Below are positions 1 to 64,000 of a stretch of DNA of 64,000 bases, piece after piece. The notes below the pieces were generated by a model. It was given only the letters and a program-made list of their open reading frames with translations. It was not told the DNA's origin and searched no databases. Numbering within the stretch: position 1 is the stretch's first letter; every line of letters starts with the position of its first letter. The stretch comes from Candidatus Thiodiazotropha sp. (ex Codakia rugifera) (GTDB lineage: Bacteria; Pseudomonadota; Gammaproteobacteria; Chromatiales; Chromatiaceae). The stretch spans positions 785,302 to 849,301 of the forward strand of contig JAHXHN010000002.1 of assembly GCA_025656675.1 (NCBI GenBank). Direction: 5' to 3'. Both the position numbers and the translations under genes were made by a program.

Positions 1-1052
1 CCGAGAACCACGATGAACATCACACCGACCAGTGCGGCTACCGGTATCATCTCTATCAGACCTGACCCAAACAGAATAAAGGCCAGAAGAAACAGCGCGG
101 CCGATATGCCCGACAGACGACCACGCCCCCCTGAATTGATGTTGATCAGGCTTTGTCCGATCATGGCGCAGCCTCCCATACCACCAAACAGGCCGTTGAC
201 CGTATTACCCACTCCCTGACCTATGCACTCTTTATTCCCCCGTCCACGTGACTCCGTCAGTTCATCTATCAGGCTCATGGTCAGCAGTGATTCAATCAGA
301 CCGACACCGGCAAGGATAATAGCGTAGGGCAGAATAGTGTGTAGCGTATCCAGCGTCGGGGGAACCATGGGAATGTGGAAGGTTGGTAATCCACCCGCAA
401 TCGTGGCGGTAGGGTCTCCTGACAGGTCACGAAGCACATCTTGAACAGAGCGTGTATCCAAATCAAGGAAAATGACTAACAGGGTTACGCTGACAATCGC
501 AACCAGGGAAGCAGGCACTGCAGAAGTGAGTTTTGGCAGAATATGGATGATTGCCATGGTGAGGGCGACAAGTCCCAACATAATCAAAAGCGGAGTATCA
601 GTAAGCCATACCATTGCACCGTTTTCAGTGGGAACCTGAAACTGTTTTAGCTGGGCGATAAATATGACGATGGCCAATCCGTTGACGAATCCCAGCATCA
701 CTGGATGGGGAACCAGTCGGATAAATTTACCTAAACGCAGCAAGCCGGCGCTTATCTGGATCAGACCCGCCAGCAGCACTGCCGCAAACAGGTACTCGAT
801 GCCATGCTCGGCAACCAGGGCCACCATGACCACAGCCATCGCGCCGGTTGCTCCGGATATCATGCCGGGCCTGCCACCTATGACTGCAGTGATTATCCCC
901 ATCATGAAGGCCGCATAGAGACCGACCAAAGGCGCCACGCCGGCAACGAAAGCAAAGGCAACCGCCTCAGGCACCAATGCCAAAGCAACCGTCAGACCCG
1001 AGAGAACATCGTTTTTTACGCACTGTTTCCCAGGGCAGGTCAGTTGGAACAT
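1..1052 (-). CDS. SulP-family anion transporter, C-terminus cut by window edge
   Basis: Reading leftward from an ATG at 1052, about 350 codons stay open to the window edge. The product begins with a short cytoplasmic stretch, then dense hydrophobic segments typical of SulP/SLC26 inner-membrane permeases. The SulP-like pattern [22 protein letters not shown] is split here as [13 protein letters not shown] followed by a PLVGLYA block near residues 27-45. A glycine-rich [18 protein letters not shown] region near residues 60-75 follows, and a [18 protein letters not shown] segment lies near residue 290. Family members move sulfate, bicarbonate or related anions by proton or sodium coupling; the substrate here cannot be read. 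A GAGG-like Shine-Dalgarno lies about 6 bases before the ATG. The C-terminal STAS domain, if present, is outside the window. Nearest neighbour is divergent. Confidence 0.85.
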
Positions 1053-1204
1053 GGATTACCTCGCGTTGCTGATACAAAAAACCGCGCAGTATATCAGAAA
1101 ACAATAATATAATTAAATAAAATGCTTGATATTTTTCTATGGTCCGGTCAAATGGGCATTAGAAATCAAGACGAAATGGTTGAATCAACCAAGGAGAGCT
1201 ATCG

Positions 1205-1993
1205 ATGCGTTGCCATGAAGTGGATTACGAGATTCTCGGTTCAGAGATGCAGTTGGTTGAGGTCGAACTCGATCCAGGCGAGACCGTAATTGCCGAAGCT
1301 GGCGCCATGACCTATATGGAGGAGGGCATCGATTTTGAAACCAAGATGGGTGATGGTTCCAATGCCGATGAGGGATTGATGGGCAAGCTCTTCTCTGCCG
1401 GGAAGCGTGTGTTTACCGGAGAGTCTATCTTCACCACTCACTTTACCAATCGGGGCGTCGGTAAGCGTAGAGTCTCGTTCTCAGCCCCTTATCCAGGCAA
1501 TATTGTTGCATTGGATATGGCCAAGTTGGGTGAAAAAGTCACCTGCCAAAAAGATGCCTTTCTGTGCGCTGCTTTGGGCACCAAAGTCGATATCGCTTTC
1601 AACCGGCGACTTGGTACCGGTCTGTTCGGTGGCGAAGGTTTCATTCTGCAGAGACTTGAAGGGGATGGGATGGCTTTTATTCAGGCTGGTGGAACGATCG
1701 TTAAAAAGGTACTTTCAGGTGAAACACTGCGGGTCGATACTGGCTGTCTGGTAGGGTTTACGGACGGCATAGTATACGATATTCAACGTGCCGGTAATCT
1801 GAAGTCAATGGTATTTGGCGGGGAGGGCATGTTTCTAGCGACACTCAGTGGGCATGGCACCATCTGGTTACAAAGTCTTCCCTTCTCTCGCATGGCGGAT
1901 CGGATTCTGGGGAGCGCCCCTTCAGCCGGTGGCAGTGATAAAGGAGAAGGCTCCGTACTCGGTGGTATCGGCCGACTGTTGGATGGGGACTAA
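1205..1993 (+). CDS. AIM24 / TIGR00266 family protein
   Basis: The 262-residue product matches the TIGR00266/AIM24 family in length and pattern: an early [20 protein letters not shown] block (residues about 21-40), repeated beta strands with conserved glycines, and a [19 protein letters not shown] block near residue 138. The family folds as a tryptophan-RNA-binding-attenuator-like beta structure; its biochemical role in bacteria is unknown. A strong AAGGAG ribosome site precedes the ATG by about 7 bases, which fixes the start. The C-terminal 25 residues are glycine- and serine-rich and probably disordered. It sits alone between the SulP gene and cobO, so context gives no function. Confidence 0.85.
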
Positions 1994-1999
1994 AATAAT

Positions 2000-2027
2000 A
2001 TTGAGTTTTGAGTTTTGAGTTTTGAGG
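2000..2027. repeat. short tandem repeat of TTTTGAG units
   Basis: Just after the AIM24-family stop, the heptamer TTTTGAG is repeated about three times. A shorter version of the same string occurs after fbpA near 6023-6040. Both copies lie a few bases downstream of a stop codon. Function unknown; they may be remnants of one dispersed intergenic repeat. Confidence 0.5.
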
Positions 2028-2134
2028 TACTTTCAGTGTGCCTATTTTTCACTATCCATGCATGGTAGGTGTGGGCTGTTTTACCACAAGGCTGTCTGTT
2101 TGATAGGTTCCCTTCTCAAATCAAAATTCATCAT

Positions 2135-2671
2135 TCAGAATTCCATGCCCTGTTCGGCGTGGATACCTTGCTCAAAGGCGTGTTTGATCTTTTTCATCTC
2201 AGTCACCGTGTCTGCAATATCGATCAGTTCAGCGGGAGCGCCCTGGCCAGTGAGGATCAGGTGCATCCAGCTGGGCTTCTCCTGCTGAATGAAGTCGGCG
2301 ATCTCCTGTCCGCTGATCCAACCATATTTGCAGCAGTAATTGATCTCATCCAGCACGACCAGGTCGTATTGATGTGAACGGATTTTTTGTTGGCACAATG
2401 TCCAGATTTCACGGCTTGTCTGAATATCCTGTTCAGGGTTATGGGTATCCCAGGTAAAGCCATCTCCCAAGGCATGCCATTCAATCGTATCGAATCGGGA
2501 TGCAGCCTGCTGTTCACCTGTTTTCCATTTGCCTTTTATGAATTGAATGACCAGCACCTGCATCTTCCAGCCTGCTGCCCTGAAGGCAGTACCGAATGCG
2601 CTGGATGATTTACCCTTTCCCTCACCGGTCAGCACCAGGGTAGTACCGTTTCGTTTTTCTCGCCGTTTCAT
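2135..2671 (-). CDS. cobO: corrinoid adenosyltransferase (CobO/BtuR type)
   Basis: The 178-residue protein has the CobA/CobO P-loop GEGKGKSSSAFG at residues 16-27, which binds ATP in the reverse orientation known for this family. It continues with the expected VLVIQFIKGKWKTGE, DLVVLDEINY (about residues 104-113) and LILTGQGAPAELIDIADTVTEM blocks. The family transfers the adenosyl group of ATP to cob(I)alamin or cob(I)yrinic acid a,c-diamide in the cytoplasm to make adenosylcobalamin precursors. Length matches the family (about 180-200 residues). No other cobalamin gene is nearby, so it is more likely salvage or a detached member of the pathway than part of a local cob operon. No cobalamin riboswitch is evident upstream. 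Confidence 0.9.
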   Translation of the reverse strand: MKRREKRNGTTLVLTGEGKGKSSSAFGTAFRAAGWKMQVLVIQFIKGKWKTGEQQAASRFDTIEWHALGDGFTWDTHNPEQDIQTSREIWTLCQQKIRSHQYDLVVLDEINYCCKYGWISGQEIADFIQQEKPSWMHLILTGQGAPAELIDIADTVTEMKKIKHAFEQGIHAEQGMEF

Positions 2672-2900
2672 ACTTTAATCCCGATGTTTATTGGATGACT
2701 CACTCGCGTCTATCCATCGATAAACCGCTATGCGTGACCAGGCCATCCTTTTAACAGAAAGAATCGTAACAATTCATTGGCCAACATATTTTCGGTGTTC
2801 ATCTATCGTTGAGAGATGGACAATCGTAGTCTACCTCTCTCAATATGAAAGGCATATTCAACTGAAATACCCATTCGATATTGAAAGTGGTAGCCTCTAC

Positions 2901-2918
2901 TCAAGTAAGATTACTTGA
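2901..2918. promoter_or_regulatory. 18-bp operator-like palindrome before a small exported-protein gene
   Basis: Arms TCAAGTAA and TTACTTGA are perfect inverted repeats separated by two bases, 28 bp before the probable original start at 2946. A second, looser inverted repeat (TTGAGAGA at 2809-2816, TCTCTCAA at 2836-2843) lies further upstream in the same 298-bp gap. No T-run follows either, so an operator is more likely than a terminator. The regulator is unknown. Confidence 0.4.
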
Positions 2919-2969
2919 TCACACGCTTACACACTGGAGGATGCTATAAATCGAATACGAAATACCCTG

Positions 2970-3194
2970 ATGGCTGTAACGGCTACAGTTGTGTTGGCGA
3001 TGACCATTGGCTCGGTACAGGCAGCAGATTTCAAACCTAAGGACTCACATCAGTGGTTGGGTGGTAAGAAGGAGGTCCACGATGAGAGCGTAGCGGTTAT
3101 CACCCGTCGCGAGGGAGTTGCAGGATCGGATGTAGAGGTCAAACTCTACTTCGGCAAGTCATTGTTAAACCCGAGGAGCAACGGTGTGCAATGA
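2970..3194 (+). CDS. small exported protein of unknown function, start codon uncertain
   Basis: From the first ATG the product is 74 residues. It begins with a hydrophobic signal-like stretch ending in SVQAADF, so cleavage after AQA-like VQA is plausible and a mature protein of about 55 residues would be periplasmic. The ATG lacks a nearby ribosome site. A strong GGAGG at 2936-2940 instead points, five bases on, to an in-frame ATA at 2946. Reading from there adds a basic N-terminus (N-R-I-R-N) that completes a textbook signal peptide, so the original ATG has probably mutated to ATA. The mature part (HQWLGGKKEVHDESVAVITRR split as HQWLGGKKEVHD and ESVAVITRR) was not recognised. It lies 132 bp before the TauE/SafE gene. 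It may be decaying. Confidence 0.5.
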   Translation: MAVTATVVLAMTIGSVQAADFKPKDSHQWLGGKKEVHDESVAVITRREGVAGSDVEVKLYFGKSLLNPRSNGVQ

Positions 3195-3326
3195 CCAAAG
3201 GCAAATTGGCTGTCAACGCCTGGAGATGGTCATCAATATGGCCGGCCTGTTGAACGCAATGATATCGAGTCTCTATATCACTCCGGGTATCGAATGGTAC
3301 AGAATCCATGACGAGGTATGCTCGTA

Positions 3327-4115
3327 ATGGATCTCACCATGCTGCTTGTCTCCGGTGCAGTTGCAGGTATCCTGGCAGGGTTGCTGGGGATCGGCGGCGG
3401 TATTGTTATCGTACCGATCGTAACACTGCTGTTCGAGTCCCATCAGATTCCCCAGGAGATGGCGATCAAGATGGCATTAGGGACTTCGCTCGCAACGATC
3501 ATTGTAACCGCAATTTCCAGCATCTATACCCACCACCGTAAAGGGGCGGTTGTCTGGCACCTGTTTTGGATCATGGTGCCGGGTGTGCTGATCGGCTCAC
3601 TGCTTGGTGCCTGGCTTGCTGACCTGCTGCCCGGTGATCTGCTGTATATAGCCTTTATCCTTTTTCTATTTGCCGTTTCGGTACAGATGGCGCTGAGCCG
3701 TGTCTCTGCACACCATGATCTGCCTGGCACGTTCGGACTTACCATGGTGGCAACGGTTGTCGGCGTTATCTCGGCCCTGATGGGCATAGGTGGCGGTTCT
3801 TTGAATGTGCCTTTTCTCAGCTACTGTGGTGTACCGATCAAGCGGGCGATCGCCACAGCGGCAGCGATCGGTTTACCGATCTCAGTCAGTGCAACCTTCG
3901 GTTATATCGTGGGCGGTCTGAATGAATCCGATCTTCCATCGGGCAGTCTTGGCTATGTAAACCTTCCTGTGTTCGGTGGTGTGGTCGTGGCCAGTCTGTT
4001 GTTCGCTCCCCTGGGTGCAACACTTGCCCATAAACTACCTGATCAGTTGCTACGGCGTCTGTTCGCGATCTTTCTTTTCGCAATGGCCTGTCGCATGTGC
4101 ATCAACATATTCTGA
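3327..4115 (+). CDS. TauE/SafE family sulfite/organosulfonate exporter
   Basis: The product of about 262 residues is almost entirely hydrophobic with eight or so predicted membrane segments. It has the two internally repeated glycine motifs of the TauE/SafE (DUF81) family: GILAGLLGIGGGIVIVPIV near residues 11-30 and ALMGIGGGSLNVPFLSYCGV near the middle. The family exports sulfite, sulfoacetate or related anions; the substrate here is not determinable. A GAGG site at 3313-3316 is too close to the ATG at 3318 but well placed for the ATG at 3327, so the latter is chosen. It is followed 14 bp later by two small genes on the same strand, which may be co-transcribed. Confidence 0.88.
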   Translation: MDLTMLLVSGAVAGILAGLLGIGGGIVIVPIVTLLFESHQIPQEMAIKMALGTSLATIIVTAISSIYTHHRKGAVVWHLFWIMVPGVLIGSLLGAWLADLLPGDLLYIAFILFLFAVSVQMALSRVSAHHDLPGTFGLTMVATVVGVISALMGIGGGSLNVPFLSYCGVPIKRAIATAAAIGLPISVSATFGYIVGGLNESDLPSGSLGYVNLPVFGGVVVASLLFAPLGATLAHKLPDQLLRRLFAIFLFAMACRMCINIF

Positions 4116-4129
4116 AGGAATCGACAACA

Positions 4130-4366
4130 ATGAGAAACGTGAGTATCTATGGCCTGTTCCGTGAGCCTATTCCGAACAATCCCGCAGCTTTGTGCCTTGA
4201 GGATATTGATGGTCAGCAATGCAATTACAGCGGGATGACAACATACAGTGATCAGATACCCAACCTGTTACAAACACTGGATGTTAAGAAGTGGGAGCGT
4301 GCCATGATGCAGGTCGGTAAATCGATTGAGGCAGTATCCCCCTTAGAGACCTATTCAAGTGAGTGA
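4130..4366 (+). CDS. small protein of 78 residues, possible remnant of an AMP-forming synthetase
   Basis: An AAGGA site at 4114-4118 precedes the ATG at 4130, so translation is plausible. The sequence IPNNPAALCLEDIDGQQCNY around residues 14-33 is reminiscent of the extreme N-terminus of acyl-CoA synthetases (the ANL family), where an 'ALxxxDGxxxxY' strand-turn is common. Nothing resembling the rest of that roughly 500-residue enzyme follows. Either this is a genuine small protein or the 5' stub of a deleted ligase. Its stop overlaps the next gene's GTG start by eight bases, which suggests translational coupling to the hotdog protein. The similarity is weak and is inference. Confidence 0.45.
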   Translation: MRNVSIYGLFREPIPNNPAALCLEDIDGQQCNYSGMTTYSDQIPNLLQTLDVKKWERAMMQVGKSIEAVSPLETYSSE

Positions 4367-4811
4367 GAGCAAGGCCACTGCCCTGCAGGCAAAGATCAAC
4401 CGGACGATCCCGTTGAGCAGGGCAATGGGCTATCAAATCCAGGAACTCGATAGCAGACACATCGTTGTTGAGGCACCCTTGAAACCCAATGTGAATCTTC
4501 ACGGTAGTGGATTTGCGGGTAGTATCTACTCCCTGGGTGCACTAACTGCCTGGGCGCTAGGCTCTCATATTGTCGATCAAGCCGATCTGGATGTTGAACT
4601 CGTCATCACCGAGGCATCGATCCGCTATCGGACCCCCATTCGACAATCGATCCACTGTCTTTGCCGGGTAAGTGAGGAGGAGAGACAACGCTTTGTTGCA
4701 AAGTTGCTTGACCAGGGAAAGGCACGCCTTGCGGTTGAAGTGGCGATAGGAAAGCGTGCTGTACTGATGCGTGCCACTCTTCATGCAACACGGGTTAAAA
4801 AGAGTGTCTGA
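4359..4811 (+). CDS. hotdog-fold thioesterase-like protein (YiiD C-terminal domain type)
   Basis: The 150-residue product begins at GTG and carries the hotdog signature VNLHGSGFAGSIYSLGALTAWALG at residues about 46-69. The helix following 'HGSGFAGS' is typical of the putative thioesterase domain also found at the C-terminus of E. coli YiiD. Such proteins probably cleave acyl-CoA or acyl-ACP thioesters in the cytoplasm; the substrate is unknown. The start lies inside the 3' end of the 78-residue upstream gene, so expression is likely coupled to it. Size is normal for a single-domain hotdog protein. Confidence 0.75.
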   Translation: MSESKATALQAKINRTIPLSRAMGYQIQELDSRHIVVEAPLKPNVNLHGSGFAGSIYSLGALTAWALGSHIVDQADLDVELVITEASIRYRTPIRQSIHCLCRVSEEERQRFVAKLLDQGKARLAVEVAIGKRAVLMRATLHATRVKKSV

Positions 4812-4920
4812 TCCAATTGTTCTCCGTCGATCCAACATCGGGCCCAAGGGCGCTTTCTTAGAGACGCATCCCTTTGCAGATGGGGCTTATGCTGTATTTG
4901 TGCCGTTGTTGTAAATAGCA

Positions 4921-4939
4921 ATAAGAATCGTTATCATTA
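4921..4939. promoter_or_regulatory. Fur box upstream of the iron ABC operon
   Basis: The 19-mer ATAAGAATCGTTATCATTA matches the ferric uptake regulator consensus (an inverted repeat of GATAAT-type hexamers around a central AATC), with most positions conserved. It lies 54 bp before the GTG of the iron-binding protein gene, where Fur repression would block transcription in iron-replete cells. This supports the ferric iron assignment of the downstream transporter. Confidence 0.8.
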
Positions 4940-4992
4940 ACATATACTAGGATTTATAGTAATTTTGTTGTTGAGCTTTTCGGAGATTATTT

Positions 4993-6018
4993 GTGCTATT
5001 CTACTTCAAATTCATACGGTTGCCTTTGCTGCTCTGTCTGTTAGGGCCCACCCTTGCGATGGCTGCTGGTGAGGTTAATCTCTACTCTGCACGTAAAGAA
5101 AAACTGATCAAGCCGTTACTCGACAGATTTACCGAACAGACCGGTATTCAAGTCAATCTTGTCACTGGCAAGGCAGATGCACTGTTGCAACGGTTACAAA
5201 GTGAGGGTCGTAACTCACCGGCAGATGTGCTGGTAACCACGGATGCGGGCCGACTGCATCGCGCCAAGGAGGCAGGCGTCACCCAACCCGTTCACTCAGA
5301 TATCCTGGCATCGACCGTACCAAGCAGTTTTCGTGACCCGGAAGGGCATTGGTTCGGTCTCTCAATACGGGCCCGTCCCATTCTCTATGTCAAAGGGAAG
5401 GTGGATCCAGCGCTGCTCTCTTCCTATGAAGCACTGACAGATCCCAAGTGGAAAGGAAAAATCTGTATTCGCTCATCGGGGAATATCTACAATCAATCTC
5501 TGATGGCGGCGATGATGGCTGCCAATGGGGCAAAGGCAACTGAGCAGTGGGCCAAGGCATTCGTCAAACAGTTTGCTCGTCCACCGAAGGGGGGTGACCG
5601 GGATCAAATAAAAGCAGCCGCCGCGGGTATGTGTGATATTGCAATTGCCAATACTTATTATCTGGCTGGCATGCTGACTTCGAATGATGCCGCACAGCGT
5701 GATGCAGCTGAGCAGTTAGCCGTTTTCTGGCCAAATCAACAGGGGCGTGGAGCACATGTGAATATCAGTGGTGCCGCTCTTACCAAAGCGGCGAGACACA
5801 AGGAGAATGCGATCAAATTGCTTGAGTTTCTGGTCAATGAATCATCTCAGGCCTGGTATGCAGAAGCGAATGGAGAGTACCCGGTTAGAAGTGATGTGCA
5901 ACCAGGCGATCTCCTCAAGGCATGGGGTGAGTTCAAGATGGATAGACTCAATTTGGGGCAGTTGGGTGAACTCAATCCTGAGGCGGTACGGTTGATGGAT
6001 CGCGCAGGATGGAAATAA
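4993..6018 (+). CDS. fbpA: periplasmic ferric iron-binding protein of an ABC transporter
   Basis: The 341-residue protein starts at GTG behind a GGAGA site. It has a signal peptide (residues 1-24, ending AMA-AGE), then the FbpA/FutA pattern: EVNLYSARKEKLIKPLLDRF at the mature N-terminus, a GKADALLQRLQSEG loop, and the double tyrosine in ANTYYLAGML near residue 219. The paired tyrosines are the iron ligands in this family. It would bind Fe3+ in the periplasm and pass it to the FbpB permease encoded next. A Fur box lies just upstream. Length is normal for the family. Confidence 0.93.
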   Translation: MLFYFKFIRLPLLLCLLGPTLAMAAGEVNLYSARKEKLIKPLLDRFTEQTGIQVNLVTGKADALLQRLQSEGRNSPADVLVTTDAGRLHRAKEAGVTQPVHSDILASTVPSSFRDPEGHWFGLSIRARPILYVKGKVDPALLSSYEALTDPKWKGKICIRSSGNIYNQSLMAAMMAANGAKATEQWAKAFVKQFARPPKGGDRDQIKAAAAGMCDIAIANTYYLAGMLTSNDAAQRDAAEQLAVFWPNQQGRGAHVNISGAALTKAARHKENAIKLLEFLVNESSQAWYAEANGEYPVRSDVQPGDLLKAWGEFKMDRLNLGQLGELNPEAVRLMDRAGWK

Positions 6019-6164
6019 TGAAATTTGAGTTTTGAGTTGAGGAGTTCGGTTTGCTCGTGGGTTCATCATGATTGTAAGTTGTTGACATCATGAATGGACC
6101 CCACCATTGATTCAAAATTGATCTATTAGTGCACCCTGCTTTGGGTGTCTACATTAAGGTAATC

Positions 6165-7841
6165 ATGCAAGCCGTCGAGAATGAATCTGCCTGGTCACGT
6201 TTATCAATCAGGATGAATGCCTGGCGTATCGGCGTTCCATTGATAGCGCTGCTGTTGTCAGTGCCTGTACTGGTTGTGCTTAGCTACATTTTCGAGCCCG
6301 CCGGAGAGGTATGGCAGCATCTTGTTGACACTGTGCTGCAGGATTATGTCATCAACTCGCTTTTATTGATGATCGGGGTAGCGGTGGGCGTATTGCTTGT
6401 CGGCGTCAGTACGGCCTGGTTGACCAGCATGTGTCAATTCCCCGGGAGATCGTTGTTTGAATGGGCGTTGTTACTGCCGATGGCCATACCGGCTTATATC
6501 ATTGCCTACACTTATACGGGTCTGTTTGATTTCGCTGGGCCTGTTCAGACATTACTTCGAGATTGGACCGGTTGGGGTTACGGTGATTACTGGTTTCCTG
6601 AGATCCGCTCCATCGAGGGAGCGGCATTGATGCTCTCATTGGTCCTTTACCCTTATGTCTACTTGCTCTCCAGAGCAGCCTTTCTGGGGCAGTCAATTTG
6701 TGTACTGGATGTTAGCCGGTCCCTCGGAAACGGTCCATGGCGGACATTCTTTTTGGTTGCATTGCCACTGGCCAGGCCTGCCATAGTGGCGGGTCTCTCT
6801 CTGGCACTTATGGAGACCCTGGCTGATTACGGCACAGTACAATATTTTGGCGTCTCTACCTTTACCACCGGCATCTTTCGTACCTGGTATGGTCTGAATA
6901 ATGCAGCTGCGGCAGCCCAGCTGTCGGCCATGCTGTTATTGGTAGTCTTCGCTCTGATCATTCTCGAAAAAGGCTCTCGAAGACGGGCTCGATATCACCA
7001 TACCACCCAGCGACATCAGCTATTGACACGGTTTCAATTGAACACCAGGCAATCATTGATGGCCTTTTTGATCTGCTCAGGGGCACTTCTGTTCGGATTC
7101 ATACTGCCTGCGGGACAATTGCTATGGTGGGCGTTGACCACGGCAGAGGAGAGTCTCGATAGTCGTTTTCTCAGTCTCATCAGTCACAGTTTATTGTTGG
7201 CAGGTGCGGCTTCATTGCTGGCTCTGCTACTGGCACTGTTTCTCAGTTATGGAAAACGACGACGGGGTAGTTGGCCTGCTGTGATCGCGGTAAGAGTAGC
7301 AGGGATGGGATATGCCATTCCGGGTACCGTCATCGCCATCGGTGTAATGATACCCTTTGCTGCCTTTGACAATTTGCTGGATGAGTGGATGCGGCAGCGA
7401 TTTGGCTGGTCAACGGGGCTGCTGTTGAGTGGTACTCTGGCCGCACTGATTTTTGCTTATCTGGTACGCTTTCTAGCCGTTTCTTTACAGACCGTCGAAG
7501 CGGGCTTGGGTAAGATTCGCCCAACCATGGATGAAGTGGCAAGGTCCATGGGTACAGGTTCAGGGGAGATTGTACGCAGGGTACACATGCCGATGCTCAA
7601 GGGCAGTTTGATGACGGCTCTATTACTGGTTTTCGTCGATATCTTAAAAGAGTTACCCGCTACATTGATATTGCGCCCCTTTAACTACAACACCCTGGCA
7701 GTACGGGCCTACGAACTGGCCTCGGATGAGCGGCTTGCCGATGCTTCCTACGCGGCATTGACGATCGTTGTTGTCGGTGTTCTTCCGGTTATATTATTGA
7801 GTCGAACCATCACCCGGTCACGTCATGCGAAATCAACTTGA
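6165..7841 (+). CDS. fbpB: ferric iron ABC transporter permease (fused two-domain)
   Basis: The product of about 558 residues contains two homologous permease halves, each with about six membrane spans. Two EAA-type loops that contact the ATPase are visible: around SLGNGPWRTFFLVALPLARP in the first half and SMGTGSGEIVRRVHMPM in the second. This is the FbpB/HitB arrangement for iron(III). An AAGG site at 6156-6159 favours the ATG at 6165 over an in-frame GTG at 6129 that has no ribosome site. The gene ends 17 bp inside fbpC, which indicates tight coupling. A 146-bp spacer with a TTTTGAG repeat separates it from fbpA. Confidence 0.92.
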   Translation: MQAVENESAWSRLSIRMNAWRIGVPLIALLLSVPVLVVLSYIFEPAGEVWQHLVDTVLQDYVINSLLLMIGVAVGVLLVGVSTAWLTSMCQFPGRSLFEWALLLPMAIPAYIIAYTYTGLFDFAGPVQTLLRDWTGWGYGDYWFPEIRSIEGAALMLSLVLYPYVYLLSRAAFLGQSICVLDVSRSLGNGPWRTFFLVALPLARPAIVAGLSLALMETLADYGTVQYFGVSTFTTGIFRTWYGLNNAAAAAQLSAMLLLVVFALIILEKGSRRRARYHHTTQRHQLLTRFQLNTRQSLMAFLICSGALLFGFILPAGQLLWWALTTAEESLDSRFLSLISHSLLLAGAASLLALLLALFLSYGKRRRGSWPAVIAVRVAGMGYAIPGTVIAIGVMIPFAAFDNLLDEWMRQRFGWSTGLLLSGTLAALIFAYLVRFLAVSLQTVEAGLGKIRPTMDEVARSMGTGSGEIVRRVHMPMLKGSLMTALLLVFVDILKELPATLILRPFNYNTLAVRAYELASDERLADASYAALTIVVVGVLPVILLSRTITRSRHAKST

Positions 7842-8886
7842 AGTTAAACATGTCAGTGTGAAATATGGCAGTCAAACAGTGGTTGATGATGTCAGCTTTG
7901 AGCTGGAGAGTGGTGCCATCGGCTGTCTGTTGGGACCCAGTGGCTGCGGTAAAACCAGCCTGCTCAGGGCCATCGCGGGTTTTGAACCTTTGGCTGAAGG
8001 GGAGATCCTGCTGCATGGACGCAGCGTCTCCCGTCCGGCTCAGACCATGGCACCTGAAAAAAGGCGGGTTGGCATGGTCTTTCAGGACTTTGCCCTCTAT
8101 CCGCATTTAACGGTGTTGGACAATGTTGCCTTTGGTCTACGGGGATCCAGCCACAAGCAGCGTAAGCAACGGGTTAAAGAGTTGCTTGAATTGGTCGGTC
8201 TAGCAGGTTTAGAAGAAAAGTATCCCCATCAGCTTTCCGGTGGTCAGCAACAACGGGTGGCACTGATCCGTGCAATGGCGCCGAGACCCGACATTCTATT
8301 GCTTGATGAACCCTTTTCGGGTCTCGATGTGGAGTTGCGCGAGCAGCTTGCACGTGAAGTTCGTGCCATTCTCAAAAGAGAGGGTGTAACCGCTATTCTG
8401 GTTACCCATGATCAGTTGGAAGCCTTTGCTCTGGCTGATTCGATTGGTGTACTGGGAGCAGGGCAATTGCGTCAGTGGGATTCTGGCTACACCATCTATC
8501 ATCAGCCAAAGGATCGTTTTGTAGCGGAATTTATTGGTCAGGGTGCAATGATTCCCGGTCGTGTTATAGGGGGTGGGAATATAGATTCTGCACTCGGGAT
8601 CATGGCCGGTAATTTTATTCGACAGCCGGATATTGGTGACAGCGTTGAATTATTGCTACGTCCAGACGATGTTGTTCATGACGATGAGAGCGACTTTAAA
8701 CTGGAAATCGTGGATAAGGTTTTTCAGGGTGCTGAATATCTCTACACCTTGTCGCTTGAAGAGGGTATTGAACTACTCTGCCTGGTGCAGAGTCATCATG
8801 ATCATGAGATTGGTGAAAAGATCGGTGTACGCCTGTATGTGGATCATGTGGTGGCATTTCCAGTGGAAGTCGGTCTGAAAAAATAA
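7825..8886 (+). CDS. fbpC: ferric iron ABC transporter ATP-binding protein
   Basis: The 353-residue protein has a complete ABC ATPase: Walker A GPSGCGKTS at about residues 38-46, Q-loop in VFQDFALYPHLTVLDN, signature LSGGQQQR near 138, Walker B DILLLDEPFSG and switch His in LVTHDQ. The C-terminal 110 residues match the regulatory TOBE-type extension of iron and sulfate importers. It powers FbpB-mediated uptake of Fe3+ delivered by FbpA. It overlaps fbpB by 17 bp and closes the operon. Its length and domain order are typical. Confidence 0.93.
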   Translation: MRNQLEVKHVSVKYGSQTVVDDVSFELESGAIGCLLGPSGCGKTSLLRAIAGFEPLAEGEILLHGRSVSRPAQTMAPEKRRVGMVFQDFALYPHLTVLDNVAFGLRGSSHKQRKQRVKELLELVGLAGLEEKYPHQLSGGQQQRVALIRAMAPRPDILLLDEPFSGLDVELREQLAREVRAILKREGVTAILVTHDQLEAFALADSIGVLGAGQLRQWDSGYTIYHQPKDRFVAEFIGQGAMIPGRVIGGGNIDSALGIMAGNFIRQPDIGDSVELLLRPDDVVHDDESDFKLEIVDKVFQGAEYLYTLSLEEGIELLCLVQSHHDHEIGEKIGVRLYVDHVVAFPVEVGLKK

Positions 8887-9056
8887 TGCGGTGGTTCACC
8901 TGATTGAGTACATCGTGGTCAAGCACGATAATTTTCGCTTTTGTGACTTAACAAAGCATAAGCAATTATAAGTAAGACACCCACATAAAATAGTGTTTAG
9001 TACAGGCTGCTGAATATGACAGTATTTAGCATGGGTGTCTGGTCAGTTCCGCTTTT

Positions 9057-9081
9057 GGATACAGGTAGGCTGACTGTATCC
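9057..9081. repeat. hairpin between converging genes
   Basis: GGATACAG and CTGTATCC form a perfect 8-bp inverted repeat with a 9-base loop in the 255-bp gap between fbpC and the oppositely oriented DUF5666 gene. There is no T-run, so it is at best a weak or factor-assisted transcription end point. Confidence 0.35.
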
Positions 9082-9141
9082 GGTTATCGTTATTGACCTG
9101 AGTTCCCGGAAAGTTATGGGTTGGAGCATGATCAATACGCT

Positions 9142-10143
9142 TTATTGTTCAAACCAGATTTCCTGTGCTCGCAATTTGCCACTGCCGTTCCATCGTCCAT
9201 TGACTTGAACCCTAGCACCAAGTGTCAGATCGTTGTGCATGCCGTAATAAAAGATGGTCCGAAGATCGGTTGTGACTCGGAGACCGTTGATGAAAAAATC
9301 GCTGTCCGAATTGTAGCGCGTGATATAACCAGTGATCTCGATGCGTGAATCGGTGGCGAACTCCGAAGGCTTTACATTGGTTGTTAACTCCGATACTTGG
9401 AACACCCCATTTGGGCTCAAAGTGCCTCTGGCGAGTACTTCCATTGCATTACTTGGGGCACCTCCCGGCAGATCTAAGACGACCGCACTGCTATAGTCGA
9501 CGGTCAATTCATTGATCTTGAATATCAGCTCGCCAAAATTTATTTCGGAGACTGTGCCGATAACTTGAAAATGCTGTTGCTCAGCAGAGACTTTCATATG
9601 GGTGACGACAATTTCACCATTCGCATCCGGCAGGCCGCTGATTTGGACCGCCGTGCCCGCCATCAAACTTGAGAGAGAATTGGAGTCAAGAGGGGGCACA
9701 TAGCGGGTGTCTGTATCAATCCGCACACTTTGCCCCATGATCAATAAGTGACGGCCTATTGGATCGATGCTCTCGATTGGGCCGACTACGTTTGCGTTGA
9801 ATGAAATCAGATCCGCGGAGCCTGTTTCCCAAGCGGCATCGAGAGTGCCGTTGACTGTGACGACATAGCCAATGAGCAGATCATCAAGTACACCAGTTTC
9901 CCCGTTTATAGTGACCCCGGCGGCGCTGGTATCGTACACAACTTCGTTGACAATCATTTTCGATAGCCAGGACATCGGCCCGATTGATGCAACCGCAGTA
10001 GGCAATTGGTTTGTGGTTGAAGGATAATCCGGTACATTGATGGTTGGTCCTTCATAGCTCAATTCAACACTGCCGTCACCACATGACACGAGTGCGAAAA
10101 CCAGTAACAACATGAACAGTTGAAAAATGATCTTTCTAAACAT
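9142..10143 (-). CDS. DUF5666-domain lipoprotein
   Basis: The protein of about 333 residues starts with a hydrophobic helix and a lipobox, ALVSC followed by GDG, so it should be lipid-anchored. The mature part consists of repeated beta-rich modules with phrases such as IDPIGRHLLIMGQSVRIDTDT and AVQISGLPDANGEIVVTHM. These match the DUF5666 repeat (an OB-like fold of unknown function). I count three to four such modules. A GAGG site 8 bases upstream favours the ATG at 10143 over the in-frame GTG at 10152. It stands alone. The family's role is unknown; cell-envelope location is inferred from the lipobox. Confidence 0.75.
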   Translation of the reverse strand: MFRKIIFQLFMLLLVFALVSCGDGSVELSYEGPTINVPDYPSTTNQLPTAVASIGPMSWLSKMIVNEVVYDTSAAGVTINGETGVLDDLLIGYVVTVNGTLDAAWETGSADLISFNANVVGPIESIDPIGRHLLIMGQSVRIDTDTRYVPPLDSNSLSSLMAGTAVQISGLPDANGEIVVTHMKVSAEQQHFQVIGTVSEINFGELIFKINELTVDYSSAVVLDLPGGAPSNAMEVLARGTLSPNGVFQVSELTTNVKPSEFATDSRIEITGYITRYNSDSDFFINGLRVTTDLRTIFYYGMHNDLTLGARVQVNGRWNGSGKLRAQEIWFEQ

Positions 10144-10905
10144 AGTACTCACCTCAGTAGATCCGCATTAAATATTTGAACCCGAATGCGCAAACTGGCA
10201 CTGACAACGAACGATTTAATTCAATGGGTGAAATTTACGCTTTCTAAGGAGATTGAAACGATTTCGATGAAGAAAGTCTCACGAATACTGAAAAAATATG
10301 GTGGATTCCGAAATCCACCAGGATTGCGAAATCCGTCAGCTCTATATGAAGGACCAAAGGGAGGAAGCGGGGGTGTGTTGTGTGCGGATAAAGTTGTTGA
10401 TGTGATTATAGTTGAGTGATGTGGTTGGTTAATCCGGGTTTTCCACAGCAATTTGATAGTTTGTTAGGGGTAGGTCCATGTTCTCTTTGGAAGCTTGGTT
10501 GAGTGCAGCCAATGATCAATAACCGACATGGAGATCAATACTAAATACCCTTAAACGGCAGGTTTCAGGCACAAGCAGAAACTGAGCGCTTTTTGATTCG
10601 GAAGTAATTTAAATGATCAGAAATTTCCTAATTTTCACTTTTAAAAGACCCTTCCAGGCTATGATTCCAGCATAGAGTGAATTTCAAAATCAACTTGGGA
10701 ATATTCACGTATACTGGTGTCCTGGCTGAAATTGAGTTTCCGGAAAAATACTGTGGCGCCCAGTGCTTGCAGCGATATGGTTGAATTTTGTTATACAGTA
10801 TTCTGACTCGCCCTGTCGCTCACATGCCCTGTAAGAAAGTAACATCTGGGGGACGTATGAAGTGCAATAACTGGCTCACTCACCCGTCGGTTTGAGGCGG
10901 AAAAA
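10144..10905. other. 762-bp non-coding gap with one hairpin
   Basis: This stretch separates the lipoprotein gene from the divergent AraC-type regulator. Overlapping frames of about 76 codons exist on both strands but mirror each other across a repeated motif and lack ribosome sites, so I reject them as genes. GGTGGATT (10300-10307) and AATCCACC (10312-10319) form a stem with loop CCGA; the following bases partly repeat the same motif. No terminator T-run follows. Promoters for both flanking genes should lie here but I cannot place them with confidence. Confidence 0.5.
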
Positions 10906-12072
10906 ATGTCTACGCTCGATTTATTCTTTCGCAGTGGCAACATAGTGCTACTTACTCTGTTGGCAATGGTCCTGATAAAGGATTATCACACCAAGCCGAG
11001 CGCGGTCTTAGGAGCCATAGTTGCTCTTGGTGCAGCTGCTAGCGGTACATTCGCGTTGACGTCTCAATGGGAATGGCTGGTGTTGGAAATCCCACTCAAC
11101 CTGATCAGTGGGGCGGGAATTGTTGCATTCTGGTTGCTTTCTAAATCGCTATTTGAAGATTCGTTTCAATGGAAATGGTCCTACCTGCTGTTATATGTGT
11201 TGTATGTCGCAGTCGGATGGTTCGGCCACTACATCACCTTTGAAGATCATCGTGGATTGGTTCATTGGGCCATGCGATCTGAACTTACTCATAATGGAGT
11301 GGCACTGATTCCCTCTATTTCGTGGGGTGTGTTACTGGTTGTACTGGCCTTGTATCATGCACTCAAAGACTGGCGGGTCGACCTTGTCGAAAGTCGTAGA
11401 CGTGCTCGGATGGTCAGCGTATTACTTGGTGGAATCATTATTCTGGTCATTACTTGTGTTGAGGTTATCACCCTCGGCACACCACGGTCGATCCATGTTG
11501 ACACTATGATTTCCGGATTCTTTTTTCTGCTCATCATAGGTATCTACACACGTTTTCTGGGATTTCGTCGAGTGTATCCAGCTCAACAGATTCCGTTCGA
11601 GCTACCCACTCAGACGCTTGAGGATGCGGAGGCAGAAGACGACGAGGTGCAGGGTGTTGAGATTGTTGGAGAACTTGAGCGGATGATGGTGGAGGAGAAG
11701 ATCTATTGTGAAGAAGGACTAACCATTCGGCGGCTGGCCGAAGTATTACACGTCAAAGAATACCGATTACGCCGTGCTATCAACGGCCACCTAGGTTATA
11801 GAAACTTCAATCACTTTCTTAATCTATACAGAATTGGAGAGGCTGCGCGTCAATTGGTAGTACCAGAGACGCGGCACCTGCCCGTGCTCAGTATTGCTTT
11901 GGATGTCGGATACAGATCGCTATCACCATTCAATAAGGCATTCAAGGAAATTAAGGGTATGACCCCCACTGAATATCGGAGCCACAACAAACCATCAGTA
12001 TTAGCATCTGATCAAATCCATCATAAAATGGTCGGTGATAAAACACAGACACCCACTCAAAACAACACATAA
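10906..12072 (+). CDS. membrane-anchored AraC-family transcriptional regulator
   Basis: The 388-residue protein has two parts. Residues 1-220 contain about six or seven hydrophobic helices (for example LLTLLAMVLI, AIVALGAAASGTFALT, WSYLLLYVLYVAVGWFG, FFFLLIIGIYTRFLGF), so the N-terminus is an integral membrane sensor. After an acidic linker, residues about 255-365 form an AraC double helix-turn-helix: the LTIRRLAEVLHVKEYRLRRAI helix pair and the hallmark LSIALDVGYRSLSPFNKAFKEIKGMTPTEYR. Such regulators bind DNA from the inner membrane in response to an unidentified signal. Target genes are not evident; it is not adjacent to a clear operon. Confidence 0.85.
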   Translation: MSTLDLFFRSGNIVLLTLLAMVLIKDYHTKPSAVLGAIVALGAAASGTFALTSQWEWLVLEIPLNLISGAGIVAFWLLSKSLFEDSFQWKWSYLLLYVLYVAVGWFGHYITFEDHRGLVHWAMRSELTHNGVALIPSISWGVLLVVLALYHALKDWRVDLVESRRRARMVSVLLGGIIILVITCVEVITLGTPRSIHVDTMISGFFFLLIIGIYTRFLGFRRVYPAQQIPFELPTQTLEDAEAEDDEVQGVEIVGELERMMVEEKIYCEEGLTIRRLAEVLHVKEYRLRRAINGHLGYRNFNHFLNLYRIGEAARQLVVPETRHLPVLSIALDVGYRSLSPFNKAFKEIKGMTPTEYRSHNKPSVLASDQIHHKMVGDKTQTPTQNNT

Positions 12073-12117
12073 AAAAATGTCTAAAAGGTATAGCGACATT
12101 TAAGATAGTGATCAATG

Positions 12118-12363
12118 TCAGTAGAGTTTGAATTTCAGAAATGATTTTTTTACAGGGAATGAGGATCCATATTCATAAGCATTCCTCAGCCAGAGTCGAT
12201 CATCTTTTTTTATTAGCAGATTCTTTGTGTAACGCGATATCAATAATTGTTGATAAGCGGAAAGATTGTTGTGTCCTGAGAAAAACGATTTGTTGCAGGC
12301 TGTTTTAAATGCATAGGCTGTTCCTACCAAGCTCTTAAACCTACTCTCGAAATGATGAGTCAA
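12118..12363 (-). CDS. possible small basic protein, weakly supported
   Basis: An 81-codon frame encodes a lysine- and tyrosine-rich product (pattern SAYQQLLISRYTKNLLIKKDDRLWL in two blocks) with no recognised domain, signal peptide or membrane helix. It lies in the 380-bp gap between the AraC-type gene and the CXXCW gene and I see no good ribosome site. The local sequence is AT-richer than neighbouring genes. It may be chance. Apart from this frame I see nothing in 12073-12452. Confidence 0.25.
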   Translation of the reverse strand: MTHHFESRFKSLVGTAYAFKTACNKSFFSGHNNLSAYQQLLISRYTKNLLIKKDDRLWLRNAYEYGSSFPVKKSFLKFKLY

Positions 12364-12452
12364 ATGACGCTGATATTTAGGGTTGATCTATGATCGCACA
12401 AGGAATGGGGACTGGTCTCTGGGAACACACCGCCGGTTGATTTGTAGAAAAC

Positions 12453-13064
12453 TCACTGCTTATCCATTGGGACAGGTGTACTCTTTTCCATCATCAGCCC
12501 AGTTGCTTCCCAATCAGTGGTGCCGTCAGGATACCAGTAGATCTGTGTGTAGCCGAAACAGGTTGCTGCCCGTTTTGCCGCATTCCAGGACATCCAGCAG
12601 TCAGCCTGGCAATAGATGACGATCTTTCGTGACTTGTCACCTGCCGAGTACTTTGCCAGATTCACTTCGAAGTACGCTTCAAGTTCATCTGATAGGGCGC
12701 CATAACCCACGTTGGGCAGCCAGACCGAGCCTGGAATGTTATATCTTGTTGGCGGCATCCATAACAGGCCAGAGGGACGATCCTTGGGTTTTATCGGTGC
12801 AGGCATGACATCGATCAGGATTACGTCATCATCCTGCAACAGCTTTTGCACTTGTTGTGTTGTCACTGTGATACCAAAGGGTATTGTATCGGGAACTGGT
12901 GAGCGAAAGTCAGTGATTCGGTAGCCATCAGAAGAAAAGCGCTTCGTGTCCTCATCTGCATCGAGATTTGTAGTGTAAAAAATCAGTAGACAAAGCAGTG
13001 TGGCTGCACAAGTCACTGATCGTGCAGCCGGTATGGGATTGTATGGGAATGGACTAGGTTTCAA
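12453..13064 (-). CDS. PQQ-dependent catabolism-associated CXXCW motif protein (rhodanese-like)
   Basis: The 203-residue protein has an N-terminal hydrophobic export signal (residues about 15-36) and a rhodanese-like domain. The family-defining block YCQADCWMSWNAAKRA sits at residues 151-166, with cysteines at 152 and 156 and tryptophan 157. YWYPDGTTDWE follows. This matches the TIGR03865 family found beside PQQ-dependent alcohol dehydrogenases. It is predicted to be periplasmic; its exact role is unknown but genomic association suggests maturation or redox support of the quinoprotein system. Its ATG overlaps the xoxJ stop by four bases, and it is the last gene of the xox operon. Confidence 0.88.
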   Translation of the reverse strand: MKPSPFPYNPIPAARSVTCAATLLCLLIFYTTNLDADEDTKRFSSDGYRITDFRSPVPDTIPFGITVTTQQVQKLLQDDDVILIDVMPAPIKPKDRPSGLLWMPPTRYNIPGSVWLPNVGYGALSDELEAYFEVNLAKYSAGDKSRKIVIYCQADCWMSWNAAKRAATCFGYTQIYWYPDGTTDWEATGLMMEKSTPVPMDKQ

Positions 13065-13915
13065 TGTCTTATCAGACTATCACTCTTATCCAGTAGTGGG
13101 ACGCCATATTTCATCAGGATCTCCTCTATCTGTGGGGCGAGTTTTTCCAGTTCTTCGTTGAGTTGGTGTTTCCATACTGCCTCTCGACGACGGATTCCCA
13201 TGGAAACATTGAAGGCAAGCGGAATCGAATCCTCTTTGGGTGGTAGAGGTACGATACTCAGTGCCGTTTTTTGTTGCCGGGAGACGTAACCGGCGATTGG
13301 ACCCCACACCACAGCCACGTCGATCTCCCCCGTTGCTACATCCTCTACCGCCTGGCTGGCGGGAGAGAAATGGCGGGTATCCACAGTTCGCAGATAGGGA
13401 CGCACTTGACTCATTAGATTGTATTTTGCAAGCAAGGTGGCAGGCGGAGTACCGGCTACGACGCCCAGTCGAAGCTGTCTCAGTGCCGGATCTTTGAGTG
13501 AGCGAATGGCAAGTCCGTCATCCGTTCGATAGACCAGGGTATAGACAGAACGATAATAGGGATTGGTGTTCTGTAGCAGTTCGTTGACGGAGGTAATACC
13601 CATCACCAGGTCGCAGAGGCGGACCTGCAGTGTGTTACGAACGAATCCGAGTGATTGGGGCCACCACCGATAACGTAGAGTGCGATTGAGATCATTAGCA
13701 ATCAGCTGGGCAATCTGGTTTTCAAATCCTTGCAACTGCTTATTGGAGTAGGGCAAGTGATTGGGATCGCCGCAAACTGTCAGGAATTCGCTATTTCTGG
13801 CTTCATGGGTGGTTGCCGCAGCGGCCGTTCTTGCACCGAATAGCAGGATCAGGGCGATCGGAACGAAAAACAGTGTCATCGTTGTGATTGAGAAGCCTGA
13901 TCCTCTACTCAACAT
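13061..13915 (-). CDS. xoxJ: XoxJ-like periplasmic solute-binding protein of the methanol dehydrogenase system
   Basis: The 284-residue protein has a signal sequence (hydrophobic to about residue 34, ending TAAAATT) and a family 3 periplasmic-binding fold. It begins FLTVCGDPNHLPYSNKQLQGFE, the pattern of the quinoprotein dehydrogenase-associated substrate-binding proteins (TIGR03871, MxaJ/XoxJ). It contains the DVAVVWGPIAGY block near residue 205. In known systems XoxJ binds or activates XoxF in the periplasm rather than serving an ABC importer, and there is no permease gene here. It lies between xoxG and the CXXCW gene. Confidence is high for family, moderate for function. Confidence 0.9.
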   Translation of the reverse strand: MLSRGSGFSITTMTLFFVPIALILLFGARTAAAATTHEARNSEFLTVCGDPNHLPYSNKQLQGFENQIAQLIANDLNRTLRYRWWPQSLGFVRNTLQVRLCDLVMGITSVNELLQNTNPYYRSVYTLVYRTDDGLAIRSLKDPALRQLRLGVVAGTPPATLLAKYNLMSQVRPYLRTVDTRHFSPASQAVEDVATGEIDVAVVWGPIAGYVSRQQKTALSIVPLPPKEDSIPLAFNVSMGIRRREAVWKHQLNEELEKLAPQIEEILMKYGVPLLDKSDSLIRH

Positions 13916-14023
13916 ATGATTGGGCCTTTGCAGCTTCTGGAATGGATAGCGATTTCGACCCGCTTTCCCACTCTTTTGTTCAAGCGCTCTTTATAAGCAA
14001 TACACCAATAGTCTTTTCGCTGT

Positions 14024-14485
14024 TTACTGGGGCTTCCTGACTTTTGGGAAGCGTTTGGGTCTGATGGGACCGATGACACCGTCTGCACGGGCCTTCAGGT
14101 AAGCATAGATATCGGACATATTGGCAAGAACGTCTCTGTTTTCTGCAAAAGGCGGCATGACCATGTTATTCAATCCGACTCTTCCTTGCACGATCACAGT
14201 GACAAAATCACCCCATGACAGGGTTTTGAGCGACTCGAGCAGTGCAGGGGCGTACGCGCTACCCATGCCGGCAGGCCCGTGGCATACATGACAGTCGGCA
14301 TGATAGCGGCGGAATCCGTTATAGGTACCGAAGTCAACCTTGCCATTCTCAAAGTAATAGGGTTGCTCGGGAGAAGGTACGAAAGTCCTGTAGTCAGCAT
14401 GCGTCGTTGAAGAGAGAAGAACGAGGATGCCTGTGAACAGAACTAATAGGGCTGTAAATGATGGGTGACCTTTAGAATACTGCAT
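14024..14485 (-). CDS. xoxG: XoxG-type cytochrome c, electron acceptor of XoxF
   Basis: The 153-residue protein has an N-terminal signal peptide (residues 1-30, ending THA) and one heme c site C65-H-V-C68-H69. A likely axial methionine is M110 in NMVMPPFAEN, preceded by the class I cytochrome GRVGLNN segment. It matches the small cytochromes that take electrons from XoxF in the periplasm and pass them to a terminal oxidase or other cytochromes. It lies 93 bp downstream of xoxF and 108 bp upstream of xoxJ in the same direction, the standard xoxFGJ order. Confidence 0.9.
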   Translation of the reverse strand: MQYSKGHPSFTALLVLFTGILVLLSSTTHADYRTFVPSPEQPYYFENGKVDFGTYNGFRRYHADCHVCHGPAGMGSAYAPALLESLKTLSWGDFVTVIVQGRVGLNNMVMPPFAENRDVLANMSDIYAYLKARADGVIGPIRPKRFPKVRKPQ

Positions 14486-14578
14486 GTATCGCCTCTTCAG
14501 AGAGATGGGAGACTGTGAAACCTCAATGTGCTGTCACCCGCATGAGTGATGCGGGTGACAGCGACAGATGGCAGAAGA

Positions 14579-16381
14579 TTATTCAGCCAGTTCGAACACC
14601 GTCAGGGTTCCGCCCAGTTGGGTGTAATCGCTGAGGGATGCATAGGCACCCACAGCACCGAGGCCTGCGGTTGGGTCTGTCAGACCAGCTGCCATGCCGA
14701 TTCCGGCCCAGCCGCCAAGTCCTGATAGCACCGCGATATACTGCTTGCCACCGTGCATATAGGTGTTGACGTTACCGATGATGCCGGAGGGTGTCTTGAA
14801 CTTGTAAAGTTCTTTACCCGTCTTAGCGTCAACTGCCTTGAGGTATCCCTCCAGTGTGCCATAGAAGACCACGTCACCTGCTGTAGAGAGTGCGCCGCTC
14901 CAAACCGAAAACGGTTCAGGATTGGACCAGACAATCTTACCTTTGTCGGCATCCCATGCAATGAAGTTACCCAGGTGTGTGCCACCCGGTGCCGGATACA
15001 TGGAGAGCGTGGCGCCAACATAGGGCTGACCTGCTGTATAGGAGACCTGGAAAGGTTCATAGTCCATACAGACGTGGTTGGTTGGTACGTAGAACAGTCC
15101 GGTACGTGGCGAGTAGCTGGCTGGTTGTTGGTCCTTGGAACCCAATGCTGCCGGGCAGATGCCGGTTGAGTTGACGTCTTCGCCATTCTGCTCAGTGGAG
15201 TACTTGGATACAACCTGTGGACGACCGGTCTTCATGTCGACATGAGTGGCCCAGTTGACTGCCGGGTCAAACTTCTCGGCAACCAGCAGTTCACCATTTG
15301 CCCGATCGAGGGTATAGCCGAAGCCATTACGATCGAAGTGGACCAGGACCTTGCGCATCTTGCCCTTGATCTCTTTGTCGACCAGGACCATTTCGTTGAT
15401 GCCGTCATAATCCCACTCGTCATGAGGTGTCATCTGATAGAGCCACTTAGCCATACCGGTGTCGGCATCACGAGCGAAGATGGTCATTGACCAACGGTTG
15501 TCACCGGGACGCTGGACAGGGTTCCAGGTGCTGGGGTTGCCAGAGCCGTAGTAGACCAGGTTCAGATCTGGATCGTAGGAGAACCAACCCCAAGTTGTAC
15601 CACCGCCGATCTTCCACTGATCACCCTTCCAGGTGGAGGTTCCGGAGTCCTTGCCTACGGGCGTTCCAAGATGAGTGGTCATTTTTGGATCCAGCAGGGT
15701 ATCGGAGTCTGGTCCCATGGAGTAACCGCGCCAGGCCATGCTGCCATCTTTGGTGTTATACGCAGTCAAGTGTCCACGCACACCGAATTCACCGCCTGAA
15801 ATACCGACATAGACCTTGTCTTTTACAACCATTGGCGCAGCAGTGGCGGTTGCACCCTTCTTAGGATCGCCGTTTTTCACTGACCAAACCTTTTTCCCGC
15901 TCTTGGCATCCAGTGCTACCAGCGTGGTATCAGCCTGGGAGAGGAAAATTTTGCCATCACCATATGCCAGCCCACGGTTGACAGTGTCACAACACATGAC
16001 CGGGATGACACTCGTGTCTTGCTTGGGTTCATACTTCCAGATGATTTTCCCATTGTCATTGAGATCCAACGCGAAAACCTTGTTCGGAAATGGACTGTGG
16101 ATGTACATTACGCCATCCATAACCAGTGGTCCGCCCTCATGACCACGCAATACACCGGTAGAGAATGTCCAGGCAACTTTCAGTTTTTTGACATTCTTGG
16201 CATTGATCTGATCAAGCTTGCTGAAACGGGTACTGGCATAGTCGCCATTCGGCATCACCCAGTTGTTTGGGTTCTGTTGCATTTTCTGCAACTCAGCGTT
16301 GGCCATAACTGCCCCTGCGCTTGCAAGCATGGCTGAGGCAGTGAAGCAGATCGCCATGACTTTGCGTTTCGCTTTTACCAT
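14579..16381 (-). CDS. xoxF: lanthanide-dependent PQQ methanol dehydrogenase XoxF
   Basis: The 600-residue product oxidises methanol in the periplasm using PQQ. It has a signal peptide to about residue 27, the vicinal disulfide C130-C131 that stacks on PQQ, and the eight-bladed propeller motifs of quinoprotein alcohol dehydrogenases. Metal-site residues are readable: E198 in GGEFG, N282 in GSGNPSTWN, the catalytic D324, and an extra aspartate D326 (WDYDGINE). That second aspartate is the diagnostic ligand for lanthanides in XoxF; calcium-type MxaF has alanine there. A GAGG site 9 bases before ATG 16381 fixes the start over ATG 16396. No mxaI-like subunit or pqq biosynthesis gene is in the window. 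It leads the operon xoxF-xoxG-xoxJ-CXXCW. Confidence 0.97.
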
Positions 16382-17024
16382 AATTGAAATCCTCATTTTA
16401 TTGTTTGGTGAGACTGTCTTTTTGGTAGATCTCTTTCGCTTAGAAGCCTAATCATTAAGCTCAGACTTCAAGCGAGTGCTGCTCCAATCCGCATCTACCT
16501 ATAGCGATCCAAATTGATTAGTTGCTGCTGTCTATTGACCTTGTCGCAAAAACTTACAGGCAGTCTCAATGAGCGACATTAGGTATAACGCAACTTGTGT
16601 GCCAGAGCGTGGGGATAGGGCGCTTTTGATAGGCCATATGGCCCGCCAAACCTGTATATTCCTGCTATAGACCCTGATATTAAGTCCTATTACAGTGATA
16701 TATTATGGGGATATAAAAAAAACCCGATATTATTTAACTTCGGTTTTTACTTGCGGTTCTTCAAGGATTGAAGTGTGGCGGATTCAGGGTAATCCCTGGC
16801 TGTTTAATCTCGATGTGGTCCATTTTTTTCAGCTGGGTATCAAGTAGTGTGTCACTGCGGTGACATATTTTTTCTATTTCAATTGATTGACTAATAGTTG
16901 GTTTCTATGGTCACGGATTAAAGGCTGTTAAAATAACCCCATAAAGCCATCCATTCCACGGATGAAAATGCTTTTCTGGCATGATTGGAAGCAGTAAATG
17001 TTGCCATGGATGGTATGGAATATT
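16382..17024. other. 643-bp gap: xoxF leader side and fhc terminator side
   Basis: No gene is evident between fhcC and xoxF, which point the same way. A possible bidirectional terminator occupies 16715-16748: an A-run and CCGA pair with TCGG and a T-run, with a bulged base, and it could end the fhc transcript. A second small hairpin GTCAC-TGCG-GTGAC (16851-16864) is followed by a T-run on the + strand. A 12-bp palindrome GGCCATATGGCC (16632-16643) lies about 250 bp upstream of xoxF and could be a regulator site. The xoxF promoter should be near 16400-16600 but I cannot place it. Confidence 0.45.
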
Positions 17025-17840
17025 TCATTCACACCACACCAGAATCTCCCCCTTCCCATCGTACCCCAAGTCGCCGAGCCAGCGTTGTACACGACTACCG
17101 CGTTTCCACAAATCAGAGAAGCCTGGCTGGTTTTGTAAGCTCCGGGTGAACAGTGTCAGAAAGTTAAGATTGTGCTTGCCGTTGTCATTGAAGCTGGCTG
17201 GCAGGGAGGCGGGCTCTCGGGACAGCAGCAAGGTGCCACGACGCATCGCCAGCCCGGTTTTTGCTCCTGCCTCACCGCGCACAACAAGTGTTCCTGCGAT
17301 CATACGGGAAGCGCAGTAGTCTCCCGCATTTCCGCCTATCAGGATGGTGCCGCGGCGCATCTGGTCACCGGCCCTGTCTCCGGCATTGCCTTTGACTATG
17401 ATTTTTCCACCACGCATGCCCTGGCGCTCTCCGGTGATTGCTCCACCGAGGAGGTCGCCCGCACTACCAGCAATAGTCAGGGTGCCGGCTGACATGTTGC
17501 AACCAGCAGCGATGCCGACATCGCCTGTCACAAACAGTGAGCCTCCCCGCATTGTGTATCCAAGATAGGCCCCTGCACACCCTTCGACATGTATGCTGCC
17601 ATCGGTCATTCCGCTGCCAATCTCATCCAGACGATCGCTATCCGACTGGATGACAATATCTTGTGGGTCATCACCACTCAGGACAAACAGATCCCCGCAA
17701 GCGACTTTTTGGTTTCCTTGCCAGAGAGGCAGTCGGGCGATCTCAGTTAGCCTCATATCAGCCAGTCGCTGGGGAGTGAAGGGACTCATGTCGATGCGCT
17801 GATGGATCGACTGTCGTAGTCGTAGTTTCAGCGCGCTCAT
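17025..17840 (-). CDS. fhcC: formyltransferase/hydrolase complex subunit C
   Basis: The 271-residue protein is a right-handed beta-helix of the glutamate synthase alpha-C type. It shows repeated G-x-x-G-x-x-x-G turns such as GGSLFVTGDVGIAAGCNMSA, GKIIVKGNAGDRAGDQMRRG and GTLVVRGEAGAKTGLAMRRG between residues 100 and 210. It matches subunit C of tungsten formylmethanofuran dehydrogenases, which in methylotrophs is a structural part of the Fhc complex that converts formyl-H4MPT to formate via a methanofuran-like cofactor. Its ATG overlaps fhcD by four bases and it is the last gene of fhcBADC. Confidence 0.93.
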   Translation of the reverse strand: MSALKLRLRQSIHQRIDMSPFTPQRLADMRLTEIARLPLWQGNQKVACGDLFVLSGDDPQDIVIQSDSDRLDEIGSGMTDGSIHVEGCAGAYLGYTMRGGSLFVTGDVGIAAGCNMSAGTLTIAGSAGDLLGGAITGERQGMRGGKIIVKGNAGDRAGDQMRRGTILIGGNAGDYCASRMIAGTLVVRGEAGAKTGLAMRRGTLLLSREPASLPASFNDNGKHNLNFLTLFTRSLQNQPGFSDLWKRGSRVQRWLGDLGYDGKGEILVWCE

Positions 17841-18733
17841 GCCATCACCTCCCGCAGGTGAAATTTAAACTGGCCCAGCTTGCCACCATAGTTACCGGCT
17901 GATATACGCCGGATACCTGCGGGTGCACCCAGCTTACAGGCCGCCTGGATGCCGGCACGGGTCGCAAGACGTACGTCATTTTCATCGATGCCGTTGATGA
18001 CGATCTCCATCACCGAAGCTATTGTCGGATCAAGCTTCGATTTGACCAGGCCTCTCAGGGTAGGGCAATAGGCCTCGTTGGTCGATGCCATCAGGGCCTT
18101 GTATTTCGATCCCACTTTGGATCCGGACCGTACTATGCCACCCGGGAAAGGCATGATCACATTGGGCAGGTGCAACATCGCCTCGATCGCCTTCTCACAA
18201 GCCGTGAGGGCCTGCAACTGGGTTTCAGCCAGGACCAGGAAGTTACCGCCTCCGACCGCGGGAACCTGTGCAGTTGTCTCCTCACACAGAAATTCACCAT
18301 CCATCACCGGTACCCGCCAGTATCGGGAGCCTGCAATCTGTTTGGCTATCTGGTAACCGTCGCCGAAGAAGCGCAGATTTTTGCCCAGCGGGATTTGTTT
18401 CTCCCCTGATATACCGGAGAAGAGCGCTGTTGTGGGGCAAGTCAGCACACACTGTCCTACCCGGTTCTCCAGGTGCTTTGCCAGGGCCTTACCCGACATG
18501 CCGAAAAGCAGTACGCTGACCCCGGGTCGACCATCGGGGGACTCATCAGACGGAATCTCAGACTCTATACCCGCTTCAACACCGCAACCGATCACAGAGG
18601 TGGCGAATCCCGTCATGGTTTCACCGGCGATTCGTGCCCAGCGTGAGTTGACAGCAGTGATAATGATGCGGGTAGCGGCCATACCGAAGGCCTCGGCGAA
18701 GGTCTCCTCGATTTCGGTGCCGTTGATGATCAT
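17837..18733 (-). CDS. fhcD: formyltransferase/hydrolase complex subunit D (formylmethanofuran:H4MPT formyltransferase)
   Basis: The 298-residue protein matches Ftr/FhcD over its full length: MIINGTEIEETFAEAFGM at the N-terminus, a TATSVIGCGVEAGIE-like block (here FATSVIGCGVEAGIE) near residue 45 and GGGNFLVLAETQLQALTACE near residue 155. It transfers the formyl group between H4MPT and the furan cofactor in the cytoplasm. It overlaps fhcC by four bases and starts one base after fhcA ends, so the two are co-translated. Length is that expected for the family (about 300 residues). Confidence 0.95.
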   Translation of the reverse strand: MIINGTEIEETFAEAFGMAATRIIITAVNSRWARIAGETMTGFATSVIGCGVEAGIESEIPSDESPDGRPGVSVLLFGMSGKALAKHLENRVGQCVLTCPTTALFSGISGEKQIPLGKNLRFFGDGYQIAKQIAGSRYWRVPVMDGEFLCEETTAQVPAVGGGNFLVLAETQLQALTACEKAIEAMLHLPNVIMPFPGGIVRSGSKVGSKYKALMASTNEAYCPTLRGLVKSKLDPTIASVMEIVINGIDENDVRLATRAGIQAACKLGAPAGIRRISAGNYGGKLGQFKFHLREVMA

Positions 18734-18734
18734 G

Positions 18735-20399
18735 TCAACTCCTTCCGTGGCAGGGATGGATCGTCACAGGGCTGCCAATACCTGCGGCCATCTCGTCATC
18801 CGAAATCTTGAAGTTCTGCAGTTTGATGCTGTGATACTGCTCGAACCAGTCACCCAGTCGTGTCTCTATGCCAGTGTCGTAATCCGGTCGTACCACCTGG
18901 GTGGTGCCATTGACCGGTCGGGTGATCCGGCCTTCCTCTACGACGACCTCGCCCTGTTTGAATACCAGCATTGGCTGTTGAAACATCTGTTCAGGGTTGT
19001 CATTCTGGTGATAAACGGCAATGTCAGCTATTGCACCGGGAGCCAGGTGTCCCCGGTCCGTTAATCCCAAAATACGTGCAGGTGCCGCCCGGGTCATGAT
19101 GGCAATCTCGTAGAGCGAATAGACTCTGTCAAGCGTGCCTAGGTGACTGCTGGATGCGGCATCGGGGTTGATCTGCGACAGCATATCGTTACGGAAACTG
19201 CGGTCCATCAACAGGCGGATCAGATGGGGGTAGCTGGTAAATGGGGCGCCATTGGGGTGGTCGGTAGTGAGGAATACACGCCAGGGATCGTCAATCATGA
19301 GAAAGAGTTCGAGGCCGATTGCCCACTGCAGGGCATTGACAAAGTTCTTGTCCCGATAGCGAAAGGGGACAACGCCACAGCCCGCATCGCACTCGATGTC
19401 CATGCAGGTCCATTTGTTCGGATGAGCGTGACCGTGGTTGGCGTATTGTCTCATCGTGTCGCCGGAGACGGTAATGGTCTGGCCAAACATAATCTGGCCC
19501 ACATCGATGGAGATATTTGGATGGCGATTGACAGCCTCGGCGATCTCGGCCGCTGAAGAGGAGAATTTTCGGTCTCCTTCCGCCCCATAGCTGTGAAACT
19601 GAACATGTGTCAGGTGAATTGGCAGTCCCTCCACGGCATCCATGGTAGTCAGTGTGGAGTGGAAATTGCCGGGTACACCCAGGTTACTGGCGTGTACATG
19701 CAGTGGATGAGGTACCCCCAGATTGTTCAGGGCCAGGCTCAAGGTTTTTAAGATTTCCCGAGGGCTGATTCGATAGTGGGGGTGGAGATCATCAACATCC
19801 AGTTCTCTGGCGTTGAATTTAAAAGCATTGATGCCACCGGGATTGACTACCTTGATCCCGATACATTGGGTCGCGTGCAGTGTCCAGGCAACATAGTCGT
19901 TGATAGTCTCCTGCTCAGCCCCTTCAGCGATAAGCTGAAGCAGCAGATCGTCGTTACCCAGCATGGCGTAGCCACCGGTATCGATCATGGGTGTATCCGC
20001 CATTTCCATGTGGGCCTGGCGGGCGTTAACCGGCAGGATGGCAGGTTCAAAACAACTGGTATAGCCCATTTCCGCGTAGCGGTATCCAGCAACCAGGGTT
20101 GAGGGTGTGGCGTGGCCGCCACCCGAACGGGTCAAGGTTGTGCGATTCCTTACGTGCGCACGATGGTCTTCCGGGAGCATGGTTCGGGCAATATTGACCT
20201 TGCCGCCGCCGATGTGGGTGTGCAGGTCAATTGCACCCGCCATTACAATCTTTCCATCCAATGCGTAGCTGCGATGTACAGGGTCGCTGGCTGGTGGCGT
20301 AGGGACTATCCGGCCATCACGGATATAGATATCCCTGACTTTGCCCTCAATGGCATTGGCAGGATCATAGAGTGTTCCACCGGTGAGTTTAATCAACAT
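18735..20399 (-). CDS. fhcA: formyltransferase/hydrolase complex subunit A (amidohydrolase subunit)
   Basis: The 554-residue protein is a metal-dependent amidohydrolase of the FwdA/FmdA/FhcA type. It opens LIKLTGGTLYDPANAIEGKV, has the metal-binding HxH in IDLHTHIGGG (about residues 58-67), further histidines in HVHASNLGVPG and LTHVQFHSYG, and a late DHPNGAPFTSYPHLIR block around residue 380. In Fhc this subunit hydrolyses the formyl-furan cofactor to formate. Gap to fhcB is 14 bp and to fhcD is one base. The CDS has the full family length. Confidence 0.95.
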   Translation of the reverse strand: MLIKLTGGTLYDPANAIEGKVRDIYIRDGRIVPTPPASDPVHRSYALDGKIVMAGAIDLHTHIGGGKVNIARTMLPEDHRAHVRNRTTLTRSGGGHATPSTLVAGYRYAEMGYTSCFEPAILPVNARQAHMEMADTPMIDTGGYAMLGNDDLLLQLIAEGAEQETINDYVAWTLHATQCIGIKVVNPGGINAFKFNARELDVDDLHPHYRISPREILKTLSLALNNLGVPHPLHVHASNLGVPGNFHSTLTTMDAVEGLPIHLTHVQFHSYGAEGDRKFSSSAAEIAEAVNRHPNISIDVGQIMFGQTITVSGDTMRQYANHGHAHPNKWTCMDIECDAGCGVVPFRYRDKNFVNALQWAIGLELFLMIDDPWRVFLTTDHPNGAPFTSYPHLIRLLMDRSFRNDMLSQINPDAASSSHLGTLDRVYSLYEIAIMTRAAPARILGLTDRGHLAPGAIADIAVYHQNDNPEQMFQQPMLVFKQGEVVVEEGRITRPVNGTTQVVRPDYDTGIETRLGDWFEQYHSIKLQNFKISDDEMAAGIGSPVTIHPCHGRS

Positions 20400-20413
20400 A
20401 GGGCTGCACGCTC

Positions 20414-21709
20414 TTACTTTCCGATAGTTTGCCGAAGCTTGTTGTTCAACAACATCATGATTTGACTGACTGCCGGCAGACCGGACTCTCTGAGTCGTCC
20501 AAGCGGCATGGGACAGACCGCATCGCTACGGTACCAATGGCCGGGGTGGTCTACCCCAGGAACACCAACAGGGATGTAGACATCGGGAGCGTGCTCAAAA
20601 GTCATTCCAGGGTGACCCAAGACGATAGTCGGGCTATCCGTCGTTGGTGGAAGAACCCGGGGTGAGAGTGAAGAGATCCACATCAGAAGGTCTGTCTCTT
20701 TGCCCTCAATCAGTGTCTGATAGCGGTTGATCAGTGGGTCGTGCTCCGGGTAGCTTCGCTGCAACCGGGTTCGTAATGGATAGCCAAGCTGCCAGGTGCA
20801 GACCTGATTGCTGGTTACATCTGCCAGGGTTCCGGCGAGGGGAAGGGCGGCAGAGCGAGTGGTGATATTGAGATCCTTGATCAGATCTGCCAGACCTTGG
20901 ATGGTCAGTTCCGCATGGGGAAAATCGAGTTCTGTGGCACTCCAGGCGATGACGCTGTATTTTGCTGCCTTCAACTGGGTGGCCAGCTCCACCAATTGAC
21001 CGCCTGTGTTGTCACCGAATGCTTGCATGTTGACAGGCCGGCCGGCTATCAGAGCCCGTAGCAGGCCGGTCGCATCCGACAACTGCTGGTGTGCCACTGG
21101 AATTACCGTGCACGCCATTGTTTCTGTATCGGCTGGCAGAGACCCGCTGTCCCAAGGACCTAGCAGTATCAGTTTGCGCTCACTGGCTGATGAGAAGAGG
21201 CTGTATTCCGGGTTCAGGATACGTTCGATCAGGCGTGGGAAGCGATCAAAACACTGGTTGCCTACCACGATGATCAGATCGGCTCGATTACGTACCTCTG
21301 TAAAGGTTGTTGCAAACCACCCGTTGTCTTGCATCACACGGATATTCCGAAACAGGCCGTCCCCATTGTAATGATCCAGTATGGCACCGCAGCGATTGGC
21401 CACTTTCAGGGCCCCTCGCATGCCATTGACATCCGTTACCAATCCCGCAAACAGAGGGGCATGGGCTTTTCTCAGTAATTCAGCACTCTGCGCAACAGCA
21501 TCATTCAGCGATGCGAGGTTGCCATTGACCATGGGGTCGTGATCGTGCGGGGTCAGGGCGTTATCGAAGAAAGAGCGGGCAAGTGCACATCCGTTTTCCA
21601 ACGACACCAGTTGTCCATCGCTCACCTCCAGCCGTAGATCGTCACAACTCAATCCGCAGCCAGGGCAGGTTACAGCATTTGTACGATTACCGATCTTGTT
21701 GTGCCACAT
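20414..21709 (-). CDS. fhcB: formyltransferase/hydrolase complex subunit B
   Basis: About 431 residues if started at ATG 21709, which places the characteristic NAVTCPGCGLSCDDLRLEV block at residues 11-29, as in subunit B of formylmethanofuran dehydrogenases. A longer in-frame TTG start at 21766 exists but would add a hydrophobic, non-conserved tail of 19 residues. The family is related to molybdopterin oxidoreductases but in bacterial Fhc the subunit is thought to be redox-inactive and structural. Early motif ENGCALARSFFDNAL is consistent. It is the first gene of fhcBADC and is read divergently from mptG across a gap of about 413 bp. Confidence 0.9.
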   Translation of the reverse strand: MWHNKIGNRTNAVTCPGCGLSCDDLRLEVSDGQLVSLENGCALARSFFDNALTPHDHDPMVNGNLASLNDAVAQSAELLRKAHAPLFAGLVTDVNGMRGALKVANRCGAILDHYNGDGLFRNIRVMQDNGWFATTFTEVRNRADLIIVVGNQCFDRFPRLIERILNPEYSLFSSASERKLILLGPWDSGSLPADTETMACTVIPVAHQQLSDATGLLRALIAGRPVNMQAFGDNTGGQLVELATQLKAAKYSVIAWSATELDFPHAELTIQGLADLIKDLNITTRSAALPLAGTLADVTSNQVCTWQLGYPLRTRLQRSYPEHDPLINRYQTLIEGKETDLLMWISSLSPRVLPPTTDSPTIVLGHPGMTFEHAPDVYIPVGVPGVDHPGHWYRSDAVCPMPLGRLRESGLPAVSQIMMLLNNKLRQTIGK

Positions 21710-21774
21710 GACTCCGATAGCTGTCCTGACAATGGGAAAAAGAAATATGTGCTTGAAGTGACTCAATCCCTGAA

Positions 21775-21819
21775 GTTACAGAAGTAACCCTACAGCAGCC
21801 CCAGAAACAGGGGCTGCTG
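21775..21819 (-). promoter_or_regulatory. two tandem hairpins in the fhc operon leader region
   Basis: CAGCAGCCCC (21793-21802) and GGGGCTGCTG (21810-21819) form a perfect 10-bp GC-rich stem with a 7-base loop. Immediately next to it GTTAC-AGAA-GTAAC (21775-21788) forms a 5-bp stem. Both lie 66-110 bases upstream of the fhcB ATG. If transcription starts to their right, they would be in the 5' leader and could attenuate or stabilise the message. No T-run follows, so they do not look like a simple terminator. Confidence 0.45.
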
Positions 21820-22073
21820 AACAGCTACCGTTGATTCACATGTACAAGGCAGAAAACGTGCCAGTTCATATCTATTGGGTCACTTTGCGATGATTTGAGT
21901 GATGAGCATAAACGACTGTGTCCTGCTGGGGCAGTACGAGTGACACTCTGGTTCAGACAAGGGGCATTCATCAGGATTTCATGAAAGTACTGAATTTTAT
22001 GCGGTTAATACGGGTTTATAGCGGTCAACCGAGGTTTCTGGGATTAATCGAAGGGTGGTTGGTATAGGGCATG

Positions 22074-22099
22074 CTAATTGCATCAGCTAAGGCAATTAG
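22074..22099. promoter_or_regulatory. 8-bp inverted repeat before mptG
   Basis: CTAATTGC and GCAATTAG are perfect inverted repeats with a 10-base spacer, centred about 37 bp before the mptG ATG, near the expected position of an operator or promoter. The fuller gap (21710-22122) has no gene. A TAAAGG ribosome site lies before the mptG ATG. Confidence 0.4.
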
Positions 22100-22122
22100 A
22101 ATAACACCTTAAAGGCATCCTT

Positions 22123-23142
22123 ATGATCTATAGGAGAGAGGTGGAAGATCCAGGGCTATGCATCGATGTTGAGGCACCTGCTCGTCTGCATTTGGGTTTT
22201 CTGGACCTGCATGGTGGGTTGGGGAGACGCTTTGGCAGCATCGGATTGACCATCGACACGCTGACAACCCGATTACGCGCTGAGAAAGCTGCAACGATTA
22301 CTGCACATGGTCCAGGGGCAGACAGGGCACTCAAATATGCCCATTCATTCATCAAGGCGAGAGGCATTGAAGGTGGTGTCCATCTCAACATGGAACAGAT
22401 CATACCGGACCATGTGGGCCTTGGTTCCGGAACCCAGATGGCACTGGCAGTAGGGACTGCGATAGCGCAGTTATATGGGGGAGACAGTGGATCCACATCC
22501 ATTGCCAGAACACTGCAGCGGGGCACAAGATCCGGCATTGGCATTGGTGCCTTTGAACAGGGCGGATTCATACTCGATTGTGGCCGTGGTGAGGTCGAAG
22601 GCGTGCCGCCGGTTGCCGTCAGGCTACCCTTTCCAACAAAGTGGCGGGCGTTGCTGTTATTCGATACCCGGGGACAGGGTCTACATGGGGCAAATGAGGT
22701 GGCGGCATTCTCCAGTCTGCAGGCGTTTCCCGAACAGGCAGCCGGTCATCTCTGTCGTCTGGTGATGATGCAGGTATTGCCGGGTGTGCTGGAAGAGCGC
22801 TTGCAACCGGTTGTGGATGCGATCGGTGAGATTCAACGGATTGTGGGGGACCATTTTTCCCCTGCCCAAGGGGGTCGATTTGCCAGCCCGGTGATATCGG
22901 CTGCATTGGGCTGGATACAGAATCAGGGATTTGCCGGTGTTGGCCAAAGCTCCTGGGGTCCAACCGGATTTGTATTGGTTGAGGATAGTGCCCAGGCGCA
23001 ATGGCTGGAGTACGGGCTCAAACAACATTTCGGGGAATTGTCATCGTTTCGGTGCCAGCAGGTGTCGGCCAATAACCATGGCGCTCATGTGAACCGGTTG
23101 CAAACCCCCATTCGATTGAGACAGGAAAAGCGAGCCCAATGA
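22123..23142 (+). CDS. mptG: beta-ribofuranosylaminobenzene 5'-phosphate synthase
   Basis: The 339-residue protein has the GHMP-kinase-like fold of beta-RFAP synthases: DVEAPARLHLGFLDLHGGLGRRFG at residues 10-33, and DHVGLGSGTQMALAVGTAIAQL near residues 90-111. In archaea and methylotrophs this enzyme condenses p-aminobenzoate with phosphoribosyl pyrophosphate, the first dedicated step of the H4MPT arm. Its ATG is followed four bases from the end by mtdB (overlap), starting a long coupled operon. A pABA-forming enzyme gene (pabB) lies further down the same cluster, which supports the assignment. Confidence 0.93.
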   Translation: MIYRREVEDPGLCIDVEAPARLHLGFLDLHGGLGRRFGSIGLTIDTLTTRLRAEKAATITAHGPGADRALKYAHSFIKARGIEGGVHLNMEQIIPDHVGLGSGTQMALAVGTAIAQLYGGDSGSTSIARTLQRGTRSGIGIGAFEQGGFILDCGRGEVEGVPPVAVRLPFPTKWRALLLFDTRGQGLHGANEVAAFSSLQAFPEQAAGHLCRLVMMQVLPGVLEERLQPVVDAIGEIQRIVGDHFSPAQGGRFASPVISAALGWIQNQGFAGVGQSSWGPTGFVLVEDSAQAQWLEYGLKQHFGELSSFRCQQVSANNHGAHVNRLQTPIRLRQEKRAQ

Positions 23143-24044
23143 TAGAGAAACCCTATCTGTTGCACATGCTGACTGCGGTTAAAAATCTTAGCCCCTTTGA
23201 TGTCAACATGGCCTATGACGCAGGCTGGACAGCCTGCACACCCTATATCGATGTGGAGCTGGAAGAGGTTCGTGATCTGGTTCAGGACGCCATATTCTCC
23301 CGGGGTCCGAAGGGGGTCAAACGAACAGGTGTATTTATCGGTGGACGTGATGCCCACTTGGCTATGGAGATGATGCAGGCGGCAAAGAAGGCCATGGTGC
23401 CGCCGTTCGAGGTCTCACTGTTTGCCGATCCCAGCGGTGCCTTCACAACTGCAGCTGGAATGGTTGCCTGCGTGGAGCAACAACTGAAGCAACGCGGTGA
23501 AAACGGACTCGAAGGCCAGCGAGTATTGGTATTCGGCGGTACCGGCCCGGTCGGTTCTGTCGGAGCAACACTGGTTTCTCTGGCAGGGGCTGAAACCGTC
23601 ATCGTCAGTCATGGCAGTCAGACGAAAGCGGACCAGATTGCAGCGCTCTGCAACCAACGATACGGGTCGACGATTACCGGTGCGGATGGCAGCAATGATT
23701 CACTGATCGCCCAGCTGTTGACTCGGGCTGATGTGGTGTTTAACACAGCCAAGGCCGGGATTCAGGTGTTGAGTGCGGCCCACCTGCAGTCAGCACATCG
23801 GCTTAAAGTGGCATGTGATGTCAATGCTGTACCGCCTGAAGGCATAGAGGGTGTCGGAGTGATGGATGATGCCGTTCCGATTGCAGGTTCGTCCAGTGGA
23901 GCAGTCGGCATTGGTGCGCTCACGGTCGGTAACGTCAAATACCAGACCCAGCACTTGCTGCTGAAACAGATGTATGAGTCAGGTACCCGCGAGTATCTTG
24001 ATTTCAACATGGCCTTCAAGGTGGCGCGCAGCTATGTCACATGA
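23139..24044 (+). CDS. mtdB: NAD(P)-dependent methylene-H4MPT dehydrogenase
   Basis: The 301-residue protein matches MtdB: an N-terminal KPYLLHMLTAVKNLSPFDVNMAYDAGWT-type domain (read in two pieces here), then a Rossmann motif VLVFGGTGPVGSVGATLVSLAG at about residues 128-149. The C-terminal SSGAVGIGALTVGNVKYQTQH block is also family-like. It oxidises methylene-H4MPT to methenyl-H4MPT in the cytoplasm and reduces NAD+ or NADP+. It overlaps mptG by four bases and the next gene by 11 bases. MtdA and MtdB differ in cofactor choice; the family call here is MtdB by context and overall pattern. Confidence 0.92.
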   Translation: MIEKPYLLHMLTAVKNLSPFDVNMAYDAGWTACTPYIDVELEEVRDLVQDAIFSRGPKGVKRTGVFIGGRDAHLAMEMMQAAKKAMVPPFEVSLFADPSGAFTTAAGMVACVEQQLKQRGENGLEGQRVLVFGGTGPVGSVGATLVSLAGAETVIVSHGSQTKADQIAALCNQRYGSTITGADGSNDSLIAQLLTRADVVFNTAKAGIQVLSAAHLQSAHRLKVACDVNAVPPEGIEGVGVMDDAVPIAGSSSGAVGIGALTVGNVKYQTQHLLLKQMYESGTREYLDFNMAFKVARSYVT

Positions 24045-25197
24045 GCTGTCATCTCTTTTGATCCTTGCCACCAGCGGCCGTTCGATGGCGGAATCTGCGC
24101 GACGTGGCGGGTATTCGGTTACTGTGTTCGATACCTTCTGTGATCAGGATACCCAGGTCGCGGCAGCGTGTTATCAAATCAGCTTCAGCGTTGATGACCT
24201 GGATCCTAGTGCGTTGCTGTCAACGTTGGAGTCACCACTTCCCGGGTGCCCTGACGGGTTGGTTTACGGGGCTGGACTTGAAGGGGCGTCATCGTTTTTG
24301 AGCCGCCTTGCCGAACATTACACCCTGCTTGGCAATGACCCTGCGGTTGTCCGGATCCTGGCAGAAACGACAAGCTTTTTCGAATTACTGGATAGGCATC
24401 AGATCCCCCATCCTGAAGTACGTTTCGATTTACCTAAGTCCGGTACTGCAAAAGAGTGGCTGGTAAAACGAGCCGGCAGTTGCGGTGGTATGGGGGTGAC
24501 GTTTTTCAACCCGATGCAATCGGTGAAGGGAAGTGACTATTACTTTCAGCGTTATCTGCATGGATCAGTGATGTCCGCCCTTTTTATTGCTGATGGCACG
24601 CGCCATCACACGATTGGGTACAACGATCTCAAGATGACCGCCATCGAGGAATTGGGTCCACTCCTCTATGGTGGCGCCATCGGCCAGGCATCACTGGAAC
24701 ATACACTGCGTCGTCGTGTGGAAGACTGTATTGAGAAGCTGGTTGTCAACCTGGGATTACGTGGGGTGAACAGCCTGGATTTTATCCTGAGTGATGGTGA
24801 GTTGTTCGTGATTGATCTCAACATCAGGCCCACAGCCACCCTGGAACTCTACGAACATCAATTGACCGACGGCTGGATGAAACGCCACGTAGAGGCCTGC
24901 CTCGGTTCACTGCCGGAGGTGTTGCCGATTATAAAGTCTGCTCGTGTGTATGGACATCAGATCGTCTACGCACCCTCAGCCCTTGTCATACCTGCAAATA
25001 TCACATGGCCGGAGTGGGTCAGTGACAGGCCAGTAACCGATACCAGGATTGCCCGAGGAGAACCGGTATGCAGCCTGCTTACTCAGGATAAAAGCACTGA
25101 TGCTGTAGAGCGCAGGTTACAGCGGTACCAAAACGAGATTCTCTCAATGATCTCATCATCTTCCCGACGATTGTTACAAGAGAAGAACATAGCGTGA
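24034..25197 (+). CDS. ATP-grasp protein of the H4MPT cluster (carboxylate-amine ligase-like)
   Basis: The 387-residue protein starts at ATG 24034, 11 bases before mtdB ends. It has an N-terminal Rossmann-like segment ([19 protein letters not shown]) and an ATP-grasp core: [14 protein letters not shown] near residue 145 (nucleotide lysine and glycine loop) and the metal-binding [19 protein letters not shown] near residue 255. It resembles the COG2232-type ATP-grasp proteins linked to C1 pathways in methylotrophs (called orfY there, from memory). Its reaction is not established; a ligase step in cofactor biosynthesis is plausible. It overlaps mch by four bases. Confidence 0.8.
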
Positions 25198-26165
25198 ACA
25201 GGCCAAGCGTCAATGCGCTGACTGATTCGCTGGTTCAATCGCTGGTCGCGGATGCGGACAATCTGCGTCTCGGGATCGAGCGCCTGAAGAATGGATGCCT
25301 GGTGGTGGATGCGGGGATAAACATGGATGGCGGCCTGGAGGCAGGTCGGCGTATTGCTGAGATCTGTCTTGGTGGGTTAGGCCGTGTCAGCCTGAGTGGT
25401 AGTGGGCCGGTCGATACCTGGCCGGTTTCAGTCCATGTGTATACCGCCGATCCGGTCCTCGCCTGCCTGGGCAGTCAATATGCAGGCTGGAGTCTGTCAC
25501 ATAAAGAGGATGGGAAATCATTTCATGCGCTTGGTTCGGGGCCAGGACGTGCGCTTGCCCTCAAGGAGCCCTTACTCAGGGAGCTGGGCTATAAGGATCA
25601 TGCTGACCGGACCTGCCTGGTTATGGAGGTTGATAAGGTACCCCCGTTACCGTTGACGGAGAAGATAGCCCGGGAGTGTGGCGTCGATTGCGCGGCACTG
25701 ACCCTGATCCTGACACCGACCAGCAGTCTTGCCGGGACAGTGCAGATCGTTGCCCGGGTGCTGGAGGTTGCCATGCATAAATCCCATGAACTGGGCTTTG
25801 ATCTCCACGCCATTCGCGATGGTTTGGGTAGTGCCCCTCTGCCACCGCCGGCACCGGATTTCCTGACGGCTATGGGCCGTACCAATGACGCCATTCTTTT
25901 CGCCGGTCAGGTACAACTCTATGTGAGCTGCGAAGATGAGGCGGCACAGCAGCTCTGCCATGCGCTTCCAAGCAGCGCATCTCGGGATTACGGTCGCCCG
26001 TTCGGTGAGATATTCAAGGCCTACGAGTACGATTTCTTTAAGATCGATCCCCTGCTTTTCAGTCCGGCACAGGTGAAGGTCAGTGTGTTGGACAGTGGCA
26101 AAAGCTTCAGTGCAGGCAACCTGGATATTGGCATGCTTGAAGCCTCATTCGGTGCAGAATCTTGA
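25194..26165 (+). CDS. mch: methenyl-H4MPT cyclohydrolase
   Basis: The 323-residue product starts at GTG inside the stop of the upstream gene. It matches Mch: [27 protein letters not shown] near residue 41, SPVH-like [21 protein letters not shown] near residue 80, and the [12 protein letters not shown]-like [12 protein letters not shown] at about residue 109. A conserved [27 protein letters not shown] block lies near residue 215. Mch hydrolyses methenyl-H4MPT+ to N5-formyl-H4MPT in the cytoplasm, the step between MtdB and Fhc. It overlaps the RimK-like gene by four bases. Confidence 0.95.
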
Positions 26166-27070
26166 ACAGACGTATTGCCATTGTCACAGACGATCCCGGT
26201 TGGCACGGTACTCGACTGCGGGAGGCGTTTGGTCAGCAGGGGTGCGACACTCAATTTGTCTCACTGCAAGCGTGTGGATTCGATCTTTCCGGTGATGGGC
26301 ATGGTTTGGTGATACCAGGGTTTGATGTACTGCCTGACGGGGTGTTCGTACGCGGCGTTCCAGGTGGCACCTTGGAACAGGTTGTGTTCTATCTGGATGT
26401 GCTGCATGCACTCAAACAACTTGGCGTCTGTGTCTATAACGATGGCCGCGCCATAGAGCGAAGTGTGGATAAAGGCATGACCAGTTTTCTGTTGCATTCT
26501 GCGGCTATTCCAACACCGCCAACCTGGGTGCTGTCAGAAGGACAGGGTCTGTCAAAGAGCCTGAGGCATGAGTTTAAGGTGGGTAACGAATTGGTACTCA
26601 AACCCCTGTTCGGTTCTCAGGGTGAGGGACTGGTCCGTATCCGTGATGGCAAGGATCTGCCCGATCAACTTGTCTGTAACGGCATCTACTACCTGCAACG
26701 TTTCATCCCCACCGATGGCGAAGATGCCCATGATTGGCGGGTCTTTGTGATCAACGGTAAAGCGGTTGCTGCGATGTTGCGCTGTGGACAAGGCTGGATC
26801 AGCAACGTGGCTCAGGGTGCAAATTGTCATCCGGCGGTAGTGGATGGCCAACTGAGGGAACTGGCCGAAGCGGCGGCGGGTGCTTTGGACATGCATTATG
26901 CAGGGGTCGATATCCTGCGCGACAGGCAGGGCAACCCGTATGTCATCGAGGTCAACAGCATACCGGCCTGGAAGGGGTTGCAGCAGGTCTGCTCGGTCGA
27001 TGTGGCTAAGTTGCTGGTAGGTGACTTTTTAGGTTGCTGTCGCGGTGACCGCCTGACGGAGGTGGTCTGA
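26162..27070 (+). CDS. RimK-like ATP-grasp glutamate ligase of the H4MPT cluster (orf5 type)
   Basis: The 302-residue protein starts at TTG overlapping the mch stop. It is an ATP-grasp enzyme of the RimK/MptN superfamily: [20 protein letters not shown] near residues 142-161, [17 protein letters not shown] near 192 and the metal-site [16 protein letters not shown] near 260. In archaea the related MptN and CofF proteins add glutamate to H4MPT or F420. Here it most likely adds a carboxylate or glutamate to the pterin or furan cofactor, which is inference. In methylotrophs the same gene sits after mch and is called orf5. Confidence 0.85.
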
Positions 27071-28014
27071 TGAGATCGACGGATCGACTGGAAATTGGTC
27101 TGAATCAGCAGATAGCAACGGCCTATCGTGAGGCCTGCCGTACTGAATTGGAGGCATTGAAACCCGGTAACGTACATCGTTTCGCCGATGGTCACGATAT
27201 GACCCTGGATGCGTTCATCGTCAGTGCCGAAGTCTCGGCCATCCCGCTGACCGACCCATCGCTCAGTTTGGGAGAGAGGATTTATCAGGCTGTTGCCGCA
27301 ACCCGTGAGGTGGTGGGCTGTAATACCAATCTGGGTATTTTGATGCTGTGTGCGCCACTGATTCAGGCACTGCTCGATGAGCGCACAGGAAGTGGTCCAT
27401 TGCGTGAGAGACTGCAGCAGGTCTTGTTGCATGCCAGTGTTGAGGATACCGGTTGGTTGTTTCGCGCCATCCAGTTGGCAGCACCCGGAGGACTTGGCAA
27501 AGCCAGTCAGCATGATGTCTCGCAAAAGGCTACAGCGCCTGTGAAAGAGGTGATGGTGCATGCGGCGGAACATGATCTCATCGCCCGCCAGTATATAACC
27601 GGTTATGCCGATCTGTTCGACTTTGCACTGCCTCGGCTGGAGCTGTATGAGAGACGCTGGAACAGTCATGAGTGGGCCGCAACGGGACTTTTTCTCAGTC
27701 TGCTTGCACATTTTCCCGATTCGCACATTCAGCGTAAATATGGACTGGACACAGCCCTGGAGATCTCCCGTCGCGCTACCCTCCTGTCAGTTGGGTTATG
27801 CCGGGCAAGTCAGGCTGATAAATACCATCAACATCTGCTTCAAGCGGATACCGAATTCAAGCGTGAAGGCATCAACCCAGGCACATCTGCGGATCTTACC
27901 GTTGCCACTCTGTTTATTTCCAATCTGAAGCCAATTGTTTCCGTGCTTGAGCAAACGACGGGATGTTCCCGTGTACGTGATTCCCACCCCAGTGGGGTGA
28001 GGGTTCGAATCTAA
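27070..28014 (+). CDS. CitG-like triphosphoribosyl-dephospho-CoA synthase homologue of the H4MPT cluster (orf7 type)
   Basis: The 314-residue all-helical product has the CitG/MdcB signature: [19 protein letters not shown] at residues about 22-40, [14 protein letters not shown] near 90, and [14 protein letters not shown] near 136. In citrate lyase systems this family makes the prosthetic group precursor from dephospho-CoA and ATP. In C1 clusters it is expected to perform a related phosphoribosyl or triphosphate transfer in cofactor biosynthesis; the reaction is not established. ATG shares one base with the upstream stop (TGATG). It ends 28 bp before fae. Confidence 0.85.
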
Positions 28015-28042
28015 CGATGAAATAAAAGTAAGGAGAAAGCTT

Positions 28043-28555
28043 ATGCCAGTTATTAACAGAACGATGGTTGGTGAATCCCTGGTTGGTGATGGTAATGAGG
28101 TTGCGCACATCGACCTGCTGATCGGTCCTCGTGGGTCTGCTGTAGAGACTGCATTCTGCAACGGTCTGGTAAATAACAAAGATGGTTTTACCTCATTGCT
28201 GGCCGTTGTTGCGCCGAATCTGGCCTGTAAACCCAATACCATGATGTTTAACAAGGTAACGATCAAAGGTGCAAAGCAGGCGGTACAGATGTTCGGTCCT
28301 GCCCAGCGCGGTGTCGCCATGGCAGTTGCCGACTGTGTTGAAGATGGCACCATCCCGGCCGGCGAGGCTGACGACCTGTTCATCTGTGTGGGTGTCTTCA
28401 TCCATTGGGAGGCTGAGGACGATACCAAGATTCAGGATTACAACTATCAGGCAACCAAAGAGTCAATCAAGCGGGCAATCGCAGGTGAACCGAAGGCACA
28501 GAATGTGGTGGCTCAGAAGGGTTCTGCCTCGCATCCGTTTGCTGCTCATGATTAA
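28043..28555 (+). CDS. fae: formaldehyde-activating enzyme
   Basis: The 170-residue protein matches Fae end to end. The catalytic histidine is H22 in [11 protein letters not shown], and [20 protein letters not shown] and [23 protein letters not shown] follow. Fae condenses formaldehyde with H4MPT to methylene-H4MPT in the cytoplasm, the entry point of the pathway encoded here. A strong AAGGAG site precedes the ATG. Fae is usually abundant, and the good ribosome site fits that. A near-palindrome lies 43 bp after the stop, possibly marking partial transcript termination inside the cluster. Confidence 0.97.
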
Positions 28556-28597
28556 ACAGACTGTGGCAAGGCCGTTACAGTGATGTGTTGACGGTGT

Positions 28598-28618
28598 GTC
28601 CGGAAACTGTTTCCGGGC
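28598..28618. terminator. stem-loop after fae
   Basis: CCGGAAA and TTTCCGG pair around a 3-base loop with flanking GC closure. There is no T-run, so intrinsic termination would be weak. It could separate highly expressed fae from the downstream genes or stabilise its 3' end. The rest of 28556-28751 shows nothing else. Confidence 0.4.
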
Positions 28619-28751
28619 ACGTGCCTGCGGAATCGATGATATAGAAGCAGTGCCTATGGTCAGTGGTTAACTGGCAGATGTTGTTTTCTGCGAGTGCCAT
28701 TGACTCCGGTCTGCTTTGTAAACGACATCCGGGCAACAACGGAGGTGACAC

Positions 28752-29987
28752 ATGCAGTGTCTCGAGTGTGGTACCGAATGCGAACATCTGGACAATCAGC
28801 ATCTGCTTGGCTGTTGTTCATTGACCCTTCATGAATATGCTATCCGACACCATTTGCCGTTGGATCTTCTGGTTAAAAGGGAACACCTGAACCAGGTGGA
28901 TCTTGCAACGGATTATTCATCCCCGCAGCACGGGTTGTCTGAGCAGGCACGTGCCGTACTCAGAGGGCTCAAGTGGGGAGGGATGGTGGAAAAGGAGGGA
29001 GCATTTGTCATCATCCCTGGTGAGATACGGCGTCTGGATCAGCTACTGTGGGATCTGCAGTGGTTGCGTGAATACGGTTTTCGATTCCGTCAAGAATACA
29101 GTTACTCAGATACCACCCACCGGGTGGTCGCTAAAAATCGCTTGAAGGCACCTGCGGAAAATCTGGCCCAGCATGCAGATATGCGATTGTCACCGATCCC
29201 ACCTCCTGATTTCGTGATGAGTCTTGCGGTTTTGATCGCGCATGTCGGTGAGTTACAGGCAGGCTACCTGTTCTTGCAATTTCCGGAGCAGTCTGCAGCA
29301 GAGACTGTGACTATCGAGGCCTCCCTGCATGGCATTCTGTTCAAAGAGCTGGATGCAGCTGATCACCCCAATGGTCAACTGCTGCGGACATTGACCGGCG
29401 CTGATACCGAACGTCTGCTGACGCTGGTGAGTGAACCCTTGAGTGAGATACCAGGGGCGTGGGATCGATTCAGACAACTGACGCCTGAGGTTACCGTCTC
29501 GAAGGAGTTAGTGTTCGATGCAGCCCACTTCATCACTGATCATCCATCCAAGTGCTCCAATCTGCATGGAGGCCGGTATCTGTTGCAGGTCAAGGTGAAA
29601 GACCGTGTCGACCCTTCGACCGGTTGTGTAGTGGATTATGGATACCTCAAGCGAGTAACGGCAAAACGGGTGATCGATCGCTTTGACCATCATAATCTGA
29701 ACTACATCACAGCTGAGCTGGCATGGCGCTCCAGTACAGAGATGTTATGTGTTTATATCTGGGAGCAGTTGATTGACTACCTCCCCGGAATGGTGGAGTT
29801 GCAGCTCTATGAAACGACCCAATCCTGGTGCAACTACGCTGGCCCAGCATTGGCAGTTTATCAGCAGATGGGAAGCGACAGCCTGATGACCCACTTTATC
29901 AACCGTAAACTCGGTGAGTCGCATCTTCGTAACCTGATTCAGGAAAAACCACCCACTTTGGAAGTGGTGGCCAAATCACAGCGCTAG
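28752..29987 (+). CDS. 6-pyruvoyl-tetrahydropterin-synthase-like protein with N-terminal extension (orf17 type)
   Basis: The 411-residue protein has two parts. The N-terminal 25 residues carry CLECGTEC and a following CC, suggesting a metal-binding knuckle. The C-terminal 160 residues show the T-fold PTPS/QueD pattern: LVFDAAHFITDHPSKCSNLHGG (residues about 254-275, zinc histidines), VDYGYLKRVTAKRVIDRFDHHNLN (about 296-320) and a final LQLYETTQSW. QueD-like enzymes convert dihydroneopterin triphosphate; in H4MPT clusters the homologue orf17 is presumed to act in pterin synthesis. The long middle region (about residues 30-245) was not recognised. Confidence 0.8.
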   Translation: MQCLECGTECEHLDNQHLLGCCSLTLHEYAIRHHLPLDLLVKREHLNQVDLATDYSSPQHGLSEQARAVLRGLKWGGMVEKEGAFVIIPGEIRRLDQLLWDLQWLREYGFRFRQEYSYSDTTHRVVAKNRLKAPAENLAQHADMRLSPIPPPDFVMSLAVLIAHVGELQAGYLFLQFPEQSAAETVTIEASLHGILFKELDAADHPNGQLLRTLTGADTERLLTLVSEPLSEIPGAWDRFRQLTPEVTVSKELVFDAAHFITDHPSKCSNLHGGRYLLQVKVKDRVDPSTGCVVDYGYLKRVTAKRVIDRFDHHNLNYITAELAWRSSTEMLCVYIWEQLIDYLPGMVELQLYETTQSWCNYAGPALAVYQQMGSDSLMTHFINRKLGESHLRNLIQEKPPTLEVVAKSQR

Positions 29988-29996
29988 AAGCAATGC

Positions 29997-30686
29997 TCAG
30001 GGCGTAGAGAATTGCCCCAACTCTGTAGGGCCGATCCAGCCTTGATGCAAAGCAGTTGAGAGCAATACACCGGCAGCACCACTAGCGTGAAGTTGCTCAA
30101 GGTCAGAAGAATTTCGGACCCCGCCTGCTGCGAAGAAATGTCGGTTGGGGCTTTGTTTGACAAGTTGTTTCAGGTGAGTGGTATCCGGTCCGGATGCACT
30201 CCCTACTCGTGACAGGGTCATCAGTATGACCTCTGCAGTCCAATGTGCGGGTTGTTGATCTAAACCTGCTGGGCCGGCGAATTGGTCAGCCAGGTAGTCG
30301 AGGGAGAGTATAGGAGAGGGAAGCGTGTCGACTAAATATCTTAACCTATCGCAGTCAGTGAGCGATTCCGTACCAATCACTGGCCGTGCAAAATCGCACA
30401 ATGGGCCAAGTTCGGTGAGCCCATTGTCAACCCACAGAGTGATCCCTGGGTATTCGAGATGAAGCTTTTGAATGAGTGTCAAATTCGATCCATCTCCACT
30501 GATGGCATCCAGGTCTGCAATATAGAAGGTATCGAATGGGTGGAGGGCTAACAGTGTCGATAGAACAGCCAAGGGTTGGCTTGAGCGGCAGAGCGGCGTG
30601 TCAGAAGGTGGGTATGTATGACGTTTACCGCTTTTTGCTGTAACGACCTCAGCGTTCTTTATATCGATGACTGGAATGAGTTTCAT
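29997..30686 (-). CDS. HisA/HisF-like TIM-barrel protein of the H4MPT cluster
   Basis: The predicted protein is 229 residues when started at ATG 30686 (KLIPVIDIKNAEVV). Upstream in-frame codons reach 30779 but lack conservation. It is a short TIM barrel related to ProFAR isomerase: IPVIDIKNAEVV at the start, DTFYIADLDAISGDGSN near residue 60, and the C-terminal FAAGGVRNSSDLEQLHASGAAGVLLSTALH with the phosphate-binding glycines. Related COG1411 proteins occur in methylotroph C1 clusters (orf20). Function is unproven. It is convergent with orf17 and divergent from the MfnD-like gene. Confidence 0.8.
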   Translation of the reverse strand: MKLIPVIDIKNAEVVTAKSGKRHTYPPSDTPLCRSSQPLAVLSTLLALHPFDTFYIADLDAISGDGSNLTLIQKLHLEYPGITLWVDNGLTELGPLCDFARPVIGTESLTDCDRLRYLVDTLPSPILSLDYLADQFAGPAGLDQQPAHWTAEVILMTLSRVGSASGPDTTHLKQLVKQSPNRHFFAAGGVRNSSDLEQLHASGAAGVLLSTALHQGWIGPTELGQFSTP

Positions 30687-30704
30687 CAAGATGGATAAGT
30701 GACC

Positions 30705-31709
30705 ATGCGAATCTTTGTCTTTGAGTATATTACGGGTGGAGGGATGCTGGGTAGCACCTTGCCGCTCTCCCTTGTGCAAGAGGGTGACATGATGTTGAGG
30801 GCGCTGATTTCTGATCTTGCAGAGATTGATGACATAGATATTGTCGCAACCCGGGATGCGCGACTGGAAATACCTGATCTGCCGATAGAGTTTCGGATAC
30901 TTCAGAACTTGAGTGATTTCCCCTCAGCTTGGGAGGCGTGTGTTGAATCCGCAGATGCGGTCTGGCCCATTGCACCGGAGTACTTTCAGATCCTGAAGCA
31001 AATCAGCGAGGCTGTGCTGGAGAAAGGCAAGCTGCTGTTGAACAGCCCGCCACAGGCAGTCGATACAGCCAGCAGCAAGAGGGTGACATCAGATCTGCTA
31101 AAAGAGAGCGGAGTCCAAGTCGTCCCGACATACCGGTTAGAAGCTGAGATACCTGATCGACAATGCAGCTGGGTACTCAAGCCGGATGATGGTGTCGGCT
31201 GTCAGGGTACCAAAATCTGCCGGGACAGGGACGATCTACACCGACAGCTTGAAGCGATACCCGACGACAGGGAGTATGTCATACAGCCCTTTGTTCATGG
31301 GATGCCGACCAGCCTTAATATTCTGACATGCCATGGTGAGGCCTTCGTATTGAGCGTCAATCGCCAGCGTATAGCCATGACGGACAATAGTTTCGTCCTG
31401 CTAGGTTGCGTGGTTAATGGCTATATGGAGCAGCAGGACAGGTTCAACAATCTGGGGCGCGATGTGGCGGCTGCAATGCCGGGGTTGTGGGGTATCGTCG
31501 GCATCGACACACTTGATACCGAGACCGGCCTGCAAGTACTGGAGGTCAATCCACGTATTACGACATCTTACGTTGGACTGAAGGAGTCGATAGGCGTCAA
31601 CCCCGCTGGATTGGTATTGGACCTGCTGAATAGGAAGATGCCGTTGTCTGATCAGTTTATGAAGGCGGTGGTCGTGGATGTGAATCTGGAGTATGCCGGT
31701 GCCGCATGA
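30705..31709 (+). CDS. MfnD-like ATP-grasp ligase (tyramine/tyrosine-glutamate ligase type)
   Basis: The 334-residue protein opens RIFVFEYITGGGMLGSTL, a pattern I associate with COG1821 ATP-grasp proteins including archaeal MfnD, the tyramine-L-glutamate ligase of methanofuran synthesis. Core motifs: SWVLKPDDGVGCQGTKICRD near residue 160 (ATP-binding lysine and glycine loop) and VLEVNPRITTSYVGLKESIG near 281 (metal-binding). ATG 30705 is favoured over GTG 30699. It overlaps the next gene by 17 bases. In methylotrophs the furan cofactor contains tyrosine rather than tyramine, so the substrate may be tyrosine; this is inference from published methylofuran chemistry. Confidence 0.82.
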   Translation: MRIFVFEYITGGGMLGSTLPLSLVQEGDMMLRALISDLAEIDDIDIVATRDARLEIPDLPIEFRILQNLSDFPSAWEACVESADAVWPIAPEYFQILKQISEAVLEKGKLLLNSPPQAVDTASSKRVTSDLLKESGVQVVPTYRLEAEIPDRQCSWVLKPDDGVGCQGTKICRDRDDLHRQLEAIPDDREYVIQPFVHGMPTSLNILTCHGEAFVLSVNRQRIAMTDNSFVLLGCVVNGYMEQQDRFNNLGRDVAAAMPGLWGIVGIDTLDTETGLQVLEVNPRITTSYVGLKESIGVNPAGLVLDLLNRKMPLSDQFMKAVVVDVNLEYAGAA

Positions 31710-32748
31710 ATCACTATTAGGGTGGGATCTCGGAGGGGCGCATATCAAAACCGCCCACATTGATCGGACAGGCTGTGTAAGGTCCGTGATCCAGTGGCCC
31801 TGTCCGTTGTGGCAAGGGCTGGACAGATTGGAATTGGGCATTGACGCTGTGTTGGGGAGGATTGGTGACTGGAAGGAACTGAGACATGCGGTCACCATGA
31901 CGGGTGAACTTGTCGATCTGTTTCCGGATCGTGCCAGTGGCGTCAAAACACTGATCGATGCAATGAGCCGCCGTTTTTCGAAAGACGCCTTGACAATCTA
32001 TGCAGGAAAAGCCGGTTTTTTAACCCCTGACAATGCGATGGCGGGGACATCCCAGGTGGCTTCGGCCAACTGGTTTGCCAGTGCGTCACTGGCTGCAAAT
32101 CGTTTGCCGGAAGGTCTCTTTATTGATGTGGGGAGCACCACAACCGACTTGATACCCTTTGCTGGAAAGCGTGTGCAGGCTGTAGGATTCGATGACCACC
32201 ACAGACTTGCACAACAGGAGTTGATCTATACCGGCATTGTACGAACACCGTTGATGGCGGTCACACCTCAGGTCCCTTTTGCTGGAGAGTGGGTTCCCCT
32301 GATGGCGGAGCATTTTGCAACCACAGCGGATATCTATCGACTGACGGGTGAACTGCCGGAGCAGGTCGATCTTCATCCCAGTGCGGATAACGGTGAAAAG
32401 AGTATGCCAGGCAGTACCAGGAGGTTGGCGCGCATGCTCGGACTGGATGCCGATGCTACCGACCTGGACGGGTGGCAGCGGGTTGCTCATTATATTGCAG
32501 CGCGTCAACAGGGTATGTTGATGGAGGCCTGTGAGCGTATTCTGTCCAGGCCTGAGGTTTCAGTTTCAGCCCCATTGGTGGGCGCGGGTGCCGGTCGGTT
32601 TCTGGTGGAGAAGCTATCACGGCGATTGGATAGACCCTACATTGGTTTCGAATCACTGATCACTTGCCGGAAACAGATGGAGGCCAAGGTGGCAGAGTGC
32701 GCACCGGCCGTTGCTGTCGCTTTCCTGGCCGGGGAGAGAGGGACATGA
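31693..32748 (+). CDS. MfnF-like ASKHA protein (probable H4MPT-linked C1 transfer pathway protein)
   Basis: The 351-residue protein belongs to the sugar-kinase-like ASKHA group once called probable H4MPT-linked C1 transfer pathway protein (TIGR03123), related to hydantoinase/oxoprolinase. Phosphate motifs are LGWDLGGAHIKTAHID near residue 9 and LFIDVGSTTTDLIPF near 139. A family-like GVGAGRFL-type SAPLVGAGAGRFLVEKLSRR lies near 285. Its archaeal homologue MfnF couples the furan and tyramine-glutamate moieties of methanofuran. I infer an equivalent step here. It starts 17 bases inside the MfnD-like gene and ends four bases into pabB. Confidence 0.82.
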   Translation: MPVPHESLLGWDLGGAHIKTAHIDRTGCVRSVIQWPCPLWQGLDRLELGIDAVLGRIGDWKELRHAVTMTGELVDLFPDRASGVKTLIDAMSRRFSKDALTIYAGKAGFLTPDNAMAGTSQVASANWFASASLAANRLPEGLFIDVGSTTTDLIPFAGKRVQAVGFDDHHRLAQQELIYTGIVRTPLMAVTPQVPFAGEWVPLMAEHFATTADIYRLTGELPEQVDLHPSADNGEKSMPGSTRRLARMLGLDADATDLDGWQRVAHYIAARQQGMLMEACERILSRPEVSVSAPLVGAGAGRFLVEKLSRRLDRPYIGFESLITCRKQMEAKVAECAPAVAVAFLAGERGT

Positions 32749-34139
32749 GCATGCCGATTGTCCGGGAATTTCCCTATCGTGAAGCGAGTGCACAACTGTT
32801 TGAAACACTTTCCCACTTACCTTGGGCTTCATTCCTGGATAGTGGCCGTCCTTATAGCAAGCAGGGACGTTACGATATCCTGACTGCTGATCCACTCACT
32901 GTTCTGATTACCCGGGGAGAGCGGACCCAGATCCTTGAGGCCAATCGCATGCGCCTTTCCCTGGATGATCCATTTCTACTGCTTCGGGAGGCTTTGGGCC
33001 CCCTCATTCAGGGTGTTGAGCATATCCCCTTCTGCGGTGGAGCCATTGGCTATTTTGGGTACGATCTGGGGCGCCGTCTCGAGCGGTTGCCCGCAATGAC
33101 GGAGGATATGGAAAATCTTCCGGAAATGGCGGTTGGTATATACGATTGGGCGCTGGTTGTGGATCATCATGAACAGTGCAGCTGGCTGGTTGGTCAAAAT
33201 CCCACCCGCCTTGAAAAATACCATAGGCTGCTGCAACGTGGGATGATGGGAAATGGACCGGCACGTCCCGTTGCCGGATACCGGGTGCTCAGTCCGGTCT
33301 GCTCGAACATGAACCATACCGAATATCTTGGGTCGATTACCCGAATAAAGGATTACATCAGAGAGGGTGACTGTTACCAGGTCAATTTCGCACAAAGATT
33401 TGCGGTTGCTGCAGAAGGCGATCCTTGGGAAGCGTACAAGGGATTACGCCAACTGAATGCTGCCCCATTTGCGGCCTACCTGAGTACACCCTATTGTCAA
33501 GTCATGAGTACCTCGCCAGAGCGGTTTCTACAGGTCCGTGGTGGCCGGGTTGAGACCAAGCCTATCAAAGGTACGGCACCCCGTGGGAAGGATCCTATCG
33601 AGGATTTGATGTTGGCAGACGCTTTAGTGACCAGCCGCAAGGATCAGGCAGAGAATTTGATGATTGTCGATCTACTGCGTAATGATCTAGGCAAGGTGTG
33701 TGCAATTGGCAGTGTAGAGGTTCCTGAACTCTTCAAGCTGGAAAGCTACGCCCGGGTGCATCATCTTGTGAGTAAGGTACGTGGCAGGTTGGCGGAAGGA
33801 GAGGATGCGCTTACTCTGTTGCGTGCCTGCTTCCCAGGCGGATCGATTACGGGAGCCCCCAAGCTGCGTGCAATGGAGATCATCGAAGAACTTGAACCCC
33901 AGCGTCGGGGGATCTACTGTGGCTCCATTGGGTATATCGGATTCAACGGTGATATGGATACCAATATTGCAATACGCACCATGGTGCATTCAGCGGGTAT
34001 TACACGCCTTTGGGCTGGTGGTGGCATCGTGGCCGATTCAGATCCGGAAATGGAGTATCGGGAAACCTATCACAAGGCTGCCGCACTGTTGGATTTACTG
34101 CAGCGAATGGAACAGGTGAATTCGGAACAATGTGGGTAG
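32745..34139 (+). CDS. pabB: aminodeoxychorismate synthase component I
   Basis: The 464-residue protein is a chorismate-utilising enzyme. The motif PIKGTAPRGKDP near residue 270 has the lysine that distinguishes PabB (PIKGT) from anthranilate synthase TrpE (PIAGT). SPERFLQVRGGRVETKP precedes it, and GSITGAPKLRAMEIIEELEP and GGGIVADSDPEMEYRET follow. It makes aminodeoxychorismate, the precursor of p-aminobenzoate, which both folate and H4MPT (through mptG) require. Placement inside the C1 cluster suggests dedication to H4MPT supply. The start ATGA overlaps the upstream stop. No pabA or pabC is adjacent. Confidence 0.92.
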   Translation: MSMPIVREFPYREASAQLFETLSHLPWASFLDSGRPYSKQGRYDILTADPLTVLITRGERTQILEANRMRLSLDDPFLLLREALGPLIQGVEHIPFCGGAIGYFGYDLGRRLERLPAMTEDMENLPEMAVGIYDWALVVDHHEQCSWLVGQNPTRLEKYHRLLQRGMMGNGPARPVAGYRVLSPVCSNMNHTEYLGSITRIKDYIREGDCYQVNFAQRFAVAAEGDPWEAYKGLRQLNAAPFAAYLSTPYCQVMSTSPERFLQVRGGRVETKPIKGTAPRGKDPIEDLMLADALVTSRKDQAENLMIVDLLRNDLGKVCAIGSVEVPELFKLESYARVHHLVSKVRGRLAEGEDALTLLRACFPGGSITGAPKLRAMEIIEELEPQRRGIYCGSIGYIGFNGDMDTNIAIRTMVHSAGITRLWAGGGIVADSDPEMEYRETYHKAAALLDLLQRMEQVNSEQCG

Positions 34140-34732
34140 TTAAACTGGGAGGCAGTCTGGCCTACTCAGAGGATCTAAAAGGCTGGTTACGAGCCCTGGC
34201 AAGCGACTCATCGCTTGTCATCGTCCCTGGCGGAGGACCTTTTGCCGACCAGGTAAGGCATGCGCAAAATCAGTGGGGGTTCGATGAGTCAACAGCACAC
34301 CGGATGGCGTTGCTCGCCATGGAGCAGTTTGGAACGATGCTCTGTGCACTGCAGCCTGGATTGAGAACTGCCGCATCTGTCGAGGAGATAGATGATGTGC
34401 AGCAGCGGGGGAAGACACCGGTGTGGATGCCCGGCTTTATGGTAATGACCGAACCCGAAATTGCCCATAGCTGGGAGGTAACCTCCGATGCTTTATCTTT
34501 ATGGCTCAGTGAAAAGCTTGCTGCGGATGCGTTAGTACTGGTGAAGTCCATATCGCTAACCGGTATCAATCTTGATCTGGAGAGACTGGTTGAGGGTGGC
34601 GTTATCGATAGTGAATTCAAACGATATTTCCAGTCGAATGGTATCCCGGCTTGGCTGATGTCAGTGAGTGACCACGCCCGCTTTGGGGCGCTGAAACATG
34701 GGGCGATGGACATTGCAGGTTTGATCACCTAA
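34130..34732 (+). CDS. MfnE-like amino acid kinase family protein
   Basis: The 200-residue protein starts at ATG 34130, ten bases before pabB ends. It has the kinase opening WVVKLGGSLAYS and the phosphate-binding VIVPGGGPFADQVR near residue 27. A later EVTSDALSLWLSEKLAADALVLVKS block (two parts) matches the amino acid kinase fold. It is related to COG2054 and to archaeal MfnE, which phosphorylates the aminomethylfuran alcohol phosphate in methanofuran synthesis. I infer a similar role in the methylofuran pathway. It is the last gene of the cluster; convergent with sthA. Confidence 0.8.
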   Translation: MWVVKLGGSLAYSEDLKGWLRALASDSSLVIVPGGGPFADQVRHAQNQWGFDESTAHRMALLAMEQFGTMLCALQPGLRTAASVEEIDDVQQRGKTPVWMPGFMVMTEPEIAHSWEVTSDALSLWLSEKLAADALVLVKSISLTGINLDLERLVEGGVIDSEFKRYFQSNGIPAWLMSVSDHARFGALKHGAMDIAGLIT

Positions 34733-34812
34733 TGCCGGTATGCCCTTGGATCTGCCATGCCGTTTTCTTTTCACTGCGTTGCCATAGCATATTCACCGGC
34801 CTGCTCGGTAGT

Positions 34813-36210
34813 CTAAAATATCCTATTCAATCCATTCAGTGCCGCCACGCGATAGGCTTCCGCCATGGTCGGGTAGTTGAAGGTGGTTTCGGTAAAGTAG
34901 AGCAGGCTATTGGCCTGTCCCGGTTGGGCCATGATGGCCTGGCCTATGTGAACGATCTCCGAAGCTCCTTCACCGAAACAGTGAATGCCGAGTATCTCCA
35001 GGGTTTCCCTGTGGAACAGCAGTTTCAGCATCCCCACTTCGTGACTGGTGATCTGGGCTCGGGCGATGTTGCGAAAGCTGGCGTGACCGACTTCATAGGG
35101 GATTTTCTGTGCAGTCAGTTCCTTTTCGGTACGACCCAGAGAACTGATCTCCGGTAAGGTGTAGATACCGGTGGGGAAGTCGTCAATGAGTTGCCAGTCG
35201 GCGCTACCGGTCGCAATCTGCGCACCAACGAAGCGGCCCTGGTCATAACTGGCGCTGGCCAGGGCAGGGGGACCGACGACATCACCGACAGCATATACAT
35301 GAGGAAGGGTTGTCGCGTAGGTTTTATCGACCTCGATCTGACCGCGATGATTGACTGATATTCCGATCTCAGACAAACCCATCTCTTCGGTATTACCGCT
35401 GCGGCCATTGGCCCAGAGCAGTACATCGGTTTTGAATTTTTTGCCTGATTTGCAGTGCAATACGACCCCATCATCGATGGGCTCGACCTGCTCATACTCT
35501 TCATCATGGCGAATCACTGTACCTTGATTGCGCAGGTGATAGCTGAGTGCGTCGGTGATCTCATCGTCGAGAAACGACAATAACTGATCCCGGGTATTGA
35601 CCAGATTAACCTTCACGTCGAGATTGCAGAATATAGAAGCGTATTCGCATCCGATTACACCCGCACCATAGATGGTGATGGAATCAGGTGTGCGATCAAG
35701 ACGCAGCACCGAGTCGCTGTCCAGTACCCGTGGGTGATCAAAGTCCACGTCTTCGGGATGATAAGGACGAGAGCCTGTGGCAATGACAAAGTGCTCTGCA
35801 ACTATCTCTTCACCGACGCCGCCGGACTGGACCACATCGACCTGATGTGTACCGACAAAGCGGGCCCGACCATGAATCACATCCACCCGATTGCGAGCGT
35901 AGTGGCGTAGACGGCTGCGTACCTGCTCATTGATGACTTCGCCTGTGGCCTGAAGCAGGTCGGAATATTCCACCTGAACCTGATCCTGGGTGTGCTGGAA
36001 GAGCGGGTTGCGCCGGTAGTCACGAAGCAATTGTATATTATGTCGTAATGCCTTGGACGGGATGGTGCCCCAGTGGGTACAACCACCACCCACCTTGTCA
36101 TAAGCTTCGATAATGGCCACCCGCTTCCCGGATTTAACCAGTTTCATGGCAGCGCCTTCACCGCCAGGTCCACTGCCGATCACTACGACATCATATCGCT
36201 TGGCTCTCAT
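34813..36210 (-). CDS. sthA: soluble pyridine nucleotide transhydrogenase
   Basis: The 465-residue flavoprotein has the FAD motif [19 protein letters not shown] at residues 7-25 and the SthA-type [14 protein letters not shown] segment near residue 44. The redox-active cysteine pair of lipoamide dehydrogenases is lacking there, as expected for SthA/UdhA. A second Rossmann motif [17 protein letters not shown] lies near 179, and [21 protein letters not shown] near 305 binds FAD. It exchanges reducing power between NADPH and NAD+. Location beside the formaldehyde pathway may reflect use of NAD(P)H from MtdB, but it is not in that operon. Confidence 0.93.
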
Positions 36211-36632
36211 TACTACTCCGGTCTCTACTCAGATTGTCACAAAAGGGGCAGTCTAGCAGAATGTAACCGTACAGGCCGCCAGTGGCAGCGAAAGATTGTG
36301 ACAGATAGTTAAAAATTGTTATAGCTACAGATATCGCAGAATACATAGACCATTGACTAAGAATGGCTGACTATCGGATCAACCTGCCTTGTAGAAAACC
36401 AGATTGGGTCTGGGGCAGAAGAGGAGGTAATCTGATCGTGTTTGACAAATGTGATGGAGAGTGTTTTTTAGTCATATTATTTCACCATATACCTGGCGTT
36501 TGAAATACAGGAACAAGGCCTGTTAACAATATGATATGCAGCCGTGTTCGTTTGAGCTTATTAACTTCAGTGTCTCGCCACCGCGGACTGCCTTTATATC
36601 GCTAATTTTAGCGATATAAAATATATATCAGC
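36211..36632. promoter_or_regulatory. 422-bp gap with two inverted repeats, one a 28-bp perfect palindrome
   Basis: Upstream of sthA, TGTCACAA (36235-36242) and TTGTGACA (36296-36303) form an 8-bp inverted repeat over a 53-bp spacer. Next to the GGCT-like gene, TTTATATCGCTAA (36593-36605) and TTAGCGATATAAA (36608-36620) are perfect 13-bp inverted repeats around two T bases, ending 12 bp before the ATG. The latter is too long and AT-rich for chance and could be an operator or an RNA hairpin masking the ribosome site. Base composition falls from here to about 39.5 kb. No gene is evident in the gap. Confidence 0.55.
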
Positions 36633-37148
36633 ATGCTTTATTATTTTGCATATGGTTCAAATTTACATCCTTTAAGAATAATGGAACGAGTGCCTTCCGC
36701 TGAATTGGTAGGTGTAGCCAAGCATTCCAATCACATACTTGCCTTCCATAAAAAAAGTATTGATGGTTCTAGTAAATGCAATATGTTTAATTCAGGCACT
36801 GGGTCAGCTATGGTCTATGGAGCCATATATAAATTGAAGCCTGAGCATAAGAATGAATTAGATAGGTTTGAAGGTAAAGGATACGGATACATAGATAAGC
36901 GAATCCAGCTTAAGCAGGATGGTAATATATATACATGTTTCACATATTCTGCGCAGCAATCTTATATTGTTGAAAACCTGAAACCCTATCACTGGTATAA
37001 AGAACTGGTTATCTTAGGCGCACAGTATTTAGAATTTCCAGGTTCTTATATTTCTTCTATTGAAGCGATAGAGTCAATGCAGGATCATGATCCTAAAAGA
37101 AGAAAAGAAAATGAGATGTTAGTTGATAATATCATCAACTACCGATAA
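36633..37148 (+). CDS. gamma-glutamylcyclotransferase-like protein
   Basis: The 171-residue protein begins with YFAYGSNLHPLRIMERVPSA, the substrate-pocket YGSN motif of gamma-glutamylcyclotransferase folds. A candidate catalytic glutamate occurs in LDRFEGKGYGYIDKR near residue 80. Such enzymes cyclise gamma-glutamyl amino acids or peptides to 5-oxoproline in the cytoplasm. The length is normal. The gene sits directly after a 28-bp palindrome and its codon use is AT-richer than the C1 genes to the left. No clear partner gene; likely an accessory acquisition. Confidence 0.8.
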   Translation: MLYYFAYGSNLHPLRIMERVPSAELVGVAKHSNHILAFHKKSIDGSSKCNMFNSGTGSAMVYGAIYKLKPEHKNELDRFEGKGYGYIDKRIQLKQDGNIYTCFTYSAQQSYIVENLKPYHWYKELVILGAQYLEFPGSYISSIEAIESMQDHDPKRRKENEMLVDNIINYR

Positions 37149-37491
37149 CGATATGCTCATTAGGATGCAAACTACGCTAGGTTTTGTCTGTGCCGCACAG
37201 CCCAGTTGTTATACTAGTGTAAACAGGCCCTAACAAGAAGTTTATAAAGTGGAACCATAAGAACAAACCAGGTTGTCATTATACCGAGAAGAACAGTGAG
37301 GGTGCATACACCTTGATTCATGGAAAAAAGGAAAGAAGCTTGTTTATATAGAATCAACTATGGATGGTAACCAGATATAGAAAGTAAGTTAGAATCGGGC
37401 TGACAAGCAGGTAAAGAGTTTTCGTTGTCAATTACTGTGATGATCCGCTTAGCTCCGTACCCTTTATCAAAGGCATTGGTTTTTACAGAAC
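37149..37491. other. 343-bp gap, nothing recognised
   Basis: AT-rich spacer between the GGCT-like and lipoprotein genes. I found no reading frame with a ribosome site, no clear terminator and no repeat. The base composition matches the flanking accessory genes. Confidence 0.5.
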
Positions 37492-38643
37492 ATGGCTTGG
37501 CGCAACAACCTCCATTGTATCATTTCCATAATATTATTGATGCTGGCAGCGTGTAGCACGCCACCTAGATATCACGCAAATGGAAAGCTTCTTGGGGAGC
37601 GGGTCAGTACCTCCGTAGATTCAAAAATAGCGCGTTATTACCTTGAGCATTATCTTCAGGGAGAGAGACGCAATCAGGTATTGGATGATAAAATAGATGA
37701 AATTTATGAACGACAAAATAGCGATATTCCAACTCGCGATGAACTGAGATTATTATCGAACGAGTATTCAGTGGATTTTGCTACCCTTTTTTTGGTGGAT
37801 CGATTACAAGCTGATAGAAATAATGAAGAAATAAAAAAACAATTCGATCACTTTCTAAATAATACAGTATTAACGGAGTTAGAAAGCAGTGCTGTTGATT
37901 CTTACCTGGTGTTGTTTGTTCCTGGCTGGGATTACATTGAGAATGGTCATTTCACGGGCTCTGATTTCGCAGTACCACGTAAACTAATTACTCAACTGGG
38001 TATTGAAAATCATCTGGTTGAAATACCGTCTAATGGGGGCGTTGAGGAAAATGCGCAATTCATTTCTGATGATCTTATTCAATATAGCCAAACCGGGAAA
38101 GATATCATCATTGTAGGAGCAAGTTCGGCTGGTCCTGCAATTCATCTGAGTCTTGCTGGTAATCTAAAAAAACACTTGAAAAAGAAAATCAAGGCGTGGG
38201 TTAACATAGGTGGTATTCTCAGGGGGAGTCCTCTCATCGACCACTACCAGAAATGGCCACAGAGTTGGTTATTTGGTATTGCTGTCTGGTATAAAGAATG
38301 GGACAGAGAAAAAATACTCAGCATGTCGGCGAGCAGGAGTAGAGAAAGATTTGCAAGCCTTGACGGTGTGCATGAGAATACTTTAATAATAAACTATATG
38401 GGACTATCGTTATCAGGGCAGCTCAGTAAATACGCTAAGGAAAATTATCTGTTGTTAAAGAAGCAAGGGCCTAATGATGGATTGACTTTGCTATCGGATA
38501 TTATTGCACCTAACAGCCTTACCATTGTCGCAATAGGCAGTGATCACTTTTTTGCAGAAGATCCTAGAATAAATGATAAGACCATTGCTTTGATGAAGGT
38601 AGTGATATCATATCTTGAAAAAGCTATGCACTTTGACAACTGA
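37492..38643 (+). CDS. alpha/beta-hydrolase-like lipoprotein
   Basis: The 383-residue protein has a lipobox (ISIILLMLAAC-S at residues about 11-22), so it is probably lipid-anchored in the envelope. A charged helical region (residues 40-130) is followed by a hydrolase-like core: YLVLFVPGWDYIENGHF near 138, IIIVGASSAGPAIHLSLAG near 204 with a nucleophile-elbow-type G-x-S-x-A (GASSA), and a late IVAIGSDHFFAEDPRIND segment that supplies a plausible catalytic histidine. Substrate unknown. It lies in an AT-richer patch next to an SDR gene 31 bp downstream. Confidence 0.7.
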   Translation: MAWRNNLHCIISIILLMLAACSTPPRYHANGKLLGERVSTSVDSKIARYYLEHYLQGERRNQVLDDKIDEIYERQNSDIPTRDELRLLSNEYSVDFATLFLVDRLQADRNNEEIKKQFDHFLNNTVLTELESSAVDSYLVLFVPGWDYIENGHFTGSDFAVPRKLITQLGIENHLVEIPSNGGVEENAQFISDDLIQYSQTGKDIIIVGASSAGPAIHLSLAGNLKKHLKKKIKAWVNIGGILRGSPLIDHYQKWPQSWLFGIAVWYKEWDREKILSMSASRSRERFASLDGVHENTLIINYMGLSLSGQLSKYAKENYLLLKKQGPNDGLTLLSDIIAPNSLTIVAIGSDHFFAEDPRINDKTIALMKVVISYLEKAMHFDN

Positions 38644-38674
38644 TTGGCGTAGCGTTATGTAATAAGGGAAATGA

Positions 38675-39427
38675 ATGAGTACCAATAAAGTAGTCATCAT
38701 CACCGGTTCCAGTAGAGGTATCGGTGCGGAAACCGCGAAACTGTTTTCTAAGCATGGCTACTCAGTCTGTATCAACTACATTGCGAATGAAAGTGCCGCG
38801 AAGAAGGTAAAAGATGAAATATTGGGAAATGGCGGCCGTTGCATAGCAGTAAAGGCAGATGTTTCGAACGCTCGTGAAGTCACTAAGCTATTTGAAACCG
38901 TGGATAACGAATTAGGTTGTTTATCTGTTCTGGTAAACAACGCTGCAATCCTGAAAGAGCAATCTCGGTTGGAAGATATATCGGAGGAGAGATTTTTAGA
39001 GGTACTACGAACGAATGTAATGAGTTGCTTTCTTTGCTCCAAGGAAGCGATTATGCGCATGTCTACAAAAAACGGAGGCATTGGAGGGGTAATTGTAAAT
39101 GTCTCCTCCTGTGCATCGAAAAGTGGCTCCCCTTTTGAGTATGTTGATTATGCCGCTTCCAAAGGTGCAGTGGATACGCTAACAAGAGGATTGGCTTTAG
39201 AGGTGGCTGGAGATGGGATTCGGGTGAATGCAGTTCGTCCGGGACTCATCTATACGGACATGCATGCATCTGGTGGAGAGCCTGGTCGCGTTGAGAGATT
39301 AAAACCGAAAATTCCGATGCAAAGAGGCGGCCAGGCCATTGAAGTGGCAGAAGCGATTCTGTGGCTTGCATCAGAAAAATCATCGTTTGTAACTGGCAGT
39401 TTCGTCGATCCCGCGGGCGGTCAGTAA
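38675..39427 (+). CDS. short-chain dehydrogenase/reductase, FabG-like
   Basis: The 250-residue product has all SDR motifs: NAD(P)-binding TGSSRGIGAETAKLF at residues 11-25, NNAA near 87-90, catalytic serine in VNVSSCASKSG, and YxxxK in YVDYAASKGAVDTL near 156. It ends GSFVDPAGGQ, a typical FabG-family terminus. It would reduce or oxidise a hydroxy/keto compound; a classical FabG role is not implied because it is outside any fatty acid cluster. Ribosome site AAGGGAA lies before the ATG. It is AT-richer than flanking housekeeping genes. Confidence 0.88.
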   Translation: MSTNKVVIITGSSRGIGAETAKLFSKHGYSVCINYIANESAAKKVKDEILGNGGRCIAVKADVSNAREVTKLFETVDNELGCLSVLVNNAAILKEQSRLEDISEERFLEVLRTNVMSCFLCSKEAIMRMSTKNGGIGGVIVNVSSCASKSGSPFEYVDYAASKGAVDTLTRGLALEVAGDGIRVNAVRPGLIYTDMHASGGEPGRVERLKPKIPMQRGGQAIEVAEAILWLASEKSSFVTGSFVDPAGGQ

Positions 39428-39538
39428 TGTATAAAAGGCGATACTCACTATCGCTGGCACTACTGAGTCTGGCTGTCTGACAAAAAAGAGAATCGTATAT
39501 AGACTTGGAATACGGGCAGTAACTTATCAGGCTACACC

Positions 39539-40453
39539 TCATTCATGTCTGATATGCGCGATACAGGCATCGATGCACGTTTTGTTCATCAAAATCTTTT
39601 TATGCCCCAGCAGTTCGGTTGTGAGCAGTTCAGCGTTGGGCGCCTCTTTCATCAGTTTGAGTGCATGCTCGTAGGGGACTTCCGTATCCTGTTTGTCATG
39701 GATCAGCAGCAGATCGCCATTGACCTGTTTGATGGTTTCTACCGGTGACAGTTGTGACCATTGCCAGGGTGTGTCAAAGGCGTTGGCAAAACGTTGCTTT
39801 GCCTTCTCCCGCATAGCTGCAATCACAGGCTCATTGATACCAAAGGCTTCAGCAAATTGTTCGGTAATCCAGATGGTATCGGTGAAACAGCTAATCAGGA
39901 TGATCTTATCGGATGGTAAGCCTAATCGACTGATCGCCAGCAGGGCTGTGCCACAACCGAATGAGTGGCCAATCACTGCGCTGATTGGACCAACTTGCTG
40001 CGCAATGGCAGAGATAGTGCGGCTTACTTCCAGCATATTGGTACGACTCCCAGATGAGTCGCCATGGGCAGGTGCGTCGAATACCACTGCCTGATAGCCG
40101 GCAGCCACCAATGGTTCGATGAAAGCAAAAAACTGGGTGCCGCGACCACCCCAACCATGACAGAGTAATACGGCCGGACCTTCTCCCCATGAGCGGACGG
40201 CTATCTTTTCGCCATTGATCTCCTGAGTATGTAATCTGGCAGAGTCGCGAATTGTGAGTTCACGTCGGGGTATGGGATAGTTAGGCGGCGTCATAAATAG
40301 ACGTAGTGCAATAGTCCCTGCCAAGTTCGGTGTAACCTTCCCCACTACCTTGAACACCAATCGAGTCATGTAAAGGAATAGTCGAATTGCCAATGGTAAT
40401 TGGTAGTTGGTGAATGGGTTTGTAGGGGAAGAATCATTATTGTTTGCGCTCAT
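39539..40453 (-). CDS. alpha/beta hydrolase
   Basis: The predicted 304-residue protein starts at ATG 40453, overlapping the upstream stop by four bases. It has a hydrolase core with the oxyanion segment VLLCHGWGGRGTQFF near residue 97, the nucleophile elbow AVIGHSFGCGTALLAIS (G-H-S-F-G) near 161, an acid candidate in LLIHDKQDTEVPYEHA and a final histidine in LLGHKKILMNKTCID. Residues 20-45 form a hydrophobic segment that may be a membrane anchor. The substrate is unknown. It is the last gene of a four-gene operon with TetR, ABC1 kinase and a membrane protein. Confidence 0.85.
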   Translation of the reverse strand: MSANNNDSSPTNPFTNYQLPLAIRLFLYMTRLVFKVVGKVTPNLAGTIALRLFMTPPNYPIPRRELTIRDSARLHTQEINGEKIAVRSWGEGPAVLLCHGWGGRGTQFFAFIEPLVAAGYQAVVFDAPAHGDSSGSRTNMLEVSRTISAIAQQVGPISAVIGHSFGCGTALLAISRLGLPSDKIILISCFTDTIWITEQFAEAFGINEPVIAAMREKAKQRFANAFDTPWQWSQLSPVETIKQVNGDLLLIHDKQDTEVPYEHALKLMKEAPNAELLTTELLGHKKILMNKTCIDACIAHIRHE

Positions 40454-40881
40454 GAGTGTTCCCATATCATTTGCCGTGTACCGCTGAAAAAGAGCATACC
40501 GATAGATAGGCTGATCAGGGAGCTCATTAAAAGAAACGTATCGATAGTTTGGGGAGCGAGAACCAACAGCGGAAGGAGTGCAAGGCCACGCAGCAGGTAG
40601 ATGCCCGTTATTGTTATCAGCAGGGGCCTTAGCCAGGGAAGCTGGTGAACCAAGCCTGCACCGGCATAGGCATAGAGACTCCAAACCATCAGTATCAGGG
40701 CGATGACGGCAGTCAGTGTTCCGGGTATCGGTGATCCCTGTTCTGCAAGTTGGGCAAGCTGCTCACCTGCACCAAAAAAACGATACCAATCTGGTCCTCC
40801 AACGATGATGGCGATGTGTAAAAAACCAGCCAATAAACTGAGACTGCCAGCCCATACCAGGGGTTTGTTTACGCCAGCCAT
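40450..40881 (-). CDS. small four-helix membrane protein of unknown function
   Basis: The 143-residue product has four hydrophobic segments: residues about 9-28, 55-74, 82-105 and 112-132. Charged residues are few. No family was recognised with certainty; many Proteobacteria carry such small inner-membrane proteins. It overlaps the ABC1-kinase gene by 13 bases and the hydrolase by four, so the three are co-translated. Function cannot be assigned. Confidence 0.65.
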   Translation of the reverse strand: MAGVNKPLVWAGSLSLLAGFLHIAIIVGGPDWYRFFGAGEQLAQLAEQGSPIPGTLTAVIALILMVWSLYAYAGAGLVHQLPWLRPLLITITGIYLLRGLALLPLLVLAPQTIDTFLLMSSLISLSIGMLFFSGTRQMIWEHS

Positions 40882-42164
40882 GGGTGTTCCATATTGACGG
40901 TTGCACCCATCCGTTCAAAGATCTGGTACATGCCGAAGAAGGTACGGTCGAAGTAGATGAATTCATTGGCAAGGTCATTGATCTTTTTGATATTGGCGAG
41001 TTGTTTGAATGACGCCCATCCCTCCTCAGTGTATGAAGCACTTCGACTGGAGAAATCAAATGATCCGGCCTTGAAAGGTTTGGTTAACCAGTCACCAAAC
41101 GGCTGCAAGGTTTTTTCATAGAATGACTGTAACTCAGACTCTGACATATCTGTGACCATGCCAAGTTTTTGGTAGGTTGTGATGACCGCCTGTGCATCCT
41201 TGCTGCTATAGGCATGTAATAGTTTAGGAATGAGCGTTACAAACTCCGTTGAATAGTAGCGGACACACCCAAAGTCCACTACGCCAAGTCTGCCGTTTTT
41301 GTTGAACAGATAATTACCTGGATTGGGATCGGCATGCAGGGCCTGCAGTCCATAGAATGAGTTAACGAATAGATCGTATAGCAGTTGACCGAAGTGATTT
41401 CGCTCTTTCTGAGAGGGGCCTTGTCGCAGCCACTGTTCCAGGTGCAGTCCTGGTAGGCGTGTGGTTGTCAACACACGCTTTGTCGAAAGATCCCGGTGAA
41501 TAGTCGGGATAGTGATATTATGCAGCTTTAGATGCTGCTGAAACCATTCAGTGTTATCTGCTTCATGTTGATAGTCGACCTCTTCATGTAAGCGCAGTGC
41601 TATTTCATCAAGAGAAGATAACAACAGTTTTGCATGCCGAGTACGCTTTACTATTGATCGAACCAGTTGCAGGTCGTTATCGATCGTTATGGCAATACCT
41701 GGGTACTGAAGCTTTACCGCTAAGACTTCACCGCTTGCCTTGCTCGCTGAATGGACTTGGCCCAGGCTTGCAGCTGCAAATGCATTGGATTCGAAATGAG
41801 GAAATAGTTTCTCTGGTGGTTTGCCAAACTCCAGTTCAATCAGTTTTCGTATCAGCGGTCGTCCTAAAGGGGGGACCTGGTGGTAGGATTTTGACAGCTC
41901 ATTGCGTAACCACTCAGGAAGGAGATTGCTCTCCATGCTTAACATTTGGGCGATCTTTAGTGCTGTTCCCCGTAGCTGTGAAAAGGTCTTAAACAGGAGT
42001 TGTGCTGTCTCGTCATCACGCTTTTGACGGCTCGATCTACATGCAGATTCGGACAGGAACGGACGCTTTGCAGCATGACTAAGATGTTTACTGCCAGCTT
42101 TTAGAAAAGCAGTGCCGGCAATACCTGAGCGTGCCAGTTTACTGGTCGGAACGGGTTTACTCAT
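40869..42164 (-). CDS. ABC1/ADCK-family (UbiB-like) atypical kinase
   Basis: The 431-residue protein starts at ATG 42164 inside the 3' end of the TetR gene. It has the ABC1 hallmarks: QLRGTALKIAQMLSME (the KxGQ-like motif, here K-I-A-Q) near residue 70, the alanine-rich nucleotide loop AFAAASLGQVHSA near residue 130, and catalytic-type ADPNPGNYLFNKNGRLGVVDFGC near residue 275. Family members support ubiquinone or lipid homeostasis as membrane-associated ATPases/kinases. Here the gene belongs to a TetR-controlled operon rather than a ubi operon, so a lipid-related role is more likely than the canonical UbiB function. Confidence 0.85.
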   Translation of the reverse strand: MSKPVPTSKLARSGIAGTAFLKAGSKHLSHAAKRPFLSESACRSSRQKRDDETAQLLFKTFSQLRGTALKIAQMLSMESNLLPEWLRNELSKSYHQVPPLGRPLIRKLIELEFGKPPEKLFPHFESNAFAAASLGQVHSASKASGEVLAVKLQYPGIAITIDNDLQLVRSIVKRTRHAKLLLSSLDEIALRLHEEVDYQHEADNTEWFQQHLKLHNITIPTIHRDLSTKRVLTTTRLPGLHLEQWLRQGPSQKERNHFGQLLYDLFVNSFYGLQALHADPNPGNYLFNKNGRLGVVDFGCVRYYSTEFVTLIPKLLHAYSSKDAQAVITTYQKLGMVTDMSESELQSFYEKTLQPFGDWLTKPFKAGSFDFSSRSASYTEEGWASFKQLANIKKINDLANEFIYFDRTFFGMYQIFERMGATVNMEHPWLA

Positions 42165-42894
42165 CGTAATCTTCCATGAATCGCCGTTTGGCTTTTTGCC
42201 AGGGTGCTGTGTACTCACCCAACTCCTTCAGATGACGGCTGACCTGGCTGCGGAACATAAATGAGAACAGATCCAACGCCTTGCCAATCATAGCGGTGTG
42301 TAAAACCATGGCGATGATCTCCACACTACGATCGACCAGTTGACTGGTGTTGTCATAATCTTCTGAATCATCTTTCAACCAGTAACCCAGAATACCGGTA
42401 AAATAGTCCCAATAAAGGGGGGGCAGCAGCTCACGATAGGGTTGATCGGGGATCTCTTCCGCCTCGATGGCAGCATCTATCATATCTTCAACCATGCGGG
42501 TGAATCGCTTGCGTGTTCCAGCCAGGTTCAAAGCACTGGTAACAGGAGAGTAGAAGGTCAGTTCAAAAACCTCGGCCAGAAACTCCCGATCCGGCAGCCA
42601 CAATGCCAATTCCGTCTCAATCAGCTGTTGTAGTTGTTCACGCAGGCTGTATTCATGAAAGTTCTTGATTTTTTTCAGTGTATCCGCCACTGCATCCTGT
42701 TTCTCTTCGCAGTAACCATAGAGAAGCTGCTCCTTGGTGGAAAAGTAGTTGTAGATCGTGGCGTCACCCACTTCGGCACGTCGGGCGATTTCACGCATCG
42801 AGGCCGATTTGAATCCCTTTTCAATAATGACATCAGAAGCAGCCTCAAGAATCCGTTTGCGGGTTTTGGTCTTCTCTTTCTTGCTGACTTTCAT
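42157..42894 (-). CDS. TetR-family transcriptional regulator
   Basis: The 245-residue protein has a TetR N-terminal helix-turn-helix: RILEAASDVIIEKGFKSASM, then REIARRAEVGDATIYNYFSTKEQLL at residues about 36-60. The ligand-binding C-terminal part is unlike well-known subfamilies, but a FELTFYSPVTSALNLAG segment is visible. A perfect 16-bp palindrome overlaps the region 10 bp before its ATG, so autoregulation is likely. It leads an operon with an ABC1 kinase, a membrane protein and a hydrolase, which it probably represses in response to a lipid-like ligand (inference). Confidence 0.88.
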   Translation of the reverse strand: MKVSKKEKTKTRKRILEAASDVIIEKGFKSASMREIARRAEVGDATIYNYFSTKEQLLYGYCEEKQDAVADTLKKIKNFHEYSLREQLQQLIETELALWLPDREFLAEVFELTFYSPVTSALNLAGTRKRFTRMVEDMIDAAIEAEEIPDQPYRELLPPLYWDYFTGILGYWLKDDSEDYDNTSQLVDRSVEIIAMVLHTAMIGKALDLFSFMFRSQVSRHLKELGEYTAPWQKAKRRFMEDYDE

Positions 42895-42903
42895 GGCTTC
42901 ACC

Positions 42904-42919
42904 TTCACTTTAAAGTGAA
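42904..42919. promoter_or_regulatory. TetR operator palindrome
   Basis: TTCACTTT and AAAGTGAA meet without a spacer to form a perfect 16-bp palindrome, 9 bp before the TetR-family start codon. Position and symmetry fit self-repression. The remaining 278 bp to moeA (42920-43197) hold no gene or clear terminator. Confidence 0.65.
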
Positions 42920-43197
42920 AACGCTATACATAAAAACTAAAATAGCTGTCATTTATGTGAAAATCAAGACTGATTTATGATAAAGGGTGCATTGCTGACT
43001 CTGCACCTAAAATTATGGCTGCCAATTGCTTGCTGGGTTTATAGCGTATTGGCCGTGATCTGAAAGAGACCCGTTTGGCTTGGAATATAGGTGAATCTAT
43101 GTCGACGAGGATCTGGGGGGTCAAATCAGGGACAGAGCCCTGAGAACATCCAGCTGTTGAAGGACGCTGGATCCAGTTGTTACCCAAAGATAAAGCG

Positions 43198-44469
43198 TCA
43201 CACCAAGGTGCTGAATGGCTGGACAGTCACGGTTTCTCCAGCAGCGATTCCATCACAGGTTTCGGGTAACAGGATAAAACAGTTACCCCGGCTCATGGAT
43301 GTCAAAATACCGGACCCTTGCTTGCCAATCGTGTCGACAGTGAGTGCGCCATCCTCTTGAGTAGTCAGGACTCCCCGAATGAATTCGAATCTACCTGGCC
43401 GCTTGTGAATATCACCGCCACTCACTGCTGGCAGGGTGAAGGGACGATAAGGTGTCCCACTTGTGAGGTAGTGAAGTGCCGGCAATACAAACTGGTAGAA
43501 GGTGACCATTACCGCAACGGGGTTGCCTGGCAGACCGAAGAAGAGGCTGTTTTCAAGACGGCCGAAGGTGAGGGGCCTTCCCGGTTTCATAGCAATCTTC
43601 CAGAAATGCATATCCCCCAACTGCTGGAGTATGCTTTTGGTGTAGTCGGCTTCACCGACTGATACACCACCGGATGTGACCACCATATCTGCTGCCTCGT
43701 CAGCACAGAGAAAGGCTTCCTTCAAGGCCTCAGGGTCATCTTTCACAACCCCCATATCGAGCAACTCCACTTCCGCTCTTTTTAGCATGCCGTAAAGCGA
43801 GTAGCGGTTACTGTCGAAGACTTCCCCTGGACCCAGGGTCTCACCAATAGAACGTAATTCGTCGCCCGTGGAGAAGAAGGCAACACGTGGACGTCTTCTG
43901 ACACTGACTTCACCGAAGCCGAGAGAGGCCATGACACCAAGGTCCGCAGGTGTGATTCGTTTTCCAGGATTCAGCACCACGCTATCCTGTGCAATGTCTT
44001 CACCCGCGTGGCGGACATTCTGTCCCGGTCGATGTCCTTTTCCGATACGTACCTGATGGTCATTGATGAGACTACTCTGTTCCTGCATAACAACAGTATC
44101 GGTACCGGTTGGCATGGGTGCGCCGGTCATGATACGGACGCACTCGCCAGCTTGGCAGCTTTTGTTGAATGGTGTGCCTGCCGCCGCTGTACCAATCAGG
44201 GTAAAGTCCCGGAACTCCTGCTCGGGTAGGCCACTGCCTGCAATGGCATAACCATCCATCGCTGAATTGGTATGACCAGGTACATCGACCGGTGAGACAA
44301 TCTCCTCTGCCAATACACAGCCCAAGGCGTTACGCAGGGCCAGGCGTTGTGTAGTCAGAATTGGGTTGATTTGTGCCAGGATAGCTTCCCTGGCGGTGGT
44401 AACGGTGAGGGTTGTCGAGGCCTCTGGGTCAGCACAACTGACGCTGGAGTCTATGGCTTGGCTGGTCAT
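43198..44469 (-). CDS. moeA: molybdopterin molybdenumtransferase
   Basis: The 423-residue protein has the MoeA domain order: an N-terminal region with PGHTNSAMDGYAIAGSGLP, the MPTGTDTVVMQEQS block, then the MogA-like domain with VFFSTGDEL-type VAFFSTGDELRSIGE near residue 195 and VTSGGVSVGEADYTKSILQQLG near 258. It inserts molybdate (or tungstate) into adenylated molybdopterin. A C-terminal domain IV beginning FTLPAVSGGDIHKRPGRFEF follows. It overlaps mobB by 41 bp and ends the operon tupABC-mobA-mobB-moeA, so its dose may follow tungstate availability. Confidence 0.95.
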   Translation of the reverse strand: MTSQAIDSSVSCADPEASTTLTVTTAREAILAQINPILTTQRLALRNALGCVLAEEIVSPVDVPGHTNSAMDGYAIAGSGLPEQEFRDFTLIGTAAAGTPFNKSCQAGECVRIMTGAPMPTGTDTVVMQEQSSLINDHQVRIGKGHRPGQNVRHAGEDIAQDSVVLNPGKRITPADLGVMASLGFGEVSVRRRPRVAFFSTGDELRSIGETLGPGEVFDSNRYSLYGMLKRAEVELLDMGVVKDDPEALKEAFLCADEAADMVVTSGGVSVGEADYTKSILQQLGDMHFWKIAMKPGRPLTFGRLENSLFFGLPGNPVAVMVTFYQFVLPALHYLTSGTPYRPFTLPAVSGGDIHKRPGRFEFIRGVLTTQEDGALTVDTIGKQGSGILTSMSRGNCFILLPETCDGIAAGETVTVQPFSTLV

Positions 44470-45010
44470 GGAATCCGCTCTCTCCGATTTGTTGCATGTA
44501 TTGACGTATGAAACCGGCGATCTCCTGGGGATTATTGAGATTCAATATCGGCAGGTGTTCCGGAACATCGTTCACTGGTTTATCCGTGGCTACAGCAACG
44601 ATGTTGGGATCAGTATGACACAATAGTGGTTTACCCATACTGGGTCTATGCAGTTCGATTTTATGGATTGACTCAAGCTTGAATCCTTCAACCAGCACCA
44701 GGTCCAAACTGTTGGGATCGAGATAACCAAGCATGGATGCCAGACCGGGTTCCGGTCGGTTGGTGTCTGATTCGGAGATCAGCGCCATGCGTCCCCGGGA
44801 TGAGACCAGCATCTGCGTGGCACCCGCTTTGCGTAATTCGTAGCTATCTTTTTTTGGGTGGTCGATTTCGAACAGGTGATGCGCATGTTTTACCACAGCG
44901 ATTCGTAAACCCTGCTCTTTCAGGATCGGTAATAACTGGGTCAGCAGGGTTGTTTTACCCGTACCACTGAAGGCGCTGAATCCTAGCAGGGGAATGGGAT
45001 AGTCGATCAT
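44429..45010 (-). CDS. mobB: molybdopterin-guanine dinucleotide biosynthesis GTPase
   Basis: The 193-residue protein has the MobB P-loop FSAFSGTGKTTLLTQLLPIL at residues about 11-30, then GLRIAVVKHAHHLFEIDHPKKDS and a LVLVEGFKLESIHKIELHR block. MobB binds GTP and assists MobA in forming the bis-MGD cofactor used by formate dehydrogenase. It overlaps mobA by four bases. Length is slightly above the E. coli protein. Location beside mobA, moeA and an FDH system fits. Confidence 0.92.
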   Translation of the reverse strand: MIDYPIPLLGFSAFSGTGKTTLLTQLLPILKEQGLRIAVVKHAHHLFEIDHPKKDSYELRKAGATQMLVSSRGRMALISESDTNRPEPGLASMLGYLDPNSLDLVLVEGFKLESIHKIELHRPSMGKPLLCHTDPNIVAVATDKPVNDVPEHLPILNLNNPQEIAGFIRQYMQQIGESGFHDQPSHRLQRQLC

Positions 45011-45606
45011 AGAGCGTTCATTCCTTCTCGTAGGTTGTCCCTCTCCTTCGGTGTGTTGATATTGACAAAGGTACGAGGGAGATCTGAGAAATCGGCATAG
45101 GCAACCCGGTGTTTTTTATACCAGAGATCGATCTTTCTATCGCCATCATCCAGGTAACGCTGAAGGCTGGCGCTCAGATGTTTGGGGATCAGAGCGTAGA
45201 CCGGCTGAATGCGCACACCATCGTGGGCCACTGCGATATCCGCAGCCTCATTGTCGCGTGCCCTGACCAGGCGTTCCACCAGATCCTCCGGTAGCAACGG
45301 TCCATCACAGGGGAGGGTAATCATGTCGGTGGTTGAGAGTGTTTGCATGGCGGTAAGAAAACCGGCCAATGGGCCCTGATAGTCCGCCAGTGAGTCGGCA
45401 ATGACCGGATAACCGAGCTGTTGATATCGTTCCCTATTACGATTGGCATTGATCAGAATTTGGGCTACCTGAGGCTCGATGGCAGCAATAATATGGGCAA
45501 TCAGTGGCTTGCCATTCAATTCAATCAACCCCTTGTCTTCTCCGCCCATGCGACTGCCCCGTCCTCCAGCGAGAATCACAGCGGTTATACCGGGGTGAGT
45601 GATCAT
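45007..45606 (-). CDS. mobA: molybdenum cofactor guanylyltransferase
   Basis: The 199-residue protein has the nucleotidyltransferase opening AVILAGGRGSRMGGEDKGLIEL at residues 9-30 and TLPCDGPLLPEDLVERL near 98, both characteristic of MobA. It joins GMP to molybdopterin to make MGD/bis-MGD for DMSO-reductase-family enzymes. The ATG overlaps tupC by four bases and the stop overlaps mobB by four, consistent with one transcript. Confidence 0.94.
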   Translation of the reverse strand: MITHPGITAVILAGGRGSRMGGEDKGLIELNGKPLIAHIIAAIEPQVAQILINANRNRERYQQLGYPVIADSLADYQGPLAGFLTAMQTLSTTDMITLPCDGPLLPEDLVERLVRARDNEAADIAVAHDGVRIQPVYALIPKHLSASLQRYLDDGDRKIDLWYKKHRVAYADFSDLPRTFVNINTPKERDNLREGMNAL

Positions 45607-46322
45607 GCAGTACTCCTAAGACTGACGTGGGACTGTAACTGCGGAATTTGCATCAGTTTCTGATCCTCTATTTTCACCAGATGACTGTCGTAGAGATGGA
45701 GGTGACGATCAATCAGGGAGGAGAAATGAATCGGATCGTGACTGGCCAGAAGCAGCGATATGCCTTCCTTCTTAAATGATCTTAGTAGATCCAGCGTACG
45801 CCGTCGCGCCTCCTGGTCCAGGTTGGCTGTCGGTTCATCCAGTAACAGGATGTGTGGGTTTCTCAACCAGGCACGTGCCAGTGAGACACGTTGTCGTTCT
45901 CCCCCCGAGAGTGACTTCGCCGGTGTGTCATGCAAGCGGTTGAGTTCGGCCCAGTCGATGGCTGCGTCGATCATGTTGTTACGCAGTTGTTTAGGTAGTC
46001 CACTCGGTAGTGCGTAGCCCAGGTTGTATCTTACCGATCCATCAAACATATAGGGTTGTTGGTGTAGATAGAGGACATTTTTTTGCAGATCTGCCCTGCT
46101 GCGTCGCCAGGATTGGAATCCATTACCCATATCTATTTGGCTGCTATCCGGTTTTTCCAGCCCTGAGAGGATGCGTAGCAGGGTTGTCTTGCCCGCACCA
46201 TTACCTCCGCTTAAGAGACTGCATTCACCTGGGCGTAGCACAAGTTCGATCTCCTGCAGCACCTGTCTTTTGCCAAAGCGCTTGTTAAGAGCCGATATAG
46301 TGAGGATAAGCGGGGCATTCAT
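45603..46322 (-). CDS. tupC: tungstate ABC transporter ATP-binding protein
   Basis: The 239-residue protein is an ABC ATPase with Walker A GGNGAGKTTLLRILSG at about residues 38-53, signature LSGGERQRVSLARAWLRN near 139, Walker B ILLLDEPTANLD and switch histidine in LLASHDP. It lacks the C-terminal molybdate-binding domain of ModC, consistent with TupC. It overlaps tupB by four bases. The tungstate assignment comes from the TupA and TupB partners. Confidence 0.9.
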   Translation of the reverse strand: MNAPLILTISALNKRFGKRQVLQEIELVLRPGECSLLSGGNGAGKTTLLRILSGLEKPDSSQIDMGNGFQSWRRSRADLQKNVLYLHQQPYMFDGSVRYNLGYALPSGLPKQLRNNMIDAAIDWAELNRLHDTPAKSLSGGERQRVSLARAWLRNPHILLLDEPTANLDQEARRRTLDLLRSFKKEGISLLLASHDPIHFSSLIDRHLHLYDSHLVKIEDQKLMQIPQLQSHVSLRSTA

Positions 46323-47020
46323 GTGACAGGCTGCCCCTTACCCTGGATGTGCTGCAACAGGGCGTTGAGAGTGAATGCAAGCGTCAACAAAACCAGGCCC
46401 AGGGCAATGCCCTGCGCAAATTCACCCTTGCTCGACTCCAGGGCGATTGCGGTGGGGATGTTACGGGTATAGTGCAGGATGTTTCCACCGAGCATCATTG
46501 AAGCACCGACCTCGGCAATAATGCGGCCGAAGGCGGCCAGGAATGCAGCCATCAGTCCGAATCTCGCCTCGCGCATGATAGTGAACACGGCCCGGATCAA
46601 ATTGGCACCCAGGGTACGGGCCGTTTCCCAGGCACGCCTGTCTGCTGCCTGCAATGCAGAATGACCCATGGCCACCAAAATGGGAAAGGCCAATGCTATC
46701 TGCCCCAATACCATGGCTGTCTGGGTGAACAGCAGTCTCCATTCACCCAGCGGCCCCTGTCGTGAGAGCAGTATGAAAAAGGTCAGACCGATTACGACAG
46801 CCGGTATGGATAAGAAGGTACTGTTAATTGAAATCAGCAGTCGGCGGCCCGGAAAGCGCTTGTATGTGAGAAGAAATGCCACCAGCAGTGCCGGTGGTGT
46901 TGCGATCAGGATGGCGACACCAGAAACACGAAACGAGATAGCGATAATCTCCCACAGTTCAGCATTGCCGCTGAACAGTAGATTTAAGGCCGCCAGGGTG
47001 GTGTCGCCGAGTATCCCCAT
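46319..47020 (-). CDS. tupB: tungstate ABC transporter permease
   Basis: The 233-residue permease has about five membrane helices and the coupling loop ARTLGANLIRAVFTIMREARFG near residue 135. The N-terminus, LLFSGNAELWEIIAISFRVSG, is characteristic of TupB rather than ModB. It transports tungstate with TupA and TupC. It overlaps the stop of tupA by one base and the start of tupC by four. Confidence 0.9.
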   Translation of the reverse strand: MGILGDTTLAALNLLFSGNAELWEIIAISFRVSGVAILIATPPALLVAFLLTYKRFPGRRLLISINSTFLSIPAVVIGLTFFILLSRQGPLGEWRLLFTQTAMVLGQIALAFPILVAMGHSALQAADRRAWETARTLGANLIRAVFTIMREARFGLMAAFLAAFGRIIAEVGASMMLGGNILHYTRNIPTAIALESSKGEFAQGIALGLVLLTLAFTLNALLQHIQGKGQPVT

Positions 47021-47880
47021 TATGGTGTGGTGCTGAATGCGGCAAACGCACCGGCGTCGGCTGCCGGAGTGAAGAGCTGGTTGTCACCAATGCGAAAATC
47101 ATCGATCCGTTGCTGGCCATCAGAGGATATCATCCATTTGATCAATGCCTTTGCGCCCAGGTTATTGATGTCGGGATAACGTTTCGGGCTGACGGCGATA
47201 ATACCGTAAGGGTTGAAAAGCAGTGGATCACCTTCGAAGCCTATTTTCAGTGGCGATTTATTTTTGAAGGCCAACCATGTTCCTCTGTCGGTCAGGGTAT
47301 ATGCATCCAGTTCCGAGGCGATCTGTAGGACTTTACCCATGCCTTGACCCGCTTCTCGATACCAGCGTCCTTCGGGTTTGATGCCCGCCTCTTTCCACAG
47401 TCCAAGCTCTTTTTTATGGGTGCCGGAATCATCCCCACGGGAGACAAAGATGACCTGATGTTCAGCGAGTTTTTTCAATACGGTGATAGCATCCTGTGCG
47501 CCGGCAATACCTGCGGGATCGCTAGCGGGACCGACCAGGACAAAGTCGTTGTACATGACCCCGTAGCGTTTTTCACCATACCCTTCAGCAACAAATTTAT
47601 CTTCAGCAGCACGGGCGTGTACCAGTACGACATCGACATCGCCATCTCTACCCATACGCAGCGCTTTACCCGTACCGACAGCAATAACATGAACAGGGTA
47701 ACCTGTCGATGCAGTGAATGCCGGTAGCAAGTCGGCAAGCAGGCCCGAATTATCGGTGCTTGTGGTTGTAGCCAATCGAATGGTCTGATTATTGCTATTG
47801 TCAGCGTTAACTAAACCAGAAAAAAGCAGACAGGCAATAACGATAAAGCGGACAGATTGAAGATAATGCGGTTTTCTCAT
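47020..47880 (-). CDS. tupA: tungstate-binding periplasmic protein
   Basis: The 286-residue protein has a signal peptide (residues 1-26, ending LVNA-DNS) and the TupA oxyanion-binding loop ATTTSTDNSGLLADLLPAF. It also has the GTGKALRMGRDGDVDVVLVHARAAED segment (near residues 68-93), typical of TupA rather than ModA. It binds tungstate in the periplasm. It is the first gene of tupABC-mobA-mobB-moeA and is divergent from the sigma-54 regulator. A strong -24/-12 promoter candidate lies 42 bases upstream. Confidence 0.92.
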   Translation of the reverse strand: MRKPHYLQSVRFIVIACLLFSGLVNADNSNNQTIRLATTTSTDNSGLLADLLPAFTASTGYPVHVIAVGTGKALRMGRDGDVDVVLVHARAAEDKFVAEGYGEKRYGVMYNDFVLVGPASDPAGIAGAQDAITVLKKLAEHQVIFVSRGDDSGTHKKELGLWKEAGIKPEGRWYREAGQGMGKVLQIASELDAYTLTDRGTWLAFKNKSPLKIGFEGDPLLFNPYGIIAVSPKRYPDINNLGAKALIKWMISSDGQQRIDDFRIGDNQLFTPAADAGAFAAFSTTP

Positions 47881-47921
47881 CGGTTGAAAGCCTCGATTTG
47901 TTGTTCTTCCTGTGAATCAAC

Positions 47922-47937
47922 TGCAAAAGCGATGCCA
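47922..47937 (-). promoter_or_regulatory. sigma-54 (-24/-12) promoter of the tup-mob-moe operon
   Basis: On the minus strand TGGCATCGCTTTTGCA has the invariant GG and GC with ten bases between them, and differs from TGGCACG-N4-TTGCA at two positions only. Predicted transcription start is near 47911, and tupA begins at 47880. The gap of 408 bp to the regulator also holds upstream half-sites and an 8-bp inverted repeat (separate entries). Confidence 0.75.
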
Positions 47938-48029
47938 TATTGTGAACTATTTTGCTACCGATAGGGATTGGAGTAGTAAGTGGATTTCTTTTGTCTACTA
48001 TGTGAGTGTTGATTGGAACAGACTGATGA

Positions 48030-48051
48030 TTTTGGCGTTCGATCGCCAAAA
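48030..48051. repeat. 8-bp inverted repeat between tupA and the regulator gene
   Basis: TTTTGGCG and CGCCAAAA form a perfect stem with a 6-base loop. It lies between the tup -24/-12 promoter and the candidate activator sites, where a bending or repressor site could act. It has A/T on both ends so a weak bidirectional terminator is also possible. Confidence 0.45.
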
Positions 48052-48064
48052 GTTGTACCGATTA

Positions 48065-48092
48065 TGGGACATGGATATGCAGGAGTGGGACA
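48065..48092. promoter_or_regulatory. candidate enhancer (UAS) half-sites of the sigma-54 regulator
   Basis: TGGGACA occurs at 48065-48071 and again at 48086-48092 (the second inside AGTGGGACA), 21 bp apart start to start, so on the same face of the helix. Both match half-sites of the palindrome at 57134-57167 in front of the formate dehydrogenase genes. They lie about 128-155 bp upstream of the tup -24 element, a usual activator distance. A weaker TGACCCA follows near 48130. Confidence 0.5.
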
Positions 48093-48288
48093 AATGGTCG
48101 CAAAACAAAGGGTAATAAATTAGTCATTTTGACCCACAATTGAGACAGGTTAATCGGCAAAGCCATTTTTTTAATCTGTACCTTAAAAAACAGCATGAAG
48201 ACTGGAACAGCAACCCATGAACGTAAATGTAGAAGCGCTACAGACAGGCCGTGATTCCAAACAGATAAGTGGCAAGGAGGGTACGCCA

Positions 48289-49629
48289 GTGCGTATGGCA
48301 TCCGTCCTTATTGTGGATGATGAACCGGGTATACGCAGTTTTCTGCAGAAAGGTCTGCGTAAGTACTTTGGGCTGGTTGAGACCGCAGAGAATGTTGAGA
48401 CTGCCGAAGAACTGAGACTGCACTGCCACTTTGACCTGATTATCACAGACATCCGTCTTCCCGGACAAACCGGAGGGGTCGAGTGGGTAAGAGATTTGCG
48501 TGAGCAAGGAGGTACCACCGGCGTCATCTTCATGACTGCCCATGCTGATTTGGAGACAGCGATTGCAGCACTACGAGCAGGAGCTGAGGACTTCATCATG
48601 AAGCCTTTCCGGATGGAGCAGATGATTACTGCAGTAGAGCGTTACCTCGAGCGGCAGAAGATGCAGCGGGAAAATTTCGTGTTACGTCGACAGGTCGAGC
48701 AAATCTATGACAGTGCCGGCATGGTGGGGAATTGCCAGCAGATGCGTACCTTGTGCGATGTCATCAAACGGGTTGCTCCAATGCCTTCTACAGTCCTCAT
48801 TGAAGGGGAGTCCGGTACGGGTAAGGAACTGGCGGCCCGAGCGATCCACGAAATGAGTGGGCGCTCAGGCAGCTTTGTACCTGTTAATTGCGGTGCCATG
48901 AGTGCGGAACTGCTCGAAAGTGAACTGTTTGGCCATGTCAAAGGTGCTTTCACCGGTGCCCACCTTTCACGGGATGGACTGTTTACTTACGCAAGCAGTG
49001 GCACCCTGTTTCTTGATGAAATCGGTGAGATGCCACTCAGTATGCAGGCACATCTTCTGCGGGCCCTGGAGGAGCGTACCATTCGTCCTGTCGGATCGAA
49101 CCGTGAGGTACCCATCGATGTCCGCATCATAGCAGCCAGTAATCGTGATCTTGCACAAGAGGTGCGGAATGGGGATTTCCGTGAGGATCTCTACTATCGG
49201 TTGAACGTCCTATCGTTACGCATGCCTGCACTACGGGAACGTCATGAGGATATCCCGCTGCTAGCCAAACATTTCATCGATACGCTATCCGCAGAGTTGG
49301 GAATAGAATCGCTGCAGCTGGGTGAGGGTGAATTGGCCAGACTGCTGGAATATGACTGGCCCGGCAATGTGCGGGAGCTGAAAAATGTCATTGAGCGCTG
49401 TCTGTTACTGAACAAGTCCCCGAGTCTTTGCCTGACCGGATCAGAAGCTATCAGTAGACAATCGGTACAATTTGATCCCACAAAATCCCTGTTGCTGGAG
49501 GCGGTTGAGAAGCAGCATATACTCAAGGTCCTGGATCTGGAAGGGGGAAACAAATCGGCTGCTGCCCGGGCGCTCGGCATATCCCGCAAGACACTGGAGC
49601 GTAAAACACAGGCTTGGGGGCTCGGTTGA
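48289..49629 (+). CDS. sigma-54-dependent two-component response regulator (NtrC type)
   Basis: The 446-residue protein begins at GTG 48289, seven bases after a near-perfect AAGGAGGG; an upstream in-frame ATG at 48217 has no comparable site. It has a receiver domain (phosphoacceptor D54, D10-D11 acidic pocket, K105), then the AAA+ domain with Walker A GESGTGKE (173-180), the sigma-54-contacting GAFTGA loop (219-224) and Walker B LFLDE (240-244). A C-terminal Fis-type helix-turn-helix carries AARALGISRKTLERK. It should activate -24/-12 promoters when phosphorylated by the histidine kinase encoded next. Location between tungstate uptake and FDH maturation genes suggests these are its targets. 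Confidence 0.93.
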   Translation: MRMASVLIVDDEPGIRSFLQKGLRKYFGLVETAENVETAEELRLHCHFDLIITDIRLPGQTGGVEWVRDLREQGGTTGVIFMTAHADLETAIAALRAGAEDFIMKPFRMEQMITAVERYLERQKMQRENFVLRRQVEQIYDSAGMVGNCQQMRTLCDVIKRVAPMPSTVLIEGESGTGKELAARAIHEMSGRSGSFVPVNCGAMSAELLESELFGHVKGAFTGAHLSRDGLFTYASSGTLFLDEIGEMPLSMQAHLLRALEERTIRPVGSNREVPIDVRIIAASNRDLAQEVRNGDFREDLYYRLNVLSLRMPALRERHEDIPLLAKHFIDTLSAELGIESLQLGEGELARLLEYDWPGNVRELKNVIERCLLLNKSPSLCLTGSEAISRQSVQFDPTKSLLLEAVEKQHILKVLDLEGGNKSAAARALGISRKTLERKTQAWGLG

Positions 49630-49639
49630 AATTAATACA

Positions 49640-51775
49640 TTGAATCCACTGTTCAGGGTAGTACAGGCGATTCGCAGTAGCTTGCGTTACAAGTTATTGG
49701 CTTTAGTCCTGTTTCCCATTCTGTTGATGATGCCTATTGCACTGGGTCTGGCCATCTATTGGGGATCGCAATTCAGTTATGATCAACTCTTTATCAAGGT
49801 CAATACCGATCTCTCAGTTGCAGAAGATAATTTTCATCGCATCCAGGAAGATTATCTGAATACCCTCGGACGGCTGGCAGAATCGCATACTTTCTACACT
49901 GCGCTCGAATCCAAGAGCGGTCGGATTATCAGTGAGCAGCTGGCGGAGCTGAGACAATCAGCCGGATTCAGCTATCTTCATCTGCTTGGAATAGACGGGA
50001 GGCATCTGTTTCAGTCCTATGATGAGCCGGATAAACGCGGCCATCCATCACCCTCATTGCTGGCTGCACTTCAGGGCTTTCCCCGGGTTGAGATAGAGAT
50101 ATTTTCTGCAGATGATCTGGATGAGCAATCACCGGGACTGGCCATGCAAGTGGCGCTTCCCTTGTTGGATACGCCCCGAGCCAGACCGACCAGACAGGAG
50201 GTGGAGGAGCGCGGCATGATGATCCGTGCCCTCTATCCGGTGAAAAACTCCCGAGGGCAGGTGATTGCCGTACTGGATGGCGGGGTGCTGCTGAATGGCA
50301 ATTTTCAGTTTGTCGATGCGATCCGCGATCTGGTGTACGGACCGGGTAGTCTGCCAAAGGGGAGCATCGGTACCGTCACGGTATTTATTAATGATGTCAG
50401 GATTACCACGAATGTACCGCGGACACCTCATCAGAGGGCTTTGGGCACTCGCGTCTCCAATGAGGTGCGAACAAAGGTATTGGATCTTGGTGAGAAGTGG
50501 ATTGATCGCGCCTTTGTAGTAAACGATTGGTACATTTCAGCCTATCAGCCGATTATCGATGTCAATGGCGATCGTGTCGGTATGCTGTATGCAGGTTTTC
50601 TGGAGTCACCATCCCGGAATGCCTTGTGGCAGGCATTTGGCGTTTTAATCCTGTTATTTATCGCATTGATGTTTTTTTCCTCTCTGCTGTCTGTGAAGGG
50701 TGCGAAGTCGATTTTTAAGCCACTTGAGATGATGATGGCCGTTGTGCGTGCGACGCGTGAAGGTTATACCAAGCGTATCGGAAAAATCGCCTCCATGGAT
50801 GAGATTGGCGTACTGGCAAATGAGTTTGATCTACTGTTGGATCTGCTGCAAGAAAGGAATCTCCAGGTACAACAGTGGGCCGGTCAGCTGGAAGAGAAGG
50901 TCGATGAGCGAACAGCAGAGCTGAAATACAAAAATGAGAAGTTGCTTACCACCATACAGATACTGCGTGAAACTCGTGCTCAGTTGATTACCGCAGAAAA
51001 ACTTGCTGCATTGGGTGAATTGACTGCCGGTGTCGCCCATGAAATCAATAATCCGGCAGCCGTTATGTTGGGCAATCTCGATCTGTTGGTAGAGGAGTTG
51101 GGTGAGGATGCCGCTCCTGTGAAAGATGAGATTGATCTGATCATCGAACAGATCTTCCGCATTAAAGATATTATTAACAACCTATTGCAATATGCCAGGC
51201 CTGATCAAATAACGGAGATACCCACTCTGATCGATGTCAACGAAGTTGCGCAACACACTTTGGCATTGGTGCGCTATCTTCGAAAAGAGAGCCAGTTTGA
51301 GATTCTGTTGGATCTGAATGCAACACGACCTATTCAAATCAATCCCCATGAGCTGCAACAGGTACTGGTCAACCTGGTCGTCAATGCAGTACATGCCTTG
51401 CGCAATGGTGAAGGGAAGGTCTATCTGACGACTCGTGACTGGGATAAGAAGGGTGTAGTGATAGGTGTGGAAGATAATGGCTTGGGTATAGAAGAGGATC
51501 AGATAGAGTTGATATTCAATCCTTTTCACACCCATAAACGTGTAGGAGAGGGTACCGGGTTAGGCTTGTCTGTCAGTTACGGTCTGATTAAAAAATATGG
51601 AGGCGATATCACTGTCAGTTCAGAGTGGGGTAAGGGATCACTGTTTTCTGTCTGGTTATTGGAGGAACCGGACATTATTGAAGAAGAGACCGCCTTGATA
51701 GAACAGTTTTACTCTGCTGAACAAGAGGTGGAGGAGGATGATGTAAACACAGCCCGGAAAATGAAGAGTGCTTGA
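49640..51775 (+). CDS. membrane sensor histidine kinase with extracytoplasmic cache-like domain
   Basis: The protein of about 711 residues is read from TTG 49640, since no ATG lies near the conserved start. It has a first membrane helix (about residues 18-41), a large periplasmic region of about 290 residues with cache-like features (FSYLHLLGIDGRHLFQSYD, DWYISAYQPIIDVNGDRVGM), a second helix at about 330-352, HAMP, a coiled region, and the kinase core. Phosphoacceptor is H467 in GVAHEINNPAA, with N box QQVLVNLVVNAVHAL, G1 VEDNGLGIEEDQ and G2 GEGTGLGLS. It starts 10 bp after the NtrC-type regulator and is its probable partner. Cache domains bind small ligands, often carboxylates; formate is a tempting but unproven signal. 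Confidence 0.88.
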   Translation: MNPLFRVVQAIRSSLRYKLLALVLFPILLMMPIALGLAIYWGSQFSYDQLFIKVNTDLSVAEDNFHRIQEDYLNTLGRLAESHTFYTALESKSGRIISEQLAELRQSAGFSYLHLLGIDGRHLFQSYDEPDKRGHPSPSLLAALQGFPRVEIEIFSADDLDEQSPGLAMQVALPLLDTPRARPTRQEVEERGMMIRALYPVKNSRGQVIAVLDGGVLLNGNFQFVDAIRDLVYGPGSLPKGSIGTVTVFINDVRITTNVPRTPHQRALGTRVSNEVRTKVLDLGEKWIDRAFVVNDWYISAYQPIIDVNGDRVGMLYAGFLESPSRNALWQAFGVLILLFIALMFFSSLLSVKGAKSIFKPLEMMMAVVRATREGYTKRIGKIASMDEIGVLANEFDLLLDLLQERNLQVQQWAGQLEEKVDERTAELKYKNEKLLTTIQILRETRAQLITAEKLAALGELTAGVAHEINNPAAVMLGNLDLLVEELGEDAAPVKDEIDLIIEQIFRIKDIINNLLQYARPDQITEIPTLIDVNEVAQHTLALVRYLRKESQFEILLDLNATRPIQINPHELQQVLVNLVVNAVHALRNGEGKVYLTTRDWDKKGVVIGVEDNGLGIEEDQIELIFNPFHTHKRVGEGTGLGLSVSYGLIKKYGGDITVSSEWGKGSLFSVWLLEEPDIIEEETALIEQFYSAEQEVEEDDVNTARKMKSA

Positions 51776-51878
51776 TTCTTAAAATAACTCAAAGTATGAA
51801 GAGAATCGTAATGAATACATAGTGCAAACAGTTAACATCGATCCTTATTACTCATCATTTCTTTACAAAAACATTAGA

Positions 51879-52418
51879 ATGGAAAAACCAGCACTGAAAC
51901 AACTCATAAGAACCCTTGCTTTTGCTGCGCGAAAGCATCGTGATCAACGACGTAAGGATATAGAAGCGTCTCCATATATCAATCATCCAATTACCCTGGC
52001 TGATATTCTGGTCAATGAGGGTGGTGTGACAGATATGGAAACCCTGATAACGGCACTGCTTCATGACACAATCGAAGATACGGATACGACTGTGGAAGAG
52101 ATTGAATCTGAATTTGGTCTTGTCATAGCAAGCTTGGTTATGGAAGTGACTGACGATGACTCTTTATCGAAGCTGGAACGAAAGGAGCTGCAGATTCAGC
52201 ACGCTCCTTATCTTTCCCAAAAAGCACGATTGGTCAAACTGGCCGACAAGATCGCCAATCTGCGTGATGTCTATCAGAGTCCGCCAACAGATTGGTCACT
52301 GCAGAGAAAGCAGGCCTATTTTGATTGGGCTAAAGCGGTGATCGATGGGTTAAGAGGTACCCACGATGACCTGGAAGCCATCTTCGATGCCGCCTATAAA
52401 AATAGACCCAACAGCTGA
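51879..52418 (+). CDS. HD-domain hydrolase, MESH1/SpoT-like
   Basis: The 179-residue protein is the stand-alone HD domain of the RelA/SpoT hydrolase family. Metal-binding residues are H20 (KHRDQRRK), H36 in YINHP, H62-D63 and E66-D67 in LLHDTIEDT. KLADKIANLRD near 122 supplies the late aspartate motif. It would cleave a 3'-pyrophosphate of (p)ppGpp or related nucleotide. No synthetase domain is present. The start could also be GTG 51822, which would add an unconserved 19-residue tail. It follows the kinase by 103 bp and may be co-transcribed. Confidence 0.82.
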   Translation: MEKPALKQLIRTLAFAARKHRDQRRKDIEASPYINHPITLADILVNEGGVTDMETLITALLHDTIEDTDTTVEEIESEFGLVIASLVMEVTDDDSLSKLERKELQIQHAPYLSQKARLVKLADKIANLRDVYQSPPTDWSLQRKQAYFDWAKAVIDGLRGTHDDLEAIFDAAYKNRPNS

Positions 52419-52685
52419 TCGCTGCGGGTCAGAGCGAAATGTCCGAATACTAACACCGATATCTGAGATTATCTGATTGTAGGGTATCGTTCTGCTGCAC
52501 TTAAATGCATCTGGCTGAATGGAAGAGACAGTCGTAATCCCTGTCTGGCACCCTATTCAGATGTAGGCCTGTTGCCAAAAGCTTCGGTGTGGAGATATGA
52601 CACCCTACTTGGTTGTGGAATTCCATTGTTGAAATTGCAGCTATCTTTTATTCCGCCCACCAATAAATCCTGAGGAGTAGAAAAA

Positions 52686-53207
52686 ATGAGTGAAGAGCGA
52701 CAATTTGTACCCTTGAATATCAGCGTAATGACCGTCTCAGATACAAGAACAGAAGATAATGATAAATCAGGCCTCAAGCTAAGAGCCCTGCTTGAGGAAG
52801 CAGGCCACAAAATGGCGGAAAAGGTGATTGTCCCGGATGATTGTTACCAGATACGAGCGGATGTCTCGAAGTGGATTGCTGATTCCAATGTACAGGTTGT
52901 GATCACGACCGGAGGTACTGGTCTGACAGGGAGAGATGGAACACCGGAAGCTGTACATCCACTGCTGGATAAAGTGATCGATGGGTTTGGCGAGATGTTC
53001 CGGGTACTCTCTTATGAAACCATTGGTACATCAACCTTGCAGTCAAGGGCATTGGCCGGTGTTGCCAATGGCACCTTTATCTTCTGTCTGCCAGGGTCGA
53101 CTGGCGCCTGCATGGATGGTTGGAGCAAGCTGATTGCAGCACAACTTGATTACAGAACCCGCCCCTGTAATTTAGTGGAGTTGATGCCAAGATTACTGGA
53201 AAAATAA
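52686..53207 (+). CDS. moaB: molybdenum cofactor biosynthesis protein B
   Basis: The 173-residue protein has the MoaB/MogA fold signatures: SVMTVSDTRTEDNDKSGLKL near the N-terminus, VITTGGTGLTGRDGTPEAV near residue 76 and CLPGSTGACMDGW near 133. MoaB-type proteins adenylate molybdopterin or assist that step before metal insertion by MoeA. A TGAGGAG site precedes the ATG. It is the third Mo/W-cofactor locus in this island after moeA and moaA. A -24-like TGGCAC at 52544-52549 has no matching -12, so its promoter is not identified. Confidence 0.92.
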   Translation: MSEERQFVPLNISVMTVSDTRTEDNDKSGLKLRALLEEAGHKMAEKVIVPDDCYQIRADVSKWIADSNVQVVITTGGTGLTGRDGTPEAVHPLLDKVIDGFGEMFRVLSYETIGTSTLQSRALAGVANGTFIFCLPGSTGACMDGWSKLIAAQLDYRTRPCNLVELMPRLLEK

Positions 53208-53215
53208 AATAGTAG

Positions 53216-53230
53216 GGCAGGGACCCTGCC
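53216..53230. terminator. GC-rich hairpin after moaB
   Basis: GGCAGGG and CCCTGCC pair around one base just after the moaB stop, with a closing tail GCAC. The pattern GTAGGGCAGGG...CCCTGCCGCAC resembles the tandem hairpins at 57009-57060. No T-run. It may be a dispersed REP-like element rather than a simple terminator. Confidence 0.45.
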
Positions 53231-53389
53231 GCACCAAATTCGAGATTGATCAAACGCTGGAGGAGTCGATTTCCATATGGGTATCTCGATGGGAACGATG
53301 CTGTAAGCAATGGATTCGGTGCAGCAGGTCACACACCCTGCATAATGGGAGCAAGAGGTGCGAGTTTTTGCTTGGGAATAAGGTGATAA

Positions 53390-53821
53390 TTAAATCTGTC
53401 CAATCGTACTCATGAAAAAAAACAACACAATAAAAAAGCCGCCGACCAATAGCCAGATGGTGTTCCGTCTTTTATGACGCAATTTTAGTTTTGCTGTCTG
53501 AGCGTCGATGGCTTCCTTCTCTCTGTCACTGAGTGATGGGTCAATCCAGACCCGTTTATGGCTTAGATCATCAGCCTCAACTGCTGCAATCATCTGCTTT
53601 AGATCGGCGCGATAGATATGATTGTCTAGATCGATAAGGGCGTTGTGCAATACGTTGTGGAGATGCATTTGACCCGCTTCGATATCGTTGAATCGCACAA
53701 TGTAGCGAACTGCCGAGCCGGGACTGGCCGCTTGTGTACTGGGTAGTTCATCCTTAATCAGAACCCGGACCAGGCCCTGATGTTCAGGGTGTGTTTCGAG
53801 TGTGAGATAACCTGTCTTCAT
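53390..53821 (-). CDS. hypothetical protein with C-terminal membrane anchor
   Basis: The 143-residue product has a soluble N-terminal region (GYLTLETHPEHQGLVRVLIK) with several histidines and acidic residues, a basic stretch KLKLRHKRRNT near residue 112, and one hydrophobic helix (residues about 120-140) at the C-terminus. It is probably a tail-anchored cytoplasmic protein. No family recognised. It lies between moaB (convergent) and an inverted-repeat element, and its promoter may fall within that element. Confidence 0.6.
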   Translation of the reverse strand: MKTGYLTLETHPEHQGLVRVLIKDELPSTQAASPGSAVRYIVRFNDIEAGQMHLHNVLHNALIDLDNHIYRADLKQMIAAVEADDLSHKRVWIDPSLSDREKEAIDAQTAKLKLRHKRRNTIWLLVGGFFIVLFFFMSTIGQI

Positions 53822-53832
53822 AGGTCTTTAAT

Positions 53833-54005
53833 ATTAACCCGGTACCTTAGGGTCTGTCTTGAAAATTTAAGTATGTTAGGGGCTTCAAGAATGCCCTTGC
53901 TCAATGTTGTGGATCTTGCCAGGGCATCTAATCGGCTGAGAGCCGTGTCTTGATAAAGGGTATTCCTGAAGCCCTGAACTGGGCCTATTTAGGTACCGGG
54001 TTAAT
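53833..54005. mobile_element. 173-bp MITE-like element with nested inverted repeats
   Basis: Perfect 15-bp terminal inverted repeats ATTAACCCGGTACCT (53833-53847) and AGGTACCGGGTTAAT (53991-54005) enclose 143 bp. A second, imperfect pair lies inside: CTTCAAGAATGCCC (53883-53896) and GGGTATTCCTGAAG (53958-53971), 12 of 14 matching, extending to about 19 of 23. The whole element could fold into one long hairpin. It has no reading frame of note. A miniature transposable element is the best explanation; a structured leader RNA for the 143-residue gene is the alternative. Confidence 0.55.
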
Positions 54006-54049
54006 CTTACATGAACCTATGGATTCGGTTATAGGTGAATGGCCGTTTA

Positions 54050-54964
54050 TCACTCATCTCCCCAGATCAGTTCTCCAGCTTCCCGCAAGTCATAGCCAGT
54101 CAGTTTATCTGCCATGGTTTTGCAATCTGAAGAGCGCAGTCTGGTAATAAGGTCCTGGAACAGCCGGCGAAACCAGATACTGCGCGGTAACGTCAGATCG
54201 AAAGACTCCCAACCGAATGGAATGAAGGCCAGACCGTACTCATTGGCAGCAGCCCGTGCACCTGGTGCTACATCAGCCTGGTTCATGGCGATACAGGCAG
54301 CGGCTTCTCGCTCAGACAAGGCTGTGCTGACACTGTTCAGACGTTCTTCACTGGTTTCATAGCGGCTCAGCACTTCGAGTAAAAAACGTTGTGCGCCAGC
54401 ACCACTCTGTCGCATGGCCCAGCGGTAGGGGTGTTCGAAGAGTTGCTCAGGTTCAAGCTGTTGCTGTTCGATTTGCCGGCTGACCATTAATCCCTGTTCT
54501 CGTCGAAACAGGCGTATCAGCACCCACTGCCGGTATTGAGGATACTGGCGTAGCAGCGCAGGGTGACGCATATGGCTTTCCTGATTCGGTCCCCAATGGA
54601 TGCCACAGGCATCGATCCGATTGGCCTGCAACAGCTCCAGTCCAAGCCGGGTACCGGTTGGGGAGTAATTGATTAAAGCGTGAGAGCCTGTCTCCTGGGC
54701 AAAGGTCATAATCAATCGATAGAGCAGAGGATCATCGCTGCCGGCAATCACCAGCCGATTAGTCATCAGGCCACCATGTGCGGAGTCGAGCATCCAGCGA
54801 TCGACCAACTCTCTTGGGAACAGCCACTTACCGGTGATCTTGGTTGCAGGGATACGCTCTTCGCTGACCAGCGAATAGATCTTCTTCTCATTCAGGTGAA
54901 GATACTCCGCTACCTGCTTGACGTTCATGAACACATGTTGCTCCTGTGACATCACCGCTACCAT
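54050..54964 (-). CDS. excisionase-type HTH regulator with periplasmic-binding-protein-like sensor domain
   Basis: The 304-residue protein has an AAGGAGG site six bases before its ATG. Residues about 12-58 are a MerR/excisionase-like helix-turn-helix: MNVKQVAEYLHLNEKKIYSL and the WLFPRELVDRWM wing. Residues about 70-285 resemble the PBP-like domain (PF12727 type) that occurs with MoeA and senses molybdate or other oxyanions in the cytoplasm; DPLLYRLIMTFAQETGSHAL is its first strand-helix. It is third in the operon moaA-fdhD-HTH. A role in metal-responsive control of the FDH or cofactor genes is plausible but inferred. Confidence 0.75.
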   Translation of the reverse strand: MVAVMSQEQHVFMNVKQVAEYLHLNEKKIYSLVSEERIPATKITGKWLFPRELVDRWMLDSAHGGLMTNRLVIAGSDDPLLYRLIMTFAQETGSHALINYSPTGTRLGLELLQANRIDACGIHWGPNQESHMRHPALLRQYPQYRQWVLIRLFRREQGLMVSRQIEQQQLEPEQLFEHPYRWAMRQSGAGAQRFLLEVLSRYETSEERLNSVSTALSEREAAACIAMNQADVAPGARAAANEYGLAFIPFGWESFDLTLPRSIWFRRLFQDLITRLRSSDCKTMADKLTGYDLREAGELIWGDE

Positions 54965-54976
54965 ACGTCTCCTCCT

Positions 54977-55888
54977 TTATCGAATTTTCGCATGTTCGAC
55001 TCTCCCTTCCCTTACACTTTTCAAACGACCGTCGGGTATGGCATCGAAGGTGATATTCTCCGCACCGTTGTAAACCAGGAAGTGTTTACCTTTAGCGCGG
55101 GCAATCAGGGTAACCCCGACCTGTCTGGCTAAATCCAGTCCCATCTGTGTGGCACCCGAGCGCGAAAGGAGGATAGGTATGCCCATCTGTGCTACTTTGA
55201 TCACCATCTCGGAAGTGAGTCTGCCAGTGGTGTAGAAAAGCTTGTCGTTGCCAGCGGTACCCTGCAGCCACATGTGTCCGGCTATGGCATCGACTGCGTT
55301 GTGTCGTCCCACATCCTCAATGAACAGTTGAATTTCCCCATCCTGACATAGGGCGCAGCCATGTACTGCACCTGCCTGTTGATAGACTTGGTTGTGCTCA
55401 TTGAGTGTTTTCAACAGATCGTATATCTCGGATTGCCGCATCATGCCACGGGGCAGACTGATCTTTTCAAGATCATCCATCAAATCACCAAAAACAGTCC
55501 CTTGACCACAGCCGGTAGTGACGGTTTTTCGCGTCATCTTTCCATCCAAATCCTCTACGCCATGATAGGTGGTGATGGCAACGGACGCTGTCTCCCAATC
55601 GACCTGGACCGCTTTAATCTGATCAATGCTATGTAGCAGTCGTTGGTTGCGTAACCAACCCAGCACCAGCATCTCCGGACGAGTGCCAAGTGTCATCAAA
55701 GTCACTATCTCGCGTTTGTCGAGATAGAGGGTAAGCGCACGCTCAGCAGCAATATGTCCTGCACGTATTTCACCAAATTCATCAACTGCCGATGCGGCCT
55801 CTGCTGCATTCAGTCCAGCATCGGTAAGCTGTGGTTGGTGTGGCTTACGAAGCATATCCATGGTGTCTCTTTTATCCACCGGTGACAT
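54977..55888 (-). CDS. fdhD: formate dehydrogenase sulfur transferase FdhD
   Basis: The 303-residue protein matches FdhD: EFGEIRAGHIAAERALTLYL near residue 37, GTRPEMLVLGWLRNQRLL near 68, and the C-terminal EDVGRHNAVDAIAGH block near 200. FdhD carries sulfur to the molybdopterin site of formate dehydrogenase. The sulfur-carrying loop reads TTGCGQGTVF with a single cysteine, C127, rather than the CxxC pair known in E. coli FdhD. It overlaps moaA by 17 bases and is 12 bp from the HTH/PBP gene. An internal ATG at 55861 has a slightly better ribosome site. Confidence 0.93.
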   Translation of the reverse strand: MSPVDKRDTMDMLRKPHQPQLTDAGLNAAEAASAVDEFGEIRAGHIAAERALTLYLDKREIVTLMTLGTRPEMLVLGWLRNQRLLHSIDQIKAVQVDWETASVAITTYHGVEDLDGKMTRKTVTTGCGQGTVFGDLMDDLEKISLPRGMMRQSEIYDLLKTLNEHNQVYQQAGAVHGCALCQDGEIQLFIEDVGRHNAVDAIAGHMWLQGTAGNDKLFYTTGRLTSEMVIKVAQMGIPILLSRSGATQMGLDLARQVGVTLIARAKGKHFLVYNGAENITFDAIPDGRLKSVREGRVEHAKIR

Positions 55889-56891
55889 TCATATGACGAA
55901 ACAACACAGGCTGAGCAGTGATATCGAAGTCATGCCCCTTGGGTTTGATCTGCATGGCATCGATGATAGCTTTTCGTAGGGGTTCCTCGTTCAGTGGGTT
56001 GGCGCGTACCACCCGACGTAGATCTTTTGAGTGTTCTTGACCGAGACACAGCAGCAACCTGCCCTCAGCGGTTAGACGCACCCGATTGCACTGCTCGCAG
56101 AAGTTGTGGCTATGGGGTGAGATAAAACCGACCCGGGTATCGCTGCCATTGATACGGTGGTAGCGCGCTGGACCACCACTCGTTTCGGTAGTGGGTATCA
56201 GGTCATAGTGGCGTTGCAGATCTTGAAGAACCTGGTCGCTGGAGTAGAAGAGTTCGGCGCGGTTATGATCACCGATCTCTCCGAGTGGCATCTCCTCAAT
56301 GAAGCTGATGTCCATACCGCGATGTTCAGCAAAGGCGACCAGGTCAGGTATTTCATCATGATTTCGGTTTTTCAGAATCACTGAATTGATCTTGACTCGC
56401 TGAAAGCCCGCATCAAGGGCGGCATCGATGCCGGCCAGGGTACGGCAAATGTCACCGATCCGGGTAATACTGTGAAAACGCTCTGCGCGTAGGGTGTCGA
56501 GGCTGATATTGATGCGGGTGACGCCTGCAGCCTTGAGTGCTCGCGCATGTTGTTTCAGCAGGGTGCCATTGGTCGTCAATGTCAGATCCTGTAGGCCATC
56601 CAGGGTACCGAGGGACTGAAAAAGCTGCATGATGCCACGCCTTGTCAATGGCTCACCGCCAGTGATGCGGATTTTGTTTACCCCCATGTCAACAAAGGCT
56701 TTACCCACTCGATAGAGCTCTTCCAATGTCAATAACTGTGAACGGGGTACAAACTGCATATCTTCGGACATACAGTAGACACAGCGCAGATCACAACGAT
56801 CGGTGACGGAGATGCGGAGGTAGTCGATGCGGCGGTTAAATCGGTCTACCAGGCTCGATTGAGTCTGTTGCTCGCGGGTCTCTGCTTTCAC
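55872..56891 (-). CDS. moaA: GTP 3',8-cyclase of molybdenum cofactor biosynthesis
   Basis: From GTG 56891 the protein is 339 residues. A GGAG site nine bases upstream supports this start over TTG 56930, which would lie inside the promoter. The radical SAM cluster motif is CDLRCVYC, followed by the GGEPLTRRG-type block (KIRITGGEPLTRRGIMQL). The second cluster ligands lie in HNFCEQCNRVRLTAEGRLLLCLG. MoaA makes the pyranopterin backbone of Mo/W cofactor from GTP. It heads moaA-fdhD-HTH, preceded by a candidate -24/-12 promoter. Confidence 0.94.
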   Translation of the reverse strand: MKAETREQQTQSSLVDRFNRRIDYLRISVTDRCDLRCVYCMSEDMQFVPRSQLLTLEELYRVGKAFVDMGVNKIRITGGEPLTRRGIMQLFQSLGTLDGLQDLTLTTNGTLLKQHARALKAAGVTRINISLDTLRAERFHSITRIGDICRTLAGIDAALDAGFQRVKINSVILKNRNHDEIPDLVAFAEHRGMDISFIEEMPLGEIGDHNRAELFYSSDQVLQDLQRHYDLIPTTETSGGPARYHRINGSDTRVGFISPHSHNFCEQCNRVRLTAEGRLLLCLGQEHSKDLRRVVRANPLNEEPLRKAIIDAMQIKPKGHDFDITAQPVLFRHMNVTGG

Positions 56892-56925
56892 AGTTATTGA
56901 CTCCAAGGGGATCTTTGGAACAATC

Positions 56926-56941
56926 TGCAATTACCATACCT
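56926..56941 (-). promoter_or_regulatory. candidate sigma-54 promoter of moaA-fdhD
   Basis: On the minus strand AGGTATGGTAATTGCA has GG and GC with ten bases between them and a perfect TTGCA -12 box; the -24 box matches four of six key positions. The predicted start near 56915 leaves a 24-base leader containing the GGAG site of moaA. It is one of two divergent -24/-12 candidates sharing the 410-bp gap 56892-57301. Confidence 0.6.
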
Positions 56942-57008
56942 AATTAACCTGGTAATTAAGCGAATTTACCTCATCATGGCTATTCATCGACATCCCTCGT
57001 CTTTAATA

Positions 57009-57060
57009 GTGGGGCAGAACCCCACCCTGAGCCATTGGGTAGAGTGGGGCCATGCCCCAC
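57009..57060. repeat. REP-like pair of GC-rich hairpins
   Basis: GTGGGG-CAGAA-CCCCAC (57009-57025) and GTGGGGC-CAT-GCCCCAC (57044-57060) are two adjacent perfect stem-loops of related sequence. The moaB-distal hairpin at 53216-53230 shares the GGGCA...CCCTGCC style. These look like a dispersed extragenic palindromic repeat placed between divergent operons. Confidence 0.6.
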
Positions 57061-57133
57061 CAATCCCACCTGAACAGGATTGTGTCACTATTCTCACCCC
57101 ATAACTCCGGTGGCGGCAGACTAAGTGGTACGA

Positions 57134-57167
57134 AATGTCCCACTTTTGGCATAGTGGGCGGGACATT
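57134..57167. promoter_or_regulatory. candidate enhancer palindrome for the sigma-54 regulator
   Basis: AATGTCCCACT on the left and the AGTGGG and GGGACATT parts on the right form a nested inverted repeat: outer arms AATGTCCC / GGGACATT are perfect, inner arms CCCACT / AGTGGG are perfect. It lies about 85-117 bp upstream of the rightward -24 element and about 195-230 bp from the leftward one, typical for an enhancer-binding protein. The TGTCCCA half-site recurs at 48065-48092. Confidence 0.6.
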
Positions 57168-57250
57168 TTGCCCTGTTTTACCCTGACTCCCTTTTCCAGA
57201 TTATTTTCCCGTAGCGACTCTTTTGCGATTTTCCTGCCACTTTTGCCGGT

Positions 57251-57265
57251 TGGTATGCAACTTGC
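57251..57265 (+). promoter_or_regulatory. candidate sigma-54 promoter of the DUF3305-polyferredoxin operon
   Basis: TGGTATGCAACTTGC has GG and GC with ten bases between them. Key positions of TGGCACG-N4-TTGC are matched apart from two C-to-T changes. Predicted transcription start is near 57277, 25 bp before the first gene at 57302. Confidence 0.6.
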
Positions 57266-57301
57266 GATAGAGGTATTGGATATCAGATCGGGGCGTAAAT
57301 T

Positions 57302-57829
57302 ATGGCGGCGACAACAATCAGTGAGCTTGAAGCTGAAAACCCGAGCACATTCAGTGTTTCCGTGATCATGCAAAAATCCCCCAGTGATTCGACCTGGTTG
57401 GATGACTACTGGGAAGCAGTAGGTATATTGGCTTCGACCGATGTCAGTCGGCGCATCAACCAGGAGGTGCAACTGATCCATCAGGAGGGAACTGTTTACC
57501 GCTATCTCTATCCCGGCTTCACCCTGCGGTTACATGTGGATGAGTGTGAAAGCTACTACTACAATCTGGTGTCGTCACAACCACGCTGTTATGTCGTGGC
57601 AAATCAGGATGACCAAGGCAGGCCTGAACCCTTTCTTATCAGTCTCAGTTTTGATGAGGCTCACGCTTATCTCGAAGGTGATGAGACCGTCTACGCCGTG
57701 CCGGTCCCCGCTGAACTCTACCGTTGGACCGAGACCTTCATTTTAGCCCACTACGTCCCGCAAAAGCGCACCAAGCGTAGACGTGCCGACTGGAAATCGA
57801 CAGCAGCACGGGGTGATCATGAAATCTGA
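57302..57829 (+). CDS. DUF3305 protein of the formate dehydrogenase cluster
   Basis: The 175-residue product matches DUF3305 in length and composition: a FSVSVIMQKSPSDSTWLDDYW opening, a YRYLYPGFTLRLHVDECESYYYNL central strand region and a basic PQKRTKRRRADWKS tail. The family is found almost only beside formate dehydrogenase genes with DUF3306 and a 4Fe-4S protein; function is unknown but probably FDH maturation or assembly. Its last codons overlap the DUF3306 start by 11 bp. No ribosome site is strong. Confidence 0.85.
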   Translation: MAATTISELEAENPSTFSVSVIMQKSPSDSTWLDDYWEAVGILASTDVSRRINQEVQLIHQEGTVYRYLYPGFTLRLHVDECESYYYNLVSSQPRCYVVANQDDQGRPEPFLISLSFDEAHAYLEGDETVYAVPVPAELYRWTETFILAHYVPQKRTKRRRADWKSTAARGDHEI

Positions 57830-58346
57830 TGATCCATCTAATCAGCAGCTACCAAATCAAGCCACCTTCTACCATCGCTGGTCTGAGCGGAAACAGGCCT
57901 CGCGTCTGCCGGTTGAGGAGCTGGCGGAGCCTACTGAAAAGCCACACCTGACTGATGCAGATATGCCGCCGCTTGAGAGCCTGGGTGAGGGATCGGACTA
58001 CAGCGGTTTTCTTTCCCCCAAGGTGTCAGAACAGCTGCGTCAGCTGGCATTGCAAAAACTCTTTCACAGCGCCGCCTTTAATGTTTGTGACGGATTGGAT
58101 GACTATGCAGAAGACTTCACCAGCTTTGAAAAGCTGGGAGAGGTGATGACAGCTGATCTGAGACACCGTATCGAGCAAGAGGCCCGTAAACGGCGAGAGG
58201 GTGAGGATGAAGCCGCCAATCCTCAACCTGCAGACACCGAGTCAGATCAAATCCATGACATACAGTTGGCAGACAACAGGGTGCAACCCGAGACAGATGA
58301 GCTGAATGATGGGGAGACCGGACATCCCAATGAGGTTAAGTCATGA
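57819..58346 (+). CDS. DUF3306 protein of the formate dehydrogenase cluster
   Basis: The 175-residue protein starts at ATG 57819 just after GGGG. It has the DUF3306 core FYHRWSERKQASRL near residue 17, a LTDADMPPLESLGEGSDYSGFLSPKVSEQLRQLALQKLF block (in two parts) near residues 46-85, and an acidic, repetitive C-terminal tail. Unknown cytoplasmic function. It links DUF3305 to the polyferredoxin through four-base overlap, so all three are translated together. Confidence 0.85.
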   Translation: MKSDDPSNQQLPNQATFYHRWSERKQASRLPVEELAEPTEKPHLTDADMPPLESLGEGSDYSGFLSPKVSEQLRQLALQKLFHSAAFNVCDGLDDYAEDFTSFEKLGEVMTADLRHRIEQEARKRREGEDEAANPQPADTESDQIHDIQLADNRVQPETDELNDGETGHPNEVKS

Positions 58347-59956
58347 CTGAAAAGATTGAGACCAACCGTCGGGCCCGGGAACAAGCGCTGGCGGCGATGG
58401 AGCGGGTCAGGATTGAACCGACCAGTCTGGTTAACTATCAATCCCGTGGCAGGATAGCAGTGATTGGTGACCAACGGGCTCATGAGATAGCTCCAAGGCT
58501 GAATGAGAAGCTGAACCCAATCGTCCTCCTGACCGAGGGGGCGGAAGAGCCCGGTGCTCCGGTCATACCTGTGGGTGGACGCTCGGTCCATATCGAAGGT
58601 TACCTGGGTGCCTTCAGGATTCAACTGGGTGAGCAGGGAAGATCCAACGCAGAAAGTGTTGCCGTGGACCTGATTCTAGACCTTACCCCGCAGCCATTGA
58701 TACATAAAGGTATGAACCCCCCCGGTTACTACCATTCAACCGGTGAGGAGGATGCCCTGTTACCTGTAATCGAAGAAGTTGCTCAGATGACCGGTAATTT
58801 CGAGAAGCCCCGGTATTTCGACTATGACCCTGAGATCTGCGCCCACGGCAGATCAGGGAAAACCGCTTGTAACCGCTGTATCGACGCCTGTCCCGCTGAT
58901 GCGATTCAAGGTTTGGCCGAGACCGTTGAAGTGAATAATTATCTCTGTCAAGGAGGCGGTGCTTGTGCAACTGTTTGTCCCAGTGGCGCGATTCGATATG
59001 TTTATCCTGCCGCTAAAGATACCCTGGAGCGCCTGCGCAAGCTGCTGACCGTCTACCGGGAAGAGGGAGGCAGCGATCCGGTTGTGCTGTTTTATGCCGC
59101 CTCTGACGGCTCTCTTCCGGATACTATTCAGACAAATTACCTGCCAGTGATGGTTGAAGAGCTGGCCAGTGTCGGCCTGGATGTTTGGATGGCTGCCCTT
59201 GCCTATGGTGCTCGACAGATAGGCCTGGTGGATGGTGGTGCCATGCCGGAAACAGTGGCTATTGCTATGCAGGAGCAGTTACTGACAGGGTGTGAGATAG
59301 TCTCTGCGTTAGGTTATCCCGAAGGTGCGATCAGGCTGACTGATCATGAGGAATTGTTTGAGGAAGTGCAGTCAGTCATGCCGGAGATAGAACCTGCGGG
59401 TTTTTCCGGTATCGGCGGCAAACGACAAACGGTCTACCTCGCTATTGATCATTTGTATGCTCAGGCTCAACGTCCCAAACCTATGGCAACCCTAACCACG
59501 GGAGCCCCATTCGGTACCGTCTACGTCGAGGCGAAGGCTTGTACACTGTGTCTCTCTTGCGTCGGTGCCTGTCCTGGCAAGGCGCTGCTGAATGGTAGCG
59601 ATGGTATCCCACAGCTGCGCTTCATTGAGGCCAATTGTCTGCAATGCGGCATCTGTACCAGAACCTGTCCTGAGGATGCGATTTGGATTACACCGAGGCT
59701 GTTATTCGACAGTGATGATCGTCATCAAACGCGTACTTTGCATGAAGAACAGCCATTCTTCTGTACAGCCTGCGGTAAGCCGTTTGCCACCCATTCAGTG
59801 ATCGACAAAATGCGCAATAAACTCAAGGGACACTATATGTTCCAGAGTGAGCGTGCACTGAAGCGTCTGACCCTTTGTGATAGTTGCCGGGTTGTGGATA
59901 TTGTGCAGGATCCAGAGGCCATCGGTGGTGACCTGGACGGGCAGATTCGCCAGTAA
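58343..59956 (+). CDS. multi-cluster 4Fe-4S ferredoxin-like protein of the formate dehydrogenase cluster
   Basis: The 537-residue protein has two pairs of 4Fe-4S motifs: CAHGRSGKTACNRCIDACP and CQGGGACATVCP around residues 170-215, and CTLCLSCVGACP and CLQCGICTRTCP around 395-440. Two more cysteine pairs (CTACGKP and CDSCR) lie near the C-terminus and may bind zinc or another cluster. It resembles the FDH-linked electron-transfer or assembly protein found after DUF3306. Residues 1-150 lack cysteines. It may carry electrons from formate dehydrogenase in the cytoplasm. ATGA overlaps DUF3306. Confidence 0.88.
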   Translation: MTEKIETNRRAREQALAAMERVRIEPTSLVNYQSRGRIAVIGDQRAHEIAPRLNEKLNPIVLLTEGAEEPGAPVIPVGGRSVHIEGYLGAFRIQLGEQGRSNAESVAVDLILDLTPQPLIHKGMNPPGYYHSTGEEDALLPVIEEVAQMTGNFEKPRYFDYDPEICAHGRSGKTACNRCIDACPADAIQGLAETVEVNNYLCQGGGACATVCPSGAIRYVYPAAKDTLERLRKLLTVYREEGGSDPVVLFYAASDGSLPDTIQTNYLPVMVEELASVGLDVWMAALAYGARQIGLVDGGAMPETVAIAMQEQLLTGCEIVSALGYPEGAIRLTDHEELFEEVQSVMPEIEPAGFSGIGGKRQTVYLAIDHLYAQAQRPKPMATLTTGAPFGTVYVEAKACTLCLSCVGACPGKALLNGSDGIPQLRFIEANCLQCGICTRTCPEDAIWITPRLLFDSDDRHQTRTLHEEQPFFCTACGKPFATHSVIDKMRNKLKGHYMFQSERALKRLTLCDSCRVVDIVQDPEAIGGDLDGQIRQ

Positions 59957-60187
59957 GTGAATCCTGTTCAGTGCCAACCTGGAAACAACAACTTACAGCA
60001 ATTCAACGCAAACCGAAGCAGTGGTGCAGGCTGCACGTTTACGTACCAAAGGATGAAATCCAGTCAATTACTGAATGCCCTGGGTGGCAGCATTCGCCAG
60101 GTTTATGCGGTTTTAAAAAGGTGTAGATGGGGTTGGAGACCCTTTAGCCAATTTCTGCACTTTTTGTCATTTCTTTACCAGCCAGTC

Positions 60188-60203
60188 TGGTCCATTGCTT
60201 GCA
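60188..60203 (+). promoter_or_regulatory. candidate sigma-54 promoter of the TorD-like chaperone gene
   Basis: TGGTCCATTGCTTGCA has GG and GC with ten bases between them and a perfect TTGCA -12 box. Predicted start is near 60214, just before the GGAGAG ribosome site of the gene at 60229. No TGTCCCA half-site was found in the 272-bp gap 59957-60228, which otherwise holds no gene. Confidence 0.5.
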
Positions 60204-60228
60204 CCTGTATTACCCCGAGGAGAGTGTG

Positions 60229-60897
60229 ATGACTGATCTGAGCCATGCGGTCCAAACTGACGACCCCACTACAGGCACCCAATTGCCAGAGACAGGGGAT
60301 CTCATTTCCCAGGAAGTCTGCCTGGATGAAGAACAGCACTACCGCATAGGCGCTTATGGCTTACTGGCACAACTATTGAGACATATGCCTGATCAGCCGA
60401 TGCTCGATCAGGTGGCCGGATTCGCTGGCATTGAACCTTCCAGGGATGAGTTGGCATTGGCGATGTCAATGTTGGGCCTCTCTGCATCGGACTCTCGTCC
60501 AGAAGCGGTTAACAGCGAATTTCACGACCTTTTTATCGGCATGGGTCGTGGTGAACTGGTCCCCTATGGCTCCTGGTACCTCACAGGGTTTCTGATGGAG
60601 AAGCCCCTGGGTCGTCTGCGAGACGATCTCGCCGAGTTGGGATTCCAGCGTCAGGAAGGGGTAACTGAACCGGAAGATCATGTTGCTGCACTGTGTGAGG
60701 TGATGGCCATGCTGATCAATGACGGGACCAGTTTCCAACAACAGTCACATTTTTTCGAAGCCCATCTGGCAGGCTGGCTGGAGCGTTTCTTTACTGATTT
60801 GAGTGAGGCGAAATCGGCTGTTTTCTATCGTGCAGTGGGTCGTTTTGGTACAGCCTTCGTGGCGATGGAAAAACGTTATCTGAGTATGTCGGTGTAG
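60229..60897 (+). CDS. TorD/DmsD-family chaperone for formate dehydrogenase
   Basis: The 222-residue helical protein starts at ATG 60229 behind GGAGAG. It has the TorD-family core: EFHDLFIGMGRGELVPYGSWYLTGFL near residues 100-125 (E-x-L-F...P-Y-x-S pattern). REMPs of this family bind the Tat signal peptide and cofactor-free active site of molybdoenzymes to hold them for maturation. The gene sits directly upstream of the Tat-dependent formate dehydrogenase alpha subunit, its probable client. Confidence 0.88.
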   Translation: MTDLSHAVQTDDPTTGTQLPETGDLISQEVCLDEEQHYRIGAYGLLAQLLRHMPDQPMLDQVAGFAGIEPSRDELALAMSMLGLSASDSRPEAVNSEFHDLFIGMGRGELVPYGSWYLTGFLMEKPLGRLRDDLAELGFQRQEGVTEPEDHVAALCEVMAMLINDGTSFQQQSHFFEAHLAGWLERFFTDLSEAKSAVFYRAVGRFGTAFVAMEKRYLSMSV

Positions 60898-61070
60898 CCA
60901 TCGAAATTTTACACAGGGCAGTGTTTAGTCGACATCGTCCATTGAGAGACGAACAGCGTATCTGCCTATGCGCATTGCGATGTTCTCTTTGAGTCGTATT
61001 TCATTACAGGGTGATGCCGACTAACCCGTGTTCTAAAAAAGCTATACATGATTGAACAGAGGATGAGTCC

Positions 61071-61283
61071 ATGAAAAAACAACCTAAACAGTCACCAGAT
61101 CCAAAACGTAGGGCATTCCTGCGCAGTACGGCCGGTGCAGGCGCTGGTGCGGCTGTCGCGGTTAGCTTGCCAGGACTGGCGGCAGCTTCGACTGAAGCGA
61201 CATCCAGTGATGACTCAGAGCCTCAGAAGGGTTATCGACTGACCCCGCATATCGCTGCTTATTACAAGACAACAGTCAGCTGA
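61071..61283 (+). CDS. formate dehydrogenase region small Tat-signal protein
   Basis: The 70-residue product is mostly a Tat signal: KRRAFLRSTAGAGAGAAVAV at residues 13-32, ending GLAAAS. The remaining 25 residues include GYRLTPHIAAYYKTT, the typical tail of the 'formate dehydrogenase region TAT target' family. Function unknown; it always precedes or follows fdhA and may accompany it through the Tat system. It lies 18 bp before the fdhA ATG. Confidence 0.85.
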   Translation: MKKQPKQSPDPKRRAFLRSTAGAGAGAAVAVSLPGLAAASTEATSSDDSEPQKGYRLTPHIAAYYKTTVS

Positions 61284-61301
61284 GTCATTGAGGATACCTG
61301 A

Positions 61302-64000
61302 ATGAAACTGCAAAAAACCTCCGACCTGATGAGCGTTGAGAACGCTGTGTCACCCATTTCCAAAAAGTCTTCCAGCGGCCAAGCTATGACCCGCCGGGAC
61401 TTTTTGCGTAACTCCAGCCTGATGGCCGGTGGGGCCGCACTGGCGACCGGCTTTACCCCTGGCATGATGCGAAAAGCCGAGGCAGCGACAGCGCAGAAAG
61501 GTCAGGTTGAGTTGAAGAAAACCATTTGTACTCACTGCTCGGTTGGCTGCGGTATTGTTGCTGAGGTAGAGAATGGTGTCTGGACCGGTCAGGAGCCGGC
61601 ATTTGATCACCCATTCAACCTTGGTGCTCATTGCGCAAAAGGTGCTTCTGTACGAGAGCATGGTCATGGTGAACGACGTCTGAAATACCCCACAAAGTTG
61701 GTCGGCGGCAAATGGAAGCGTATCTCATGGGAGCAGGCGATCAATGAGGTCGGGGACAAGATGCTGGAGATCCGCGAACAGTCCGGCCCCGATTCGGTCT
61801 ACTGGTTGGGATCAGCCAAGCACAATAACGAACAGGCTTATCTGTTTCGTAAATTTGCCGCCTTCTGGGGTACAAACAACGTCGATCATCAAGCGCGTAT
61901 CTGTCACTCCACTACGGTTGCTGGCGTAGCCAATACATGGGGTTACGGTGCCATGACCAACTCTTATAACGATATCCACAACTCAAAGGCGGTTCTGATC
62001 ATTGGTGGTAATCCGGCTGAGGCCCATCCTGTTTCACTACAGCATGTGTTTAAGGCCAAGGAGCAGAATAATGCAAAACTGATCGTTATCGATCCCCGGT
62101 TTACCCGCACGGCAGCCCATGCCAACCTCTATCTACGTCTTCGTCCGGGTACGGATGTGCCTCTGGTCTGGGGCATGCTCTGGCATATATTCAAGAACGG
62201 CTGGGAGGATAAGGAGTTCATCCGACAGCGTGTCTATGGTCTGGATGAGGTCAAGAAAGAGATTGCCAAATGGACGCCAGATGAGGTGGAAAAGGTCACT
62301 GGTGTACCTGAAAACCAAGTCCATGCTGCTGCCAAGACCATGGCTGACAACCGGCCGGGTACATTTATCTGGTGCATGGGTGGTACCCAACACACCATCG
62401 GTAACAACAATACCCGTGCCTACTGCATCTTCCAGTTGGCGCTCGGCAATATGGGTACTTCCGGTGGCGGCACCAATATCTTCCGTGGTCATGACAACGT
62501 ACAGGGCGCCACCGATTTTGGTGTGCTCTCCCATACCCTGCCAGGCTATTACGGATTATCGAAAGGCGCCTGGGGCCACTGGGCCAAGGTGTGGGATGTG
62601 GATTACGACTGGCTTGCCGGTCGATTCGATCAAGCCAGTTATGAAAAGGCCAAGGGCAAGGATGCAATGGTCATGAATACCAAAGGTATTCCCGTGTCAC
62701 GCTGGATAGATGGAGTACTGGAGGAGAAGGCCAATATAGCCCAGAAGGATAATGTGCGGGCGATGGTACTGTGGGGGCATGCGCCGAACAGCCAGACCCG
62801 TGGCCAGGAGATGAAGAAGGCGATGGAGAAGCTGGACATGATGGTGATCATCGATCCCTATCCAACCGTTTCGGCTGTGATGCACGACAGGACTGACGGT
62901 GTCTATCTGCTTCCCGCTGCAACCCAGTTTGAAACCTATGGCTCTGTGACAGCCTCCAACCGTTCATTGCAGTGGCGTGACAAGGTTATCGAACCGATGT
63001 TCGAGTCATTGCCTGATCATACCATCATGTACCGATTGGCAAATAAGCTCGGTTTTGCAAATGAGTGTTTCAAGCATATCAAAATCGAGAATGATGAACC
63101 TTTGATCGAGGATATCACCCTCGAATTCAACAAAGGTATGTGGACCATCGGTTATACCGGCCAGAGCCCGGATCGTATGAAGAAACAGCAACAGAACTGG
63201 GGTACCTTCGGCTATACCAGTCTGTTGGCTGAAGGTGGTCCTTGTGACGGTGAGTACTATGGCCTGCCATGGCCCTGTTGGGGTACTGCGGAGATGGGAC
63301 ATCCCGGTACGCCGAATCTGTACGACACCAGCAAATCAGTCGCCAAGGGTGGATTGACCTTTCGCGCCCGTTTCGGAGTCGAGCGTAATGGTGTCAGCTT
63401 ACTGGCCAATGGTGCCTACTCCAAGGGTTCTGAAATCAAAAATGGTTATCCGGAGTTCACTCATGAATTGTTGAAGAAGTTGGGTTGGTGGAATGACTTG
63501 ACTCCCGAGGAGCAGAAACTGGCGGAGGGTAAGAACTGGAAGACTGATCGATCAGGCGGTATTCAACGGGTTGCGATTAAGCATGGTTGTGCACCATTCG
63601 GCAATGCCAAGGCCCGGGCAGTGGTGTGGACCTTCCCTGATCCGGTGCCCGTCCATAGAGAGCCGCTCTATACAAGTCGGCGTGACCTGGTAGAGAAATA
63701 TCCTACCTACGAAGATCGTAAATCCTTTTATCGATTACCAACACGCTATGGCTCGATCCAGGCAAAGGATTACTCCAAGGAGTACCCCATTATCCTCACA
63801 TCGGGGCGTTTGGTTGAGTATGAAGGTGGCGGTGACGAGAGCCGCTCAAATCCATGGCTGGCGGAACTGCAGCAGGATATGTTTGTTGAGATGCATCCAA
63901 GAGATGCTAACAACGCCGGTGTCAGGGATGGGGAAGATGTATGGCTTGAGGGTGCCGAGGGTGCACGTATCAAGGTCAAGGCGTTGGTGACCCGGCGAGT
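61302..64000 (+). CDS. fdhA: formate dehydrogenase alpha subunit, C-terminus beyond window
   Basis: About 899 codons are open from ATG 61302 to the window edge. A Tat signal with RR at residues 31-32 (MTRRDFLRNS) directs it to the periplasm. C76, C79, C83 and C111 bind a 4Fe-4S cluster (CTHCSVGCG...HCAKG). The catalytic loop DHQARICHSTTVAGV has cysteine C201, so this is the Cys-ligated not selenocysteine type. A later TSGRLVEYEGGGDESRSNPW block marks the C-terminal MGD-binding region typical of FdhG/FdhA. It oxidises formate to CO2 with Mo or W bis-MGD, made by moaA/moaB/moeA/mobAB and finished by FdhD here. Beta and gamma subunits are expected further right. Confidence 0.95.
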   Translation, partial: MKLQKTSDLMSVENAVSPISKKSSSGQAMTRRDFLRNSSLMAGGAALATGFTPGMMRKAEAATAQKGQVELKKTICTHCSVGCGIVAEVENGVWTGQEPAFDHPFNLGAHCAKGASVREHGHGERRLKYPTKLVGGKWKRISWEQAINEVGDKMLEIREQSGPDSVYWLGSAKHNNEQAYLFRKFAAFWGTNNVDHQARICHSTTVAGVANTWGYGAMTNSYNDIHNSKAVLIIGGNPAEAHPVSLQHVFKAKEQNNAKLIVIDPRFTRTAAHANLYLRLRPGTDVPLVWGMLWHIFKNGWEDKEFIRQRVYGLDEVKKEIAKWTPDEVEKVTGVPENQVHAAAKTMADNRPGTFIWCMGGTQHTIGNNNTRAYCIFQLALGNMGTSGGGTNIFRGHDNVQGATDFGVLSHTLPGYYGLSKGAWGHWAKVWDVDYDWLAGRFDQASYEKAKGKDAMVMNTKGIPVSRWIDGVLEEKANIAQKDNVRAMVLWGHAPNSQTRGQEMKKAMEKLDMMVIIDPYPTVSAVMHDRTDGVYLLPAATQFETYGSVTASNRSLQWRDKVIEPMFESLPDHTIMYRLANKLGFANECFKHIKIENDEPLIEDITLEFNKGMWTIGYTGQSPDRMKKQQQNWGTFGYTSLLAEGGPCDGEYYGLPWPCWGTAEMGHPGTPNLYDTSKSVAKGGLTFRARFGVERNGVSLLANGAYSKGSEIKNGYPEFTHELLKKLGWWNDLTPEEQKLAEGKNWKTDRSGGIQRVAIKHGCAPFGNAKARAVVWTFPDPVPVHREPLYTSRRDLVEKYPTYEDRKSFYRLPTRYGSIQAKDYSKEYPIILTSGRLVEYEGGGDESRSNPWLAELQQDMFVEMHPRDANNAGVRDGEDVWLEGAEGARIKVKALVTRR

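Follow-up and report, generated by a model that had tools for sequence, protein, structure and literature searches.

The window, a 64,000-nucleotide stretch of a Candidatus Thiodiazotropha contig, contains genes for an NtrC-type response regulator (48217..49629, plus strand) and a sensor histidine kinase (49625..51775, plus strand), the GTG start of the latter overlapping the stop of the former. The regulator matches PF00072, PF00158, and PF02954, all over the Pfam cut-off, and thus combines a receiver, an AAA+ domain, and a Fis-type HTH. In alignments, its GAFTGA loop and phospho-Asp pocket (D34, D35, D78, T107, and K129) are intact. With 383 bits against a cut-off of 558.6 for the NR(I) equivalog TIGR01818 (NCBIfam), the protein falls short of NtrC sensu stricto (nitrogen regulation). 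The kinase comprises a double Cache periplasmic module with an sCache_3_3 Pfam match (101 bits, cut-off 28.8), HisKA, and HATPase. Both the full GAFTGA loop and the large periplasmic kinase domain noted in a preliminary description of this DNA were recovered by Pfam, alignment, and a structure model. The genome also contains rpoN.

The minus strand carries genes for a tupA-like substrate-binding protein (47020..47880), a tupB-like permease (46319..47020; Pfam, NCBIfam), and a tupC-like ATPase (45603..46322), along with mobA (45007..45606), mobB (44429..45010), and moeA (43198..44469), all three assigned by Pfam. A further minus-strand group consists of moaA (55872..56891, GTG start inferred), fdhD (54977..55888, profile match), and a gene whose domain matches indicate a one-component regulator with an excisionase-like HTH and a PBP_like domain (HTH/PBP, 54050..54964). 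On the plus strand, profile matches identified DUF3305 (57302..57829), DUF3306 (57783..58346), a polyferredoxin (58343..59956), and a TorD-family chaperone (60229..60897). These are followed by a 70-aa Tat-signal protein of the formate dehydrogenase (FDH) cluster (61071..61283) and fdhA of the Cys type (61302..64000), which continues past the window end; beyond it follows an FDH3-family beta subunit (NF038355, 341 bits, cut-off 240).

TupA was the only family listed for the substrate-binding protein. Because all three NCBIfam Tup models scored below their curated cut-offs (TupA 241/400 bits, TupB 190.6/320, TupC 101.8/400), we refer to the transporter as Tup-like, and the ATPase was named by position since the TupC model was weak. 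From this family resemblance below curated cut-offs, tungstate rather than molybdate may be the metal taken up. The same structural gene cluster is described as fdhGHI operons that include DmsD/TorD-type chaperones, DUF3305, and DUF3306, and the passages on their gene content name no such regulator (PMC4464133). A survey predicted sigma-54 control for members of COG3383, 32% of which are called formate dehydrogenases; in its accessible portion, neither an activator nor an operator nor any cofactor/uptake operons are named for these (PMC12316311). As the preliminary description had supposed, no account of such a two-component system was found in the literature searched.

Sigma-54 promoters and tandem operators

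Four GG-N10-GC promoters had been proposed, and consensus matches occur at each of these places. They precede tupABC-mobA-mobB-moeA (47922..47937, minus strand, TGGCATCGCTTTTGCA), moaA-fdhD-HTH/PBP (56926..56941, minus strand, AGGTATGGTAATTGCA), DUF3305-DUF3306-polyferredoxin (57251..57266, plus strand, TGGTATGCAACTTGCG), and torD (60188..60203, plus strand, TGGTCCATTGCTTGCA); within the genus, 4 genomes retain the sigma-54-like torD site. Judged from the coordinates, predicted transcription starts lie about 15–32 nt ahead of the start codons of tupA (47880), moaA (GTG, 56891), DUF3305 (57302), and torD (60229). Using a weight matrix made by hand from the sigma-54 consensus, the best match per intergenic region exceeded Markov shuffles at the tupA, moaA, and DUF3305 promoters (p 0.005, 0.015, and 0.010) and at torD (p 0.030). 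Across the window, the sigma-54 consensus with up to one mismatch occurred 16 times compared to 10.1 ± 3.4 expected (8/100 shuffles reached 16), and TGTCCCA was not enriched (10 vs 11.7 expected). Since both counts are near expectation, promoter evidence from the window alone is barely above chance. The sites before tupA, moaA, and DUF3305 are conserved in relatives, and it is this conservation, not the window counts, that leads us to regard these predicted promoters as real.

Sigma-54 autoregulation of the regulator was considered and rejected. The plus-strand match facing the regulator was significant only in locus L048 (p 0.005), borderline in L047, L051, L052, and L053 (0.055–0.070), and gave p 0.134 in L050. 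In genome G082, where tupA has moved away, neither an operator nor a sigma-54 match was found upstream of the regulator.

The predicted operator is a 17-bp palindrome, TGGGACAAATTGTCCCA, that occurs in tandem pairs 32–34 bp apart. By motif learning and scanning, dyads were located at 48086..48102 (A1, TGGGACAAATGGTCGCA) and, 34 bp further, at 48120..48136 (A2, TTAGTCATTTTGACCCA), and likewise at 57126..57142 (B1, TGGTACGAAATGTCCCA) and, at a distance of 33 bp, at 57159..57175 (B2, CGGGACATTTTGCCCTG). Promoter regions A and B, each learned by itself, yielded the same motif, which was cross-validated. Learning omitted the near copies L045, L046, and L053 from A as well as L049, where moaB and not tup lies beside the regulator, and the distant L060; L053 was omitted from B. 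The dyad-pair analysis did not include L045, L046, L053, or region A of L049, whose best score was below 11. For operator model R1, 19/20 pairs were used, omitting A of L051, and 11/15 genomes of the scanned set had themselves given sites to it. Often, one of the two paired dyads is weak. At torD, no operator of this family was found among the top-scoring window sites.

Earlier, the binding sites had been described as TGTCCCA half-sites and a nested palindrome. The half-site letters are present, but as halves of the 17-bp palindromes, and 48065–48071 belongs to neither dyad; the supposed nested palindrome at 57134–57167 consists of the facing halves of two adjacent dyads. When searched genome-wide with 3 mismatches, the latter pattern yielded itself exactly and two places with 3 mismatches, compared to 9 for a reversed control, and was therefore replaced by the dyad model. 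At the same tolerance, plain TGGGACA-N3-TGTCCCA occurred at 88 places vs 135 for the reversed pattern (each place listed on both strands), indicating that a single dyad consensus is uninformative genome-wide while the paired model is informative. In the 4.65-Mb genome, the pairs at 48086–48136 and 57126–57175 were the only tandem-model matches among those reported. With enhancer A left out of training, its genome-wide E value was weak (1.86).

Conservation of the operator, loss of the kinase, and decay of the receiver

Related genomes were scanned for the sites, as had been suggested, and the palindromic operator was enriched in 63 held-out kinase loci of other genera and classes, although 27 of these had no operator at a score of 14 or more. 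Operators and promoters mostly travel with relocated genes; G108 has an operator at mobA, yet no significant promoter. The operator before DUF3305 is weak in G006 (9.6) and G048 (10.6), and G011 has the regulator and the sigma-54 promoter, but no operator either before DUF3305 (1.8) or beside the regulator. Absence of the kinase failed as a negative control, as operators persist without it. In contrast, operators and promoter architecture are missing in two relatives lacking the regulator, which makes the regulator the better variable. Computation established the genes, the promoters, the operators and their pairing, and, from genome to genome, how these depend on the gene for the regulator.

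According to a tree that took 28 of the 42 kinase-bearing rows, relatives have lost the kinase on about four or more occasions. The regulator alignment, which took 26 of the 80 named loci and omitted L048 (split regulator frame) as well as L054 and L061 (both at contig ends), revealed a decayed receiver with the other parts intact in 9/10 kinase-less genomes. In Rhodobacteraceae relatives the GAFTGA loop appears to have decayed instead, which would suggest an escape from sigma-54. Where an operator follows the kinase (26 loci), the adjacent gene encodes an MFS transporter, for which the best model, a lactate carrier, is below cut-off. By recount, only 8 of these 26 loci match cofactor or FDH genes of the window at 40% identity or more, which, together with the below-cut-off transporter models, indicates a weaker formate link in alphaproteobacteria.

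Signal, mechanism, and alternative readings

By sequence and fold, the membrane-proximal Cache half of the kinase resembles two sCache_3_3 chemoreceptor domains solved with formate (PDB 8py0 and 8py1; PMC12415202, as far as accessible to us). Those are chemoreceptor domains, whereas here the module belongs to a double-Cache histidine kinase with a putative ligand. The structural comparison suggests formate, or a short carboxylate much like it, as the probable ligand of the module. In the fold comparison, however, other Cache sensors, led by CitA (citrate), equalled or exceeded these scores, and the distal half is CitA-like, so that the ligand could be another acid. The same regulon might thus respond to citrate-like or other carboxylates or to the redox/quinone state, with FDH as one respiratory route among several. 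We consider this possible but rather doubtful, as 67/80 kinase loci contain one or more matches to cofactor or FDH genes, reaching 40% identity or more in 53 of these loci, and in view of the likeness of the membrane-proximal half to formate-bound domains.

TaoR/TupR-type one-component regulators reportedly control tungstate transport and tungstoenzymes, and the tupR (DVU3193) family presumably has an excisionase-like DNA-binding domain. By domain content, the HTH/PBP protein of the window, which has both an excisionase-like HTH and a PBP_like domain, may be of the TaoR/TupR type. It could be the main controller of the tup and FDH genes via tungstate or molybdate, with the sigma-54 features being minor; a tungstate-uptake regulator, tupR (DVU3193), is mentioned for D. 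vulgaris in PMC10102598 with reference to Rajeev 2019. We regard this as unlikely: the occurrence of operator and sigma-54 promoter follows that of the response regulator, and 25 of the 26 loci whose operator follows the kinase have no HTH/PBP match within the fetched stretch. In the window, the HTH/PBP gene itself lies in an operon of the predicted two-component regulon. That the promoter-like matches arose by chance and the palindrome serves an unrelated factor would agree with the near-chance consensus counts in the window, but is highly improbable given conservation, relocation, held-out enrichment, and the regulator-less controls.

Taken together, the twice-learned motif, genome-wide specificity, held-out enrichment, promoters that mostly moved with their genes, and regulator-less relatives support the earlier proposal that the linked NtrC-type pair controls a single sigma-54 regulon for metal uptake, pyranopterin synthesis, and FDH maturation. 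In its details, the operator is a tandem palindrome instead of half-sites, no such operator was found at torD, and the family matches behind tungstate stay below the curated cut-offs. We consider it quite likely that metal uptake, cofactor synthesis, and FDH assembly are jointly induced by a widespread system of the NtrC type, which probably senses formate.

The NtrC/glnAp2 enhancer has two dyads about 32 bp apart, with 3 bp between dyad arms. The window enhancers resemble it in paired dyads at similar spacing, arms 3 bp apart, and share the receiver-AAA+-Fis regulator and sigma-54 promoter, but differ in operator letters, the periplasmic-Cache kinase, and the metal uptake/cofactor/FDH regulon. 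FhlA of E. coli, by sigma-54 activation of formate-metabolism genes in response to formate, resembles the proposed system. It binds formate itself via N-terminal domains, without receiver or kinase, and targets formate hydrogenlyase, not tup/moa/mob; the window regulator has a receiver and therefore falls outside the FhlA type.

With formate as the presumed signal, the periplasmic double Cache module would sense this or a very similar short carboxylate, and the kinase would phosphorylate the response regulator. The regulator would then bind the tandem TGGGACAAATTGTCCCA palindromes on one helix face at two shared enhancers. DNA looping and the GAFTGA AAA+ motor would open sigma-54 polymerase at three promoters, over distances of 170–204 bp (tupABC-mobA-mobB-moeA), 206–239 bp (moaA-fdhD-HTH/PBP), and 97–130 bp (DUF3305-DUF3306-polyferredoxin). 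With all three under one regulator, the presence of substrate would raise metal uptake along with the synthesis of pyranopterin/bis-MGD and the assembly of FDH3.

More tentatively, a formate-sensing sigma-54 pair may tie the sensing of substrate to metal uptake, synthesis of the pterin cofactor, and FDH assembly across alpha-, beta-, and gammaproteobacteria, with a lactate/oxalate-formate-like carboxylate transporter added in alphaproteobacteria. It may have been rewired repeatedly, kinase loss in about four or more lineages leaving a phosphorylation-independent activator of the same promoters, and GAFTGA decay occurring in Rhodobacteraceae. Kinase-less lineages are then natural experiments on an enhancer-binding protein persisting without phosphorylation. 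If the proposed regulon is correct, formate dehydrogenases in many proteobacteria, chemosynthetic clam symbionts among them, would gain a switch, a defined operator that can be used immediately for regulon annotation in existing genomes, and a testable signal, and the matching of a scarce metal, a costly cofactor, and an enzyme needing both would be explained.

Locus content and sigma-54 promoters

The window belongs to a genome of 4.65 Mb. Pfam matches support tup-like ABC genes, mobA, mobB and moeA on the minus strand, an NtrC-type response regulator (48217..49629) and its sensor histidine kinase (49625..51775) on the plus strand, the one-component regulator gene HTH/PBP, fdhD and moaA on the minus strand, and genes for DUF3305, DUF3306, polyferredoxin and TorD on the plus strand. 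TorD is followed by a Tat-signal peptide and a Cys-type FdhA, and the product of the gene after fdhA matches the FDH3 beta subunit model. Among the matches listed, the closest named relatives of the kinase belong to a Candidatus Thiodiazotropha (87 % identity) and a symbiont of Ctena orbiculata (84 %); the hosts of both are lucinid clams. Kinase relatives were drawn from a family sample of 146 genomes and at most 20 kb was fetched around 18 of them; gene order was mostly kept at these 18 loci, with rearrangements and contig ends. Past the FDH genes (L009:6137-8062, numbered 66136-68061 on the window's scale, and L009:9594-13600) come genes for TmcC/HmcE-like and DsrK/TmcB-like proteins, followed by those for two cytochromes, one multihaem and one dihaem-shuttle-like, and for a sulfide:quinone-reductase-like protein; every equivalog model for these proteins stayed below its cut-off.

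All four GG-N10-GC candidates claimed in the preliminary description are present, facing tupA (47922-47937, minus strand), moaA (56926-56941, minus), DUF3305 (57251-57266, plus) and torD (60188-60203, plus). With up to one mismatch, the window holds 16 such matches compared to 10.1 expected, and the TGTCCCA half-sites offered as further evidence do not exceed chance (10 compared to 11.7 expected). Blind counts of both elements are unimpressive, and the case depends on the comparison with relatives. The proposed check on related genomes was carried out and bore the promoters out in most regions: sigma-54 matches were significant in 15 of the 17 regions tested towards tup, mob or moaB genes (L049 and L060 being the exceptions), in 9 of 10 towards moaA (all but L052) and in all 10 towards DUF3305, with p-values that depend on Markov shuffles of each region and on our own sigma-54 weights, and with relatives that are non-independent samples. 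The torD promoter and the block immediately upstream are kept in four genomes of the genus.

A possible sigma-54 promoter aimed at the regulator itself occurs on the plus strand of the tup-side region of L048 (TGGCATGGTATTTGCC); regulator-facing matches are weaker in L050-L053, and such a promoter is possible in some genera. The space from the moaA promoter to the operator contains two GTGGGGC-N3-GCCCCAC hairpins (57009-57025 and 57044-57060); counting a third match, which carries 3 mismatches, the window holds no more of them than chance would give.

A shared predicted operator at the tup and FDH sides

Palindromes of 17 bp were sought by EM in two separate runs, one on 12 tup-side regions and the other on 9 FDH-side regions. 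Both runs gave one consensus, TGGGACAAaTTGTCCCA, with log-likelihoods of 93 and 76, respectively, versus 20-28 on six shuffles each, and the motif from each side predicted sites on the opposite side (Fisher p 6e-13 and 2e-15). Best and second-best sites were spaced 32-34 bp apart in 19 of 22 regions, the second scoring below 0 in two of those 19; this count is uncorrected for kinship. Searched genome-wide (E≤10; 150 of 503 first-look candidates scored), a model of the pair reported only 57126-57173 and 48086-48136, and the same two sites alone were returned (E 2e-4 and 1.86) when it was rebuilt without the window and the genus member L044. The model was also run on 15 relatives, 11 of them sources of its training sites. 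Of the 43 matches listed, 39 fell where expected, at tup/mob, HTH/PBP, moaA or DUF3305, some being the same pair on the opposite strand; the remaining four had E 0.62-0.81. Elsewhere in the window's genome, the top single-site score across eight further sigma-54 activator loci was 10.1.

Judged from the sequences, operator and promoter sites follow their genes. In G082, tupA is separated from the regulator and carries an operator (20.5) and a promoter (21.0), and the region upstream of the regulator has neither. The HTH/PBP gene has its own operator and promoter where it is split from moaA (G061, G095, G117, G135); moaA and DUF3305, about 5 kb apart in G129, each have a tandem operator and a promoter; and in G108 moeA has both elements and mobA an operator with no significant promoter.

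A kinase profile scan of named genomes, from which the best 80 of the matches listed were taken, reached Thiodiazotropha, Sedimenticola, Thiothrix, Neptunomonas, Photobacterium, Thauera, Hydrogenophaga, Bradyrhizobium and Rhizobium. Of these 80 loci, 67 matched one or more of the cofactor, uptake or FDH genes in the window (E≤1e-6), 53 of them at ≥40 % identity, and 13 matched none. In the 63 loci outside the training set (1.26 Mb), 26 operators scored ≥18, compared with 0.2 on average, and never more than 1, for 40 permuted motifs; no operator scored ≥14 in 27 of the 63. In ten held-out tupA/regulator regions the operator was significant in all ten and the sigma-54 site in nine.

Of 64 scanned loci, 26 have an operator site (score ≥9) directly after the kinase; a sigma-54 match (p≤0.05) follows it in 23 of them (not L125, L128, L140), and the next gene in all 26 resembles one MFS transporter (42-100 % identity). 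For the two proteins classified, the best model was an L-lactate carrier, just below cut-off, and the second models were oxalate/formate antiporters, well below it; a short 'OXA tail' domain alone passed. The FDH link is weaker in these 26 loci, because only 8 hold a cofactor or FDH gene match of ≥40 % identity.

A single operator-like site (52696-52712, score 13.4) coincides with the first bases of the moaB coding region. High-scoring operators lie inside the moeA coding region of Photobacterium and Moritella (L123:4725-4741, L134:4606-4622, L135:2631-2647, L136:4639-4655; scores 22.5-26.0, no obvious promoter target), and a strong one (L111:17150-17166, score 21.1) directly precedes a second regulator-like gene that matches in part, at 31 % identity.

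Promoters and receivers in genomes lacking the kinase

DUF3305 was found in 29 of the 146 genomes: in 17 of 18 with the kinase (Fisher p 1.3e-13) and, without it, in G136 and eleven more. Nine of these eleven have the regulator (57-72 % identity); G059 and G115, of one genus, have none at E≤1e-90. A sigma-54 site of ≥19.6 precedes DUF3305 in all nine, and the promoters of G059 and G115 score lower (16.9 and 16.3); the DUF3305 promoter therefore tracks the regulator, not the kinase. The best operator scores in the nine were 13.5 (G001), 19.5 (G003), 9.6 (G006), 1.8 (G011), 10.6 (G048), 21.9 (G060), 21.7 (G113), 15.5 (G116) and 19.7 (G134), and at best 3.1 in G059 and G115. The operator likewise tracks the regulator in most genomes; G011 clearly departs from this, and the scores of G006 and G048 are weak.

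In the seven of these nine loci that were read, no kinase match adjoined the regulator, and HTH/PBP was the neighbouring gene in six; absence in G116 and G134 was taken from the family-sample search, and completeness is just 72-83 % in five of the nine genomes. The second acidic residue, D35, is gone from all nine regulators (replaced by H, A, E or S), and two also lack the phosphate-accepting Asp, with Walker A, GAFTGA and the recognition helix intact. D34, D35, D78, T107 and K129 were kept in 42 of 42 aligned kinase-bearing regulators, and the 79 regulators of a second alignment showed no receiver deviations. On a tree of the AAA+ and HTH parts, kinase state has to change five times, with four changes forced by starred branches; the changes are taken to be losses, since the rows around them bear the kinase. 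These patterns tie the kinase to the receiver, and suggest that regulator output is maintained by selection without phosphorylation. G136, which shares the window's genus, is a tenth genome lacking the kinase, with no kinase match between the regulator and the HD gene (L144, 1204-1533; G136:C107); the loss looks recent, because regulator and receiver remain intact. In L048:5287-6314 (G097) the regulator gene lies in two frames, a sequencing error or a pseudogene.

GAFTGA was lost or badly changed in nine of the 79 regulators, five from Rhodobacteraceae or Paracoccaceae (L089, L093, L099, L101, L137) and four others (L079, L111, L125, L140), the HTH being kept. No operator of ≥13 was found in five of the nine loci, and sigma-54 matches near the operators of the other four were all ≤19.3. 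A switch away from sigma-54 is possible in these regulators.

Published evidence and the putative signal

We take VC1522, beside the tup genes, to be the Vibrio orthologue of the regulator. The preliminary description knew of no such system, and this agrees with our search, in which titles, abstracts and selected passages yielded no description of the kinase/regulator pair or operator; earlier evidence may exist, as in the V. cholerae RpoN regulon. In the passages seen of each source, sigma-54 control is predicted for some formate dehydrogenases (PMC12316311), VC1522 is merely listed (PMC4441509, PMC6855506), an rpoN mutant shows a slight formate fitness loss of unknown cause (PMC11540253), and an FDH gamma gene stands in a sigma-54 transcriptome table with a value of -1.3 (PMC5979394).

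The kinase sensor matches Pfam sCache_3_3 with 101 bits, and its confidently predicted model (pLDDT 96.5) is readable as two Cache modules. In this model the distal module is closest to CitA, and the membrane-proximal module and first helix resemble 8py0 and 8py1, which the sequence also matches and which were both solved with formate. Excerpts report formate as the ligand of one sCache_3_3 chemoreceptor, with binding residues (PMC12415202), state that a motif for formate receptors exists (PMC12395807) and describe a formate chemoreceptor of another Cache type (PMC8698456). Formate is our best guess for the kinase signal, with about an even chance of being right, and the metal taken up by the tup-like transporter is putatively tungstate.
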